The notes beneath the pieces were generated by a model. That model did no database searches, was not told the origin of the DNA, and was given only the letters and a program-made list of their open reading frames with translations. Both the position numbers and the translations under genes were made by a program. A stretch of DNA of 64,000 nt. It comes from Hysterium pulicare CBS 123377. Its lineage: Eukaryota > Ascomycota > Dothideomycetes > Hysteriales > Hysteriaceae. The stretch is taken from positions 1-64,000 of the forward strand of contig AJFK01000053.1 in assembly GCA_000467715.1 (NCBI GenBank), read 5' to 3'. Shown in pieces: positions 1 through 64,000 of the stretch (within the stretch, counting starts at the first letter, position 1; the number at the start of each line of letters is the position of its first letter).

Positions 1-325
1 ACCGCACTGCGGCCTGCCGCCTTGGAATTCTCGAAGCGCCGCGACGGTTTCAGATGTCGAGATACGATAGGCTACCGTGTTGTTGGGTTGCTGCGCCGCA
101 ACCTTACATTTCGAGGCCTCGACTATGCTTCTGTGAGTTCCATCATCCGTCCTTCATTCAAGCTTCTACACTAAACGCAAAAGCGACAACCTGGCGGCGC
201 AGCTATGCATTCAATTCTGGTCTCCATCTTGTTCAGCTTCTTACCGGGACCTGTGCGCCAGTAGTTCGTAAACCTGACAAACGTTGAAATGGTAGCATTG
301 CCGAGGACCGGTTCTGATCAATCAC
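1..325. other. 5' flank of the first HET gene
   Basis: No gene can be supported here. A 77-codon open frame at 54-287 has no recognisable family and overlaps an equally long frame on the other strand. The stretch probably holds the promoter and leader of the HET gene that starts at 326. Confidence 0.4.
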
Positions 326-3305
326 ATGGACTTGATAGCTACGGCCTTCGATCCACTTTCTGGTATCGATGTTCCCCTGACGAAGGTTGTACCGTATGAC
401 TTCAAAGGGTTTGCTACATTTCCAGCTCGACATGGCCTCGAGTTGGGCTCATTGCTAAGCCCAACGGGTTCCCTTGACTCCATTGCGACTTCAATCCAGT
501 CCTGGTTATACTTTGGGCTTCTTGCTGAGTTCTTTGAGCAACCGATGGACCTGGCCTACTTTACTCGTAAAGATTGTGGCATGCAGAAATTGCTAAGTTC
601 CCTGCCGCTGAACCGTCTTATGGCAGCTCCATTATCCAGGATCCCAGAAAAGTTATCTTTACTTCAAGAGGCAAATCAAGCACTAAGAGAAGTCGAACAG
701 AGCTCCTTATATCGGGACTTGATCTCACCAGTTGTGGAAATCGGACTTTCGATTCGGATACTTCTCCACGTTCTAGGAGAATTTATTGGTCATCCCTTTG
801 CCGATTGGTCTCTCCATCCGTTATTAAGCAAACGCTTGTTGGAGCGAGGCTGGTGCCGATCACAGATCAGTGAAGTCAACCGGCTAAACAACAACGTTGT
901 AGCATACTACCTCTCGCATCTTAACCGCCAGAATCCGAACAAACTTGACCATAGTTCTTGTCTCGACACCCATTGCACAGCGAGAAATGTATCAGGGGCA
1001 CTACAAACTCGTCATAATCATGCTACCGGCGGAGACGACTGCCCCCTTATATCAGTGGACACAGCAAATGTCAGGAGAATAATAGAACGAGGAGACATCC
1101 CACTTGTGTCTATTGACCACCCAGCCAACGGAATTTTGCAGCTACGAGTTCGTTCTGCGAAAGTCACGGATCGCTATATCGCTTTCTCTCACGTATGGTC
1201 TGATGGACTTGGGAATCCATCCTCGAATGCATTACCACGATGCCAGTTGGAGCGTTTGGCTTCCTATATCTACAACCTACCCCATCCTTCTAGCAGACCT
1301 TTGCACGGGGACTTGCGAAGTGTAATCAGCTATGGCCCGATTTCGGTAGACTTTTCGAGAACAAGTTTCGTCTTACGCAAGAGATCTAGATCAATACATT
1401 TCTGGATGGATACATTATGCATTCCGGTGGGAGACGACGACGAGAGTAAGGACCTCAAAAACCGAGCAATCAACCAGATGGCCTTCATATATGGCAGGGC
1501 TTCTCAAGTGCTCGTCCTAGATTCCTCACTTCAACTTCTCAACATTGAAGGACTTCAAAAAAGCGAACTGCTTGCTCACTTGAACTTCTCCGGATGGAAC
1601 AGCCGATGTTGGACTTACCAGGAGGGCTCGCTCACTAGCTACTGCTATTTTCAGTGCGCAGACGGCGCCGTCAATCCACTCGATTGCTTCCCCACGAAAC
1701 TAGGACTAGAAGAAAGTACTTATGACGTTATGGGAAAAACAAGACTCCTCACACTATGGCAGACGATTAACCAGTCCTTCAAAATTTTCACTTATCAAGA
1801 CTTTTTGCGATATATGTTCCGCTCCCAGACCAAGAAACTCTCGAAGCCTTGTCAAGATCTAATTGCCCAAATGATCTATCAATCCATGCGTTCACTGTTT
1901 ATAAGATCTATGCATATTTCTGGATACCAGGAGTCGTCTTTGCTATTTGCCGAAGATATCAGAAGCGACAGCAAGTGGTGGATCCAACACTTAGTAACCG
2001 CATGGAATGCCTTAGCTAAAAGGTCGACAACTAAGAGCGAGGATGTGCCCGCCATAATCGCAAACTTGCTAGGCTTTCACTCTTATCAGATAATGGCACT
2101 TCCCCAAGATCAGAGACTGAAAAGAATGCTCTGGAGCGGCGATACGCTACCAGTGTCGATTTTTTACAATCCCGGCCCTCGGATGAGTCCTGGGACAAAT
2201 CACCGGAGCAGATGGGTACCCACATCAATTGGTCCAATGCCGCTGGATGAACTACCGCTTATGTATTTCGATGTCACGAAAAACCTGACTTTAGACAGCC
2301 GGAAGATGTCACGTACGTCGGTGCCTGATGTCATCATTCTCGATCAATCCATACCCTTAGATGCGGAAGAGTTCATACTTCGGTCAGAGGACGATGAATG
2401 CTGGATGATGAAGTGTTTGAGAACATCAAATGATGAACTAAAAGTTGATTACTATCCGGCCACATGTTTAGTATTTCACCGCAAAAGGCGACGCGGGGCC
2501 TGCCTTCGTGTCATGAAAAATGAAGCACGAGAGGTCATCAGTCTAACTGGAGTCTACGATTGTCCATTCGTCGCAAAACTAACTCATTTGTGCCTCACTG
2601 ATAGAACGCCCGTCTACAACTGTACCTGGCTTACGAAAGAAGAATCCTGGACAATCACCCTTCTTAATGGTACGTCACTCTTGGATCCAAGGCAGCTAGC
2701 TACTTCTCTCTCCACAGGCCCCGTAAGACTAACTTTGATACATTCCAGACATGACAAGCCAGAGTGAACCGACCCCTCGCATCTCCAGAGCCAACACAAA
2801 AACCATTTTGGGACCCCGAGAAAACATCTCTTGGGCATTCAAAGTCGTTGGGATTCTTGCACCCCTTATACCTCTGCTTATCATCCCAACCGTCATTCGA
2901 ATATACATCGCCGTACAACTCGGTTGGCAGGATCTTCCCGTGCTCGGTCGCGCATCGTTCATCACTTTCGCCATCCAACGAATCCCTAGTCCACTGATAT
3001 TTATACCCCTAACGCAAATCCTATTCATCATTGATCGCCGCAACCTGCAGGCTTTAACCACCACCGCAGTGGCGTACGTTGTATTAGATTGTCTCTGGAT
3101 CATTTACTGTATAGCGATGATGCCTATTCTCATCCAGCAGTGGATGAAGTATCGATTCGAGGCTCAGCTGGCAGTTTGGAATGAACATCCCATGGCAGGG
3201 AAGGATATCGAGAGCTTTTGGATAGGACTTAGACCGAAATTACCAAGGTGGATTGTGAAACGGATCGAGACAGTCGCAGGATACAGAGGTCGGGATCACG
3301 TTTGA
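326..3305 (+). CDS. Long HET-domain protein with C-terminal membrane tail
   Basis: HET proteins trigger heterokaryon incompatibility, a cell-death response to non-self fusion. Exons are 326-2669 and 2749-3305, giving 966 aa. The join is supported by a GTACGT donor at 2670, a CTAAC branch site about 15 nt before the CAG acceptor at 2748, and a preserved frame. Residues 1-200 form an N-terminal module with a 'SWLYFGLLAEFF' motif. A Cys/His patch (DHSSC...HC...C) lies near 207-245. The HET core starts near 282 with 'RYIAFSHVWSDGLGN', followed by 'FWMDTLCIP' and 'RCWTYQEGS'. After the junction (residue 782) come about three hydrophobic helices near 806-915 ('VVGILAPLIPLLIIP', 'SPLIFIPLTQILFII', 'YVVLDCLWIIYCIAM') and a basic tail. 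If the intron is retained, translation stops at 2767 and yields an 813-aa protein with no membrane segment. Three relatives lie at 53-61 kb. Family assignment is firm; the membrane tail rests on the splice model. Confidence 0.85.
2670..2748 (+). other. 79-nt intron that decides soluble versus membrane HET form
   Basis: The donor is GTACGT, the branch is CTAAC and the acceptor is CAG at 2746-2748. Splicing moves translation into the frame encoding the three-helix tail. Retention, or use of an inner CAG at 2715-2717, keeps the original frame and ends at the 2767 stop. Retention is an inference; only the alternative frames are seen directly. Confidence 0.7.
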
Positions 3306-3667
3306 ACTAAACTATCATTCATTTTGATCAAGGCCAGGATCTTTCTTTTCCGTGGCTTGCACAGTCCTCTGGAGTCAAGGGCAACATCGAGAAGCGAGCT
3401 TTCTGGCTCGTCAAACCGCAGGGGACAATTGCACAAACAGCAACTTTTGAATTGATGGTTATACAAATGAAATATTTTGACTCAGTAAAATCACGCTAGC
3501 TAATGACGGGTACTATAGCTTGAAAACCGCATGAGTGAAATACGCGATGAGAAATTCTCTTCAATCACAAAAACAAACTGAAATAAATCCGGATATGAAG
3601 CTAGAAAACTCAATCAAACAACGTAACTTGGGATCCAAGTATTCAACCCCGCGAGTCTGCTCCTAAC
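3306..3667. other. Intergenic, convergent 3' ends
   Basis: This lies between the stop codons of the plus-strand HET gene and the minus-strand PLAC8 gene. I see no gene or repeat; it presumably holds both 3' UTRs. Confidence 0.4.
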
Positions 3668-4214
3668 CTAATGTTGGTATGGCTGGTGCGGGTAGGGTTG
3701 TTGTTGATATGCCATATGCTCTTGCTTCGAGGGCTGATGTGCGACCAGATTCGCCGACTCCCGATATTCGGCCTCCTTATCCTGCTGTGTCAAGTCACAT
3801 GGAGTGCAACAACACGCACAAAGACAATCGGTACAGCCATTCCCCTTGAGGTGGTACTTGGCACGCATATCACTACGCTGGATCCAGTTGAGGATCCATG
3901 GGACGCCGAGACAAGCTAGTGCGGTGTAGGCACAACACTACATGCTTGATGTCAGTCCTGACCCAGGCGGGTGGGCTCATGTCAAATTATGTAGAACGTA
4001 CGGAGCCGTTGGTGGAAGAATAGCCTTGCATGTTTCCATTGTTCTTGATTCGGTGGTGGGCGCGGCCGTAGGTGATGCATGGGCAGCACCAGGATAGCAA
4101 GCCTTTGGTTGATGATAAGCTACGGTTATATCATGGAATCGAGTATTTAGACTCACAGGTGTTGAACGGGGAGCAGCAGTCGGCTCCGCTGTTTTGCCAT
4201 TCTTGTTCAGCCAT
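3668..4214 (-). CDS. PLAC8 family cysteine-rich membrane protein
   Basis: This is a small Cys-rich protein of the PLAC8 family (plant cadmium resistance/FCR-like and fungal relatives), which associates with membranes and is linked to metal handling or cell-size control in other organisms. Exons on the minus strand are 4214-4157, 4102-4002 and 3937-3668, giving 142 aa with intact frame and GTGAGT and GTACGT donors. The start 'MAEQEWQNSGADCCSPFNTC' is followed by 'SWCCPCITYGRAHHRI', a hydrophobic 'YTALACLGVPWILNWI' stretch and the PLAC8 hallmark 'CACCCTPCDLTQQDKE'. The C-terminus is Pro/Gln/Tyr-rich. The length is normal for fungal members. Family call is firm; substrate unknown. Confidence 0.9.
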
Positions 4215-4568
4215 TCTGGAAAATATAATATAAGATCAACAGGAAACAAAGATGATTTCGATGTATGAAGTCAAATAACTTTTGGTATCGCAAGATTGCT
4301 CGGAAGGCAACAACGAAAGAGATATGGAAAATTGACGGCGTGTATGTATTCAGCTCTCGGAGGAGCACACATCCCACCTTTAAGAACCGGAAGCAATGGC
4401 CCATGGCCCCAATTAACGCCATGGCTAGCGAGGCTGACACACAAAGTATCTGTGCTTGGGGCCGGAAATGGATGTCTCCCAAGGTTTAGAGAACGGTAGC
4501 CTATCTGCGATGTGTGAGTTCCCCGCCGAGGAAGTATTCTGCGACGTGGAACAGCTCCTTTGCGCTAA
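4215..4568. other. Upstream flank of PLAC8 gene
   Basis: No supported gene. Overlapping open frames on both strands (4207-4499) have no family match and look like chance frames in the PLAC8 promoter. Confidence 0.3.
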
Positions 4569-5024
4569 GTGATGGAGGCACAGCCCGCGTCTATCATGGA
4601 ACTACATGATGCTGTCAGCGACTTTACGGTAGCACTTTCCTTTATTGATTGGCTCTATCAGCAGCTTAGAGAGTTGGCCATTGAAAGCACCGATGAAGAT
4701 TGGCAGCTGAAGGAGCGGACGATTATGTGTGAAGGCCTGATCGAATGGGTACTTCAGCTGGCTGTCTTTTTTGGGATTGGCCTGGCTTTGGGGGCTGGAT
4801 TTTTTAACCTTTTTATAATTGAGATCACTCAGCCTCGGGACGCTAAGCTTATTGCGATTGAGCTGCATGTTGAACTGTATCAGACCCCGGCAGACTTCAT
4901 TGGATATTCGCTTATACACGCTGTAGAATCCCCCTGCTGTGTGATGGGGCCGAGTCAAGAAATGGAAGCGGAAGCTAGGAGCAATCCGTGGATATATACA
5001 TCCTCAGCATCCAGAGGATCGTAG
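4569..5024 (+). CDS. Hypothetical protein, possible single-pass membrane protein
   Basis: This is a 151-codon open frame I do not recognise. It opens with an acidic, helix-prone region ('MELHDAVSDFTVALSFIDW'), followed by a strongly hydrophobic stretch near residues 58-85 ('LQLAVFFGIGLALGAGFF'). A fairly long frame exists on the opposite strand over the same bases, so the coding evidence is weak. It could be a chance frame or one exon of a larger unmodelled gene. Confidence 0.25.
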   Translation: MMEAQPASIMELHDAVSDFTVALSFIDWLYQQLRELAIESTDEDWQLKERTIMCEGLIEWVLQLAVFFGIGLALGAGFFNLFIIEITQPRDAKLIAIELHVELYQTPADFIGYSLIHAVESPCCVMGPSQEMEAEARSNPWIYTSSASRGS

Positions 5025-5288
5025 ATTGCGAAGGACCGGAGGCTCCTGCGAATAATCTGACGGTAAACGAAAATGCTGATGAGATCACCTTTCGCCCTCG
5101 ATGGTATTGCGCCGGTCAGATGGTAAAACATTATTGCAGAATGATACTGCAGTACTAACGGTCAGACATGTACCGCCGAATCTAAATTTAGAGCCGGTGG
5201 CTGACTAACTGGTGACTCCACTATCGCGCCAAGAGATATTCTATGCTTCACACCCTTCTATTCTTCGACACCGACATCCCTCTACACG
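5025..5288. other. Short intergenic promoter region
   Basis: This is the 5' flank of the secreted protein starting at 5289. It is pyrimidine-rich just before the start ('ccctctacacg'), as is common at fungal start sites. Nothing else is seen. Confidence 0.3.
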
Positions 5289-6447
5289 ATGCTCTCCTTT
5301 CTGTCACTCGCTTTCTGCTTGTGGCCTCTCGCTATAGCCTCGTATCTCGGTCCAACTTCCGACAACCCCGCGGACTACGACTGGAGTATCACCCCCGAGC
5401 CTACGGCGGATGACTATACACAACATGGGCTCCCGCTCCCAGCTCTCGCAGAGTCGATCACGGAAGTAGAGAAACAGAAGAGCTGTGTTGTGAAGCTCGA
5501 ATGCCTGGGATGTCCGTTCCGAGTCCGCAAGCTCGGAATCGTTCAAGAGGAGTGGCAAGAGCCTCCCCAAGAGAATTCTTTGGTCAGCCTAGCTATTCAT
5601 GCAATTCTTGAGTATATGTGACTAAATAATCGCCAATTTATAGCTTCTTAACTTCACGATCGATGAGACCGAGCCTGTCCTTCTCCTCAATGGCAAACCT
5701 ATCTCGCCACTTGCTCCGGTGCCCGTTTACATCTCAGCCTTCCAAACACCGGCCAATCTCTCCGCTGCAATAATGCAGAACATTACAAAGATGAAAATGC
5801 TGGATGAGTCTTGGGTCCTTGGTACAAAGTACGGGAGATTCGAGATTGCTTACGAACATACCCGACTTTTGACCGATGATGTCAGAGATGAGTTGCTCCA
5901 ATTCGACGTCACTGGAGTAGACATTCGTTCTGGCTCCAACCCGGGAAGCGCTGAACTGAGTCAGCCTGACCAGAAAATGGTGCAGGTACTCCTGCGCCGG
6001 ACAAAAGAGGATGGCCAGCGCGTCTTGACGATCAAGAACATTGAATTGATCTATCGAAAAGACCGCCAACTTCCTATTAAGACGCCCTGCGGTAAAGATG
6101 CCTCGTTCAAGACCGTGATGAAACCAACAGAATGGGATTACTATGGCCACTTGGGCACTTGGCAGCGTACTTGGAATGTTGGTCTAGAGGCCGCCCTCGA
6201 CGGTATTGGCCGCAAGATAGGTTTTGTATCTTGTGCTTATCTCCTTATCTATTTGTACGCAAGCCGAAGGAAGCTACAAGCTCAGAGTGAAGCGCAGGAT
6301 ACGGAGGCAGGGCTGTTGGAATCTGGAGAGACCGAAGAGGACCTCGAAGCGACGGAAGTCAATGAAGGTACTGTTTCAGATGGCGCCGACCGCATGATGC
6401 TCAGCACAAAGGAGAAAACAGAACATCTCTATTCAACTAACATTTGA
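5289..6447 (+). CDS. Conserved fungal secretory-pathway membrane protein, unknown function
   Basis: Exons 5289-5582 and 5644-6447 give 365 aa. The 61-nt intron has a GTCAGC donor and a TATAG acceptor. An N-terminal signal peptide ('LSFLSLAFCLWPLAIA') leads into 'YLGPTSDNPADYDWSITPEP' and two spaced Cys residues ('CVVKLECLGCPF'). The luminal part is followed by one predicted helix near residue 300 ('GFVSCAYLLIYLYA') and an acidic cytosolic tail. This type-I layout resembles a conserved ascomycete family of unknown function (possibly the one filed as DUF7728, from memory and unverified). No catalytic motif is visible. Confidence 0.8.
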
Positions 6448-6947
6448 GTTTGGAGAAAGACCCAATGAATCTAGATCAAGGCCGTTTGCACAAGACCGTT
6501 CCGAACTAATATATACATATATGTTTAGCCCTCATATCTTTTGTTTGCTCCGCGTAGTGCCCGTATGGATGTAGTAGACATACTGGGCTCCCTGAGAGCC
6601 TTTGGTAACTTTGAGAGATGCCGTTCATCTCTATTACGCTTTCAGAAATGAGTGGTTCAGAGCATCTCCCCAATTCTGTCCTCAGCCCTTCCTCAGCCCT
6701 TTTTCATGTATGCTACAGCATTTGTACTTGTTCTCATACATGTATAATAACGCTCGCTCGGTAACTGACTTTTTTTTTGACTCGAATTTCAGCTGGCTGC
6801 CTGATAGTATTCTCGGATCGCGTAGGTAATTTCCCCTCACCCTTGCCAAGCTCAACATACGAGCTGAAATGCACTACGTTTATTAATCAACGCTAAGGAT
6901 CCGCTCGACAGCCTCCTTGCTCAACGCCAACGAGAATTCTCTCCACC
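6448..6947. other. Intergenic
   Basis: This holds the 3' flank of the preceding gene and the promoter of the GrpB-GNAT gene. Short T-rich runs occur near 6770. No gene, repeat or RNA is recognised. Confidence 0.35.
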
Positions 6948-8024
6948 ATGCCCATTATCGTCGAACCGTACAACCCAGAATGGCCGCAACAATTTTCCAA
7001 AGTCAAGGACGAGTTAGAAACTTTTCTTAAAGGTGTCGACATCATCTCCATCGAACATGTTGGCAGCACTTCCGTGCCGGGTCTTGCAGCGAAGCCCATC
7101 CTTGACATCGACATAATAGCCACGCAAGAGAATCTACAGTCTGCGATCGATGCCTTAGTAGAAGGAGAATTCTTGTACTTGGGGGAACTTGGGATCGTGG
7201 ATCGTCATGTGCTAAGATCTCCACTTCAGGAACCACCCCGGAATATCTACATCTGTATCGAGGGGTGCGCTTCGCTACGCAACCATCTATGTGTTCGCGA
7301 CCTGCTTCGCTCAAACCATGCTCTGCGCGATGAGTATGGCAAACTCAAACTGGAGCTCGCGGAACAGGGACTCGAGATCCATGCTTATACCAAAGCGAAA
7401 TCTATCATGGTTGAGAAGATGCTGGTGATGTCCAGTGCGCTGACTCGAGAAGAAATCGAGGCTATTAGAAAGGCGAATTCGATGGAGGAGCGTCTGGGTC
7501 CTATCAAAACGGAACGCTTGATGTTAAGAGAATTCGTTATGGGCGATGTGAAAGGGTTGTATGAGTTAGAATCGAAGCCTGAAGTGGTGAGATACCAGAC
7601 CTGGCCGCCGAGAACGATGAAGGAAGCCCAGAATGTAGCGGCTGAGATCGTTCGAAACGCGGGGAAAATCCCCCGGTCACATGTCGAACTTGCCGTTTTG
7701 CACCAAGGCATCTTTATTGGCCGCGTTGGCGCGAGCGTGAAACGGACAAAAGACGATGGCGAGGTTTTGGAGAAGCCACATGCTGACCTCTGGTTTTCCT
7801 TCTTGCCTGAGATGCAAGGGAAGGGGTTTGCGACGGAGGCAACGGCTGCGTTCATACCTCTGCTAGGATCGCCGATGCAGCTAGAGATTGAATGCGATCC
7901 GAGAAATGTGGGAAGTTGGAAGCTGGCTGAGAGGCTCGGGTTCCGAAAGGTTTCTTTGACGGAGAAGGTGTATGAGTGTAAGGGGGAGTGGGTGGATTCT
8001 TTGGTCTATCAGAAAGAACAGTAG
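6948..8024 (+). CDS. GrpB-domain / GNAT acetyltransferase fusion
   Basis: This is a single-exon 358-aa protein with two domains. Residues 1-170 form a GrpB (UPF0157) nucleotidyltransferase-fold domain: 'EPYNPEWPQQF', 'IEHVGSTSVPGLAAKPILDI' (the conserved GST...AKPIID region) and 'RNHLCVRDLLRSN'. Residues 185-358 form a GNAT N-acetyltransferase of the RimJ/RimL type: 'TERLMLREF' at the start, 'PEMQGKGFATEATAAF' as the acetyl-CoA loop and 'NVGSWKLAERLGFRKV' near the end. GNATs transfer acetyl from acetyl-CoA to an amine; the GrpB substrate is not established. The two domains are separate proteins in bacteria, so a physical link suggests a shared substrate. The start is the first ATG that opens the GrpB domain. 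Confidence 0.9.
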   Translation: MPIIVEPYNPEWPQQFSKVKDELETFLKGVDIISIEHVGSTSVPGLAAKPILDIDIIATQENLQSAIDALVEGEFLYLGELGIVDRHVLRSPLQEPPRNIYICIEGCASLRNHLCVRDLLRSNHALRDEYGKLKLELAEQGLEIHAYTKAKSIMVEKMLVMSSALTREEIEAIRKANSMEERLGPIKTERLMLREFVMGDVKGLYELESKPEVVRYQTWPPRTMKEAQNVAAEIVRNAGKIPRSHVELAVLHQGIFIGRVGASVKRTKDDGEVLEKPHADLWFSFLPEMQGKGFATEATAAFIPLLGSPMQLEIECDPRNVGSWKLAERLGFRKVSLTEKVYECKGEWVDSLVYQKEQ

Positions 8025-8434
8025 AAGTAGATGGTTAATCTCTTTCTTTGCTAAGCCCGAGCACATTTGGATTTCCAGTGGTTCCTAATAGTCTAATTTA
8101 GGATTCGCAACAACGTACCGTTCCTCCGCTGTCACATGTCTTACGATCTTGAATCTGTCTCAGTCGGTGTCTTGAAATGTGGCTCTGCACAGATGTTATG
8201 TCTCAAACAATGATAGGATCTTTCTCTGTGACGAATACTATATATGCACACAATACCAACCACAACCGCAACCCTTTCGTCCAAGCACTAATACATACTA
8301 CCTTCTATCATTACCGAAAATATACAAGTATGTACCACGAATATCCAAGCCGTTGGAACTGCATGTATCCCGCCATCATTTTCTTCCATCCACCCTTCAT
8401 AAATCTCCCAGCAAGGATCTATCGCAATACCAAA
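8025..8434. other. Intergenic / uncertain 5' part of next gene
   Basis: The open frame of the next gene extends upstream to 8177 with in-frame Met codons at 8177 and 8335, but this part (Tyr/His/Asn-rich) reads like non-coding sequence. Introns may lie here. No other feature is seen. Confidence 0.3.
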
Positions 8435-9239
8435 ATGGTGCATTATATCTCGCTGTCCTATCTTCGTTGGCTCCTATCACCTTTTTACGGTGATTCTCAT
8501 GGTAAGCCAACGCCAGGTCCCCAATTTCGACTCTATGGCAACCTTGAAGAGCTAACATTAGACAAGATGAAGGCTCTCCAACCGGAAGTGCGAGTGGTTT
8601 GGAATCACATCCAACACAGCAACTCCATCATCGCATGGTACAAATTCGACACTGACTCGTTCCGCGCTGTCGACCCGGATATGTACGAGGTCCTACACGA
8701 TCCATCTCTTCTGATTCGACAGGGAACTTTCTGGAAGAAGTTCGCAAAGCAGATAGTTGTATATTCCTGGCTTTGCGTGACCGAGAGTGTCCGTACTGGA
8801 CAGCGAGCTTTACTATCCAAAATCCAAGACCTCCTCTATCCAGAGTTGACAGATAATTGGTCTCGCTGGCCGCATTTTGGCGAACAGCTTCGAACTAGAC
8901 GAGCTACGACACATGGCTGCGCATGCTTATCGAGTTTCCGGAGAAAACGAGTTGCAGCGGTTTGATAGCAAGGAGTTCTGGAAAGGGATTTCGGAGATAG
9001 AACCAATGCTGCGTGCCGACCTGACTGATCTCGACGAGTGCATTGGAAGGACCATATGGGCACTGGAAGGAAATGACCCAGGAGGCATTAATCAACCAAG
9101 TTCGTCCTCTGCGGTTGTGCCAGTGGGGACACGAGACGAGTCCGAAATCGATCTCGAGGCAGAGACGGTTCTTCCAGTGAGGCTGCGTCTAGGTCCCCGC
9201 TTCTACCAATATTTGACTGGGAGATTCGGGCGGCTTTAG
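8435..9239 (+). pseudogene. Unknown gene with apparent frame break near 8860-8880
   Basis: Two overlapping frames look like one gene. The first ('MVHYISLSYLRWLLSPFYG' to 'LTDNWSRWPHF') runs from about 8435 to 8875. The second ('ANSFELDELRHMAAHAYRV' to 'RFYQYLTGRFGRL') runs from about 8877 to 9239. Both have protein-like composition, but no convincing intron bridges them; the shortest candidate is about 44 nt with a poor donor. A frameshift, a tiny intron or a sequence error would all fit. I do not recognise the family. Start choice is uncertain (8177, 8335 or 8435). Confidence 0.4.
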
Positions 9240-9777
9240 ACTTAGATCTCGTGGGAGGCAGGAGCATATAATTTCTCAATATTTCTAGGTGAGCTGGTCT
9301 CATGCATTTCGTATTTGCTGGAATGGATGGAACCAGTTAACGATTGAAGCCAAGTTTGACAAAGTTTAATGTAGGAAGAAATATGAATCGCATGTATGGT
9401 ACGGTCTTTCGGTTTTTGGGTTCTGGACGTCGCTATCCAATCCGTATGGGGGAAACCGCGAGTCAGCATAGGTCTGAGAATGAAGGAGCAAGAACGTGAC
9501 AACTTCATGAACATTTGGAATAAAAAAGAAAGTGAAGAGGGGCTCGGGGAGGTGAAATAAATTAAGTGGCACGAAAACCGTTCGTATCTGTCGCCAAGAC
9601 GCAAGGGTTGACCTGTTTTATTGATTGAGCAGAATCCTTCACGATCCTCCAGAGCACCCTCACGTTGCCCCAAGGACCCTCGAACCTGTATAAAGGTGAC
9701 CAGAGAATCCCAATCATCAGCATTCATGATAACTTCTAACTCCTACCAATTATCAACTGGCAACGACTACCATCAAT
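9240..9777. other. Promoter region of CVNH gene
   Basis: This is the 5' flank of the secreted CVNH protein. A 'tataaa'-like run occurs near 9689, about 90 nt before the start codon. Opposite-strand open frames here have no family match. No repeat is seen. Confidence 0.4.
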
Positions 9778-10631
9778 ATGAACGTCCGAAACATCCTTGT
9801 CGCTGCTTTCGGCATGACGGTATCGTTCGTGAATTCGGCTCCGACTGCGGTTGGCTTCTCTGCGCAATGCATGGATATTGCTCTCGACGGTGCGTGGCTC
9901 AAGGGGAATTGCTTGACAGGCGCCGATTCGACAACAAGAATCCCGAGTAGCGTGTGGTTGGGAGGCAAAGTAACGAACCAAGAGGCCACTCTCGGGGTAT
10001 GAGATATATGCTTATATTTAGTAATCACAATTAGAACAGACTGCTAATACGTGATATAGTGGAAAGAAGATGGTGCCTACCAGCGCAGCTGCTCAAGCTG
10101 CCATCTCATTCAAGGCGGGGCAGCCCTGAACTGCATATGCAACCACAGCATGAACAAACAAGAGAACACCACTCTGAATCTCGGTATTCACCTCCGTCAA
10201 GCTCAACCCTGAATTCGTGAGATGGCTGTGAAACGCTAACCCATTCAATAGAAGAGCATATCGCCAACTACAACGGACATCTCCTGTCGGACCTCACTGG
10301 TCCTCCCATCGTGCCGACAACCCACAGCTCTACACCAATTCCCTCCAATCCCAGCTTCAGCCTCCACTTCGGATGTGAACCAGGTTTTACTTACGGGAAC
10401 AATTGTCCCGTTGACTGCTTCTCATTCCGCATTACGCAAACTATTGTGTACAATTTCACAGGCATTCAGCTTCTGGATCCAAACCAAGGATGGAATTTCA
10501 CTGCCTACGCTGATCCAGATTGCAAGGGGGCGCCTCTGGCTACGGTTTCGCCGGCAGATGGGACGACATGCCAGAGTTGGGGAAGCAATGCTGAGGGGCT
10601 TAAGGTAACGCCTTTGTGGAACTGGGACTAG
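9778..10631 (+). CDS. Secreted CVNH (cyanovirin-N homology) protein with extra C-terminal domain
   Basis: CVNH domains bind oligomannose-type sugars. Exons 9778-9996, 10060-10183 and 10252-10631 give 240 aa with phase-correct GTATGA and GTATTC introns. A signal peptide ('ILVAAFGMTVSFVNSAP') precedes the CVNH fold at about 26-125: 'FSAQCMDIALDGAWLKGNC', 'GGKVTNQEATLGW', 'CSSCHLIQGGAALNCICN' and 'NLEEHIANYNGHL', with the paired half-repeats and Cys residues expected of the fold. Residues 130-240 form a second Cys-containing domain ('FGCEPGFTYGNNCPVDCFSF', 'ADPDCKGAPLATV') that I do not recognise. The protein is probably secreted. The CVNH call is good; the sugar target is unknown. Confidence 0.85.
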
Positions 10632-10929
10632 GTAGTTATCTCAGACGCCAGTGCTGAAGGGTGAAAGGAGTCGATACTCGGGAAAAGTAGAAAGAATATA
10701 TGGTAGTAAGCGATTTGATTACACCGAGTGCGTGATTGACTCGTGCTTTGTTGAGGTATATTCAGATACCTACGAGAGGTCGTTCACCTGCGCAGTAACT
10801 CCGAAGATAGGCCGCCGAGCACGCCTTCCGATTTCACCTCAATTCTTTCCCACATTCACGGTGACTCGACAGCAGCCCTTGGACCTCTAACCACCTGCAC
10901 TAGCCATCATCTGTTACGCCAAGAACAAA

Positions 10930-12453
10930 ATGGCCCCTTCTGAAATCGAAATATCTATTTTGAAGCTGCCGGATGAGCTGCTGCTCCAAATTGCGTCTCA
11001 CCTCTCTGGCAATCAACTAAAATACTTCGACCACGAGGACCATCATTGGAGCCAGAATCTTCGGAATCTTTCTCTTGTTTGCAAGCGTTTCGCCAAAATC
11101 GCACAGGAGGTTCTATTCCATTCGCCGGTCTTTACAAATACTCTCAATCAAAGACTCCACCAGCTTATTCTTCTTTTACAAGTTCTGCTCAAACGTTCGG
11201 ACCTACACCAGAAAGTCCGATGCCTCGAATTCCCGACCTACCCCGAATACTGGCCAGAAGAGATGTCCATGGTGGTTTCGTTGGAAGTTTATGCGGAAGT
11301 TGCAGCGCGAGGTGCTACGTTCATACAGGGGCTGGGTTTGACCAGAGAAAAGAAGTTGGTGAAGCGGCTTCGATCGCGCCGTGCAGACGCATACTTCGCG
11401 CTTCTGCTTGCAATCCCTACCAACCTTGTGCAGCTGTCTATGGACCAAAGTCTGCTCAACATACTGGTCGGTAGCAAAGGCGGAATCTATGGGCTTTCTG
11501 ACGCCGCGAGTCTTTCGGATCTCAAACATCTAACCATTCGTAAGAGCAACTTGCTGCTGCCTACTTTTCACTTGCCGTCACTCAAGACCTTGGAGATGAT
11601 AGGGATCCCGGGTGATCCGCGCACGAACTTTTCACATGCAGGTGATCTGGACGAAGATTCCGATGCTGCTTTAAACGTGGTAGAGCTTCGCCTTAAACTG
11701 AGCTTCAAGTATATTACGTATATGGGGAATAGCGCCGGACTCCCTACTGTGTTGCATCGGTTGCTGCGGCGACTTCCATACCTCTCAACACTTCACATCG
11801 CGTTGCTAGATCCTGGTTGGAGCTTTCCAGAGGTGAGATGGTTAGAATCTTTCTGGAGGGCTGGAAATTCTTCTCCATGGACTTATGGGGAGCTGATAAA
11901 TTCACTCGAGTCAGCATCCTCAACTCTTGAAAAGTTTACGCTGGACACGTCAGAGGTCTTCACGACGTTCTCCGTGGCCGGGGAGATGCGAGGCAGGCCG
12001 CGACCGGTGCACATTCTCCATGCCATACCCACGCTCGAGAACTTTCTGCACCTCCGCCATCTAGTCATCCCGAAGGATGCTCTGATCTGTTCTTTGGACT
12101 GCCACAATCTGGTTCAGGCGTGCGAGTGCGTTCCTACGAAGCTCCCTCCGACGCTCGAGTATCTGAAGATACTTTATGTAGATTCGGAGACATGCCAGAT
12201 ACTTGCGACGATGATGGAGGGGAGGGCATGCTTTCCATGTCTAAAGATGGTTGAGCTCAGCAGCGATTGCCCATCCGTCGAAGGTCGTCTTAAGAATGCA
12301 ATGGTTGAACTCCAGGGGAAGTGCAAGGAACTCGAGATTCGCGTGAGTCTCAAATACGATCCTGAACTCGAACATCGGGTCGCTGATTCCAGCGGCGGTG
12401 GGCGTCTGCTGGATCATGTGGAGCCTATGGATATTTGGTTGCATGGACCATGA
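10930..12453 (+). CDS. F-box protein, paralog 1
   Basis: This is an intronless 507-aa protein with an N-terminal F-box ('ILKLPDELLLQIASHLS', then 'NLSLVCKRFAKIAQEVLF') and a long helical/leucine-rich remainder with LRR-like stretches ('LSDLKHLTIRKSNLLLPTFH'). F-box proteins recruit substrates to SCF ubiquitin ligases through Skp1. The protein at 16847-18304 on the opposite strand shares the same F-box ('ILQLPDELLLQIASHLS') and overall plan, so the two are an inverted paralog pair flanking the GH2 gene. Substrate unknown. Confidence 0.85.
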   Translation: MAPSEIEISILKLPDELLLQIASHLSGNQLKYFDHEDHHWSQNLRNLSLVCKRFAKIAQEVLFHSPVFTNTLNQRLHQLILLLQVLLKRSDLHQKVRCLEFPTYPEYWPEEMSMVVSLEVYAEVAARGATFIQGLGLTREKKLVKRLRSRRADAYFALLLAIPTNLVQLSMDQSLLNILVGSKGGIYGLSDAASLSDLKHLTIRKSNLLLPTFHLPSLKTLEMIGIPGDPRTNFSHAGDLDEDSDAALNVVELRLKLSFKYITYMGNSAGLPTVLHRLLRRLPYLSTLHIALLDPGWSFPEVRWLESFWRAGNSSPWTYGELINSLESASSTLEKFTLDTSEVFTTFSVAGEMRGRPRPVHILHAIPTLENFLHLRHLVIPKDALICSLDCHNLVQACECVPTKLPPTLEYLKILYVDSETCQILATMMEGRACFPCLKMVELSSDCPSVEGRLKNAMVELQGKCKELEIRVSLKYDPELEHRVADSSGGGRLLDHVEPMDIWLHGP

Positions 12454-13912
12454 GATGTTTCGGGTTGGTGTATGTTCCTTATGAACCGGAGCTTTGCAAA
12501 GGACAATACCGATAAGGGCTTTGTCGACTCAAGCATTTTTCAGATGGGCTCGATCGGGGCAGATGACTTTGTTGACGTTCACTAGGTCCGAATGTCCTGT
12601 GTTGATTTCTGGCATCGGAGTTATTAGGAGCAGACGAACGTACCAGAATCCACCTAACACGGCCTTCACAATTCACAATATGATATCGGAACTATGACAC
12701 TCTTTCAATACTCTATTCCGTGCATGTAGCTGTCATGAGCTTGAGATTGACTAATGTGCCCTCAGCTTACTCCGCTGAACGACGGGCTGACAGATGTGTG
12801 AACTGGAGTACTTGGTGGAATGGCATCAATTGAATTGAGCAAATGAGAATGCTACGACTTCTGGATATAAGAACGCAACGCTACCCTATCGTCTTCTTTC
12901 ATGCAGGTGGCGTGGAGGAGTTGATACCAAGGTAGATGATGCTGTGCACGTGAAAGGTACGACGCTCGGACGTTCCCCGCGCAGTAAGCCGGAGCTTGGG
13001 CCACGGCAATTATCAGACGTCACAGCAGACTTGCAGGCTTGTACAGACACCGACCCTGGGTCCATCCATGACAGCGACAACGAACCTTGCATTTAAGCGG
13101 TGAATGGCATCCACCATCGTACCAAGCATGACCTACATGCCAGCAAAGTCCAGCCCTTCAACCTCCCATCGTGACCTTTCCCCGCCGAATCCTCCCTTTG
13201 TAAGCACATCGACGAACCATGGCAGCTACCATGTCCACGCCAGTTCGGATGCTGCATTGGCCAAGCAAAGAGCGAATCATGGTAGCAGCAAAACGTAATG
13301 CATCCGCGAGAGAGGCCGGATAGCTTTCCACGCCGGGCGCGGTGGGATGAGCGTGCACAGTGTGGAGCTACTTTGGCTGATCGGGGTCAAAATCCAGGAA
13401 CGAGTCCTTCCAAACCCCTAGTTCGCAAAAGGCAGGAGCTTTCCCCGGGTTTTTGGAGACAACATTCCTGCTCCGACCCTTGCCTTCGCCGTGATCTCGG
13501 TTTCTCAGAAACTCCGACCATCTCTCCTTCACCTTCATAGCTGTTCACTCTTGCATTCCCTCTCGTCACGCATACCCGCGCTTATTGTAGGGCATGACGC
13601 GAACCTACAACAAACACTCGGGTGGGACGAGATCGCTTTACTATTTCCGATGCTAAGCTTGTTCTCGTGCCGTATTCCTACCATGGCCATGGCGTTGCGG
13701 CCACCATCTACAAAGGCGTACAGCCACCAAGCCACTCACCATCCTCCCGCCGCTAGTGTAAGCCAAGATTCACGGCGCATGCGACTATTTGGCGGGGCTA
13801 CCTTTGGAAAAGTATATTTTCGTCCTTGTTCTCTTCAAGCTCCTACCTCTTCTCCAGTGCTTTCTTGTGTTACTACCCTGGGACGACAACTGCTCTACCT
13901 ACTGTTGCCATT
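12454..13912. other. Long intergenic region before GH2 gene
   Basis: This is 1.46 kb with no supported gene. Open frames at 12479-12697, 13104-13540 and 13491-14042 overlap each other on both strands and show no family. It probably contains the 3' UTR of the F-box gene and an extended promoter of the GH2 gene. The GH2 frame itself is open back to 13826, leaving an alternative upstream Met. Confidence 0.4.
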
Positions 13913-16127
13913 ATGCGTATTGCAATTGGCCTCCTTACGCCCCTACTGGCAACCATTGCGCTTGCCAGTAGCCAGTTTCCCTCGTTCAAGTACAAACGCC
14001 AAAACAGCACCGCTGGATACGCTGTCAAGGCGCCTCCATTGACAACGGACTGGACCTACAAGGTTGGGACAGATCCTTGGCCGGAGTATCCTCGACCCCA
14101 GCTTCAACGCTCTGAATGGAAATCTTTGAACGGCATCTGGCAATACCAGAACGCAACGGGCTTCCCAACGGCAGGCGCACCTCCTGCCAGCGTAAACAGC
14201 TCTTATTTACCCGTTCTGGTGCCTTCCTGTCTTGAGAGCGGTCTATCCGGTAAGCTTCAATCCACGTGATCAATCCCGCGTTCTCTTCTAATCCTTTATT
14301 CCAGGAGTTCAAACGACCTATGCAATCTACTCGTGGTTCTACACGTCCTTCACGGTTCCTTCATCATGGACTGGCAAACGCGTTCTTCTCAATTTTGGAG
14401 CTGTTGACTACGAAGCTAGTGTTTTCGTTAACGGCAAAAATGCGGGTTTCAACCGAGGAGGTTACTTCGCATTCACTCTGGATGTGACTGATTATTTGAC
14501 TCCAAATGGAGCGAACGAATTGTACGTACATGTTTCACCCGAAAGATTCATGGTTGGAAACTGACATGCCACGACTGTAGAACTGTGTTTGTCCATGATC
14601 CAACTGATAGCGGCGACTACGTCATTCCAATTGGCAAGCAAACATTGCATCCCTCTCACATCTTCTATACGCCCTGTAGCGGTATTTGGCAGAGTGTCTG
14701 GATCGAGACGGCACCAGCCAACTATGTCAGCCAGCTAGATATTGACGCCAACATGGACGGCGATGGTAAGAATAGTCTATTTGCTAGTTGCGTCGCTTCT
14801 AACTTCTTTGCTAGTCAACGTAACGGTTCACAGCGTAAATAGCCAGGCAACACCCGTCGAAGTCTCCGTTTACGAGAAGGGATCAAACAACAAGCTCGCT
14901 TCTTATCAAGGTACCTCGGATGAACCGTTCCAATTCACGGTCGCCTCGCCGAATTTATGGTCACCTGATTCGCCTACCCTATACAATGTCAAAGTTACTA
15001 TGGGCGATGACGAAATCACGAGCTATACCGGGTTCCGAACAATTTCCAAAGGAGAAGTGGATGGGGTCGTCCGACCACTCCTCAACGGCGAATTCATTTT
15101 TATGTTCGGTACTCTAGACCAGGGGTTCTGGCCGGATGGCATATATACCCCTCCAAACCGGGAGGCTATGATATACGATCTTCAGATGCTAAAGAAGGTT
15201 GGATTCAATATGCTTCGAAAACACGTAAGTCATGATACGTTTTGCTAATCCCCGACGGCATCCAGCTAACATTTTCGCGCAGATCAAAGTTGAGACTGCG
15301 CTCTTCTATCAAGCTTGCGACGAGCTGGGTCTTATGGTCATCCAAGATATGCCCGCTCTCCGGCCTTTGCAATCACACACGCTATCCAATTGCACATCAG
15401 TCGACTACCTACCTAATACAGACCAGCAGCAAGAGTTTGATCGACAGCTTGATCTCCTCGTCAACCAGCACAAGAGCTATCCTAGTATCGTTACATGGGT
15501 AAATTGCACCCCATCTACTCCTATATACACCCTCTAACTCTGGTATAGATCATCTACAATGAAGGCTGGGGTCAGGTCATCCAGGGTTATCCCGAATTTG
15601 GATTGACCGCGCGAGTCAAGCAACTTGATCCCTCACGACTCGTCGATTCAACTACCGGCTGGAATGACCATGGAGCTGGGGATTACAGCGACAACCATCA
15701 CTACGCAAACCCTCAATGTGGAGCGCCGTTCTATTCCACACCGTCGAGTCCTTATGACCCAGCCCGCATTGGGTTTCAGGGAGAATTCGGAGGTATCGGC
15801 AACAATGTCTCCATCGACCATCTCTGGAACGTTCAAAATGCCATCAACACCATCAATCAAACCTACGAGATTGACCAGAGCCTCGACGCCTGGAACTACC
15901 GCGCTCACTGGCTCTTGACTGAGCTCAAGGACCAAGTTGATCGCTTCGCATGTAGTGGTGGCGTCTGGACACAGACGACCGATGTTGAGGGCGAAGTCAA
16001 CGGACTTCTTACCTACGATCGTAGATTCCTGCGTGTCGATCTGGACCAATGGAATAAGGATATCAAGGCGCTTTATGATTCTGCTGCGAACCGTCGCAAC
16101 GCTTCTTCGGCGATGCTCTTTCGATAA
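13913..16127 (+). CDS. Secreted glycoside hydrolase family 2 (beta-galactosidase/glucuronidase-like)
   Basis: Six exons, 13913-14249, 14305-14521, 14581-14765, 14815-15224, 15283-15498 and 15549-16127, sum to 647 aa. All donors are GTAAG, GTACG or GTAAA type. A signal peptide ('IGLLTPLLATIALASS') precedes the sugar-binding/jelly-roll domain ('NGIWQYQNATGFP', 'FGAVDYEASVFVNGKNAGFN'). An Ig-like domain follows ('FQFTVASPNLWSPDSPTLYN'), then the TIM barrel. The predicted acid/base Glu is in 'IIYNEGWGQ' and the nucleophile Glu in 'GFQGEFGGIG'; 'WTQTTDVEGEVNG' follows. This class removes beta-linked terminal sugars outside the cell. The exact sugar cannot be read from sequence. It lies between two F-box paralogs. 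Confidence 0.9.
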
Positions 16128-16846
16128 AGGCTTTATTCTTTAGTCATGGTGGAGGTTTGGGAATGGGTTCGGGCGAGCCCATCGGGTATCCTCGATCATA
16201 CAAGTTTGGGGCTACAATGGATGGTTGTTGCAACTCAGGTTGGCACGATTTTGTAGGCAGACTTAATGAATAATGATAATATGAACCATTATCTTGAATA
16301 GCTACTTGCTCCTTCAAAGACAGTGATGACGGTGTTTACCTAGCCGGGGATCGTGCGAGGATGTTCGAAGTAACATTCCTCTTAACTAAATCATCTCACC
16401 TTACGCCAGCATGCTATGTCGTTTAGTTTTTATATGTGGGCGGGGAGTTGGAGAGTTCGCTGGTAGTGGATCTTATAGTGCGTGGCGAGAATCATGCGAC
16501 TCACACTGATCATCCATTTATTCGCGACAAGTCATCAGCATGGTACACATTTTCTTCGTATGGCATTGGTATCGGTTTGAGTAACTAGTCCATCGCTTTC
16601 TCCCATACGTACATGTCGCCCAAAGCAGCAATTTAAGAAGAAGAGACCAGCAATTGGGAGGATATGGAACGCTTTCAATAAAACAGATTTGGAGGATTTT
16701 GAAGAAATGAAAAGGACCAAGGCACCGCCGCCAATGGCCAGATAAAGTTCAAGATGCCGAAGGATGCCGTGGAGAGTATCTACCATGACCAGAATTTTAA
16801 GAAGTGGAATGGAATAACGGTATCGCGGAGCCGATGATTGGGGACA
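16128..16846. other. Intergenic, convergent 3' ends
   Basis: This separates the stop of the GH2 gene from the stop of the minus-strand F-box gene. An 83-codon opposite-strand frame (16535-16786) has no family match. No repeat is noted. Confidence 0.35.
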
Positions 16847-18304
16847 TCAGTCCCAATCGAGTCCTCTCTCTCGATCCTCGGGTTGAGAACGGATATAGAC
16901 CTTGTATCCAGCTCTCTCAAGACGGGCCAAGAGATCAGGCACCTCGTTCTGGAAAAAGTGGAACGCGAGAGTGGAGTTGCAGACGAGTTCGAGATGCTTC
17001 AGATGAGGATGAAGGTCTCTATGATCGACGAGGTCCTCCAAGTATCCACACATGTTGCTGTTCCTTATCACGCAAAGAATCTTCATGTATTCGAGTGATG
17101 GAGGAAGGCTGGTGAATCCGCACGAAGTGCACCAATACCTCCTTGAGGCATTGTGGGCGGGCAGGCAGCAGATAAGAGCCTCCATAGGGACAATAAGGCG
17201 ACGGAGAGACGTGAGCTGTTCCAACGTGTGGATCGGTCGGAACGGGGCTATGTCGAATCCTGTGTCTAGCTCCAAGACTTCCAAAGTCGAATATGCCGGC
17301 GCCAAATGTTTTATGAGGGTCGAATAGTTCCAGAATGAGTCATGCTCCATCTGATAATGATACAGCTCTTTCAGCTGGTACACTAATTTCGATATCCTCT
17401 CCTGTTCCCGATCGTTGGCCCACACAACTGAGATTCGGAAGGTCGAAAGAGATTTGAAGTAGTGCAGGAATCGATGGATATTGACATGAAATCCCAGAGG
17501 GTGATGGTCTTCAGATCCGATGGTAAGTAGTGTGACCTTAAGGCGTAGTTCGGGAGCAGAAAAAGGGACGATAGGCGCAGTTTTATCGTCGACACTGAAG
17601 TTGCGAGCCGTAGTTAAATCAAGCTCTAGCGTTTGGAGGGACGTTAACTTCATCTTAGGTACTTGTAGCGCAGAAGAACCTTCGAGGGCAAGGTGTTTGA
17701 GATTTGCGAATGTAGTAGATGGCAAGATGTTCTTGAACCGGAGACTGGCCTGTAGGCCGGAAAACAGGGCGGCGTCGATCCACAGCTGGTTCATATTTGG
17801 AGCCAGAGCAAACAGGAGCCACGCGAAAGCCTCAATTGATCCTTTTTGTAGGCAGGTTCTCCACCAATTCTCTTCCCCAGGCTTCAAATTTCGTAGAAGC
17901 TGAACACTTTCTGCGGCTACGGCTGTGAAGATGTCATTCTCGATATACGTGTCATCCACTGAAGGCCGATAGTACTGGAAACTAATTGATCTGATCTTCT
18001 GACCTAGATCCAAGTTTCGAAGAAGAAAATGAGCGAGCTTTGCAACTTGGTTGCGGTGAAAAGGGTCGGTGTCGAGAAGTCGTAATGTTTGGACCAAGGC
18101 TTCCTGGGCAATCCGTGCCAGCCTCTTGGAAACCAGTGATAAATTGCAAAGATCCGTTGTCCATGATCCAGGGCCCGTATCCAATGAAAGGTGAGACGCA
18201 ATCTGTAACAGAAGCTCATCCGGAAGTTGAAGTATGGGTGCTTTCATTGCTAAAGGTAGATTTTTCGGGCGTCTCGCGATTGTGGGAAACGTAGAAGATG
18301 ACAT
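16847..18304 (-). CDS. F-box protein, paralog 2
   Basis: This is an intronless 485-aa protein. A short leader precedes the F-box ('ILQLPDELLLQIASHLS', 'LCNLSLVSKRLARIAQEALV'); an internal Met just before it ('MKAPILQ') is an alternative start. The rest resembles the paralog at 10930: 'FANLKHLALEGSSALQVPK', 'STLEVLELDTGFDIAPF' and a near-identical 'LPPSLEYMKILCV' (paralog: 'LPPTLEYLKILYV'). Like its partner it should be an SCF adaptor, substrate unknown. The pair points toward each other, which suggests inverted duplication. Confidence 0.85.
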   Translation of the reverse strand: MSSSTFPTIARRPKNLPLAMKAPILQLPDELLLQIASHLSLDTGPGSWTTDLCNLSLVSKRLARIAQEALVQTLRLLDTDPFHRNQVAKLAHFLLRNLDLGQKIRSISFQYYRPSVDDTYIENDIFTAVAAESVQLLRNLKPGEENWWRTCLQKGSIEAFAWLLFALAPNMNQLWIDAALFSGLQASLRFKNILPSTTFANLKHLALEGSSALQVPKMKLTSLQTLELDLTTARNFSVDDKTAPIVPFSAPELRLKVTLLTIGSEDHHPLGFHVNIHRFLHYFKSLSTFRISVVWANDREQERISKLVYQLKELYHYQMEHDSFWNYSTLIKHLAPAYSTLEVLELDTGFDIAPFRPIHTLEQLTSLRRLIVPMEALICCLPAHNASRRYWCTSCGFTSLPPSLEYMKILCVIRNSNMCGYLEDLVDHRDLHPHLKHLELVCNSTLAFHFFQNEVPDLLARLERAGYKVYIRSQPEDRERGLDWD

Positions 18305-20341
18305 TCTGCCTGCTTAAGTTGCTGGATTGAAGAGATTTAAGTCGTCGACGAGGTCGGCAAGGTGAAGTTGGTTGAGCGATGTCGATGACGGATAATCTTC
18401 GGCCGTAGCCGGAAAGGGTAGCTACAGGCTTGGCGGTGAAGGTCTGTCGGCCTCACTCACGTGAGTGATTTAGATCTTCTTCTCTCTCTCTGAGAACATC
18501 TCTAATGGAGAATTCATGCCCACAATAGTTCTTTGTCTCGTGTGGCGGTGCGACGGGATTCTCACTCCGATCTACGATATCCTCATGGTTGAAAGTCTCG
18601 GGTCCATTCGCGTGCGTCTTCCACTGTTTGTACAAGTGATCCAAGTCCTGTTTGGGCCCATTTACGCATTCCCTCATCGTCAGTAGTTTTCGTGACGCCT
18701 ACAGCAAGTGCCGAAATAGTTTTCTCTACCCGCTGAGAGCTTTCACTGATTGTATATTAGTCTGATTTTGGAGACTTGAAAAATGAGAGCTGCTCACTGA
18801 AGCACCCTCATGACGAACCATAGGTCGATACATGACCATTCATTCAAAAAGACTAGTCGTGCGTTCGGCTTCTTTCCTACTTTATCCATCCACTCAATGA
18901 CCTAACACTTTTTATCGTAGATGTCCTTGGGAATCATGAACAATTTGTGGGAATGCTCTATTGGATATCAGTAAGTAGATCAGATGTGCCGCAGCATCGA
19001 AGGCTCTACTAATGGCATCAGTCCAAGTTCTTTTGACCTCGTTGAAATCCTGCCAGAGTAAGCAACATGATCATTTCATGTTTTCTATCGTTTTGAAAGC
19101 AATGAACTTATACCGGATCCACGTCAATGTTCGTCGCATCCTTCATACTTCTCCAACTCCCCTCCTTGAACCCCCCACCTTCCGGTTCCTCCCCCTCGGA
19201 CAAGCGCTCAAAGCTCCCATATTCAATTGCTAGGTCCAACTCGAATCCTCTGGCGAACAACTCATACACTTCTTGAAGACCCGTTTCCGTCTCTACACCG
19301 ACATGTTCGGCCATGAATTCTGCCTCCTCCGGGTTGGTGAACGGTATATAGACATCATCGAAACTATTCACCACTTCGGCCCCTTCTATCTCTGCTTCTT
19401 GGGATTCTCGTCTAAACGCAAATCTTGGTTTTCTTTTGATATGTTGATCGGCTTACTAGTAGATCTGCCGTTGATATTTTTCGTTGAGCATGAACCCTCG
19501 CGGTAAGAATGTTGTGTCTTTCCCGGTAACAGGGTTGGGTGTTCTTTGCGCCTATTTCTGGTGGGTGAACAGAGCCTTCCTAGTTTGAAGCATGACATGA
19601 GAGCTTTAGCCGTGCTACCTGTGTTGCAGATCGATTATGTATACCTGAAGTTGGATACTCCCCGCGCGGAATTGCCGCCGGCGAACGGAAAGTATAATAC
19701 CGGACAGCACGAGCCGCTCTGTATCTGGACACACTCATTGCATCTCTCTCTGATCTAGCATTCGCTTAAACTACCATGTACATCTGCAGTACCGTAATAT
19801 TGGGGTGATGAGAAGATGAAGATGCCTAGCGTCGCCACAATCCTCCGAGCTGGACCGTGCACGGTCTCCTTTTCCCCACTCGTTCTCTTCTGCTGTACGA
19901 TAGGGGCTATCTAGAGAATTATCCTCTCACAAATCACGGTCGATCAAATTACATACTTTCCAACTACTAAATCCGCATCAAGTGGGGCTCACCTTTGCTT
20001 ACTTGCTCGAAAGGGATTCTTCCCCACGGCGACGGCAAAGCCATCTTTCGGTTTATATGCCTTCCACCCCCGGCATTTTCGAATCGATTGCCGCAGAGCG
20101 TCAAAAATAAGTATCAACTTTCGGAGCAAGCTCCCGGCAATGATATGGCCTCGTAGATCTCACGAGATAAAGTTAAAGCGAGGCGTTAAAATGGCCATGT
20201 TTTGTTGATAGCCTTGGTTTTTTGATACCAGCGCCTTGTAAGATACTCTCATGAGATGACTAGATAGGAGGAGGACGTCGAATTCTTCCCCATTTGCAGG
20301 TTTTTGAAGCGCATAGATCCGCCCATAGAAAACACAGCTAC
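18305..20341. other. Gene-poor 2 kb stretch
   Basis: No gene can be supported. The best candidate is a minus-strand acidic frame ending at 19108 and open upstream to about 19450 ('FTNPEEAEFMAEHVGVETET', 'ELFARGFELDLAIEYGSFER'), which might be an exon of a degraded or unmodelled gene. It has no convincing start or splice partner. The rest looks non-coding. Confidence 0.3.
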
Positions 20342-20653
20342 GAGTCCATTCCAATCGCCTCGCTTTTCTTGCAGCCCCGCAGCTCCGCTATGCAGCGTCA
20401 TAAGAATATGCAGCTGGATATTAGTATCTAGAGAGAGTACCAGGGTCAAGTGTATAGGACTGAAGCAAGTCGCTGGGCGTTGGTTTGGGCATTTGACACA
20501 GCGGGCTTGCATCGTGTAGAGTTGACGCTCTTTGGGTGGAACGAGAGGGCCAAGAAGTTGCACGAGAGGATCACTTTCTGGGAGGAAGGGAATCGAAGAG
20601 ATGCACTTTGGTATCGGGGACGGTGGTGGGATGAAGGAACTTTGGGCCCTTAG
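20342..20653 (+). pseudogene. GNAT acetyltransferase relic (C-terminal part)
   Basis: The reading frame shows the back half of a RimJ/RimL-type acetyltransferase: 'QRHKNMQLDISI', a stop codon, then 'REYQGQVYRTEASRWALVWA', 'LHRVELTLFGWNERAKKLHE' and 'WYRGRWWDE'. These match the acetyl-CoA loop and the NERA...LYE.GF...EG.R region of the family. The in-frame TAG in the middle and the missing N-terminal half indicate a pseudogene. Its sequence differs from the GNAT half of the fusion at 6948-8024, so it is not an obvious recent copy of it. Confidence 0.65.
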
Positions 20654-20844
20654 GATGTGATCGGGCCGAGCCGAGAGCCAAACAAGGTGCTGGGAAACTG
20701 ATGCTTTCGATCAAGACATACATATGAAAAGGCTTTCCTCGGCTTATATGGAAGTTTCGATATCAATGATAACCAAAAATCAACTTAATTATGATGAGTA
20801 ATTCCCCCGCAAAATGTAACCTTCTCCATCTATGCAAGTTCCCA

Positions 20845-21969
20845 CTAATTGTCGTCTGTTTTCGTCATTTCTACGTGACCGTTGCACCACATAACCCAGC
20901 CGTCTAAGTCCATCGTCTTAATAGCGGTGCTAAAGTTGAGCCTTGAGGCCAAAGAAGTGCCATTGCCGGAAACGTCCTCTAGACACAGCTTCTGACGTAG
21001 CGCATCGTTTGTGATGCCCGGTATGTAGCCACTGGAAATGTTCACCGAGGAATGCGTCGTCTTTTCAGGTTTCGCCAAGTTTGTATAATTTACGTATTCG
21101 ACATGGAAGACTGGCTTTCCTTGCTTTCCTCCTGGTGGGACCGTGAAGTTCTGGTATAGAGGGCATGCATTGGTCAGGACACAGGACTCGCTAACGCAGA
21201 ACTCCACATCGTCGGTCACTGATGGTAGGATCCAAGGAACATTCTTTAACCCGATGGCCATACCGTGTTCATGAGACACACGGGACATGTTGCGCAAGTA
21301 GGTGATGGCATCTTGCTCTGTTAAATTGAACCTGCCGCTTTTTTCGTTGATATACACATCTGGATTTCCACACGTCAGCCCAGTGCAATATACGATTGGT
21401 AGGATCGTGTCATAGTAGTATTTGTACTTACCCATATTGTCCGGATCTATAGCATCACATCCGTTCTTCGCCGCCAATTCAATTCTTTTGCTCATGATTT
21501 TGAAAACATTAGGGCTCCTGATGTTGACATAATTCTCCCCCACCCACAAAGGCAGTCCCGAACCTTTGTCCGCTGCAGTGAAGCTCTTATAGTCCGGTCG
21601 CCAGTCTTCGCTTGTACCTGCACTGAAGTAGCATACCACTCTCTTGCCTAAGCGCTTCAATTGGGTTATTGTGGATTTGGAAGTGTAGAAGAGGTCCACG
21701 TCGAATATATCAACATTGGGAGTCACGGAGGAGGATCTAGAGTTGATATCGATTTGTACGCTCAGGATCATTTGGAACTGCTGTCCCACGCTTGGTTGCC
21801 ATATTGTCGGCGAAGAGTCGGAAAGTGCTGAGATTTCTTTGCTCCCTACGTTGAGGGCTACGGCCTGAGTGCTATCGATGCTTTCGAGGTCGATCTCCTT
21901 ACGGACGGGTGGTGGAATAGCACAGAAGGCTAACTGGGTTAGTAAAGGTAGAGCAAATGCGCCGCGCAT
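20845..21969 (-). CDS. Secreted GH114 (endo-alpha-1,4-polygalactosaminidase-like) glycosidase
   Basis: The open frame encodes 374 aa, but a 72-nt stretch (21360-21431) has a GTAAGT donor, an internal CTGAC and a CAG acceptor. Removing it restores the family motif 'DAIDPDNMDVYIN' and gives 350 aa. A signal peptide leads ('GAFALPLLTQLAFCAIP'). The TIM-barrel motifs are 'VDIFDVDLFYTSKSTITQLK', 'GKRVVCYFSAGTSEDWRPDY', 'GCDAIDPDN' (catalytic Asp region) and 'GMAIGLKNVPWILP'. An unusually long propeptide (about residues 20-65) precedes the domain. GH114 enzymes cut galactosaminogalactan-type polymers in fungi. Family call is strong. Confidence 0.88.
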   Translation of the reverse strand: MRGAFALPLLTQLAFCAIPPPVRKEIDLESIDSTQAVALNVGSKEISALSDSSPTIWQPSVGQQFQMILSVQIDINSRSSSVTPNVDIFDVDLFYTSKSTITQLKRLGKRVVCYFSAGTSEDWRPDYKSFTAADKGSGLPLWVGENYVNIRSPNVFKIMSKRIELAAKNGCDAIDPDNMGKYKYYYDTILPIVYCTGLTCGNPDVYINEKSGRFNLTEQDAITYLRNMSRVSHEHGMAIGLKNVPWILPSVTDDVEFCVSESCVLTNACPLYQNFTVPPGGKQGKPVFHVEYVNYTNLAKPEKTTHSSVNISSGYIPGITNDALRQKLCLEDVSGNGTSLASRLNFSTAIKTMDLDGWVMWCNGHVEMTKTDDN

Positions 21970-22798
21970 GGTGAATGAAGCAACGAGTGTGGTTTATGTT
22001 GTCCACTGTTGACCAAACAATGAGCCAAGAATTTGCGAGGAAACGATGGGCGCGGCATTTTGTCCTGGAAGAATGAACGGGAGATCGACAAAATGACCCA
22101 TGTTTAGCAATTAATGGTAGATGAGTTTATTAAAACCTCCGAAATCAAGCGGTACACAATCTGCTGTTACAATATAACCAGGAACGCTAATGGGGATCTT
22201 TAAAGCGATCGTAACAAGGCATGTTCATTGTTAAGTCGAGATATTCAGAATAAAGAGTCAATTGAGGTTTCCTGCTCTTTGGAAGTCGCTGAAACCGAGG
22301 TCTGTTGTAGAATATGGTGCATCCCGGGGTAGCGAATCTTTACGTAGGCGCTGTGTTTCAAGCTTTTCAGCCGCCACGGGAATTTCCAATCGTGGATCCA
22401 CCAACAATAGTGGCAGGTATAGAGATAGCCGAATATTTTGATCTTAACCTTGGCGCACGTGAATGGCTGGATTAGATTGTTGATTAGTATGATACTCTAT
22501 ATCTTGTCCGCGTCATTAATCATGATTAGCCTAGGCCCCTGCTACCAGGATAAGAATAGGCTGGAGTCTTAAAGGCTCAGTCCTAACAGATCAGACCGAA
22601 CTTATAGGGTATCACTCACTATGAATGATAGAAGAGCATAAAGGCTCAGAGCTGGGTCTTGGTGCTGCGTGAGAGAGAGGATCCTTTTAGTAGCATACAT
22701 TATAATTGTTGCGGCAATGGCATACAGAAACTAAATATTGGGTTATTTTGACGATATGGTGATTATTGTTCGAGATTTATTTGCCTCGAATTTGTACT
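21970..22798. other. Intergenic
   Basis: This is the promoter side of the GH114 gene and the 3' flank of the monooxygenase gene. No open frame with protein character, no repeat and no RNA are recognised. Confidence 0.35.
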
Positions 22799-24505
22799 TT
22801 ACGACGTACCATTCTGCCTGTGAACGTCCCACGTCTTCATCGCTTCCCCAACACAATCCCAGCCCAAAATTGCCTTCTGGTATCTAACATCAATCCAAAT
22901 AAACCTTTCCGTTTCTCCATCAGGTTTCTCCATCCAGTTTGCTGCCCTCAAAATGCTGTCCCTCTCTTCCTGCTCCGGTCCATCCGCAAGGTGGTACAAG
23001 TGTTGATTGGAAATGGCGCCAAGTCCCATCGTCGTTGTACGTGTTTTCTGTAGAGACTCGTAGAGTTTCAAAGTGGCTGAAATGGTAGGGCGTGGAGTTG
23101 ATGAAGACGACTGGGAGATGGATTTTTGGTATTGGCCGAGTAGAGTGGCGAGAACCGCTCCATCTTCCACTGCCATGGCAGCACCTTGGGCTTGGTAGGG
23201 AAGAGAAGGATGACAAGCATCACCGAGAAGGGCAACATGATTCTGGAGATTAGTCAGCGTTCGGAAATGACAGTATTACCATCAAGCTAACATTGGTCCA
23301 GGAGGCTAGTTCGTGATGATGGCACATTTTCCATTTCAGGACCGTAGAGAATGCAGAGAGGATCTTTGAAAGTCTACGTTCAATAATCAGTTGACGAGCC
23401 CCAAGAAGAGCGAAAGAAACTCGCAAAGCGGTTCAAGAAATTCATCACTTATTACTTACACTGCATCCCAACCAGAAAAGACCCTTTTCATTTCCTCCAG
23501 GTCACCATCCGCAGTTCTCACATCCGGTGGTAGATCATCCGGTCTTGTCATTACTAGATTGAACTCTTTTCCACACCTTACTGGATAAAATACCGCATGG
23601 CTTTCTGGCCCGATCCACATGGTAACGAGGCTCTGATCACAAAGCTCATCCACAGCAGAGTCATTGAGCGCTTGGAGAGAAGCACGGGAGAAAGTACCTC
23701 GGTATGCTAGATCGCCGGTTTCTTGAGGTGGCGAAGGATGGCCTAATAGTTGGGAGCGGAGGGTTGACCAAAGGCCTGGGAATCGCGTTAGAGACTTATT
23801 TGGGAAAACATAGAAGGATCTGAATCACCATCAGCGCCTATGATAACGTCTCCTGATATAACTTCACCGTTGCTTAAGATTACTTCTGTACGGTCGAAGT
23901 TTGTCTCTTTGGCCTCGGCTCCAAGCCTTATTTCGGCGCCGAGTCGTTGCGCTTCTTCGATTAGGATGCGTTGATAATCTGCTCGATGGATGACACTTTG
24001 AGTAGAAATTTGAATCAGCCAAGAACGGTTCTTGCCAATCCCTAGAGCATTGCAACGCCTGGAAAACAAATTTATAGGATGCAACGAGAGAGCGAATCAC
24101 CCACAGCCAGGGCCATTTTTTGTTCATATGTTCTCCAACACTCCTCTCGCACAACAGCTCCCCATCTTTCCACCTCCTCAACTGGGTTCCCGTCGAGATA
24201 ACTGAGTATTCTTTCAATTTATCAAGAAGTCCGAATAGTTCCCATACGCGTGATGCGTTAGGTGGGATCTGGATTCCCGCTCCTACCTTTAGATTGTTAG
24301 AGATATTCAATACTGATCTTGTTGTTAAGGTGGTCATATTCAACATAGGAAGATTTGAAAGAAGTAGATACGAGTCACTCACCGGAGTTATCCTCTCCGC
24401 CCTCTCCAGAACTAGCACTTCAAGGCTCTGATGTCGACTTACGATAGCACAAGCCAACCCGCCAATACCTGCCCCTACAATAACTACTTTCATTGGGCGC
24501 GTCAT
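22799..24505 (-). CDS. FAD-dependent monooxygenase, salicylate hydroxylase type
   Basis: Six minus-strand exons (24505-24383, 24286-24105, 23995-23829, 23775-23460, 23373-23292, 23242-22799) give 437 aa with an intact frame. The start is 'MTRPMKVVIVGAGIGGLACA', containing the GxGxxG FAD fingerprint, then 'LVLERAERITP' (ribose-binding Glu), 'VGAGIQIPPNASRVW', 'IHRADYQRIL', the 'VIIGADG' strand and 'NHVALLGDACHPSLPYQAQG' (the GD motif). These group A flavin monooxygenases use NAD(P)H and O2 to hydroxylate aromatic rings, often with decarboxylation. The exon 2 donor is GTGGGT. The neighbouring MFS carrier at 24843 lies on the same strand 337 bp upstream, consistent with uptake plus catabolism or tailoring of an aromatic acid. 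Confidence 0.9.
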
Positions 24506-24842
24506 CTCGGGGTGTATTTTGACAGTCAAAATAGAATCTTTGAAGCGAGAACTTGACTTTTTTCTAGAGGTGAGGAGGGAACATCGGTTGGCGGCACGTT
24601 GCATGCGGCGCAGGTTAGAGGAGATTGGTCGACTGCTACAAGGGTTAAGATCCTTTGAAACCGGGTTCGGCAGATGCATTGGGGGTCTGGAGTCCCGCTA
24701 CGGGATGATTCTGCTATTACGGGCTGTAAATAGTTTGAAGCCAGGACACTTCAATTGCGCTTTCCTTATTGGTTCAAATTGCTATATCCAAAGGACTCAG
24801 GAAAATCCTCTTGGTCATCATCCAGCTACATTGGTTAATTCC
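24506..24842. other. Intergenic between MFS and monooxygenase genes
   Basis: This is the promoter of the monooxygenase and 3' flank of the transporter. Open frames here are short and mostly Arg/Leu-rich chance frames. Nothing else is seen. Confidence 0.35.
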
Positions 24843-26471
24843 TTATAAGGAGTATCTGAAATCGGGATGTTTCTCTCCCAGATACTCCACGACGCCCTCG
24901 TCGAGCACATCCGTTAACTCCATTCTCCTCTCGTTCCTTCTCTTATTCCCAATCCGGAGTCCTCCATACATGACAGTCGCTGCCGCCATACCCATACAAC
25001 ACAAGGCCAAACCTGTACTGAAACCAGTATGAAAACGTGGTTCTTCACTTTTGAGAAAGACATTGGTGCCAATGAAGGAACCAGCATTGCCGAAACATAC
25101 GATAGCCCCCAACGCGATGGTTCGCTTGTATCCCTTGCCAACATTGATTGCGATCCACACCACTGAGAGAGGCATGACGAGATAAGCTCCTGCCGTCATG
25201 AAGAACAGGCCCATGTATCGAACGCCAGGCGCATGGGGTTGGGCGAGCTCAACGCTTGTACCAATTATCATCGAACCGAAGCCGACCATGCAAAATAGGT
25301 AACGTTGACGGAGACGTTCACTAGCATATGCGCATGAGATGGAGAACACTGCTGCCACAATATATACTGGAATTGTGTGGACCTGCGCCTGGGTAGCCGT
25401 GTATCCAATACCCCGGAGGATGGTAGGCTGGAAGCTCGTGATGGAGTTTGCATTCTCTGCGGCGCCTAGATAGATGAGTGTACTGCCTTAGTTAGTCTCC
25501 GCTCAGATTACATATGATATGAATTCGTACGCTGCCCAGATCTTCCAGTCCTTCAAGTACTCGTAAATTTGTTTCGGAGGAAGATTGTCATGACGAACGG
25601 CACCGCCGTCATCCTTGAGTCGTGCTAGAAGAAGACGTTTCTCATCTGGGTTGAGAAACCTGCAGTCTTCGGGAAACGGAACAATGAAGAAAAATGTCAC
25701 AAGGCTGACGGATATGGTAATGACTCCTTCAAGAATGAAAATCCTGTATAAACGTCAGATTCAACCAGAAAATGAGGATGCTGTAAAGCTGACCATCTCC
25801 AGGCAGAGTAGCCAGCTGTTCCATTCATTTTCGCAATCAGTGACGATAGAAACCCATTGAAGGCTCCGGCGCAAATACCAGCGCTAAAGAAGACGACGTA
25901 ACGCCTCAAGAACTCATTCTTCTTGTAGTAGGAGCCGATAAGGTAGGCTGCGCCAGGTACATAAGCCGCCTCCGCCATGCCTTCTAGAATGCGACATACG
26001 ACGAGGCCTGCAAAGGATTTGGTCACACCACAGCCAATGACCGTAATGCCTAGATCAGTTTTCAAATTAATCATTATTCTCCACGCGATCTCTTCTCATC
26101 GGATGCTTACCCCAGCAAAACATCATGACAGCAAGAGACTTGGGCCCGGTTTCCTTAAACATAATGCTCAAGGGGACTCCCGCGACAAGATATCCGATAT
26201 TGAAGACGAATACTGCAATGTTGTATCTCTGTCCTTCTAGGTTCAGCTCCTTTTCCATTCCCTGAATTTTGGCATTTCCGATATTGCTTCGATCGACGAA
26301 GCACACGAGGTAGAGAAGCCAGAGGACAGGAAGAACTCTCAGGTCGAGCTTTCTCAGAAGTCGGCCTTCAGCAGCGCTATCGAAGGGAGGCTGAGGAATT
26401 TGCTGGGCGGAAGGCGATACAGAACCACTGGTCACCTCGGCATCTTTCTCAAAGGTATTCATGTCGCCCAT
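24843..26471 (-). CDS. MFS transporter, anion:cation symporter (DAL5/TNA1-like)
   Basis: Exons 26471-26111, 26049-25794, 25743-25531 and 25482-24843 give 489 aa. An N-terminal cytosolic region is followed by 'LRVLPVLWLLYLVCFVDRSN', the helix-1 signature of the allantoate/nicotinate permease family. About 12 helices follow, with 'RILEGMAEAAYVPGAAYLIG' and 'NEFLRRYVVFFSAGICAGAF' in helices 4-5 and 'AAENANSITSFQP' after the central loop. Members import small organic anions with protons. The gene is in tandem with the flavin monooxygenase. The second intron has an unusual GTCAGC donor, as does the gene at 5289. Substrate unknown. Confidence 0.9.
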
Positions 26472-27608
26472 CGCACGAGGAGGCTCCCAGACTCAAGGGA
26501 AAGATGGTTGTGCAGGAAGCGCAACGAGAGCCTGCATAAGACCAGAGAATGGGAATAGCGAAATGGATAGCACTTTGTAGCCGCGTTGGAATTGACCTTG
26601 GCTCGCCATATTTAGAAGCGAACGGCTGATGATTGCCTAGATTGTAACTTGATGCATATAAGAACGGTGAACGCTGGAGTGAAAGCTTTAGCCAGATTTA
26701 AGAACACGACGAAGGATTGCGCAGGCCCTCTGGAGTTGGACGGTCTGGGGTATGCAGAAGACTAGGTGAGACGAAAGAACAACGGACAAACTTCTCGATT
26801 GGTTTTTAAAAATGTGCCAAGGGACTAGGAGAGGATGAAGAGCGAGTAAAGGCTAGCAAAAGGAGTGCCTTCCCAGTAAAATGCGTATGCCTGCAGAATT
26901 CGGCAGTGTAGATTGCGGCACAGCACACAGCTGGTCAGCGAGCGGGGGAGAATGTTCTTCAAGAGCGGCGTAGGCTGAACGTCAGCAGTTACTCTTGCAG
27001 GCACGAGTATTAAAGCGCGCATTACGGAGAAGCTTTTCAACCATGGCGACTGCGGGATGAAGGCCATGAGACGTGACGAAGCTTATCATCTCGTTTCCCA
27101 CGCTCCTACCGGGCTTGCGTACGTGGATTAAAGTTTAGCCAGTAGGATATGGTGCCGCAAGCCCTCCAGGGCGGTCCGTGACTGACTCCCGTACTCCCGC
27201 ATCCGTTGCCTTGGGTCGGATGGCGGGCTTCCATGGCAAGTGCCGCGGATTCCCCCAATCCGATTGGCTGCAGATCGAATGGAGAGTTTGTGGTGGCTTC
27301 CTGCTAGAATCACGCCGCGTCGAGCAGGCAAGCAGAAATGTAAGCTTGAGAGGCCTGTGCGTGGTCTGCACCTTTCAGAACTCCCTCTGTTTCGACCAGG
27401 ATTCTGTTCTCCGTTCTTGTTATTCGAACTTCCGTTCATGGTCGCAGGTACGCATAATGCGACCAACACCATCTATCAGAGAATTGGGAGCGATCTGAGA
27501 GCCAGCAGACGTATGTACAAAGTCAGCTCTACTGCCTCTGTCCGAAAGTCCGACTCAATCCATCCTGTCCCAATTCTCCAGATCCCCCAAACTCTCTCCG
27601 CTCCCGTC
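26472..27608. promoter_or_regulatory. Divergent intergenic region (MFS / PTH11-like)
   Basis: The minus-strand MFS gene and the plus-strand PTH11-like gene diverge from this 1.1-kb region, so it can serve both promoters. Open frames at 27128-27472 and 27178-27498 overlap on both strands and have no family. No operator sequence is identified. Confidence 0.45.
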
Positions 27609-28991
27609 ATGAGTTTTGAACCCTACCCAGGGCAGCAGAGATACTTGAGAGACGTCCCAATCGCGTTGACCACGATCGCTGGAATACTGGTTACAGTCCG
27701 CCTGGCAACAACATGGAGACATCGAGGATGGTTTGGTGTGGAAGATGGATTCGTGGTGGCTGCGATTGTATGACGTTGCCTTCAAGGCCAAGAAGATCTT
27801 TCAGTGCTAATTGTCTCAAGTTGTGTCTCATCGTGTTTGCGGTCATCGAAACTCAGAGTAAGCATCTTGTCATTGTTGAACCAGTGGTCATTGGAGAAGA
27901 AGCTCACACAAACTGCTCTGTACAGGTGTCCGATATGGCTTTGGCAAACACGTAGTGGACATCGAGAGCACGGGCGGGAACCTCATTTTAGCATTGAAAG
28001 TTCGATTCGCCTCTCTCCATCCAGGATCTGAGCTTGTACTGATTTCGCCGTCAGTATTATTATCTCTCACAAATCGTCTACAAGACCAATATCACATTAA
28101 ACAAACTCGCCTTTCTCTCCCTCTATCTCCGCGTGTTTCCACTGCCTACTTTTCGAAAAATATGCCTTGCCCTCATTGCCATCATTTCGGCCTCTGGGAT
28201 TGCTTTCGTCGTGCTGACCATTTTTCAATGCACCCCAGTTGAAAAGGCTTGGCTGAAGAGCGAGGTTTCAGGCCATTGTGTCAGTCTGCCATGGTTTAGG
28301 TATGTCGACAGGCCGCTCTCCTATTGTGGTGGTCTTACGATCTAACTTGGCCAGGTGGACCTTCTCATCATTCAACCTCTTCACAGACCTAGTCGTGTTC
28401 ACACTCCCCCTACCTGTAATATCTCGCCTCCAAATGTCTATCAGCAAAAAGATCGGTCTCTGTATTATCTTCGCCATTGGCTTCTTTATCTGTCTCACCA
28501 CCGCTCTCCGCATGAAAACGGTAGTCCGGGCCGCACACGCCAAAGAGCAAACGTGGGATTCAGCTCCTGCAAATCTCTGGTCCTTTATCGAGACCGCCGT
28601 GGGCGTCATCTGTGCGTGCTTTATTAGCCTACGCAAAACCTTTTCCGCATGTTGGCCGGATTGGCTGAAGACTAGCAAGAAGAACTCGGGTTATCATTAT
28701 GGAGAGCGGGAACGGCCTACGGAGTCGAGGAAAATAGGACCAAAGCTGGGTAGCCGTAAGTTTGTGGATGCAGCCGGGGCTGAGTATGGGTTGGATTCTG
28801 TAAAGTCATTCCAGATGCAGACCGGTACAACGCACGATCCGGAGGGGAAGTTGTTGGGGCAGAGTACCGTGAGTGTCATCAGTAGGGACCGTGAGGGAAC
28901 TCAGACGAGGAGTGAGAGCCAGGAGAGAATTTTAGGTGAGAAGCCTCTTGGTATCACTGTTAAGAGAGAGATATGTGTCCGGAGAGAGTAG
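27609..28991 (+). CDS. PTH11-like 7-TM rhodopsin-domain membrane protein 1
   Basis: Exons 27609-27767, 27821-27857, 27926-27999, 28055-28299 and 28355-28991 give 383 aa, including a 37-nt micro-exon. The fungal rhodopsin-domain/PTH11-like plan is clear: 'AGILVTVRLATTWRH', 'RYGFGKHVVDIE', 'YLSQIVYKTNITLNKLAFLS', 'LTIFQCTPVEKAWLK', 'SSFNLFTDLVVFTLPLPVI', and a long charged C-terminal tail. These are seven-helix plasma-membrane proteins; some act as GPCR-like sensors of surfaces or hosts. It lies between the transporter and P450 genes, where it could sense a metabolite, but that is inference. Confidence 0.87.
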
Positions 28992-29472
28992 GGACATAAT
29001 GTTGCACTTAGACTCTTACTAGTGGTGGGGTAAAAATGATGTCTTGCTACGCTGGTTCGAAATACTTGCAAGTTTGATCTTGGATTTCTCTCTAAGGAAA
29101 TATGACTCAGAGAGTGATCTCAATCAAGCTCGGTCAGCCTTGGGTAAATACTCGATATGCCTGTTGTCTGAGCCCGTCCATGGTGTCCTTTCATCATCAG
29201 ACAAAGCTCGAAGCAGCGCAATGCAGTGATATCCCTCGAACAACGTGTGGGCAGCTTCTCAAGTCTCGCGGCCAAACTCAGTATTTCATGGAGCGAGTTG
29301 AAAGTCGTCGCCTCGGTCCTCGGGCCACAATGCAATCACAATGAGACAATCAATGGTCAAAGCAACGATGAATTCGAATTGTTGGGCAACTACCCCAACG
29401 CTTCTCTCCCCCGCCTCTCGTGATGTTGAAGGTGGTGGTATCAATGAAGAAGCGTGTTGGAGAGTGTCGAAA
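28992..29472. other. Intergenic
   Basis: This is the 3' flank of the PTH11-like gene up to the inverted-repeat element. Short open frames exist on both strands with no protein character. Nothing else is seen. Confidence 0.35.
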
Positions 29473-29886
29473 GAAGAAGAGCTTGATAAAGCTCAACCAC
29501 GCGCAAGTAATGATTATATTTAAAGCTCTCATTCGTGGTAGATTTCATTGAATAATGTAACGGTGTTGCTTTGATTTTGCGTTGAGTTCTCGTTAGTAGT
29601 TTTGAACGAGCAGGAAGATCGATCGAAGAGCAGCGCATTTTACTTGCACTCGGTGCACGTTGAGTCAACGCGTTGACTCAAAGACTTAGTGATTATGTTC
29701 GACTTATTAACTCTTTTTGTCATTAATAGTAATAATATAATACTAGAACTAAAAAAATTAAACTAATAAAAACTTAATATAAAATTAAAGTAATACTATT
29801 ATATTATTTAGTAAAGTTAATTATAAATAAGAGCCTTAGATATAATTACTACTTACACGTGGTTGAGCTTTATTAAACTCTTCTTC
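29473..29886. mobile_element. Small AT-rich element with about 60-bp inverted terminal repeats, RIP-like
   Basis: The left end (from 29473, 'gaagaagagcttgataaagc') and the right end (to 29886, read on the other strand as 'gaagaagagtttaataaagc') are inverted repeats over about 60 bp. Every mismatch I see between the arms is a C/T or G/A transition. The core, especially 29690-29840, is extremely AT-rich. There is no coding frame, so this is a MITE-like nonautonomous DNA element, or paired transposon ends, altered by RIP-like mutation. I find no clear target-site duplication. A third copy of the end lies at 47385-47479. The right arm ends inside the stop codon of the P450 gene. Confidence 0.65.
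29660..29681. repeat. Perfect 22-bp palindrome
   Basis: Bases 29660-29681 form an uninterrupted palindrome whose half is 'ttgagtcaacg'. It lies inside the inverted-repeat element, just before the AT-rich core. It could bind a dimeric protein or form a cruciform; no function is known. Confidence 0.8.
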
Positions 29887-32036
29887 ACTTACTCCTTGGT
29901 TCGAATACACAGAGCACCAAACCTGGCTGCGCCGTAACTTGGTCTTTCATATCGCGCCACATAAGCTCGGGATCATATTCCGGCGCAAATCGGACATTGT
30001 AATGCCTAAGCAGGGAAGCAATTACGAGACGCAACTCGGCATATGCAAGGACTTTACCGACGCATTGGCGACCACCTTGAAAGCCATGATATGTGAGTAT
30101 TGTATTATTAAAGAGGATGGAAAATTGGACATGATCGGACAGGAAGAGAGGTGCTTACCGAAAGAGAAAGGGCCAAAGGCGCGTTTATCGCGCACGAGCT
30201 CAGGGCTTGAATACCATCGTTCAGGGATAAAATCATTAGGGTACTGGAATGCGGCATCCACTTCACATTTCGATTAGCCATACATTCCAAGAAAACACCA
30301 TTCTTTTAGATGCTCCTTGAAATACGTACTTCTATGAATAACATATTTTGGAGCGGTAACTTTCGTTCCAGGTGGAATCAAGATATCGTCTACCAACAAA
30401 CCATCAGGGCCAGTGATGCGTCCGCCACCGGTCATGGCTGGTGGAACCAACCGCAGAACCTCATTTATGACCCCGTTAAGATGCGGAAGGTGGGCGAGGG
30501 CATTGGCGTCTGAGAGGTCAACCGCTTCGATTTCGGCTTGAACTTTAGCGGCGTGCTCGGGGTATTTCGAAAAGTACCACCATGTGGCAATGAGAGAGGC
30601 GCGAGTTGTATCACTAATGGTGTGGAGGGAATTCGTTAGTCATACTACCATACACTTCGTTCGAACAGACTCTAAAAGTGAGAAGGGAGTAGGAGTGTGA
30701 AAAAGCGACGTGTCGTGGAAACAGGTTCACTCCATACCGGTCAAATCTCTCAGAATGAACTTGAAATGTAAACGGAGAAGCCGAGAAAAGATAATTGAAC
30801 CCACCTTCCAGCTACGATGGCTGAGACAGCCGTCCCACTCAAGAGGCGTTTTCGGTTTTCCAGACTTCGTACGCCCTCCAACGAATAATATTCGTCGATG
30901 AACCACGACGCCATATCAAGTTTCCCCTCTTCTTCGCGCTAATAGTATTGTCAGTCAGCGCAATTATAACGTCGGTTCAATCCATGCCTGTGAGCTTTAC
31001 TAACCTGCATTCTCCTTGCCATATGTTCTTCGCAAAATGAGACCATCTTCATCCAATCCCTAACTTTTCCAAAAAAGGGCAAGAAGGAGAAGGCCGCTTG
31101 AGCAATCCAGACAGCGTCGCTGATAGGTCCCAAGAGCGCAAGTGCACGCTTCTGATGGATGATGGCATCTCTGGTCATACGGTCTGTCATCATTCTGAAA
31201 TCCTCGCCGAAGACCACTTCACCCATTGCGTCAAAGGAGAACCAGGACATGACATCGTTTATGTTGACTGGCTGAGAACCGAAAGATTCGACACAGCGTC
31301 GAAGTGCCTGAGCTTGCTCGGCGATCCGTGGCCGGAACTCGTTCATTGCTGCGTAACATCAGTTATTTGAGAAACTCCACATTGATGTGTGGGGTAGTGA
31401 CAGAATGTTTGACTTACATTTGCTAGATAGCGATTGCGTCCATACTTGGCGTCGGTCCTTGTGATCTTGCTCATCGCGAGTGAAGATGGCTGAGGTACGC
31501 GGCCTCAGCACGTCATACCATACATCCTTATCGTTTGTGTTCTTTGCTCCGTCCAACAACTCAATAGCTACTGGATGGAAGATTGTGATCTCATTTGGAC
31601 CTGAGCCACAGTCAGCGTTTTTGTTTGGATCCAAACCATGCCGAGAAGTTTCACCAGTCCGCACAAATGTCCCGTATTTCTCATACAGCTTTTGCATGAG
31701 TAGGTAGTTTGTTGAGCGACGTGCACTGTATACGTGCCAAAGCTTGCTAACAGCAGCTAAGTTTGGCCCGGGAAAATGCGAGAGTCGATGGAAGAAGAAT
31801 CGGTAACTCGATATGCTGGTAAATAGAGACAACAAGTAGTACGTAGATATGACTGCTAGCGATAGACTGGCTTGCTGGAAGCTACCGCTGGATGTATTGA
31901 GGAAGTAAAGAATGGTACAGGCAAGCACTAGGTGAGCGGATAGAATCCTCGGCACACTGAGATGCCATTCCCCATGAATGAAGAAGCCATGGTGAGCAAC
32001 GATGCCAGCAATCGCAGCGAGTAGAAGGTCAATCAT
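29885..32036 (-). CDS. Cytochrome P450 monooxygenase 1
   Basis: Seven exons (32036-31655, 31600-31418, 31348-31005, 30938-30805, 30613-30330, 30260-30159, 30075-29885) give 539 aa. Several N-terminal hydrophobic helices precede the proline hinge 'LSHFPGPNLAAVSKLWHVYS'. The I-helix is 'AIVAGSDTTRAS'. The K-helix region is 'INEVLRLVPPAMTGG', then 'FIPERWYSSPEL' and the heme loop 'FGPFSFGGRQCVGK' with the Cys ligand, split by an intron. It should be an ER-anchored monooxygenase using a P450 reductase. The first intron (54 nt) is a multiple of three with no stop, so a read-through form is possible. The last codons abut an inverted-repeat element. It lies in the oxidative cluster near the UbiA gene. 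Confidence 0.9.
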
Positions 32037-32319
32037 GATTCAGAGTTTTGGGTTGAATAATGATGTTAGTGAACTGGCATGCATGTCTTAGACGTTGGTC
32101 AATGGTCTATGATGTTTAGCCATACACACCAGCGTTAATCAACCGTCCCGGTCGCTTGTAGCCTGCTCCTGCATGTAATAAGGAACATGGAGACTAAATT
32201 CAACCTAAACCATCTCGGTATTATTAAGAGAAGGGCCCAAATACTGAGGATTCTGCACAGCCTCGTGTTTTTGATTTGATAAATTAAGCGAAGCACAGAG
32301 CAACAGTCCTGGAAGGACG

Positions 32320-34080
32320 TTATGTCCTGCACAGCCTACCATCCAATCTTTCAATCCATCGATCACTTCCAACCGCCGTCTTTGCGTAGAAGATATCTTC
32401 TGGGTCGTACCGAGCCTTGATTTGGTTCAGCGCATTATAATGACTGCCATAAAACAGGGATTTGAAGTCTAGTGCTTGGAAGTCCGCTTCGTTAATATAT
32501 GCTCCACCATTGGGAGTAATTCGCTCTACCTGAGGAAGTAGTTCATTTGTGATCAGATTTTGAGCAGCTTTGTTCGCAGTCCAGTTGGTGTAGTTGATTG
32601 GAGTTCCTACGGCAAGGCTGAATAATGACTGACGCAAGTATGGATTCGCACCCACTTCATCCGGGGATGATACTCCATTTGCAACATTGAAAGACACACC
32701 GGACATGAGCGTTTTCTCGCTAATATACCGAATCGCGGCTACTAAAGAGTCGACATCTTCTTCGACAAGGGAGCGGGGTATCAGTCGGCCTCCAAGATTG
32801 TAGTCCGAGACATTCCAGGATGATGTGAGGGAGTTGTAGCTTGTCAGGAAGGTAGAATGTTCTGTCGAAAAGTACTGATATTGGAGATTAAGTTCCTCCA
32901 TTTTAGCAAGGGTAGGCTGAAGAAGGTCGTCCAGGTCTTCCTTGTGTAACCCAGGCGCCATAGCCGGCATGAGCATAAAGCCAAACGGTGCAGCAACCCA
33001 TACAGCAATAGCACCAGAGTCCACAAGGATGGGGAGATTCTGCAGAAAGGTGCCAATCACGTCGTAAAGAGCATCTGCATTGGCGCCAGTGTTGAGAAGG
33101 GTGATATTTGCTGTCGCTACGAATGTGTCTTGATGTGCCTTGACGGTCATGGAGACAACAGCGCCAAAAGTGGATCCCCCACCGCCTCTCAGAGCCCAGA
33201 AAAGGTCGGGGTGCTTACTAGGCGTTGCTGTAATAAGCAACCCAGTGGATGTTACCACTTCCCACTCGAGAACTTGATCAGCGGCGAGACCGAATTTAGA
33301 TGCAAGTGGACCATGTCCACCGCCTTGGGTGTATCCACCCGCAAGCCCAACCGTAGGGCAGTTTCCACCGACCACCATGAGCCCCCTTGCATCGGCAAAG
33401 GTATAGGCTTCATGGCCTTCCACCCCTGCACCCATCTTGATTGCGGGGCCGGAATAGATTGGGCTTCGATAGTTCTCGATCATGGTCAAACCCTTCATGT
33501 GATGAGTCCATATGGCAAGCGAGTGGGCTCCAGTCGACTTGCCGAGATAATCGTGGCCAGTGTTGCGGATAACGAGTCGGACATTGTGATGCTTTGCAAA
33601 CGCAATCGTTTTCTTAAAGTCCTTCGCACTCGTGGCATTGACTGAATATGTAACGTGATAACCGATTGTGCAGGGAGTATCCGGCGCAGAAAAGGGGTCG
33701 CAGCTATTGTTTCCAAAAGGGTAAGCCATTGGGGATGAGGAAGACGGCAGATGCGTTTCAGGGAAAAACCAGACGTTGCGCAGAGCGTCGCACTTTACCT
33801 GGTCGAATAAGCCACTGTCGGGCTGGTCGAACAAGGAGTTGTGGCACGACGCTGCGATTGGAACTGTTGCTATGAGCTTTCCTTGAAGGGTTTTGTTGAA
33901 TGCATTCCAGTCTGCTTGAGATGGCCACGCAGCATCGCCAGGGATTGAGCGACACAGCGGCAGAGAGGTGGGGGCGAGTACGCGCAGAGCGACTGCAGCT
34001 GAGGCGACAATGAAAGAGACAATAGCAAGGGAGTGGGAGAGAGGCATTGTTCGCAGGAGATGTTGGATTCGGCGAAACAT
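32320..34080 (-). CDS. FAD-linked oxidoreductase (BBE-like) 1
   Basis: This is an intronless 586-aa VAO/BBE-type oxidase; I chose the ATG at 34080 because it directly precedes a hydrophobic anchor ('SLAIVSFIVASAAVALRVLA'). An upstream Met extends the frame to 34146. The mature start is 'SIPGDAAWPSQADWNAFNKT', typical of fungal isoamyl-alcohol-oxidase-like enzymes. The FAD domain contains 'VIRNTGHDYLGKSTG', whose His is the expected covalent FAD ligand, and 'NCPTVGLAGGYTQGGGHG', whose Cys is the second ligand, so bicovalent FAD is predicted. The C-terminal berberine-bridge segment ends 'ARYDPEDIFYAKTAVGSD'. It should act in the secretory pathway. A paralog lies at 40448 in the opposite orientation. 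Substrate unknown. Confidence 0.9.
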   Translation of the reverse strand: MFRRIQHLLRTMPLSHSLAIVSFIVASAAVALRVLAPTSLPLCRSIPGDAAWPSQADWNAFNKTLQGKLIATVPIAASCHNSLFDQPDSGLFDQVKCDALRNVWFFPETHLPSSSSPMAYPFGNNSCDPFSAPDTPCTIGYHVTYSVNATSAKDFKKTIAFAKHHNVRLVIRNTGHDYLGKSTGAHSLAIWTHHMKGLTMIENYRSPIYSGPAIKMGAGVEGHEAYTFADARGLMVVGGNCPTVGLAGGYTQGGGHGPLASKFGLAADQVLEWEVVTSTGLLITATPSKHPDLFWALRGGGGSTFGAVVSMTVKAHQDTFVATANITLLNTGANADALYDVIGTFLQNLPILVDSGAIAVWVAAPFGFMLMPAMAPGLHKEDLDDLLQPTLAKMEELNLQYQYFSTEHSTFLTSYNSLTSSWNVSDYNLGGRLIPRSLVEEDVDSLVAAIRYISEKTLMSGVSFNVANGVSSPDEVGANPYLRQSLFSLAVGTPINYTNWTANKAAQNLITNELLPQVERITPNGGAYINEADFQALDFKSLFYGSHYNALNQIKARYDPEDIFYAKTAVGSDRWIERLDGRLCRT

Positions 34081-35163
34081 GGTGGATGGATTGGCTCCCC
34101 GTACATATACAGATATTAAAAAGTGCTGGCAAGGGCGTTGGCCCACGCGACGACAGGGAAGGAGAAGGCCTCGAGAGAAAGTCTTTATGTGGCGTGCGCT
34201 ACGGATTCGTATCGCACTGACTGGCTTTTTGTAGGAAGAAAAAGGGGACGCTAGAATGCCCGACAGTAGAGCTGAGTGTCCTGCATTTTTCAGACACAGG
34301 CATACCCTTTCACCCTTTCACGCATCCTCGTACTCGATTCGGCTGGGGACGGGCTGACGATTAGGCCCAAAATGCTTCCTGGCATGGTTCAGAAGCAGCT
34401 CATATGCCAACATAATTTGGGGCCGTTTACATAGCGAGTATGGTACAATACAAAGCTCATTAGGTATTGATGGCCATTAATGATCAGATGTTCTGCTGTG
34501 CCGTGCTGTGCCGCTTCCGCAGCCGGTCCGGAGAGTTCAGGCCCGTGTCCAGAATCAACACAGGCTACCATTCCCTTGGCCAGTAGTCCTCCCTGCAATA
34601 CGAGGCATCTTCTTATTTATCTTATTTATCCAATAATCCCGGCCCAGCCCATCGGGAACGCATCGCTACCCGTCCCGGCCGCTCGGTATGTGGGATGATG
34701 TGCAGGCGGCTGTGGGGAATCAGGAGCGCAACGATGCATGCGGTTCTGGTGTATGCGTACGGGGCAGTGAGTGGGATGCCCGCTTCGCCCTTGGTGATGA
34801 ATGCTGATATCACGTGACTGGGCTAGTCTCAGTGTCGACAGGACTGCCCGCTTCCATGACAAAAATATTCCACTGCTCTCGATCTTGCAATCCGTGCCCG
34901 TATCTGTATAGTGCGAAGCGCCCCAGCATGTATGGGTCTACCAACCCTACCCCATCCCGATACCTCTCTCGTTTCTTGTTGCGTCTGTCTAATAGCGACC
35001 GGAACCAAAACGTCGAACTGACGCCGAACCGTAAGCTGACTACCATAAGAGTGTAACATCTCCTTATATAAGATCGCCACTCGCAAAGGCGTCGCAAGCA
35101 ACATGGTATTCACTGTGACTGCCTTCTTTTATTCCATTCTGTACCCTGTGCACTTGCTCCATC
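34081..35163. promoter_or_regulatory. Divergent intergenic region (FAD oxidase 1 / PTH11-like 2)
   Basis: Two cluster genes diverge from this 1.1-kb region. Short direct repeats such as 'cttatttatcttatttatc' near 34611 and 'tgtgccgtgctgtgccgc' near 34496 are visible. No transcription-factor gene or recognised operator is present. Open frames here are chance frames. Confidence 0.45.
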
Positions 35164-36393
35164 ATGGTTAGCCAACGCGGCTGGGACATGACCATCTGGA
35201 TGGTCGTCTTCACCTTCCTCAATCTTTTGACTCTGGGTCTTCGATTCTATGCTCTAAAGCTGCAAAGCAGATCGTTGCGTGCTGATGACCTCCTCATCAT
35301 ACTTGCCGTTGCTTCGATGCTGGCACTTGAGGGGTGCACCTTCTGGGGTGAGCAACCAGCGTCCGCATCGGACATAGGACTAAGCTGACTTCGAGATATC
35401 CAGCAATACATAATGGACTCGGGACGCACGCAGTCGCGCTGAAGTGGTCCCAAATAGCCGTTCAGATCAAAGTGAGTTGACCTGCTTCTGAATGGTGTCT
35501 AGGAGTCTACATTAACCAAAAATTCTTCTTTAGCTTATGGTTTCCGCTTTCTGGACATGGACCATTGCTACTGTCTCGTGCAAACTCGCCGTCTTAGCCC
35601 TCTACCTCACTATATTCAACATAAGAATCTTCAAACTTATTATCTATGTCTTCATGGCTATCACTACGGCATACGCTTTCGTCTTCATTCCCTTTTTTAT
35701 GACACAGTGTAGCCCTGTGTCAGCAGCTTGGGATCCTGTCCTCTCACAGACGAATTGCCATCCGAGATCAGTGCACGAACTGGCGTCAGTGTCTGTCAAC
35801 CTGGCTCTCGATCTGTCGATAGTAGTCTTGCCTCTACCGATCGTATGGGGGTTAAAAATGCCTATAAGGAAAAAGGTCGCTGTCAGCGGCATGTTCAGCC
35901 TTGGGTTATGGTACGCGTCTATTGACCACTTTTTGCATTTTTACTACTTACCAAGTTCAGTATCGTTGGAGTCATGATTTGGCGTCTCGTAGACACGGCA
36001 ACACCTAAAAAGAACCCAGACTTTCCTTATGACGTATATGTTCTAGCACTCCAGAGTCATCTCGAGGTATGGCTTGGAATTCTTGCTGCAAATTTACCAA
36101 CACTCGCACCGCTCTTTCAAAGATTACTCTCCCAAAAGATGAAGAGCTATTTCGGATCTGGGGCTTCTTCTCATAAGCGAAGTACTCATAATCGTATGCT
36201 CAATACCTTCGGCAGCAGTGGAGCGAACAAGCTAAAAAGAGCTGAATTCGACCTCCTCCATGATACTTCTATTGAGCTGAGCAACCCTGAGCAGCGAGAT
36301 GATGCTATCAAGATGCAACGCGATTTCACCGTATCTGTCGAGGAGACTCCGGAGGGGCATGGACGACAGGAGACACCCGGGGGCTTTGTGTAA
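35164..36393 (+). CDS. PTH11-like 7-TM rhodopsin-domain membrane protein 2
   Basis: Exons 35164-35347, 35404-35471, 35534-35910 and 35961-36393 give 353 aa. It follows the same fungal rhodopsin-domain plan as the protein at 27609: 'MTIWMVVFTFLNLLTLGLRF', 'RADDLLIILAVASMLA', 'GLGTHAVALKWSQIAVQIK', 'TQCSPVSAAWDPV', 'ASVSVNLALDLSIVVLPLPI' and a Ser-rich cytosolic tail. It diverges from FAD oxidase 1 and shares its promoter region. The role is inferred as sensing or signalling; no ligand is known. Confidence 0.86.
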
Positions 36394-36931
36394 TAGCTTG
36401 AAGAACTTCACGTCGCTCGTTCAACGGTTTTATAGACCTTATGTTTACATGTTTTTGGCTCATTTTGAGAAGGAGTTCAATCAATAGAGCCGTTGTATTA
36501 TAAAAGAACAGAACTACCTGTTGTACAACGCAAATCGTATATTATCTTTGAAGACCTGTGACGTCGGGCTAAATATATCCCAGTTGATAAACGTCATTAA
36601 TCTAAAATGTTATTCCTTTAAAATGCTAGTAATCCATAATGTGTCTACCGGTGTCTCACACCATGCATCTTAATGAAAGATGCCATATTCGGCAAGCTGC
36701 ATGAGGCACAGTCAGTGTAACGAAGACATAGCCTTGGTGGGACATCTGCTGATTCTTCGCCCCGTTCATCTTGAGGGAAAGTAGCCTTGTAATATATTTG
36801 CAGAAGATACCTTGTAAATATTCGTATATATATTGACCCAGAGTCAAACGCCACCTGATCAACTCAGCACTCTAGCATATTTCTCCTACTTCAAAGTTTT
36901 GATTATCTCGAATATTGAACCATCTTGCAAT
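36394..36931. other. Intergenic
   Basis: This is AT-rich flanking sequence between the PTH11-like gene and the SDR gene. Nothing is recognised. Confidence 0.35.
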
Positions 36932-38003
36932 ATGGAGCCTCCTTTCCCTTCACCGGTGCCCACTTGGCACAACGACATTTACCCCGCCATTGACCCCTCA
37001 AAGCCTGCTCTCAGCCATGAAGGTCAAACCGTCATTGTCACTGGAGCAGTAGGTCCACTGTCTCAACTGTAAAGACCATTTGAACTACCATTCTAATTGC
37101 AATTCCTTGAATTAGGGCAGTGGCATTGGCCGTGAGATTGCTATAGCCTTCGCTACAGCGGGAGCCAAACATCTCGTACTCGTCGGCCGCAACTCATCTA
37201 CCCTTGAGGAAACAAAATCCAAAATCCCTGGCCACACACAGATCTCCATATCCACCGCTGATGTGACTGATGAAGCAGCGGTACAGAAAGTCGCTGATTC
37301 AGTGGGAACTTGGGATGTCTTGATCTTGAACGCCGGATATATGAACACGCCAGCACCTGCTGCGCAGGCAGATATTGGAGATTATTGGAAGGCTTATGAG
37401 GTAAGATCTACAACTAGAAATTATTCGTAAATTCTATATACTGAGTTTGGACTTCAACAGACAAATGTCAAATCCATAATCATAGGGGCCAAAGCATTTT
37501 TCCCCAATGCAAATCCCACCCGTGCGAGCGCACTTGCTCCAGTCGGCGGCTCCCTTGTATTCCCAACCAAGATGCTCGTCGGTCTATCTGGTTATCTGGT
37601 TTCTAAACTTGCTGTGATCAAAACAATGGAGTATCTAGCTCTAGAAAACCCCAATATCTTCTGTGCGACCATTCATCCAGGGATGGTTGACACCGACCTC
37701 TTCCGCAAGTCGGGCGCTACTCCGGATATGCTACCAATGGATAATCGTATGTAATCGCTTTCCTCTGCCTTAGATTCACGTTGGGTTCGGAAAGGATATA
37801 CAAGGGAGAGACTAATAGTACTTATAGCAAAACTCTCGGCAGGCTTTATGGTCTGGCTGACCCTACCAGAAGCACAATTCCTTAATGGGAAATTCGTGTG
37901 GGCTAACTGGGATGTGGATGAGCTCAAGGGGAGTGCGGATAAAATTTCTTCGGGGGCAAAAATGACTGCTGGTATTGACGGCTGGCCATTCTCTCCGGTG
38001 TGA
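36932..38003 (+). CDS. Short-chain dehydrogenase/reductase (SDR)
   Basis: Exons 36932-37048, 37116-37400, 37461-37746 and 37828-38003 give 287 aa. Classical SDR features are the cofactor loop 'VIVTGAGSGIGREIAIAFA' (TGxxxGIG), 'LVLVGRNSS' with an Arg that favours NADP, 'ADVTDEAAV', 'VLILNAGYMNTP' (NAG) and the catalytic 'GYLVSKLAVIKTMEYLA' (YxxxK). The usual Ser about 13 residues before the Tyr is not obvious in 'GGSLVFPTKMLVGLSG'. 'IHPGMVDTDLF' closes the fold. It would oxidise an alcohol or reduce a ketone in the cytosol. It lies between PTH11-like 2 and the UbiA gene, both on the same strand. Confidence 0.88.
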
Positions 38004-38464
38004 TTAGGTGGCTTACAGGGATGACTTTCAACAGCTCTGTGACTGGTTATAAAACTGTGCCTAATATACTAAGGTTGTTGTTGTCATGGACCAAGCATGC
38101 GGGAGCGTAACTTCACACATTGTAAGAGTGGTGGGCGCAAGATCCACCTCGTGTTTATTCCTTCATGTCATTGTACTAATGGGAGCTATCATTAATGAAA
38201 CTATGTTCGCATGCATGCCTAGGTTCTAGACCTTTCACAAGGTAAGCAGCATTCTGGATAGGGCCAAAACTTGACTCCACACACCTAGACGCACATATAT
38301 TCTCACATGCTATTATATTAACTGACCTAAATGTAGCCTATCATCAACGTACTAACTCAACCACTTTGAGACTTATCTATCCCGCTTAAGGACCCATAAC
38401 AATATATTCATCGACAAGTTGATTCAGAAATATCTTCAAGTCCTGAAAAACTTCCGTCTACACT
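38004..38464. other. Intergenic
   Basis: This is the promoter of the UbiA gene and 3' flank of the SDR gene. Nothing specific is seen. Confidence 0.35.
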
Positions 38465-39451
38465 ATGGCTTCCCTACAGACGAGCACGGCGTTTCCAATC
38501 ACTTATGAAGAACCAAGTGCAAAGAATACCCGCATTCAAGACACTAAAACAACATCGAAGTCGCTGATGCAGTGGCTAAAAGCAAATCTATGGAACTGCT
38601 GGCTCATTACCAAAGACGACGCCGCAACCTTCGTTGGTCCCAATACTGTCTTTGGGATTTGCGGCGCAGTTGCAGGTGCTACTCTGATCAACCACTCTAG
38701 CAGTACCCTCGACGTGTTATTCCGTCTGCCCCGGGTCATTCTCTTCAACTGGTCCAACCTCCTGATATTCGACCTCGCAAACCAGAGGCTTCCAGATTCG
38801 GCTCTTGAAGACGCACTGAACAAACCCTGGCGACCAGTTCCCAGCGGACGTTTGACCTCGGAAGAAATCAGACAGGCCATGCTATTCTTCATACCGGCAG
38901 TGCTGGCGCTGAATTATTTCGTGCTACACGTTGGGATCGAATGCGCCCTCATTCTCATATTAACGTGGCTATACAATGATCTCCGTGGGGGCGACGAGGA
39001 CTGGATCCTTCGCAACATTATCATTGCTGCTGCATTTAGCTTGTACAATACCGGATCTATCAAAACCGCCGCAGGGACTTCGGCGACCGAACCAGCAAAT
39101 CTTACCGGCACGGGATGCGCATGGGTACTTATCATTAGTGGTGTGATACTTACGACTATGCATGTTCAGGATCTCAAGGATCAGGCCGGGGACCGAGCCC
39201 GAGCCCGCCGTACAGCGCCGATAGTGCTTGGAGATGTGAATGCCCGTTGGACAATTGCTATCTCGGTGGCTTTCTGGTCCTGGTTCTGCCCATGGTTCTG
39301 GAATCTAGGATTCGTGTCTGCGGGACCGGTTATATTAGGTATGGTTGTGGCGTGGCGCTGCGTTCATATGCAGGGCAAGCAGGTGGACAGGAGAACGTGG
39401 GAGTTGTGGGCATTGTGGACGGCAGTATTGTATGTGGTGCCGCTACTGTGA
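38465..39451 (+). CDS. UbiA-superfamily membrane prenyltransferase or UbiA-type terpene cyclase
   Basis: This is a single-exon 328-aa polytopic membrane protein with about seven helices. The first Asp-rich loop is variant, 'FDLANQRLPDSALEDALNKP', instead of canonical NDxxDxxxD; it is followed by 'WRPVPSGRLTSEEI'. The second loop is 'MHVQDLKDQAGDRARARRTA', with the PIVLGD closing motif. This NQRLP...ED...NKPWRP form is, to my memory, the fungal clade that includes the fumagillin UbiA-type sesquiterpene cyclase Fma-TC; I cannot confirm it by search. Such proteins bind a prenyl diphosphate through Mg2+ on the two Asp loops and either transfer or cyclise it in the ER membrane. No other backbone enzyme is present nearby, so it is the likely core of the cluster. 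Confidence 0.85.
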   Translation: MASLQTSTAFPITYEEPSAKNTRIQDTKTTSKSLMQWLKANLWNCWLITKDDAATFVGPNTVFGICGAVAGATLINHSSSTLDVLFRLPRVILFNWSNLLIFDLANQRLPDSALEDALNKPWRPVPSGRLTSEEIRQAMLFFIPAVLALNYFVLHVGIECALILILTWLYNDLRGGDEDWILRNIIIAAAFSLYNTGSIKTAAGTSATEPANLTGTGCAWVLIISGVILTTMHVQDLKDQAGDRARARRTAPIVLGDVNARWTIAISVAFWSWFCPWFWNLGFVSAGPVILGMVVAWRCVHMQGKQVDRRTWELWALWTAVLYVVPLL

Positions 39452-40447
39452 CCCTGGATATAGCAAAACCATCATTTTGGAAACGGTGGGGTTATGTTAC
39501 CTTACATATATTAAAGTCCTTACTAAACGATCACCCAATAAGTCGATCCTTTGGTACGAATCCTGAAATAGAATCCGAAAGAAGTAGATTGTTTAAACAT
39601 GCTTATATCTTGGCAGGCGGGATCATAAAGCTCTCAGTTTAATCGATGAGAGGCGGCGCCACGGTCCGATTTGACGAATCCTTCGCTTGAAAAGTTGAGA
39701 TACGTATGCAGGACGTTTCCGCAGGGGATACGAGGATACAGGTGGTGCGCAGTAAGACTTTGCAGGCATCATCCCTCATCGAACAAGTTAAGACTAGCGC
39801 TATGCGTGAACGTTAAAGGAACGAGCAACAGTTTTTACATATTAATTGTCCGGTGGTACAAATTCTACTTCATACAGAGGATCATAGTCGGCAAGCCGGG
39901 GTTGAATCCTACAGCACTGCCGATCTGACATTCAATTTCAAAGTTTGATTCCACATGCTGTCATTGCTAGGACTTCAACTATCGTAGCGAAAAGCCGCTG
40001 CAAGCGTTTCGTCGAGAATAATAGGCCCCAACCGAGGTTGCATGGTGCGAGGCATACTCGGCAGCCAAAAGCTTCTGACGAATAGCGTTCATCTCATACG
40101 AGTTATATATGCCTTACCTGGAAGGACTGGAAAGAGAAATTAGGCGATCTGCCTAAATGCGTCAACCCTTTCTCTACACCGGGTTATCCTCCCTTATGGC
40201 TTCATTCGCACGTTTGAATGGGCGAATTGCTTAGACTGCTGTTCTTTAGCTTATGCTCTTCGACTCCGTTTTGTTATGGTTCAGGTCTTGCAACGGACAT
40301 ATATTGGACTGCACGCATGTATTAGATTCCCTTACGATAATCATTGGATTTTCCTCATCGAGTTTTTTTCCAAAGTATAAGCGGGCAAGATCCGCCATTC
40401 TGCCCAATCCAGATAGTCTTTTACCCGGTGAGAAAGCCATTGGCAAG
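39452..40447. other. Intergenic
   Basis: This is 1 kb without a supported gene. A frame overlapping the end of the UbiA gene (39247-39642) and short frames to 39928 have no family. The frame of the next gene is open back to 40253, but the signal-peptide Met at 40448 is the better start. Confidence 0.35.
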
Positions 40448-42277
40448 ATGGCCTATCCAGCAATTGCTATATTCGGAGTTATACTACTGAGATCGCTGCC
40501 TGTGCTCGGCTTGCCTCAGAATGCAGATATCTTCTCACGCCAACAGAATTGTCGTTGCTTTCCTGGAGACTCTTGCTGGCCTAGTCTATCGAAATGGGAT
40601 GTACTCAACACGACCATAGGAGGGAAGCTTATAGCCACGGTCCCGTTGGCTAGCCCATGTCATATCAGTTCATTCGGACCATATGATGCGGCGAAATGTA
40701 AATCCCTACAAAACGATTGGTTAAATCCCAATACGCACGTTAACACCTCATCCTCGATTATGGCACCATTCTTTGCAAATCAGAGCTGCAATCCATTTTT
40801 ACCTAAAGAGGATCCATGCGTCGTTGGTGCTTATGTGCAATTTGCAGTAGACGCAAGAGAAGCTTCTGACTATAAAGCGGCTATCAAGTTCGCAACCGAA
40901 AACAACATTCGTCTTGTCATTCGAAATACGGGACACGATTGGATTGGAAAATCCACTGGAGCTGGCGCGCTAGCAATATGGACGCACAATTTGAAGAGTA
41001 CTCAAGTCCTGGACTATAACTCCTCCTACTACATTGGGAAAGCCCTTAAAGTAGGCGCTGGAGTGCAGCTCATTGAAGCTTTCCTGGCAACTCATAACCA
41101 CAGTCTTGTGAATGTAGGTGGGACCTGTTCGAGCGTCGGTATTGCCGGGGGTTATACGCAAGGCGGTGGTCACGGGCTATCTGTGTCCAAGTTCGGTCTG
41201 GGGGCAGACCAAGCCCTTGAATGGGAAGTTATTACCTCCAACGGGACCCTTCTTAAAGCGTCGCCGACAGAAAATTCGGATTTATATTGGGCGCTCTCTG
41301 GCGGCGGAGGCGGTACATATGGAGCAGTGCTGTCTCTTACAATTAGAGTGTACAAAGATCAGAAAACAGCTGCTGCCAACCTTACTTGGACCAATACTGG
41401 CATAACCCAACAGACCTACTATGCGGGGATTACATCTTACATCAAGGGCCTTCCTGCCGTGTTAGACGCTGGTGCGACGAGTACGTGGCTGAATACCAAC
41501 ACCTCTTTTTCCATGTCTCCCGCTGTTGGCGTGGGGATGACAAAAGCGAAGATTGACGAACTGCATCAACCAGTCCTAGACGAACTGAAACGACTTGGAA
41601 TCAATTATAGTAAGTGTTGTAGCAGGAATTGCGGGTTGGGGTGTCCTACTAAATATCCCATAGCATACTATTCGGCCGAATTTCCAACATTCTTGGACAT
41701 GTATGATGTGATGAATCCATTCACAGAAACTGCTTTGTTTCAAATCGGTAGCCGACTCATTCCGCGAAGCGTCATCTCGACAGCTTCAGATAACTTTACA
41801 AGCGCGCTTCGTTCGATTAATGCACACGGCGGTGTAATCTCAGGCGTATCTTTCAATGTTTCAAAGGCGCCTGCTGTACCTAATGCGGCAAATCCAGCGT
41901 GGCGAGAATCGTCTGTTAGCCTGGTAATTGGAACGTAAGCATGATTCTCAACCTTCCTAAATGGGTTCTCTTGTTAAACCTACCTCCCTAGGTATTTCAA
42001 CTACACCGACTGGAGTGAGGATCTTAGGCAACAAAAACTGATGACGGGTACGCTTGTGCCGGAACTGTCTCGCTTGATTCCTGGGGGTGGATCAGCGTAC
42101 CTCAACGAAGGCGACCCTTGGGAGCACAAATGGCAGGAGGTATTCTACGGTAGTAATTATGCTCGACTCAAGCAGATCAAACAAAAGTACGACCCTGACT
42201 CCGTTTTCTATGGCCGCACTGCGGTTGGAAGTGAGGCATGGATAGAGTCTAATGATGGAAGACTCTGCCGGTCGTAG
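40448..42277 (+). CDS. FAD-linked oxidoreductase (BBE-like) 2
   Basis: Exons 40448-41609, 41664-41934 and 41992-42277 give 572 aa. A signal peptide ('AIAIFGVILLRSLPVLGLPQ') precedes 'CRCFPGDSCWPSLSKWDVLN'. The covalent-FAD His lies in 'VIRNTGHDWIGKSTG' and the Cys in 'GTCSSVGIAGGYTQGGGHG', so bicovalent FAD is predicted; the C-terminus ends 'DPDSVFYGRTAVGSEAW'. The first intron is 54 nt, a multiple of three without an in-frame stop, with a TACTAA branch; the read-through would insert 18 residues between 'GINY' and 'YYSAEFPTFL'. The paralog at 32320-34080 has no introns. The enzyme probably oxidises a small alcohol or forms a ring in the secretory pathway. Confidence 0.9.
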
Positions 42278-42575
42278 GGAGTTATAAAACAAAGTGAAAG
42301 ATTATGCAAGTTTTAACGTAGGGTCAAACTATGCTCATGAAGATGCATTAAAGTTGATACTAGCGGTTGAGCTAATCCAGCGACCTAAAATGCGGTGTGA
42401 TCAGTGCATATGTAATTAATCTAAATTGGCATACCTAAAATAGATGTCCTATGACATAAGTAATAGAAGAATCCTTATATTAGGTCTTGCTTTCGCCAAC
42501 CACATAGATAGCTCATTCCCCTCATTCTCGCCGAAAGCCAAAGCGACTTACCATAAGACAGACTACGAACCAAAA
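42278..42575. other. Intergenic
   Basis: This is the flank between FAD oxidase 2 and the EthD-fold gene. The frame of the latter is open to 42444, but those extra residues do not look like protein. Nothing else is seen. Confidence 0.3.
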
Positions 42576-43001
42576 ATGACCTACACCATCGTCGCTCTCA
42601 TTTGGCGCAAGAAAGGCATTACACCCGCAGAGTTCCGCCAACACTACGACAACGTGCACGTTGCGCTCCTAAAATCTCTTGTGGGCGACGACTTTCCTCT
42701 CTCGCACACCCGCCACTATATCAAGCGCAACGTTATCAAGAGTTCTTCGCCAGACGAGAGGAATGGGAACACTACCTGGCTCCCGGTTTTATTCCGAAAT
42801 GCTTCGCCAGCGGATTTCGATTATGATTCGTTTACTATAATGGTTTGGGAAGATGAAGTAGCGTTTGAGAGGTTTCACACGAGCTTTTATCGACCAGAGG
42901 TAATCGAGGCGATTGAAAAAGACGAAGAAAATTTTGTTGATAGGTCGCTCAAGGCTGTTGTTGCTGTAGAAGAGCCTGTCACTACTCTGAAGAATGGATG
43001 A
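42576..43001 (+). CDS. EthD-domain (dimeric alpha/beta barrel) protein
   Basis: This is a single-exon 141-aa protein. It opens 'MTYTIVALIWRKKGITPAEF' followed by 'RQHYDNVHVALLKSL', the EthD signature (hydrophobic strand, K.G.t.eeFr.yy...H). It then has 'LSHTRHYIKRN', 'FDYDSFTIMVWEDEVAFERF' and 'FVDRSL'. Fungal EthD proteins act as small dimeric dehydratases, cyclases or decarboxylases in aromatic pathways, or as chaperone-like tailoring enzymes. Its position at the edge of the UbiA/oxidase cluster suggests a tailoring role. The ATG at 42576 fits the domain start exactly. Confidence 0.85.
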   Translation: MTYTIVALIWRKKGITPAEFRQHYDNVHVALLKSLVGDDFPLSHTRHYIKRNVIKSSSPDERNGNTTWLPVLFRNASPADFDYDSFTIMVWEDEVAFERFHTSFYRPEVIEAIEKDEENFVDRSLKAVVAVEEPVTTLKNG

Positions 43002-43733
43002 TACTAGTGTATTACGCAATTTTCTGCACGGAATGCGATGAACATAACTATTAGCTGGGATGAGATACCAATAGTATGTTTAAGAAATGAAACCTTCCAG
43101 AGGAGATGCTTTCGTGCGTGGAAGTCATGTAAGGGAAGGTTGTTACCTATACTTCAGTCTTCAAGTGACATTGATTTTCTGCTCTTTCTACTCTTTCCGC
43201 TCTTTCGATAGCAAAAAGGTATGATGTATACAAAGTTGGTTGATTATAAGATTGTAGATTCTTCTATGAAGCTATCTGACCGGTAAGATGGATGACCGAT
43301 TAACCCACGTGACACTAGGTCACCTGATATGGATTCGGTCAACTCCAAATATAACATCTTTCTGCTCATTCTACTCTTCTCTAATCTATAATGCTAATCA
43401 AAAGGTTGTTTACCTCTTTAAGTGCTTAATATTTCTAGCCTCTTTAGTAGCGCCTTTATCTATTACTCTTCAATATATAGCTACTGTACTCTTCTTCAAA
43501 AACCAACCTAGCACAATAATGTCTATCCTTCTATTGATTCTACGCCGCCAAAGCTAAATTTAAATGGCAGAGTTACTATTATTACTGGAGCAGTAGAGTT
43601 TAACCATAAAAATAGCTATAAGTATATTAACTACTTATACACGGTCAAACTTTAGTATTTGCTAACATTTTAATCAAGTATAACACTTTAAAATTTATCT
43701 TTACTTCCACCTACCTGTGTCTTTACTCATTTC
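43002..43733. other. AT-rich, RIP-like remnant
   Basis: From about 43340 the sequence becomes strongly AT-rich with many TA-rich runs and no intact gene. The stretch 43560-43595 reads 'LNGRVTIITGAV', which looks like the start of a short-chain dehydrogenase cofactor loop that then decays. It may be RIP-altered duplicate or transposon DNA. Confidence 0.45.
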
Positions 43734-44948
43734 CTATATGAGAGAACTTAATAACAGAACTTTGCCCATAGTATACTTGCCTACTGGCGGGTCTCCTTGA
43801 CTCCAAATTACTCTTTGTTTGTCAAAATCTTCTGCATCGACCCTAACAATCCGACTTATCTTTGGATTCCGCGTTAAGACGGGAAACTCACATGCGCACC
43901 ACCAGCACGCCTTTTTGACTCCCTTCGATGGATTTCTATCATCTGCATCATGCTGAAGCAAGACATAGGCTACTCCTTGAGCAGTTTCGGCCGCAAGATA
44001 TGCTAACCCTCCTGGTTCTTCACTGCAGAGGCCGCTGGTCTTTAGGTAAGAGCTCAGCCGGCTGACCACTTCCTCCCCTCCCCAGTAGTCTTCTTCGAGG
44101 TCGAAATATCCAATACCTTTGCTCCCCAGCTTCTCTTGGATAAAAGTAGATACCAAGGCTGCAGATCGATGAAGGCATTCTTCGGAGCCATCGCACAAAC
44201 TCGACCAAAACACGGTTGGCAACGACACTGATGGAACTTGATGTCCTGTTGTGATCGCCTCGTGTATTCTGTTCCATCCATATTTCTCCATTTCAACCTC
44301 GCCAGTGTATGCGCGCCTCCCATATGGTTCATCTCCTTTCCTCCAAATCACCCTTTCCTTCTTGAAGTTTTCAACATCCACTGCTACAATCACCTCGATG
44401 AGAGGATCTCTAGTCAAGGTGTTGTACACATAGGATGTCCAAGGTATACCGCGTCCATCTTTGTATGGATTCGCTGGATCAGTGCGTGCTGGCATTAATA
44501 TGATTGCGGTACCTCTAGCACTTGCTGCAACAGCGTACCATGAGCGCGCTTCGCTTTTCCATTTATTTATATCTTCTGCTCCTCTTTCTTCCCTGGCTAG
44601 CCAGTCGTTTCCAAAGACCTTTTCCCATGTGAGTATGTTGTTTTCCTCCAGGTCCGAGTTTAAATCCAGAAGCTCCGTGGAGTACAAGTTGACTGCCTCG
44701 ATATCGCCGGTTTTGATAAAGAAAATCGATACTCTCGCTTCCGGTGTCGTTCTCGAGACCGCTTCAAAGCAATATTGGAGCGATACTGGCTGGTGATGCG
44801 ATATTTCTAGGGTGTTGGACAAGATTACTTGTTGATGCGCGAGAATCATTGGGCTTCTGGAAAGCAAGAGAACATAGGCCAGATGTATTCTCATCCTTCG
44901 TGCAAACGTGGAAAGTGCCATCACGAAAAGTCTTGACGCTGAGATCAA
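43734..44948 (-). CDS. Unknown protein with two tandem repeats
   Basis: This is a 404-aa single-exon frame. A basic N-terminus is followed by a hydrophobic stretch ('IHLAYVLLLSRSPMILAHQQ'), so it may be secreted or membrane anchored. An alternative Met lies about ten residues in. The body contains two related copies of a domain: 'YNTLTRDPLIEVIVAVDVEN' plus 'FKKERVIWRKGDEPYG', and 'FPVLTRNPKISRIVRVDAED' plus 'FDKQRVIWSQGDPPVG'. Each is preceded by an 'aa...ArGtAiiLm' or 'AAETAQGVAYVLL' strand. I do not recognise the family. Acidic patches are frequent. Confidence 0.6.
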   Translation of the reverse strand: MISASRLFVMALSTFARRMRIHLAYVLLLSRSPMILAHQQVILSNTLEISHHQPVSLQYCFEAVSRTTPEARVSIFFIKTGDIEAVNLYSTELLDLNSDLEENNILTWEKVFGNDWLAREERGAEDINKWKSEARSWYAVAASARGTAIILMPARTDPANPYKDGRGIPWTSYVYNTLTRDPLIEVIVAVDVENFKKERVIWRKGDEPYGRRAYTGEVEMEKYGWNRIHEAITTGHQVPSVSLPTVFWSSLCDGSEECLHRSAALVSTFIQEKLGSKGIGYFDLEEDYWGGEEVVSRLSSYLKTSGLCSEEPGGLAYLAAETAQGVAYVLLQHDADDRNPSKGVKKACWWCACEFPVLTRNPKISRIVRVDAEDFDKQRVIWSQGDPPVGKYTMGKVLLLSSLI

Positions 44949-45720
44949 AAAATTAGTCTTTACTCCAGAGAAATCCCATTTTCGCCTCGTGATTTGTACC
45001 TACAATGGTTACGCATCATGTTGAGTCCTAAATTGTCATGTAACCTCACGGGTTGCATAGGCTGTGGAGTGATGTATGATTTCAGCTTACTTTTCCGTTT
45101 TATGGGTCTGCCACTGTGTACAATTTCAAGTGCGCCTCAATGATGATACCTCGCGGACCAATCAGGCTGGCCCGCCACTATACATGCAATTAATACGTTT
45201 ATTGCAAAGCTAACAGCTAACATTCAAATACAACTTCGAGTTGCAACCACCTTGGCATATCGACATACAGAATCCTCCGTACAAACTTTCATCCTCACCT
45301 CGGGTGCGAACATTCGATTTGTGTCTCGGTAATTTCTCAAACGAGCACACCAAACAATTTGGAGTGTGGCGCAGCTTTTTTAGCCATAGAGAAATACTTC
45401 GTATTTCATAGTGAATTGCGCTTGAGGTCGTCCAAAATGTATCATATCTTTTTAGTGTAATCAAATTGTACACCCCATTACCCAAAGAGTCGATATAGCT
45501 GACGCGTCTTGCGCCTTGCGGTCCTGGACGCCTAACGCGACTATCACAAGCTTGAGAAGAGTGCTGGTAATGTATGTGAATCCTGCGGAGAAAGGGCGGT
45601 ACACTTCGCATAAGTAGCATCGTCCTCTCCACTGGTGTTATGAGAATAACTTCCTTAACTTGCCTCAGGCATCAAGATCTTCATTGTGGAAGAGAGTTTT
45701 GTCCACTTGATTGTATTACC
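44949..45720. other. Intergenic, divergent
   Basis: This is the shared 5' region of two divergent genes. A 140-codon minus-strand frame (45210-45632) is Arg/Cys/His-rich without family match and is not called. Confidence 0.35.
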
Positions 45721-47285
45721 ATGATACGGTATTCTTTGATACCTCTTGCTCTCTTGCTAGTAGCATATGTGAAGGCCTCCATCGTAGGTATGTGCAATTA
45801 TAACCCAAAAGACATTGCACTACGCTTACCAACTTATCTTCATCTTAGAGCAACGATCACCTACCAATACTTCATATTCAGTAAAACTTAATTCCATAGC
45901 ATCGAGTTTTATCCAAAACACTTATCCTTCCGGAACACCTCCACCAATATTTCCAGAAGAGCCGCCCTCCGATGTCCCTGAAAGCGACTATGACTGCTGG
46001 AAATCGTGGGTGATTTACACGAGTTTGACAACTTCCATTTACTACGCCGATGAGACAGATAAATTGAAGTTTACTACCGTTCTCGCAACATCTTCCAATA
46101 CATCAGGAATCCATCAAACCGCTTATCATCCGCCTGTGATGACACTGTGCGATGGGAGGGCCCGGGCTTTAGGCAAGCAGACCAAAGTAAACTACGGGGT
46201 TGGTACTGTTACCATGGTACATGATGTGACAAGTATCTCTACCTGGGTGAGATCTATCAATCAAAGAGCGGTTTGATGTCGAAGGACTAACGGAATGCTA
46301 GGAGCCGAGTGTCCCAACCTGCACGGTGGATAGTTATGGAGAGGTCTGCAGCAGAATGTACGATGCGGAATCTACGATTATTAGTCGAATCGAGCAAGAA
46401 GGTTATTCAACCGACTTTCCCTTGGATGACAGTGGAAGGATAACACAGGTCCTACAACCGCCATGTGAAACCCTGGTATCATATGCTTCGTCCGAAGCAT
46501 CTGTCACCTGTACCTACGATGACACTCGTCTTAACTATAAGGTTCTTTATTGGCCTAATATAAGTTCTGGCAACTTCTGCACCTCGACAAATGAGACCAG
46601 CCTTCCCCTCCAGCCTAAGCCGACCATTCGCGGAAGGCCCAACACTGCCGTATTTTCTGGTCATACTTTTACTTCGCCAACAGTCTACTATCTTATGAAC
46701 AATGTGCAGATCCAGACCTATGCAGGCAAAGACATTTATAGCGATTCGCATTTTACCGCCCATGGAACGGCTGCCGACGGCATCACTATGGAAGTCGATC
46801 CAAGCGAAACTCAGATCTCCAGTGTCGAGCTGGAATGCCACAAAGGTTGCCGCCACTGTCTGAGACGCTGTTCATATCCGACTAGTTCTCCTTTTGTATT
46901 TGCAGATCTCGCGACTGTTCAGGCCCAGGTTTGGGATAGATACAGGGCTGCCAGGCGAGAGTTTTACGACACCACTATCTATCAGGGTATTTATACTCCT
47001 GTTCTTGCATTTCCCCCAGCAGATATAGCAACCGAGGACTCTCAATGGGGATTCTGCGACACAGTGCTTACGGGAGGGGCTACACCTACCTATATTGCTT
47101 TACCGACGGAGCTGCATCATCAAGAGAATAACCCTTGGATATTCCACCCACCAGCATTGACGACCGTCGAAGCTTCGACGACATCCATTTTGGCTATTAC
47201 CAGGCCTACATTACCAGCTACCCCGCGATCGCATGCAGAATCAGTTGCCGTTGTAACGAATTTTCCAATCGCAAGCGTGCCTTAG
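45721..47285 (+). CDS. Secreted protein of unknown function
   Basis: Exons 45721-45787, 45849-46246 and 46302-47285 give 482 aa; GTATGT and GTGAGA donors and phases fit. A signal peptide ('MIRYSLIPLALLLVAYVKAS') ends near the first intron. The chain is Ser/Thr-rich with scattered Cys residues ('DYDCWKSWVIYTSL', 'LECHKGCRHCLRRCSYP') and several NxS/T sites, as in fungal extracellular proteins. The C-terminal 50 residues are Thr/Ser/Pro-rich and might be O-glycosylated. No GPI signal or catalytic motif is obvious. I do not recognise a named family. Confidence 0.75.
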
Positions 47286-47384
47286 TATCAAATAATCACA
47301 TCGCATGATTTCTATTCTCAATGTAGTGATTAGCAGTGGTTAAAGAGGCGCGGGATACAATCTCGTGATTCATGATGTTTTTGA

Positions 47385-47479
47385 AACACCGTTACGTCAT
47401 TCAATGAGATGAACCATAAATGAGAGCTTTAAATATAATCACCGCTTACGCGCGGTCGAGCTTTACCAAACTCTTCTTC
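47385..47479 (+). repeat. Third copy of the inverted-repeat end
   Basis: This 95-bp stretch matches the left end of the element at 29473-29567 (read on its minus strand) across its full length, with no indels and almost only C/T and G/A differences. It ends at the same 'ctcttcttc' edge. No inverted partner is seen nearby, so it is a solo end or a truncated copy. It keeps more C and G than the 29.5-kb copies. Confidence 0.75.
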
Positions 47480-47499
47480 CTAGCAAATATACTCTTAGA

Positions 47500-48310
47500 T
47501 GATCCTTCGCTGCCTAACGCATGGTCATGCAGCAACCATCAGGGCAGTCCATGTATAAATGGGGGCGATTATCAAGTATGCAAAAAGTGCAACAGTTCGA
47601 ACTCCACATCGGTTGAAATGTTTTTCTCTTTGCCGTGGACGAACCCGCAAAAAACTCCCCGAATTTCCAAGCAGCCCAGTAGCAAAATAGTGGCCAACGA
47701 TAATGATGATGATGATGATGATGATGACTAGGGACCGGAGTCAGAGCCGGACAAGAAGAAGACGACGATGGTGAAGGAGAGCGCAGCAGGAGTCAACGAC
47801 GATGATGGAGACGAGGAATCGGAGCCAGAGCAGAATACGAAGAGCGAGAAGAGCCGACGATGAGCTGGCAGAAATTGGGTATCTGGGGAATAAGAAGAAG
47901 AGTCGAACGGAACCTCGATCTAATACGCCAAACTGGCCGAAGGAAGTGCGGAGAGCAAGGCAAGAGGGGAACTAAATAACCCTAAACATATGATTCGGGT
48001 TGATTTGCCTTGGGGGTGTGGAATACTATAGTCTATGGATTAGCAGCGGACAATCAATCTCTTTTCATCTATGGTATCAGGTCTACGCCCCGGTGAGCGC
48101 TGGCTTCCATATCATGATCCGTTGAAAATATCCTGCTTGATTAGTGCCGCCACCGCAACGCGGCCTCAGCACGTCCCTGGTTCATCTAGGAAGGGCTGGT
48201 ACAACATATCGACCGCGAAGAGCAAAATTATGCATTTTACGAATGGGTATATCATATCCATCAAAGCAACGCAGAACGATTTGTCAACTTCTTTCACAAG
48301 GCTGAGATAC
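47500..48310 (+). mobile_element. Degraded retroelement-like debris
   Basis: This is a broken, non-functional fossil. A stretch at about 47750-47975 is acidic and basic and resembles the tail of a retroelement gag region. A segment near 48067 ('ctatggtatcagg') resembles a tRNA-type primer site. Its family and ends cannot be fixed, and several breaks are evident. It lies beside the solo inverted-repeat end. Confidence is low. Confidence 0.3.
47701..47727 (+). repeat. (GAT)n microsatellite
   Basis: About eight perfect GAT triplets form a short microsatellite within the transposon-like debris. It encodes a run of Asp in one frame. It is probably a neutral repeat. Confidence 0.85.
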
Positions 48311-48553
48311 TAGTTCCAAGTGGGGTTAGCGCGCCTTACTGCGCGCCTAAAGCCAATCTCATCTCGATGTCGTCCGTCCCACACCAACGTCGCTTTCAAC
48401 AAATCAACAACGATTGGCAGTGAATCATAACGTGAGTTGCAAGAAGCTGGATTCATCATCAGAAACATGCGAGGGATGTCTCTCAACTCTTCTGGATTCT
48501 GGATTCACCTCCACCAGCAAGGAATCTTGCTCTTTTTGCGCCCATCCTGGCTT

Positions 48554-49873
48554 TTACGAACCAATGTCGACCGATTTTTCCGATCCATTTGCACCATCCG
48601 TGGAAGACTCTACCATAGCCGAAGCGTTCGAACTACTCGCAGGAGAGTCCTTCCCGATCAACGTAGCATCGGCTGCATTCTTTTGGATTCCCGTATTCCC
48701 CGTCTCCCGTCGTTTCTTGTCAAGCTCGGTCTTGCGAGCTTCTTTCCAGTATTCGACTTCTTCTGGATACAAATCTCCGGGGAAAAAGGTGCCTAACATT
48801 GATCGTCCCATGCCAGGGTATGTTGCTTCAGCTTCTTGCAACGTTGCCATCACCTTGGGTTGTGCGAAGACTGCGCGATATTCAAGATGAATGCCGAATA
48901 CTTCGGGCCGCCTTGGTGCACTAGCGATGACTACTGTATGTAGCATCCCCAACGTCCCCACTGCGATGAGGAACCAAGTGCTCTCCCTAAGACCACACAC
49001 AGTAATGAGCAGTACGCACCACATTGTAGTTAAGCCTCCAAATAACCAAGTGATTGCGCTTTTGGGCGGAAATCCTTCAGCTGAACTCGCCAGGTCCTCC
49101 AGATCCAAACTCCGACCAGTACCAATAATCACGATGGCGTGCTGGGCGCCGTTGCCGCGCGTAAGAACCATCGTTTTCCTTGTGTTCTTATTGCAGGCCC
49201 ACCTTTCGTGACTCCAGTGAGGAAGGGACGCAGTGAGGTACGCCAGGAAAGTTCCGGCACTCGCGATCGCAAAGATTTCCCAAGTCCCCCAGAAGATCCA
49301 AGGCACTGCGGAGATGAGTAATTGTATACCACTCACAACGAATCCAGAGTACCAGTACATATCGCGATGAGGAACGCCTGCTTCCGCCTTCGAGCTTGCT
49401 TCAAACACTGAGATGCAGAGACCCGCTCTTCTTTTCCGATACGGTCCGGCTTGCTTCAGCATCTCGTGGAAACGTTGTCGCACCTGGATGGGCATCCATG
49501 ACTTCTCAAAGTCCCTAAGTAACCGACACAGGATCCAAGATTGATTGTTCCGAATATAGCCCCACTCGGTGCTAAAAACGATCGATGGAAACTCGGGCGG
49601 TGGCAGAAGTGCACTATCTCCGACGGCTGACAGCAAACCCATGAATGTATAGGTCACCCATCCGAAAGAGAAGACTACAGGAGTGGGAAGCAGTGAACGA
49701 TTGCCCGTTTGTTGAGCAAGTGCCCTCTGTACCACGTCGCCGCCGATGAGAAGGAGCAAAGAGAGTATATCATTTGGATTAATCCATTGCGCACGGAGCT
49801 GCTGGCCGACGGATGATCCAACAGCACCCGGCTGCGAGCTGGCAGGAATGCGGGGAAGTACTAATGGTGCCAT
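48554..49873 (-). CDS. Multi-pass membrane protein A (HET-island family)
   Basis: This is a single-exon 439-aa protein with five to six predicted helices: 'ILSLLLLIGGDVVQRALAQ', 'VVFSFGWVTYTFMGLLSAVG', 'IQLLISAVPWIFWGTWEIFA', 'FAIASAGTFLAYLTASLPHW', 'LTTMWCVLLITVCG' and 'FLIAVGTLGMLHTVVIA'. A soluble loop contains 'WGYIRNNQSWILCRLLRDFE', and another 'LTRGNGAQHAIVIIGTG'. The end carries 'LQEAEATYPGMG' and 'TFFPGDLYPEEVEYW', then a Ser-rich tail. It is a paralog of the protein at 56733-58033. No enzyme motif is seen. It is downstream of, and on the same strand as, the HET gene at 50395-52492, suggesting a linked membrane partner, but function is unknown. Confidence 0.8.
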   Translation of the reverse strand: MAPLVLPRIPASSQPGAVGSSVGQQLRAQWINPNDILSLLLLIGGDVVQRALAQQTGNRSLLPTPVVFSFGWVTYTFMGLLSAVGDSALLPPPEFPSIVFSTEWGYIRNNQSWILCRLLRDFEKSWMPIQVRQRFHEMLKQAGPYRKRRAGLCISVFEASSKAEAGVPHRDMYWYSGFVVSGIQLLISAVPWIFWGTWEIFAIASAGTFLAYLTASLPHWSHERWACNKNTRKTMVLTRGNGAQHAIVIIGTGRSLDLEDLASSAEGFPPKSAITWLFGGLTTMWCVLLITVCGLRESTWFLIAVGTLGMLHTVVIASAPRRPEVFGIHLEYRAVFAQPKVMATLQEAEATYPGMGRSMLGTFFPGDLYPEEVEYWKEARKTELDKKRRETGNTGIQKNAADATLIGKDSPASSSNASAMVESSTDGANGSEKSVDIGS

Positions 49874-50394
49874 TCATTGATATCTGCGCCCTCAATGTAC
49901 TGCTCGCGAGAATATAGGTTTGCAATGTGGTACGGAGTTAATAAGTCTTTACGCCTGCCCGAGGGTTTATCTTGACGACACTGATAGGGTTCTCACCCTA
50001 CGTGCACACCACACAGTCGTTATCGGTATATCATGTGACGGAAGCGTTTGAGCCTCACCCCTCACCGGTTGGCCTTTAATAAGGGTCTTTGCTCGAATGA
50101 ACGAGGGAACAGGGCACAGCCGGCTCGCACAAGACAAATCTATTTGTTCGGCTACCTGTAGGCATCCGTGCAGTCCAGGATCAAATCGAGAACGATTGCC
50201 TCATGCACATCAAACGTCATTGCATCATTTGTATTCCCTAGTGTGTTGCAGCGTGGCGGTTAGCTATGCAAGGCATCGGTCAAATTAGAATTCCAGACCA
50301 CCAGCTATCCTGATTCAGCCTTGCGCCTAGAGCAACTAGCAGGGTAGAGTATGTACTTCGCAGTACTAACGGTGCTCGAATTGCTTCCTCTGTC
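49874..50394. other. Intergenic
   Basis: This is the promoter of membrane protein A and 3' flank of the HET gene. Nothing else is seen. Confidence 0.35.
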
Positions 50395-52492
50395 TCACAC
50401 CAGAACGACAATCCTCTTTTCAGCCTCAAGGAAAAACGCCTTTGCCTCGTTCGGCTGATAAAGGAAATTAAACATGCCCACTCGAAAGAAAGTATCTTCA
50501 TCGGCAGGCTGAATCATTATACCAGCACACTCTGTAAGGTGCATAACTGTTACCTCGATGATTTTTCCCTCGAGGTGTGGAGAGACTCTGGCATAGTCGC
50601 TACCAAACCTCGGATACGTTGCCTTCACTTCAAAAATGTGAAATTCCCATCTCGTTTTACCTCGTAGCAGGGTTCCTTCGACATTACGACAAGGTCCTCG
50701 TAAGGTTATTCTTCCGCCCTTTACTCGTCCGAATGAATTGAGAGGGGAGAGGGGGTCCATAGAGTACCCTAGGACTTCACTTGTATAGGTGGAGGCACTA
50801 TATGATGGATCCTTCCTCATCCAACTCACGCCGCCGTCTACAGAAGCCCAAGACCAACTAGGAGCCTGGTTGTCTGCTGGTGACATTCGAGGATCGTCAA
50901 CGATTGATGGCTGTCCGTCCGGATAGTCAGGATAGCCTCTGGGAGTGCCTCGAATCCATACAAGCTGTGCGAGCAGAAAACTTTTGCGTTCTCCGTTCTC
51001 ATGCCACAATCCAGCCAAGTATTGGCTTCCTGGGAATGCAGTCTGAAATTTGGCTGCAAGCCCAGCTATTGACCGCAAACGATCCTCCTTCCGGGTTAGA
51101 TGGCGTGGGCTGTAGTCACTAACCGTGTCTTCCCAAAGCGCCTTCCACCATGCGCTATTTTGTGGTCCCGACTCTATTTCATTGAAGAGAAACGGAGGAA
51201 GACGTGCATTTCCGTCCGATGAACCGTCATTTGGACCCCCAAGTTCTAATTGACGGCTTTGACATTGCCACACTACATGGTTCATGCCGTATATCAAGAC
51301 TCTGGGGGACAATAATCGTTCTTCGAGCGTCCATGCGCGTCGGCTGATAGGCTCTTTCAGGAGGTGAAAACGAAATTTTGGTTGGATACGTAGCTTTCCT
51401 CTAGCTCCATTGGCGCAAGCATAGGGTAAGTCAAACGGTATAAACCAGCCTGTTCCACCCTCGACATCATCGTTAGAGGGAGGCCGCGCATTGGTAAAGC
51501 CATCTGCACAGGACGTCGCACACGCAGCGCTAATAGTTATTAGAGAATTACTAAATACTTCTTTCATTCTTCCAACTTCCCTTTCGCGATCTTTAAGGCA
51601 ATCCTGGATAATGCAAATAGAATCAACCCATAGATATTGGATACCTAGTTGCTGCGTAGCAAGCAAAGCATCCATTATTGTCTGAGGGAGATTGAGTACC
51701 GGGAGCTCTCGTTTGTGGGTCTCGACGGTACTAAGAAGCGTCATTACATCCTGTTCTTTCATCCCCCAAGCATAGCTGAGAGCGGCGTAGTAACCCGGAG
51801 AATGATCAGTTTCTATGAGGCGAGGAGCCAGATCCGAGCCTTTGGGGCCTAGGTCAATGACCCTCGTCGGCATCGGTTTAGCAATTCTCTTATTACAGCC
51901 AGCATGCTTACTAAAGCACTCCTCGATCTGGTGCTGGACGAGCTCAAAGGCATGTGTTGACGCCTTATCAATTACAATTGGTCGGGTAGTGATATACTTC
52001 GCAGCTGGGTCGTCTGATCCGCGTTAGCCCGCACCCTCGATATGAATTGAATCCGGGATTACCTTCAGCGGCCGAGACCAGAACCTTAAAGAGATGATGA
52101 CACCACCGTGGTGGGCGATGCGCCCAAAACCCAGAACTTTCCGCAAGATAGACGTTCAAACTGCCAATATCAGACGCTACAGAGCGCTGCAATGGACGTC
52201 TTGTAGCCAGGAAGAGCAAGATAACGCTTTCACCCGAAGCGAATCTTTCCTGCGATTGTTTTCCGTTAAGCCGTCGAACTTTTTGGATGGCTTTTTGAAT
52301 TATTTGGCACATGGTGCATCCGTTCGCGGATTCCTGGGTTATATCCCCTATTTTTCTGCGTATTTTTACTCCATTTTGCTCTAGGAAATCCTTGAGTTTG
52401 GGGAGTGGAGTTGATTGCTCCAGGAGTCCAACCTTCCTTTTCGTAGAGGCAATCTCCGAACAATGCCGACATATATTTGAAGTGTGCTGCAT
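50395..52492 (-). CDS. Canonical HET-domain protein
   Basis: Exons 52492-52063 and 52013-50395 give 682 aa; the 49-nt intron has a GTAATC donor and a CTAAC branch. An N-terminal Cys/His region ('CRHCSEIAS', 'GCTMCQIIQKAI') is usual for this class. The HET domain follows: 'YYAALSYAWGMKEQDV', 'LPQTIMDALLATQQLGIQYL', 'WVDSICIIQDCLKD', 'ISAACATSCADGF' and 'RRAWTLEERLLSPRVLIYG'. The C-terminal part has 'RITLRGPC' and acidic motifs typical of the family. It acts in non-self recognition with programmed cell death. It is not of the long subtype found at 326 and 53-61 kb. It diverges from the truncated long-HET relative at 52988. Confidence 0.9.
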
Positions 52493-52987
52493 GTTTCAAT
52501 TGCGTTGATGTTTGATGCTCGGTCTGGAGGGATAGCCGGATAACGAAAGAAAGATGTGCCTAAGAGGCCACCAGGCTCTAAATGCACGCGGCTCGGCTTG
52601 TGGCTAGATTCTATCTTTGAGCGAAGAAAACTACCAACCCCCTTTGTACCGTTCACTGATCAAGTGTTCAGAAAGGCTGAAACCAGGCAGATTGTCTGGG
52701 GCCTAGAAGTCCATTGGTCCCGTCTTCGTCCAACACAGTAATCATTCCACCCTTGAAGGCAACAAGGCTGCCAAAGACCGGTCAGTAGACGACGACGGCA
52801 CGGCAGAAGCTAGGCAAGCTTATCGTCCAATGACGGTCTACAGCGTGGCACCTAGTAGGCTGACGCAGCCTTCAGCCTGGTGGAACGCCAGAATGCTGCC
52901 GCAGGAAAATCTTTGCCTTATTAGTCGCCTTGTCTCTTACACAGAAGTTGCCACCCCGCGAAAAGTTATATGCTTTCCCTCACCGGT
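52493..52987. promoter_or_regulatory. Divergent intergenic region between two HET genes
   Basis: The canonical HET gene (minus) and the truncated long-HET gene (plus) diverge from these 495 bp. No operator is identified. A 91-codon minus-strand frame overlaps the 5' end of the HET gene in another phase and is not called. Confidence 0.4.
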
Positions 52988-54034
52988 ATGGAGCATCTTC
53001 CTCGAATCATCGACGGCGCGCCAGAATCAGTCCCCATTGTATATCTCGGGCATATTTGTGCCTACGACAATGGTGGCTTCAGAACATTCCCGAGCCGGCA
53101 AGGTTGGAGACTGACCGGCCAGGACTCTTATAGCGATACACTCGTTCGTGAGAGGAACGCACCCGCGACTGTAGCAGAAACAACCGCGTTTCTTCAAGCA
53201 TGGCTATTTTTCGGGCTGCTTAGTGAAACATTCAACATTGTTGGTCTTCACGCAAGCAAGCAAGACTTCATTCGCCAAGATGAAGATGGCTCCGTCGTTA
53301 CGAGCGCTCGGCTACCGGAGTACCTAGAGAGGTGGCGGCATATTAACGACAATCAGGAACCGGGAACCCAACGAAAATATCTTCATGAGGTTTTTGAACT
53401 CCTGCATGAAGCTGGAGATATTGTCGACAGCCTCCTATCATACCCAAGGCTTCAATACGCAACGGACCACGATTCCATGACGAAGCTGATCATCGCGGAA
53501 TCGATTGCTATGCTCGGTGATAGTTTGATGAACGCGGCGAAACGGATTTGGGCTCCTTTTAGGGCCGATATACAAGGGCTGGTTCGACATCGCATTCGCA
53601 AGGGGCTTAGGTCCAGTGAGCCGGCGACGCTTTCATTGAAGCGCCTGGAGAAGCGAGGCTGGTGCAAGAGCACTCGCATGATGCTCCACCGTTTAGTAGA
53701 CACCACGGGCTTGTACTACGCAGGAATGCTTGCAAGATCGAAGATGCCGAACTGTCATGACGGTTGCTCTCTTACAGACTGCATGATGATGCAGATCAAT
53801 AAAGGGAACTACGAGCCTCAGCATGCATCCCCAATAGAAGTGAGCGTATTCACCCCTTCCTTCAATCTGAGGGAAGCGTACAGACGTTCGTCTCCGAGCA
53901 CTATCCTACAATCCAAGTCTGCTCGGTCTCAGTTAAGTTTCCATAGAACGCTGATGACGAGAATACACTATCCTCTCCAACTCAGGTGCTTTGTCCTCCA
54001 CGTAAAGACACAAGCGCGCAAAAACGAGCGGTGA
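52988..54034 (+). pseudogene. Long-HET relative lacking the HET domain
   Basis: The frame encodes about 348 aa. It holds only the N-terminal module of the long HET family: 'GGFRTFPSRQGW', 'FLQAWLFFGLLSETFNIVG', 'RLEKRGWCKSTRMMLHRLVD' and the Cys motif 'CHDGCSLTDCMMMQ'. After about residue 280 the match stops and the tail is unlike its relatives. The SHVW, WIDTLC and WTLQE motifs are all absent. Its last 53 bases overlap the 3' end of the convergent HET gene at 53982-56183. It may be a truncated gene, or a short form that could act as a regulator; I favour a relic. An alternative Met lies upstream at 52970. Confidence 0.6.
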
Positions 54035-56183
54035 TGGGTTCGGTCCTTGGAACATCCGGCAGGTTGTCATTCTGGATCAGGGTAACCAAGCAGACAATAA
54101 AGTCCGTGTTCTTCGTAACATCTATATATTCTCTGAAAATGAGAGCTGGACGCTCAATTTCCAACAGATTGATGTCTGTATTGTCATCGTCAATTACTGT
54201 GCAGTTACGAAGACTATACATGGTCCATGGTCCCTCTCCTCTCCTCAGCGCTACAGTGTCTTGTGAAAGTTGCCTGGACGGACCGTGGGTATTATTGGTA
54301 TCTTTAACGGTGGGAGCGATCAGAATGGTACCATTTGCGATGACTGGCAGGCCTTGTGGTATCAAAGTAGCCCACCTATACTGCACAAATGCAAAACCAG
54401 CCTTGCGCAGAAAAGATTTCGGAGCCCAGCCCATGCCAGCCTTGTCCGTGAATTTTGGCCCACTTAGAAAGAGAACGTCCTGCGGAATTCGGGGCAGTTG
54501 TCGAAGCAAAAGCTCCATTCGTCGTTCTGGGTCATCACTCTGGAGTAAGAATCCGGGGTCCATGCCCAAAATTGTGGATATACAAACAGGCTCATCGGAC
54601 GCTCTGGAAGTGTTTCTCCAAGCCAAAGTTTCAAGCAGGACCAGAAAGGCAGCCAGAACAGGCGACTCGCCCTGAAAGTCTGCGTAGTCGGGAGGAGCGT
54701 CACTTGCATAGTCCCTCCATAAACCCACGGCCTCGAGATGAAAGAGTGGTTCGTAAGCCTTCGTCGGGAGAGTACTAATGAGGCATGTCGGTTGATGGTT
54801 CAAACATTCCTGGACAAGCTGACTGAGTGGCAATAATCCATCCTTGAATTGGAAAACCAAGGCTTCTTTCATGTTAAGGCTTGCCTCCTGTAGAGTCCAT
54901 AGACGCCTTTGCCAGGTAGAACCTGCTACTCGAACAGCTCTTTCTACCGGGTTCGTGGGACCGACTTGCTGTAAATCCTCATCAAGCACAAGGATAACGC
55001 TAGCGTCTCGATATGTCGCACCCATGTGGCGGAGCGCGAGAACCCGACACCGACCAGATACTGGCACACAAATAGTATCTATCCATAGCCCAGCAGTACA
55101 CCATGGCCCTACTTGCTTGAGCAGATAGAAAAGCCGCGACATTTGGCACGTAGGTAAGGTGTTGCCGTTACGATTTCCAAGCCCATGGCTCCAGACGTGT
55201 GAGAGCGCAATATAGAACTGTGATGGATCTCGACGTACGACTACCAGCCTGACTTGGCCATTCAGTTCTTCCATCTGTACTACAGGAAGACCGTCGGACT
55301 CGATAATGAATTCGAGTTGCTCCGTTGTGGCTCCGAGAAACGGACAGTTACCGTCACATTGAGAAGTGTGCTTGGACTTGTAATCTCCCTCCACTTGGTC
55401 GCAAAGACAGATGCTAGCCGAACAGCGACTATGGTCTCGTATTCTCACGGGGGAGAGCTCTGTCAAATAATAGGCAGTGCTTGCATCCATGGACGGGAAA
55501 GCAGCAAGCTGATTGGGACACCAACCACCGCTTATCAGTTTTCTAATCAGCGTTTCTTCCAAGGACCCTGGTTCTCGTTTTGTTACCAGCCCAGTGGCGA
55601 GTGAGAGCCTGTGATCGCGAATACGTGTGAGGTGGTCATCACTCCATGGTACGAAGGGAAGAATCATTAAACTCTCCGCTAAGCTGGTAATCGATAAGAC
55701 AACAGGCCAGCGATCAGAACAAGCAGAAAGTGTTGCAATTGTAGCTCCTGGCGGTCTGAAAGATGCGTAGTGCATAGAGATCCTAAGACAAAGCTCAATC
55801 TGCTTTACTGCTGCTGCTCGTGTCCCTGTCGGCAAGCTCATCAGGGCTGAAGCAAATGACCTGACATAGTCTGCCAGTCTTTTTTTGGTCACGTATCCGG
55901 CGTCGGTGAAGTCGTCTAGTATAACGGTGATGCCTACGGCGGAGAAGACTTCGCTCACAACCCCGAAAAACAGCCATTCCTGAAGAATTGCAGTCCGCTG
56001 CTGTAGACTCAACCCATTCGAGTCAGTCCAGGAGATATCGTCCGTCTCTGAGATATCTGGGTTGAAGTCTCTGCGGGCCGGGTAGTTGAGGAAATCTCCA
56101 ACCTCGTAAGGTTGGGTCGAGAGGTGTGGTATGAGAAGAGATGAATCTGGCGTGGCACCCTCAACAGGCGGGAAATGATCCAT
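53982..56183 (-). CDS. Long HET-domain protein (intact)
   Basis: This is an uninterrupted 733-aa frame. The N-terminal module has 'GDFLNYPARRDFNPDIS' and 'ILQEWLFFGVVSEVFSAVG'. 'RKLISGGWCPNQLAAF' and the Cys/His patch ('DHSRCSASICLC', then 'KHTSQCDGNCPF') lie near 215-280. The HET core follows: 'FYIALSHVWSHGLGNRNGNT', 'GLWIDTICVPVSG', 'VILVLDEDLQQ' and 'RRLWTLQEASLN'. A beta-rich C-terminal region without helices ends at 'CALVSLRGGQST'. Unlike the 326-3305 gene there is no membrane tail, but a multi-pass membrane gene sits 550 bp upstream on the same strand. This is the best intact reference copy for the subfamily in the window. Confidence 0.88.
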   Translation of the reverse strand: MDHFPPVEGATPDSSLLIPHLSTQPYEVGDFLNYPARRDFNPDISETDDISWTDSNGLSLQQRTAILQEWLFFGVVSEVFSAVGITVILDDFTDAGYVTKKRLADYVRSFASALMSLPTGTRAAAVKQIELCLRISMHYASFRPPGATIATLSACSDRWPVVLSITSLAESLMILPFVPWSDDHLTRIRDHRLSLATGLVTKREPGSLEETLIRKLISGGWCPNQLAAFPSMDASTAYYLTELSPVRIRDHSRCSASICLCDQVEGDYKSKHTSQCDGNCPFLGATTEQLEFIIESDGLPVVQMEELNGQVRLVVVRRDPSQFYIALSHVWSHGLGNRNGNTLPTCQMSRLFYLLKQVGPWCTAGLWIDTICVPVSGRCRVLALRHMGATYRDASVILVLDEDLQQVGPTNPVERAVRVAGSTWQRRLWTLQEASLNMKEALVFQFKDGLLPLSQLVQECLNHQPTCLISTLPTKAYEPLFHLEAVGLWRDYASDAPPDYADFQGESPVLAAFLVLLETLAWRNTSRASDEPVCISTILGMDPGFLLQSDDPERRMELLLRQLPRIPQDVLFLSGPKFTDKAGMGWAPKSFLRKAGFAFVQYRWATLIPQGLPVIANGTILIAPTVKDTNNTHGPSRQLSQDTVALRRGEGPWTMYSLRNCTVIDDDNTDINLLEIERPALIFREYIDVTKNTDFIVCLVTLIQNDNLPDVPRTEPITARFCALVSLRGGQST

Positions 56184-56732
56184 ACTTCTTCAGGCGTTGA
56201 AGGAGCCCCGCGACAAAGTTCTATGCGAGTACTGGCTCGGAGCGATATAGGTTATAATTCGAGGTAAGCTACTCAGGTCACTGAACAAAGGTGAGTAATA
56301 AGGCAGTACAAAGTAGAAACAGTATCCTGTTGTCGGTGTTCCAAGGCTCTCTGCTCCAAGCCACGGTGTCACGAGGGATGGAGGGGTATTTGATTCTTCG
56401 GCTAATCATTGGACGATGATATGAGGCTGGCCGTGTGGTGAAGTATCCGACGAAAGCGTTGACGATCATTTCGACGTCTACTAGATTAGCCACAATTGTC
56501 CGAATCAACCAGACTACTGCCTTGCTCTTTGGTCCACCTGCTAATTATTTCTAACAGGGACGATACAGCAATAAAGAGACCACAAAGAGCCCTCCTAAAC
56601 AGTGAACCGAACCAGACTACACTAGGCCTTACTCGAACAAACGCCGGATTACTAACCACACTAGGGTCATATAACATGCACCTCAACTGTTTCTAGTGAA
56701 GTCTATTTAGATAATCAGTTGGCCCACTTGGA
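56184..56732. other. Intergenic between membrane protein B and long HET gene
   Basis: Both flanking genes are on the minus strand, so this holds the HET promoter and the 3' flank of membrane protein B. No repeat or RNA is recognised. Confidence 0.4.
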
Positions 56733-58033
56733 TTAGGTTTCATCCTCAGTCTGTTGTACATTTTCTTTTCTGCCTTGCATAGGCTCCGCCATGATACTGT
56801 TGGGTTGTGATCGAAGCTGATCCTTCTTTTCCGCCCAGAATTTCTCCTCCTCTGGCCTCAAATCCCCAGGAAAGAAAATTTTGACCAAAGGCAGCCCAAC
56901 CCCAGGATATCGACGCTCGACTTCCTGGAGGACAGGCATAGTCTTGATTCCATCGATAGAGTCGTGGTGCGTGAGATTGATACCGTGGCCGGCGGGTGAC
57001 CGTGTAGCGCCTGCTACGATGATGTTTTGAAGCATTCCGAGGAAGCTATAGGCTTGTCAGCTCACTAGTATCGTTGAGAAGTAAATGCTTTTGCGTACCC
57101 AACACCCAAAAGGAACCATATCTCGGCTTTCAAGGCCCCAGCGCAGATCAAGAAAACGACCCAGAGCGCCGCGATGACTGCAAGAAAGACTCGCGAGAAT
57201 CTTTCGGCGACAGGCGAAAGCCGAATGTGAGAAGCGGCCAAATCCTCGAGATTCAATCCCTCTTTGCTCGTGTTTTGGATTACAAACACATGCCTGTGCC
57301 CGTTACCTCGAGTAAGACTGTAGCAGCCGTCGTGCCTACGACAACACCACTTTTCAACCGCCCACTGTGGCATCAGGCTACCACCAAATGCCAATATGGT
57401 TCCAGAGAGTGTGAAAAGAAACACACTCCAGTTTCCACGCACTATCCAAGGAATCATGGCGATGATCAATTGTAGCGGTATGACAAAGATGCCAATAAAC
57501 CACACCCAATCTCTCTCTAGCACTCCGCCACGCCCAATGGCATGATACACGATGACACTGAGTCCGCCTTGCTTCTTGGGGGCCTTTTTCTCTAAGTCTC
57601 GGAGCAGCCTTGCGAGAACCCAACTCGTGTTGTATCGAACATACCCACTTCTGGTATTCGCAACCAATAATTGGACGTCGGGCTCTGGCATCAGTCGTCC
57701 GTCCCCGACAACAGATGCAAGAGCAGAAAATGAATACGCTACCCACCCGAAACTGAAAGCTATCGGGGCACCGTATCGGGAACCACAGATTTGTGCTAAA
57801 GCCTTTTGAACAATGTCCCCGCCGATGATAAGGAGAATTGTTGTAAAGTCGGTTGGATTACTGAGATAAGATTTGAAGAAGCGTGAAGGATTCTCGTCGG
57901 GTAAGATGGCCGGGATTGAGGAGACTTGTGCTGATGCTGGTTCTGTAGATTCTGTAGGGAGAGCGCGACAGCTCCAAATGAACGTCAATCCGAGGAAAAG
58001 GGCAACTTTGTTCCAAGATCTGGTTTTCAGCAT
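56733..58033 (-). CDS. Multi-pass membrane protein B (HET-island family)
   Basis: Exons 58033-57099 and 57045-56733 give 415 aa; the 53-nt intron has a GTACGC donor and restores the motif 'VGFLGMLQNIIVAGA'. A signal-like leader ('KVALFLGLTFIWSCRALP') precedes five to six helices: 'TTILLIIGGDIVQKALAQ', 'IAFSFGWVAYSFSALASVVG', 'IFVIPLQLIIAMIPWIVRG', 'VFLFTLSGTILAFGGSLMPQ' and 'VFLAVIAALWVVFLICAGAL'. Shared loops with paralog A are 'SGYVRYNTSWVLARLLRDLE', 'LTRGNGHRHVFVIQNT', 'LQEVERRYPGVG' and 'IFFPGDLRPEEEKFW'. Function is unknown; neighbours on both sides are long HET genes. Confidence 0.82.
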
Positions 58034-58683
58034 CTTTGAATAGGAAGTTTATCAGCGAGAATAATGCAGAGAATATCGAGCGTGTAATAATTCAGGTTGA
58101 TCTTGGGTGGATTGGATGGTATCACATGAGTTTGAGTAACCGCAGAGCTGTCATTATTAAATAAAATGAGCAACGCGGGTCCGGTGGCGCAAGCTGCAGA
58201 CTTGATTATGCAGGTGAAGTGGCGCACAAAGGGTGGCCTAGCGACAAGGCTGAGATCGGAGGAGTCTAAATAGAAAGCTGAGATACAGTCAGATCTTGCG
58301 CTTGCAACTTCATATTGGGCTTATTCCCAAAGCCACCATTATGCTATCGGTCCCGCGCTGAAACCGTTGAGCGAAGTAAAGGCTGTACCCAGGTAGCATC
58401 AAACGTGAAGCTATCCTCAGTGCGCAATTTGACTCGACTAAAACCCCCAACCCGGCGGGTTTTCTTGGAATACTTAAATTGCGACAAACCTGGCAACGAA
58501 TCGAACATGATCAGAGCTCGGCGTTCAGAGAATGGTACGTGTTTGGCGGTGGCTCCCAAAAGGAAGATGATCGAGAGTGGAATGAGGCGAGTCCGGTGAG
58601 GATCGGACAACTCAGCCTGCTGTGTCATACACAGTCTGAGACAACAAGCTCGAGGCCCAAAAATCACCATCACTTCTTTTGGA
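58034..58683. promoter_or_regulatory. Divergent intergenic region (membrane protein B / long HET)
   Basis: Membrane protein B (minus) and the long HET gene (plus) diverge from these 650 bp, so they can share regulation. The HET frame is open upstream to 58479, but those residues do not match the family. No operator is identified. Confidence 0.45.
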
Positions 58684-61204
58684 AAATGGCTGATCACATT
58701 ATTTCGGTACCAGGACACCACATCAAGCCCATCAGAATTCCGTACGATGGGCCGGTATATGATCGCGGTCCTTGGTCTTCGTTTCCGGACCGACAAGGCT
58801 GGGATGCAGCCTTGCTGAGTGAAACCGAAGCACCTCCAAGCTCACAGGAATATTGCAAGTTTCTCGAATGCTGGTTCTACTTTGGCACAATTCATGCCGT
58901 ATTTGGGGACATCTTTAAGCAAGAGCAATTATTGAGAGTGGATGAAGATGGCCAACAGTGCATTACGACGACTTGCCTTCAACAATACGTCGATCGCGCG
59001 CTTTCTCGAGGACGCCGAGCATTCATAAAAACCTCTTATGCCGTACTCAACGACACTTTCACTCAACTCAACAGACCAAAGGTTCGTGATTGTATCAGAA
59101 TGGATATGCTCTTCGCGATCCATGTGCTTGCGGCTTCTCTTAGCCTTCTTGCTAGAAGTAAATCCGTCAGAGAAAGCAATACTGGTTTGAACGCCTACTT
59201 CAATTCGAATCCTGAGATAACGATAGATTGGGTACAGACAAAGCTGGTGTCACAGGACTGGTGTCCGAGCGAGGTTGGTAGATTCTGGGAAAGTGACTCA
59301 CTCCACGTTCTGAGCCGGGCATATGCTCTCCAACTCATCCGACCAAGCCGTGAGAATTCGGCTGTTGATCATTCCAGATGCTCAAAGAGTGAGTGCTTTG
59401 AGAACTACGTAGACAATGCTACGTATAAGACGAAGCACGTCCAACCAGAATGCACCTGCAGGCATCTCAGTCCAGATATAGAAAAAGTAAAGAGAATCTT
59501 ACGGAATGGAGGCACGCCTCTTGTACGAATATCAAGCATTAAGAACGGCAATGATTACAAGCTTAAAGTCCTCCGATATCATCCGGGAAGGCGATATGTT
59601 GCCATATCACATGTTTGGTCAGATGGTTTAGGTAACCTTGATGGGAACTCGCTTCCTCGTTGTCAAATTAAGAAACTGAAGGATAGAACTCGACCTGTCC
59701 TCTTGGATGGCACGTTGAATACGATTGATGATCCTGCACGTGCAGTTGTACAGTTTGCAGCTCATTGGGCCGGCAGCTTGGCCCGTGGTCGGCAAGACGC
59801 AACAGTCCTGTGGATAGACACATTATGCGTACCACGGGAACAAGAAACAAGGAATCTAGCTATTAAAGGAATGAAGAAAGCTTATCAAGATGGTATGTGA
59901 TCCCTTCTAAACTACGGGAAATCGCATCATGGCCTTTGCGCTTGTGGACTTCATTGCTCAAGCAGGCTTCAGAGACATACTGATGATCAATTATAGCTTA
60001 TCGTACGTTGATTCTTGATTCGGAACTTATGTCGACTTCGACGTAAGCATCAAGCAAAGAGGAGATCCTCTTCCGCGTTTTACACTGCTCAGGATGGATG
60101 CGCAGGCTCTGGACTCTCCAAGAAGGCATAGCCGCAAGCAAACAATTATATGTCGCATTCGCGAACAAAACAATCCAAATGAACCAATTAGCTTGGCAGC
60201 TAGAGATCAAGAAGGATCGAAAAGGTTTCAACCCACGTTCGCAGTTCAATGCCTTTGTAAAACCACTCGTACTTTATTGTTTCGCAACATGGGCTAATTG
60301 GTTTTTCAATGTCACAAGTTCGCACTCAACTTATGACAGAGTGATTGATAGGCTCATTTATATGGGACCAAAATGCTCCGGGATTCTTGATTCTGGTACA
60401 CTTGTTGCTACGACATGGGCCAACGTCGCCGCCAGAGCAACGAGCAGGGACGAGGATCGGCCAGTCATCCTCGCCGGCATAGTCAATCTAAATGCGTCAC
60501 CTCTACAGGACATCCGCGGAGATGCTGAGCGCAGAATGAAAGCTTTCTATCGCATGGTACCTAAGTTACCTCAAGGCATAATATTTGAGCCTGGACCGAG
60601 GTTCGATGAATATGGGTGGCGGTGGGCGTTGAAAACTTGCCGCTCGCAGGAGAATATGATTCAAGGAAGAGTCATGGATTCAAAGCCGAGGATCGTGAAA
60701 CCAGGGGGCCTGCTGGTGAAATATCCAGGTTTTATTGTCCAAAACGATAATGGTCTAGGCTTCTATCCCGAGGAAGATCTGGAACCTTTCTTACCAGAAG
60801 GAAAAAGCGGTTGGTTTTTCAATGATGTCCGAACCGTCAGCGAGCAGGAACGAGAACTATTAAGCACCGGATGCATACTCGTATCCCCAAAATATCCATC
60901 AGCAGAAGGGGGAGTTCCTACGCTACCTAAACTTTCCGGACAAGTTGGACTAATTTTCCGGCAATCTTACGAAAGGGTGAACCACTTTCTATTTGGTGGA
61001 GGCTCCGGCAATAATTACGCGTGTGAATGCGTCGTGTTATCTCTGATCAAGCAGAATAAAGGTGTCCGTTTTGCAAAGTTCGAATTTCAAGGCGAAGTAA
61101 CGCGCTCGCCGATGACCCAGTCTCAAAAGATGGACTTGTCAGAAAAAGGCATTCCCACCATCTCGAAGCCGCTGGAACGACAACAGAAATGGTGCGTAGG
61201 ATAA
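58684..61204 (+). pseudogene. Long HET-domain gene interrupted by an in-frame stop
   Basis: The start 'MADHIISVPGHH' at 58684 fits the subfamily. Module motifs are 'PWSSFPDRQGW', 'FLECWFYFGTIHAVFGD' and 'LVSQDWCPSEVGRFW'. The Cys/His patch is 'DHSRCSKSECF' with 'KHVQPECTCRH'. The HET core has 'RYVAISHVWSDGLGNLDGNS' and 'VLWIDTLCVPREQET'. An intron of about 104 nt (59893-59996, GTATGT donor) leads to 'AYRTLILDSEL'. The same frame later continues with 'CSGWMRRLWTLQEG' and a long C-terminal region to 61204 without membrane helices. One in-frame stop separates these last two blocks, and I find no intron that removes it while keeping the frame. It may be a recent pseudogene or encode a short form ending inside the HET domain. 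Confidence 0.7.
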
Positions 61205-61896
61205 GCAGTGGGTTTAGACCTAGTAGATATATTTTTAGCACTATCTAGACTTAATTCCGCGTCTGATATGTATCCATTCCTAATATATATCCGTTCCATA
61301 TCATACCAGAATCGGGGTTCCATGCGTGTGACATGGGGAATTGAACAGAAGATGGATGCCTCTAGATATCACTCCTTGAAAACCAACCTGGAGCTGTTAC
61401 ATAGTAAGAGATTGAGTTACCATTGAGAAGCTTTCTAGACTTGTATAGGCACTAGTGGTCGCAGTACGGCGAGTGCTGATACCCCGTGTGAACCATGCCG
61501 ACAAATTACAGAAGAGGATTTTTCCACTCATAAAGAAAATTCAGCAAATCTGTGCTAATATGCGTGCAATTATGCTCGCTTGAACGTAATACGTGGTAAA
61601 ATTCGGGGAAAAAATTGACATACTAAAACACTAAACTGTCTCCCCTGGGCATGAAAGAAAGAACCCAATTGTGAAACTTCCGTTATGTGATAGGTATGAA
61701 AGATTGAAGGTTGCCGGGATAGGAAAGGAAGTTCTCCTCCAAAAGAGAAATGCAGCCAAAACCCCAGCTCTTTTCAGCCCCAAAGCCTTCTGCAGCTCGA
61801 GCCACTGTATTTATGCTTTCTTGGACAACATCCGCTACGGTTCATGAAGCCGGCCACAAACAATTTTTCATTGAACACACTGTTCTCTAACTCAAC
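61205..61896. other. Intergenic, convergent 3' ends
   Basis: This lies between the HET gene and the P450 gene, whose stops face each other. Nothing is recognised. Confidence 0.35.
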
Positions 61897-63902
61897 TCAG
61901 CGTATTACGGCGCGGACACCTTTGGTATCCGCTTTTGGGAGGGGGATCAAGAAGTCATGTGCCATCCTCACGTCACTCTCGTCGGTCTCAAAAAGTTCGA
62001 GTTTCGGGCCGCCGGAGCGATACAATACGGCAAGAACAAGGCTCATTTCAGCCATGGCTAAGCTGATAGCCAGGCAAAGAAAAACGTTAGCTAATCAAAC
62101 GAGCATACAGTGATGCAGGAACATCACAGGATTCATGGGAGCTTACTTCATTCCCACACAATTCCTGGAACCTCTGCAGAAAGGTACCCAGCTTCGGTGC
62201 ATGGCTGGATCGATATACCCAATCCAACGTTCGGGGATAAACTTATCAGGTAATGGGTATACTTTGGGGTCACGGTGCATCAAGTAAGCCGACATCCCAA
62301 CCGGCACCTAATAAAGCGTTAGGGCTATGCTTTACTCTCCGTTTTGGGATGAGAAGCTTACCCCGGCTGGAATCGTGTATTCCCCGTATAGAATTGGCTC
62401 ATCAGGAGAGACTCGGGGCAATCGATGCATTACTCCGTAGCTGATCCTGTAGAAAGGCTTGAATAAGGAGACCTGAAATGTACCACTAAATCAAGTATAT
62501 ATACGCATGTACTTACCGTAAAGACTCCTTGACGATAGCTTGTAATAACGGCAATTGCTCAAGCTCGGGCCAGGTCGGTATGCTCTGAGGCCAGCCAGCC
62601 ATAGTAGCTCTCAGCTCAATTTCCAATTTTGATCGGAGCTCAGGTTGTGAAAGAATATAGTATGATGCCACGCCAATTATGCGCGCTGTCGTTATAGTGC
62701 CAGCTGTAAGCATCACTTGCGCTTCCTTGGTAAGACGGCCTTCGGTTTTCTCTGATGCTGGCATATTGCTGTTGAGAACGTGATTGAATACAGAAGGTAA
62801 GCTCTTGTCCGAGGCTTGTGTTGTGGCTCTGCGAATATGCTGTCTGGCGCTCTACAGTGGAATTTCAGTGTGCACGGCAGGAAAAGTAGGACCAACAAAG
62901 TTCGTACCTGCGTGAATATATTGAACACCTGACCTTGAGGAAATGCCCATAGAAGGAACCTTTTGGGGACGTTGTTGACAATCCTATTTTTATGTGTAAG
63001 CTTGCGAGAAGGCATATAAGCTGGCAACCTACCGGATAAGCCATGGAAAACCAGTAAATAAGGGCGTTTGTATTACCATTTTGTGGACAACGTTATACCT
63101 AGAACATATTCCATGGTTATGAAAGCTCTTATGAGAAGGATGGAATGACACACCACTCTGGTGAGAAATTGGGATCACTTAGGAATTGATCGTAAGAGTC
63201 GTCATTGCCCAAGCATATTCTTCCCATGATATCGCCTGAGTAACAAAAGAACGCATGATCCAGCCGAACAACTTGATCCTTGCCCTCGAGCTCCCTAAAC
63301 CGAGACTCTAATTTTAATGTTACCTCAGCAAGGATCTGTTGTAAGGAAATAATGCCCTTCTTTGAGAAGAATGGTTCGAAAGGCTTTCTTCTATTCCTGT
63401 GGAGGTCGTGGTCCTTCGTGAGCAGAAAAGACCCTAAGCAAGTCAATTGGATGGAGATTTCATAGGAATGCTTTGCCTTACCATCGAAATCAAGACCTTT
63501 GGCAAAAACGTCATAATGCTCGGTTCGTCGCCTATACTCTGTAACATAAATCTCGTTATAGAACTTCGAGTCGTGGATTGAGAGCTCGTCGGGATTGATT
63601 CGAACTATAGGGCCTGAAAAGTAATACTCATGTTAATATTCTTCATAAGCGCTATCAAAATAGGGTCACAGACCAAATCTCTTGTGCAATCTCTCGATTT
63701 CATAGATGAACTTCCCTTCAAGCCACCAATCAAAGTAGAACTCATACCAGCGTGTAGCGGCCGCAAGCTTGGGTCCAGGAAACCCAGCCAAGGTTGAGAA
63801 GTACAAGCGATAAGCAGCAATGCAAAGGGAATAAGCAAAGCAGGCCACTACGATAGCGATAAGTGGTATCGTAGAAAATGTAAAGCAACTAGTGAACGGC
63901 AT
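61897..63902 (-). CDS. Cytochrome P450 monooxygenase 2
   Basis: Nine exons (63902-63674, 63613-63482, 63433-63154, 63098-63033, 62983-62908, 62851-62517, 62446-62362, 62307-62147, 62062-61897) sum to 509 aa. The ATG at 63902 opens the membrane anchor 'IPLIAIVVACFAYSLCIAAY'; 'LAGFPGPKLAAATRWYEF' is the proline hinge. Further motifs are 'GPIVRINPDELSIHD', 'HRNRRKPFEPFFSK', the I-helix 'LTAGTITTARIIGVAS', the ExxR of 'IVKESLR', and 'FIPERWIG'. The heme loop is 'FCRGSRNCVGMN', whose Cys binds the iron. The family resembles trichothecene-type (TRI4/TRI11-like) fungal P450s. The usual acidic residue of the I-helix AGxET is Ile here, which could alter proton delivery. An upstream Met at 63992 is less likely. 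Confidence 0.9.
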
Positions 63903-64000
63903 TGCGATGTCTGCGTAGCAGTAACCAGAAGAGTGAATGCATCCAAACTTGAGACAGTCATGTAGATGGTGTGGATAAGTTACTGATAACACTAAGCCTT

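Follow-up and report, generated by a model that had tools for sequence, protein, structure and literature searches.

Long HET genes, a predicted membrane tail and two membrane-protein paralogues on one contig of Hysterium pulicare

Filamentous fungi carry many HET genes, about which little is understood, and a review acknowledges the unannotated sequence that surrounds the HET domain as a gap in knowledge (PMC10197012). A locus of Hysterium pulicare CBS 123377 raises the question of whether such genes act together with membrane proteins encoded next to them. Four HET-type genes and two paralogous multi-pass membrane-protein genes had been described within 12.7 kb, and the original prediction took this island for a candidate allorecognition system in which HET and membrane functions work together. 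The window, i.e., the whole stretch of DNA that was analysed, consists of the first 64 kb of the 68,475-bp contig C43, which is part of a genome assembly of 37.2 Mb in 596 contigs. The genes discussed here are listed in Table 1.

Table 1. Genes of the island between positions 48554 and 61204, in their order along the window, and the long HET gene het1 near the start of the window (splicing as predicted)
Gene	Position	Strand	Description
memA	48554..49873	-	439-aa multi-pass membrane protein encoded by one exon
hetA	50395..52492	-	ordinary HET-domain gene, ~679 aa, one intron 52062-52005 (alternative acceptor 52014)
hetB	52970..54034	+	long-HET N-terminal region lacking the HET domain; either a truncated copy or a gene for this region only
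hetC	53982..56183	-	long HET gene, 733 aa, single exon, without membrane tail
memB	56733..58033	-	multi-pass membrane protein, 415 aa, exons 57099-58033 and 56733-57045
hetD	58686..61204	+	long HET gene, in-frame TAA 60044-60046 or unusual splice 59893-60047; without membrane tail
het1	326..3305	+	long HET gene, 966 aa, exons 326-2669 and 2749-3305, C-terminal multi-TM tail in the last exon

The layout that had been described is largely correct, except for the number and the intactness of the HET genes. Both membrane genes lie beside HET genes as claimed: memA adjoins hetA on the same strand, and memB adjoins hetC on the same strand and diverges from hetD, with starts at 58033 and 58686. Three of the four genes called HET-type, namely hetA, hetC and the first part of hetD, pass the curated Pfam cut-off for the HET domain PF06985, which is set at 22.5 bits; hetB is devoid of a HET domain, and zero Pfam families matched it at E up to 1. 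hetA reaches 95.2 bits and het1 33.6 bits, while the first part of hetD (26.1 bits) and hetC (23.6 bits) lie barely above the cut-off. Two kinds of HET genes can be told apart here. One is the ordinary HET gene hetA, which has relatives at no fewer than 36 other places of the same genome (E<=1e-20, 80 of 127 candidates scored); the other is a divergent long-HET subfamily made up of hetB, hetC, hetD and het1, whose members are pairwise 23-35% identical. hetB resembles the N-terminal region of hetC alone (hetC residues 1-274; 25.9% identity over 293 columns, E 2.5e-17); it shares 53 bp with the 3' end of hetC on the opposite strand and stops there. The frames of hetA (with one intron) and hetC are open, hetB looks truncated, and hetD is interrupted unless it is unusually spliced. 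After its first intron, 59893-59996, hetD reads into the TAA and is then open to 61204; the alternative, a 155-bp GT-AG intron, would skip the TAA, but would also remove part of the HET core. Two of the four HET-type genes of the island thus appear to be truncated or interrupted, and the stop in hetD may be a sequencing error.

The description of memA and memB as paralogous multi-pass membrane proteins was borne out. Both proteins share 38.5% identity over 379 aa (E 6e-85). With a loose threshold, six hydrophobic peaks are seen in either protein; at a stricter threshold, four peaks are found in memA and five in the first exon of memB. A memB protein of 415 aa requires one intron, for which 57098-57046 (GTACGC...TATAG) was adopted; the alternative 57105-57053 is less canonical and would result in the same protein length. 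As for all genes of this study, the splicing is inferred from the DNA. The N-terminus of memB resembles a signal peptide, as judged by eye. Invariant blocks common to memA and memB are FSFGWV, GY.R.N.SW...RLLRD, LTRGNG and LEDLA, and the translations also share a FFPGDL.PEE segment at the C-terminus. Neither protein matched an NCBIfam family and memA matched no Pfam family, each at E up to 1, and the Pfam search revealed no match of memA or memB to PF11915, the cwr-2 domain. An assignment of memB to Phospholipase A2 (17.6 bits, with a Pfam cut-off of 32.1) and one of memA to epoxide hydrolases (best PDB sequence match at E 0.083) were rejected as noise. No homologs in viral contigs or in bacterial and archaeal genomes were confirmed by short exact-pattern scans, which have a limited reach. 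The family is presumably widespread in Pezizomycotina, and it may be named 'modin' in some annotations. In the open-licence literature, no paper was found that joins the word 'modin' with heterokaryon incompatibility.

If the membrane genes are partners of HET genes, how regularly do they occur together? Searches of the genome with memA and memB returned these two genes plus one relic (C63:10017-10404), which spans memA residues 178-299 and carries stops and a frame break. The relic is 56-58% identical to memA, compared to 37-39% between memA and memB; memA is thus closer to the relic than to memB, and the two genes of the island are no recent tandem pair. The Pfam HET list, for which 150 of 226 candidates were scored, contains no HET gene near the relic, and none was detected on C63 by searches of the genome with hetC, het1, hetD and hetA (the latter at E<=1e-20). 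In addition, no match to the HET genes of the window was obtained by blastp for the frames of at least 150 aa among those listed for C63. A local HET profile was weak, as it missed hetC and hetD, and was not relied on for C63. The neighbours of the relic look like housekeeping genes, as judged by eye from their translations. Since the relic is dead, it tells little about the living mem family. Both intact mem genes of the genome adjoin HET genes. Regions of up to 5 kb around 159 HET places, which comprise the 150 listed ones and nine long-HET places, cover about 4.1% of the genome, a lower bound because 76 of the 226 candidates were unscored; against this background, the position of the two living copies beside HET genes is mildly unexpected. 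However, memA and memB lie only 7 kb apart and are not independent, so that the pairing rests on one locus. Furthermore, memA is located beside an ordinary HET gene and memB beside long HET genes, and hence no single mem-HET unit is repeated. A tandem duplication of one such unit is unsupported, given the differing HET classes, the closer relationship of memA to the relic and a tree of eight long-HET members without a supported fork. In eight ordinary HET loci (L001-L008, around 3.4 kb each), no same-strand frame with two TM peaks was found immediately after the HET frame, although several of these stretches end too early to show one. A divergent sugar-transporter frame lies alongside the HET gene of L006, which shows that membrane neighbours from other families do occur near HET genes.

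One explanation of the pairing, by analogy with het-c/pin-c, is that memA and hetA as well as memB and hetC or hetD form two-gene recognition units, in which a polymorphic plasma-membrane protein would be read by the neighbouring HET protein and a mismatch would kill the cell. The gene arrangement matches this model, both living mem copies lie beside HET genes despite the low background, and precedents are described in parts of the literature: het-c, a single-pass plasma membrane protein, is encoded next to the HET gene pin-c (PMC2988816), Bh/Bp consists of a HET gene with a linked partner (PMC10890737), and cwr-1/cwr-2 has an 8-TM partner and no HET gene (PMC9550227). However, the case is built on a single locus with two non-independent mem genes, and the long invariant blocks of memA and memB are suggestive of a protein under constraint and not of a hypervariable determinant. 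The interruption of hetD also speaks against recognition units, as does the finding that few HET genes act in allorecognition; in the data given in parts of PMC10890737, the known allorecognition genes amount to 4 of 132, 3 of 94 and 4 of 65 HET genes in three species. In A. oryzae, as noted in an Aspergillus fumigatus het study (PMC11138114), the majority of the HET genes that were tested did not cause an incompatibility reaction. Taken together, we consider recognition units of this kind unlikely. An allorecognition role of the island is unproven, and so is a cooperation of HET proteins with the 415/439-aa membrane family.

A more direct connection between HET domains and membranes is suggested by het1, which had been predicted to be a membrane-fused HET gene at 0.3 kb. 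An intron at 2670-2748 (GTACGT...CAG) with a branch-point match could connect its HET frame to a multi-TM last exon, and this intron supports the claim. Other introns would fit as well, and the unspliced frame closes on its own at 813 aa. The HET-plus-membrane arrangement predicted for het1 is well supported. A same-strand multi-TM frame is also located directly behind the HET frame at C341, C187, C22 and C276. Canonical introns could join this tail to the HET frame at C341 and C22, as at het1; the tail of C187 lies in the same frame beyond a stop, with weak introns only, and the intron scan gave no joining intron at C276. Tails are absent from the long HETs hetC, which has no TM frame downstream, hetD and C150, and the long-HET locus C547 is a fragment and was excluded from the count. 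For comparison, all ORFs with a length of 350 aa or more were considered across about 200 kb; there were 31, of which 29 were left after removal of hetB and the first half of hetD. Using a tail criterion that was chosen after the tails had been seen, a multi-TM frame lies behind five of the eight long HETs and behind one of the 21 other ORFs of this size (Fisher p 0.0025), and the cases with canonical introns alone amount to 3/8 and 1/21 (p 0.052). As read from these frames, the recurrent tail favours a link between HET and membrane functions in general, and to this extent the proposed link is supported. The multi-helix frame behind the HET frame in the long-HET subfamily is a new observation; among titles and abstract openings of the open-licence literature, no paper stood out as dealing with membrane tails at the C-terminus of HET-domain proteins.

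The original prediction went one step further and used the fused gene as a Rosetta stone for the separate membrane genes. This step did not hold: a blastp comparison of the tails with memA and memB, done at the level of single sequences in a tiny database, gave a best E of 0.06, which is noise, and the link between the long-HET tails and the mem family was rejected at the sequence level, as there is no detectable similarity. In the same tiny database, the tails of C341, C22 and C187 are weakly alike (E ~1e-3 to 5e-3), and a transporter-like frame near C547, which is unrelated and serves as a benchmark, scores E 0.004. The tail of het1 found no other place in its own genome at E up to 10, which counts against one common tail. 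These results bear on the hypothesis that a fused gene has been split, so that memB would provide in trans the membrane function that the tailed long HETs have in cis, and hetC and hetD would signal through memB as their executioner or anchor. The absence of tails from hetC and hetD, when a multi-TM frame follows five of eight long HETs, would fit such a split; however, the tails and the mem family have no detectable relation, the 18.7-kb neighbourhood of the tail-less C150 is devoid of frames of at least 100 aa with two TM peaks, and no complete mem genes besides memA and memB were found in the genome. We therefore regard a split of this kind as very unlikely. Little credence is also given to a broader version, in which long HETs would be a separate class of membrane-tethered cell-death switches whose membrane module is either fused as the last exon (het1, C341, C22 and probably C187 and C276) or supplied by the neighbour memB in the case of hetC and hetD, with HET-based recognition taking place at the membrane.

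Does the density of HET genes in the island exceed chance? Among the 150 scored Pfam HET places, 16 have another one within 12.7 kb, compared to about 14.6 expected, which means that HET places are near-randomly spaced and that no general clustering of HET genes was detected within this list. hetA is its sole member from the island, and the list therefore undercounts divergent members. Searches with hetC, het1 and hetD together yielded ten long-HET loci in the genome, four of which are located on the 68.5-kb contig C43; the random chance of this distribution is about 2e-9, a value that was computed after the cluster had been seen. The long-HET subfamily is truly grouped, a pattern expected from local duplication or retention. 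Since duplicated families are expected to cluster, the grouping shows local descent or retention and not function.

The explanation that we favour, with somewhat better than even confidence, is that the island is a local nest of an old long-HET subfamily with fast turnover, accompanied by one ordinary HET gene and by two membrane genes of a separate family as neighbours. It builds on the gene frames, the paralogy, the recurrent multi-helix frame, the truncation of hetB and the stop in hetD, all of which are observed in the DNA. The truncated hetB and the interrupted hetD fit birth-and-death turnover. Of the HET genes in Neurospora, 61% are reported to be clustered with lineage-specific genes (PMC10684091), and the neighbourhood of a HET gene alone is thus weak evidence of function. 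A long HET protein would consist of an N-terminal region of about 300 aa, a divergent HET domain and a C-terminal region, which in several members would be followed by a membrane tail of two to four helices. Each intact long HET may be a stand-alone cell-death switch: the N-terminal region would sense a cue or be restrained by one, and the HET domain, which is related to TIR domains, would act as the death effector, as the HET-domain literature suggests. Where a tail is present, as predicted for het1, its C-terminal helices would hold the protein at a membrane. memA and memB would share the neighbourhood but, as far as shown, not the HET pathway. Some observations stand against a mere nest. 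Both intact mem genes lie beside HET genes at a coverage of about 4.1%, and several known het loci combine a HET gene with a linked partner; moreover, memB is flanked by hetC and hetD, and the only other tail-less long HET is C150.

Alternatively, the genes could form a defence island whose targets are foreign agents, for instance mycoviruses or competitors, and not other strains; the mem genes would then be further, unrelated defence or transport genes. In parts of two reviews (PMC10197012, PMC12881547), most HET genes are held not to be allorecognition genes, and immunity roles as well as a grouping reminiscent of defence islands are suggested for them. However, there is no direct evidence for defence at this locus, and a Pfam search with a subset of the ORFs of the window found no NLR, gasdermin or other defence family besides HET. 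A defence island seems rather improbable here. Coming back to the nest of long HET genes, the tailed architecture is the part most worth following, since a membrane tail that recurs within a HET subfamily would point to a site of action that can be tested. If memA and memB were true partners of the HET genes, they would add a new family of partners to the fungal recognition loci.

How does the island compare with known systems? It resembles het-c/pin-c of Neurospora crassa in that a HET gene adjoins a membrane-protein gene, a comparison made by arrangement alone. However, het-c is single-pass and glycine-rich, whereas memA and memB are multi-pass, and polymorphism and killing have been demonstrated for het-c/pin-c, whereas the island is known from the sequence of one genome. 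In the cwr-1/cwr-2 system of N. crassa, a recognition locus of two genes, one partner is again a multi-pass membrane protein; this protein, cwr-2, has eight TM segments as well as PF11915 domains, and it is paired with a polysaccharide monooxygenase instead of a HET protein. The clusters of lineage-specific and HET genes in Neurospora share with the island the grouping of HET genes with poorly annotated genes; the large ones lie towards the telomeres there. Finally, hetA, hetC, the first part of hetD and het1 resemble the PF06985 family in scoring above its curated cut-off, from which hetC and hetD depart by barely passing, hetB by lacking the domain and the het1 type by the predicted addition of a C-terminal membrane tail.

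The long-HET genes, a divergent HET subfamily with a membrane tail in several members, repeatedly carry a C-terminal multi-helix frame behind them, which recurs at het1, the long-HET gene near the start of the window, and at loci on four other contigs of the same genome. A canonical intron can join the HET frame to the multi-helix frame in three of these cases (het1, C341 and C22).

Long-HET genes followed by a C-terminal multi-helix frame
Feature	Location	Stretch
Long HET + multi-helix frame (het1)	window 326-3305	
Long HET + multi-helix frame	C341:46144-49162	L020/L021
Long HET + multi-helix frame	C187:45953-49153	L022/L023
Long HET + multi-helix frame	C22:93275-96872	L024/L025
Long HET + multi-helix frame	C276:34641-37457	L026/L027

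Immediately upstream of the C187 long HET and on the same strand is a four-TM frame (C187:44408-45406; L022 7908-8906), for which a Pfam scan returned no match. A relic of a gene of the memA type, the multi-pass membrane-protein family, is interrupted by stops and flanked by housekeeping-like genes (C63:10017-10404; L015 17-404).

Cytochrome P450-like exons on the minus strand, called by eye, adjoin the long-HET gene hetD (window 62513-63998); the single exon scanned gave a weak, sub-threshold Pfam P450 match. Elsewhere in the window, two F-box-like genes lie on opposite strands about 4 kb apart (10930-12453 and 16847-18304), a single frame (6948-8024) combines a GrpB domain with a GNAT acetyltransferase domain downstream of it, and the fungal rhodopsin domain PF20684 is found in two gene pieces (28302-28991 and 35534-35974). 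A UbiA prenyltransferase gene and two FAD-binding oxidase genes are located close together (38465-39451, 40253-41938 and 32320-34080), and these genes are possibly part of a secondary-metabolite cluster.
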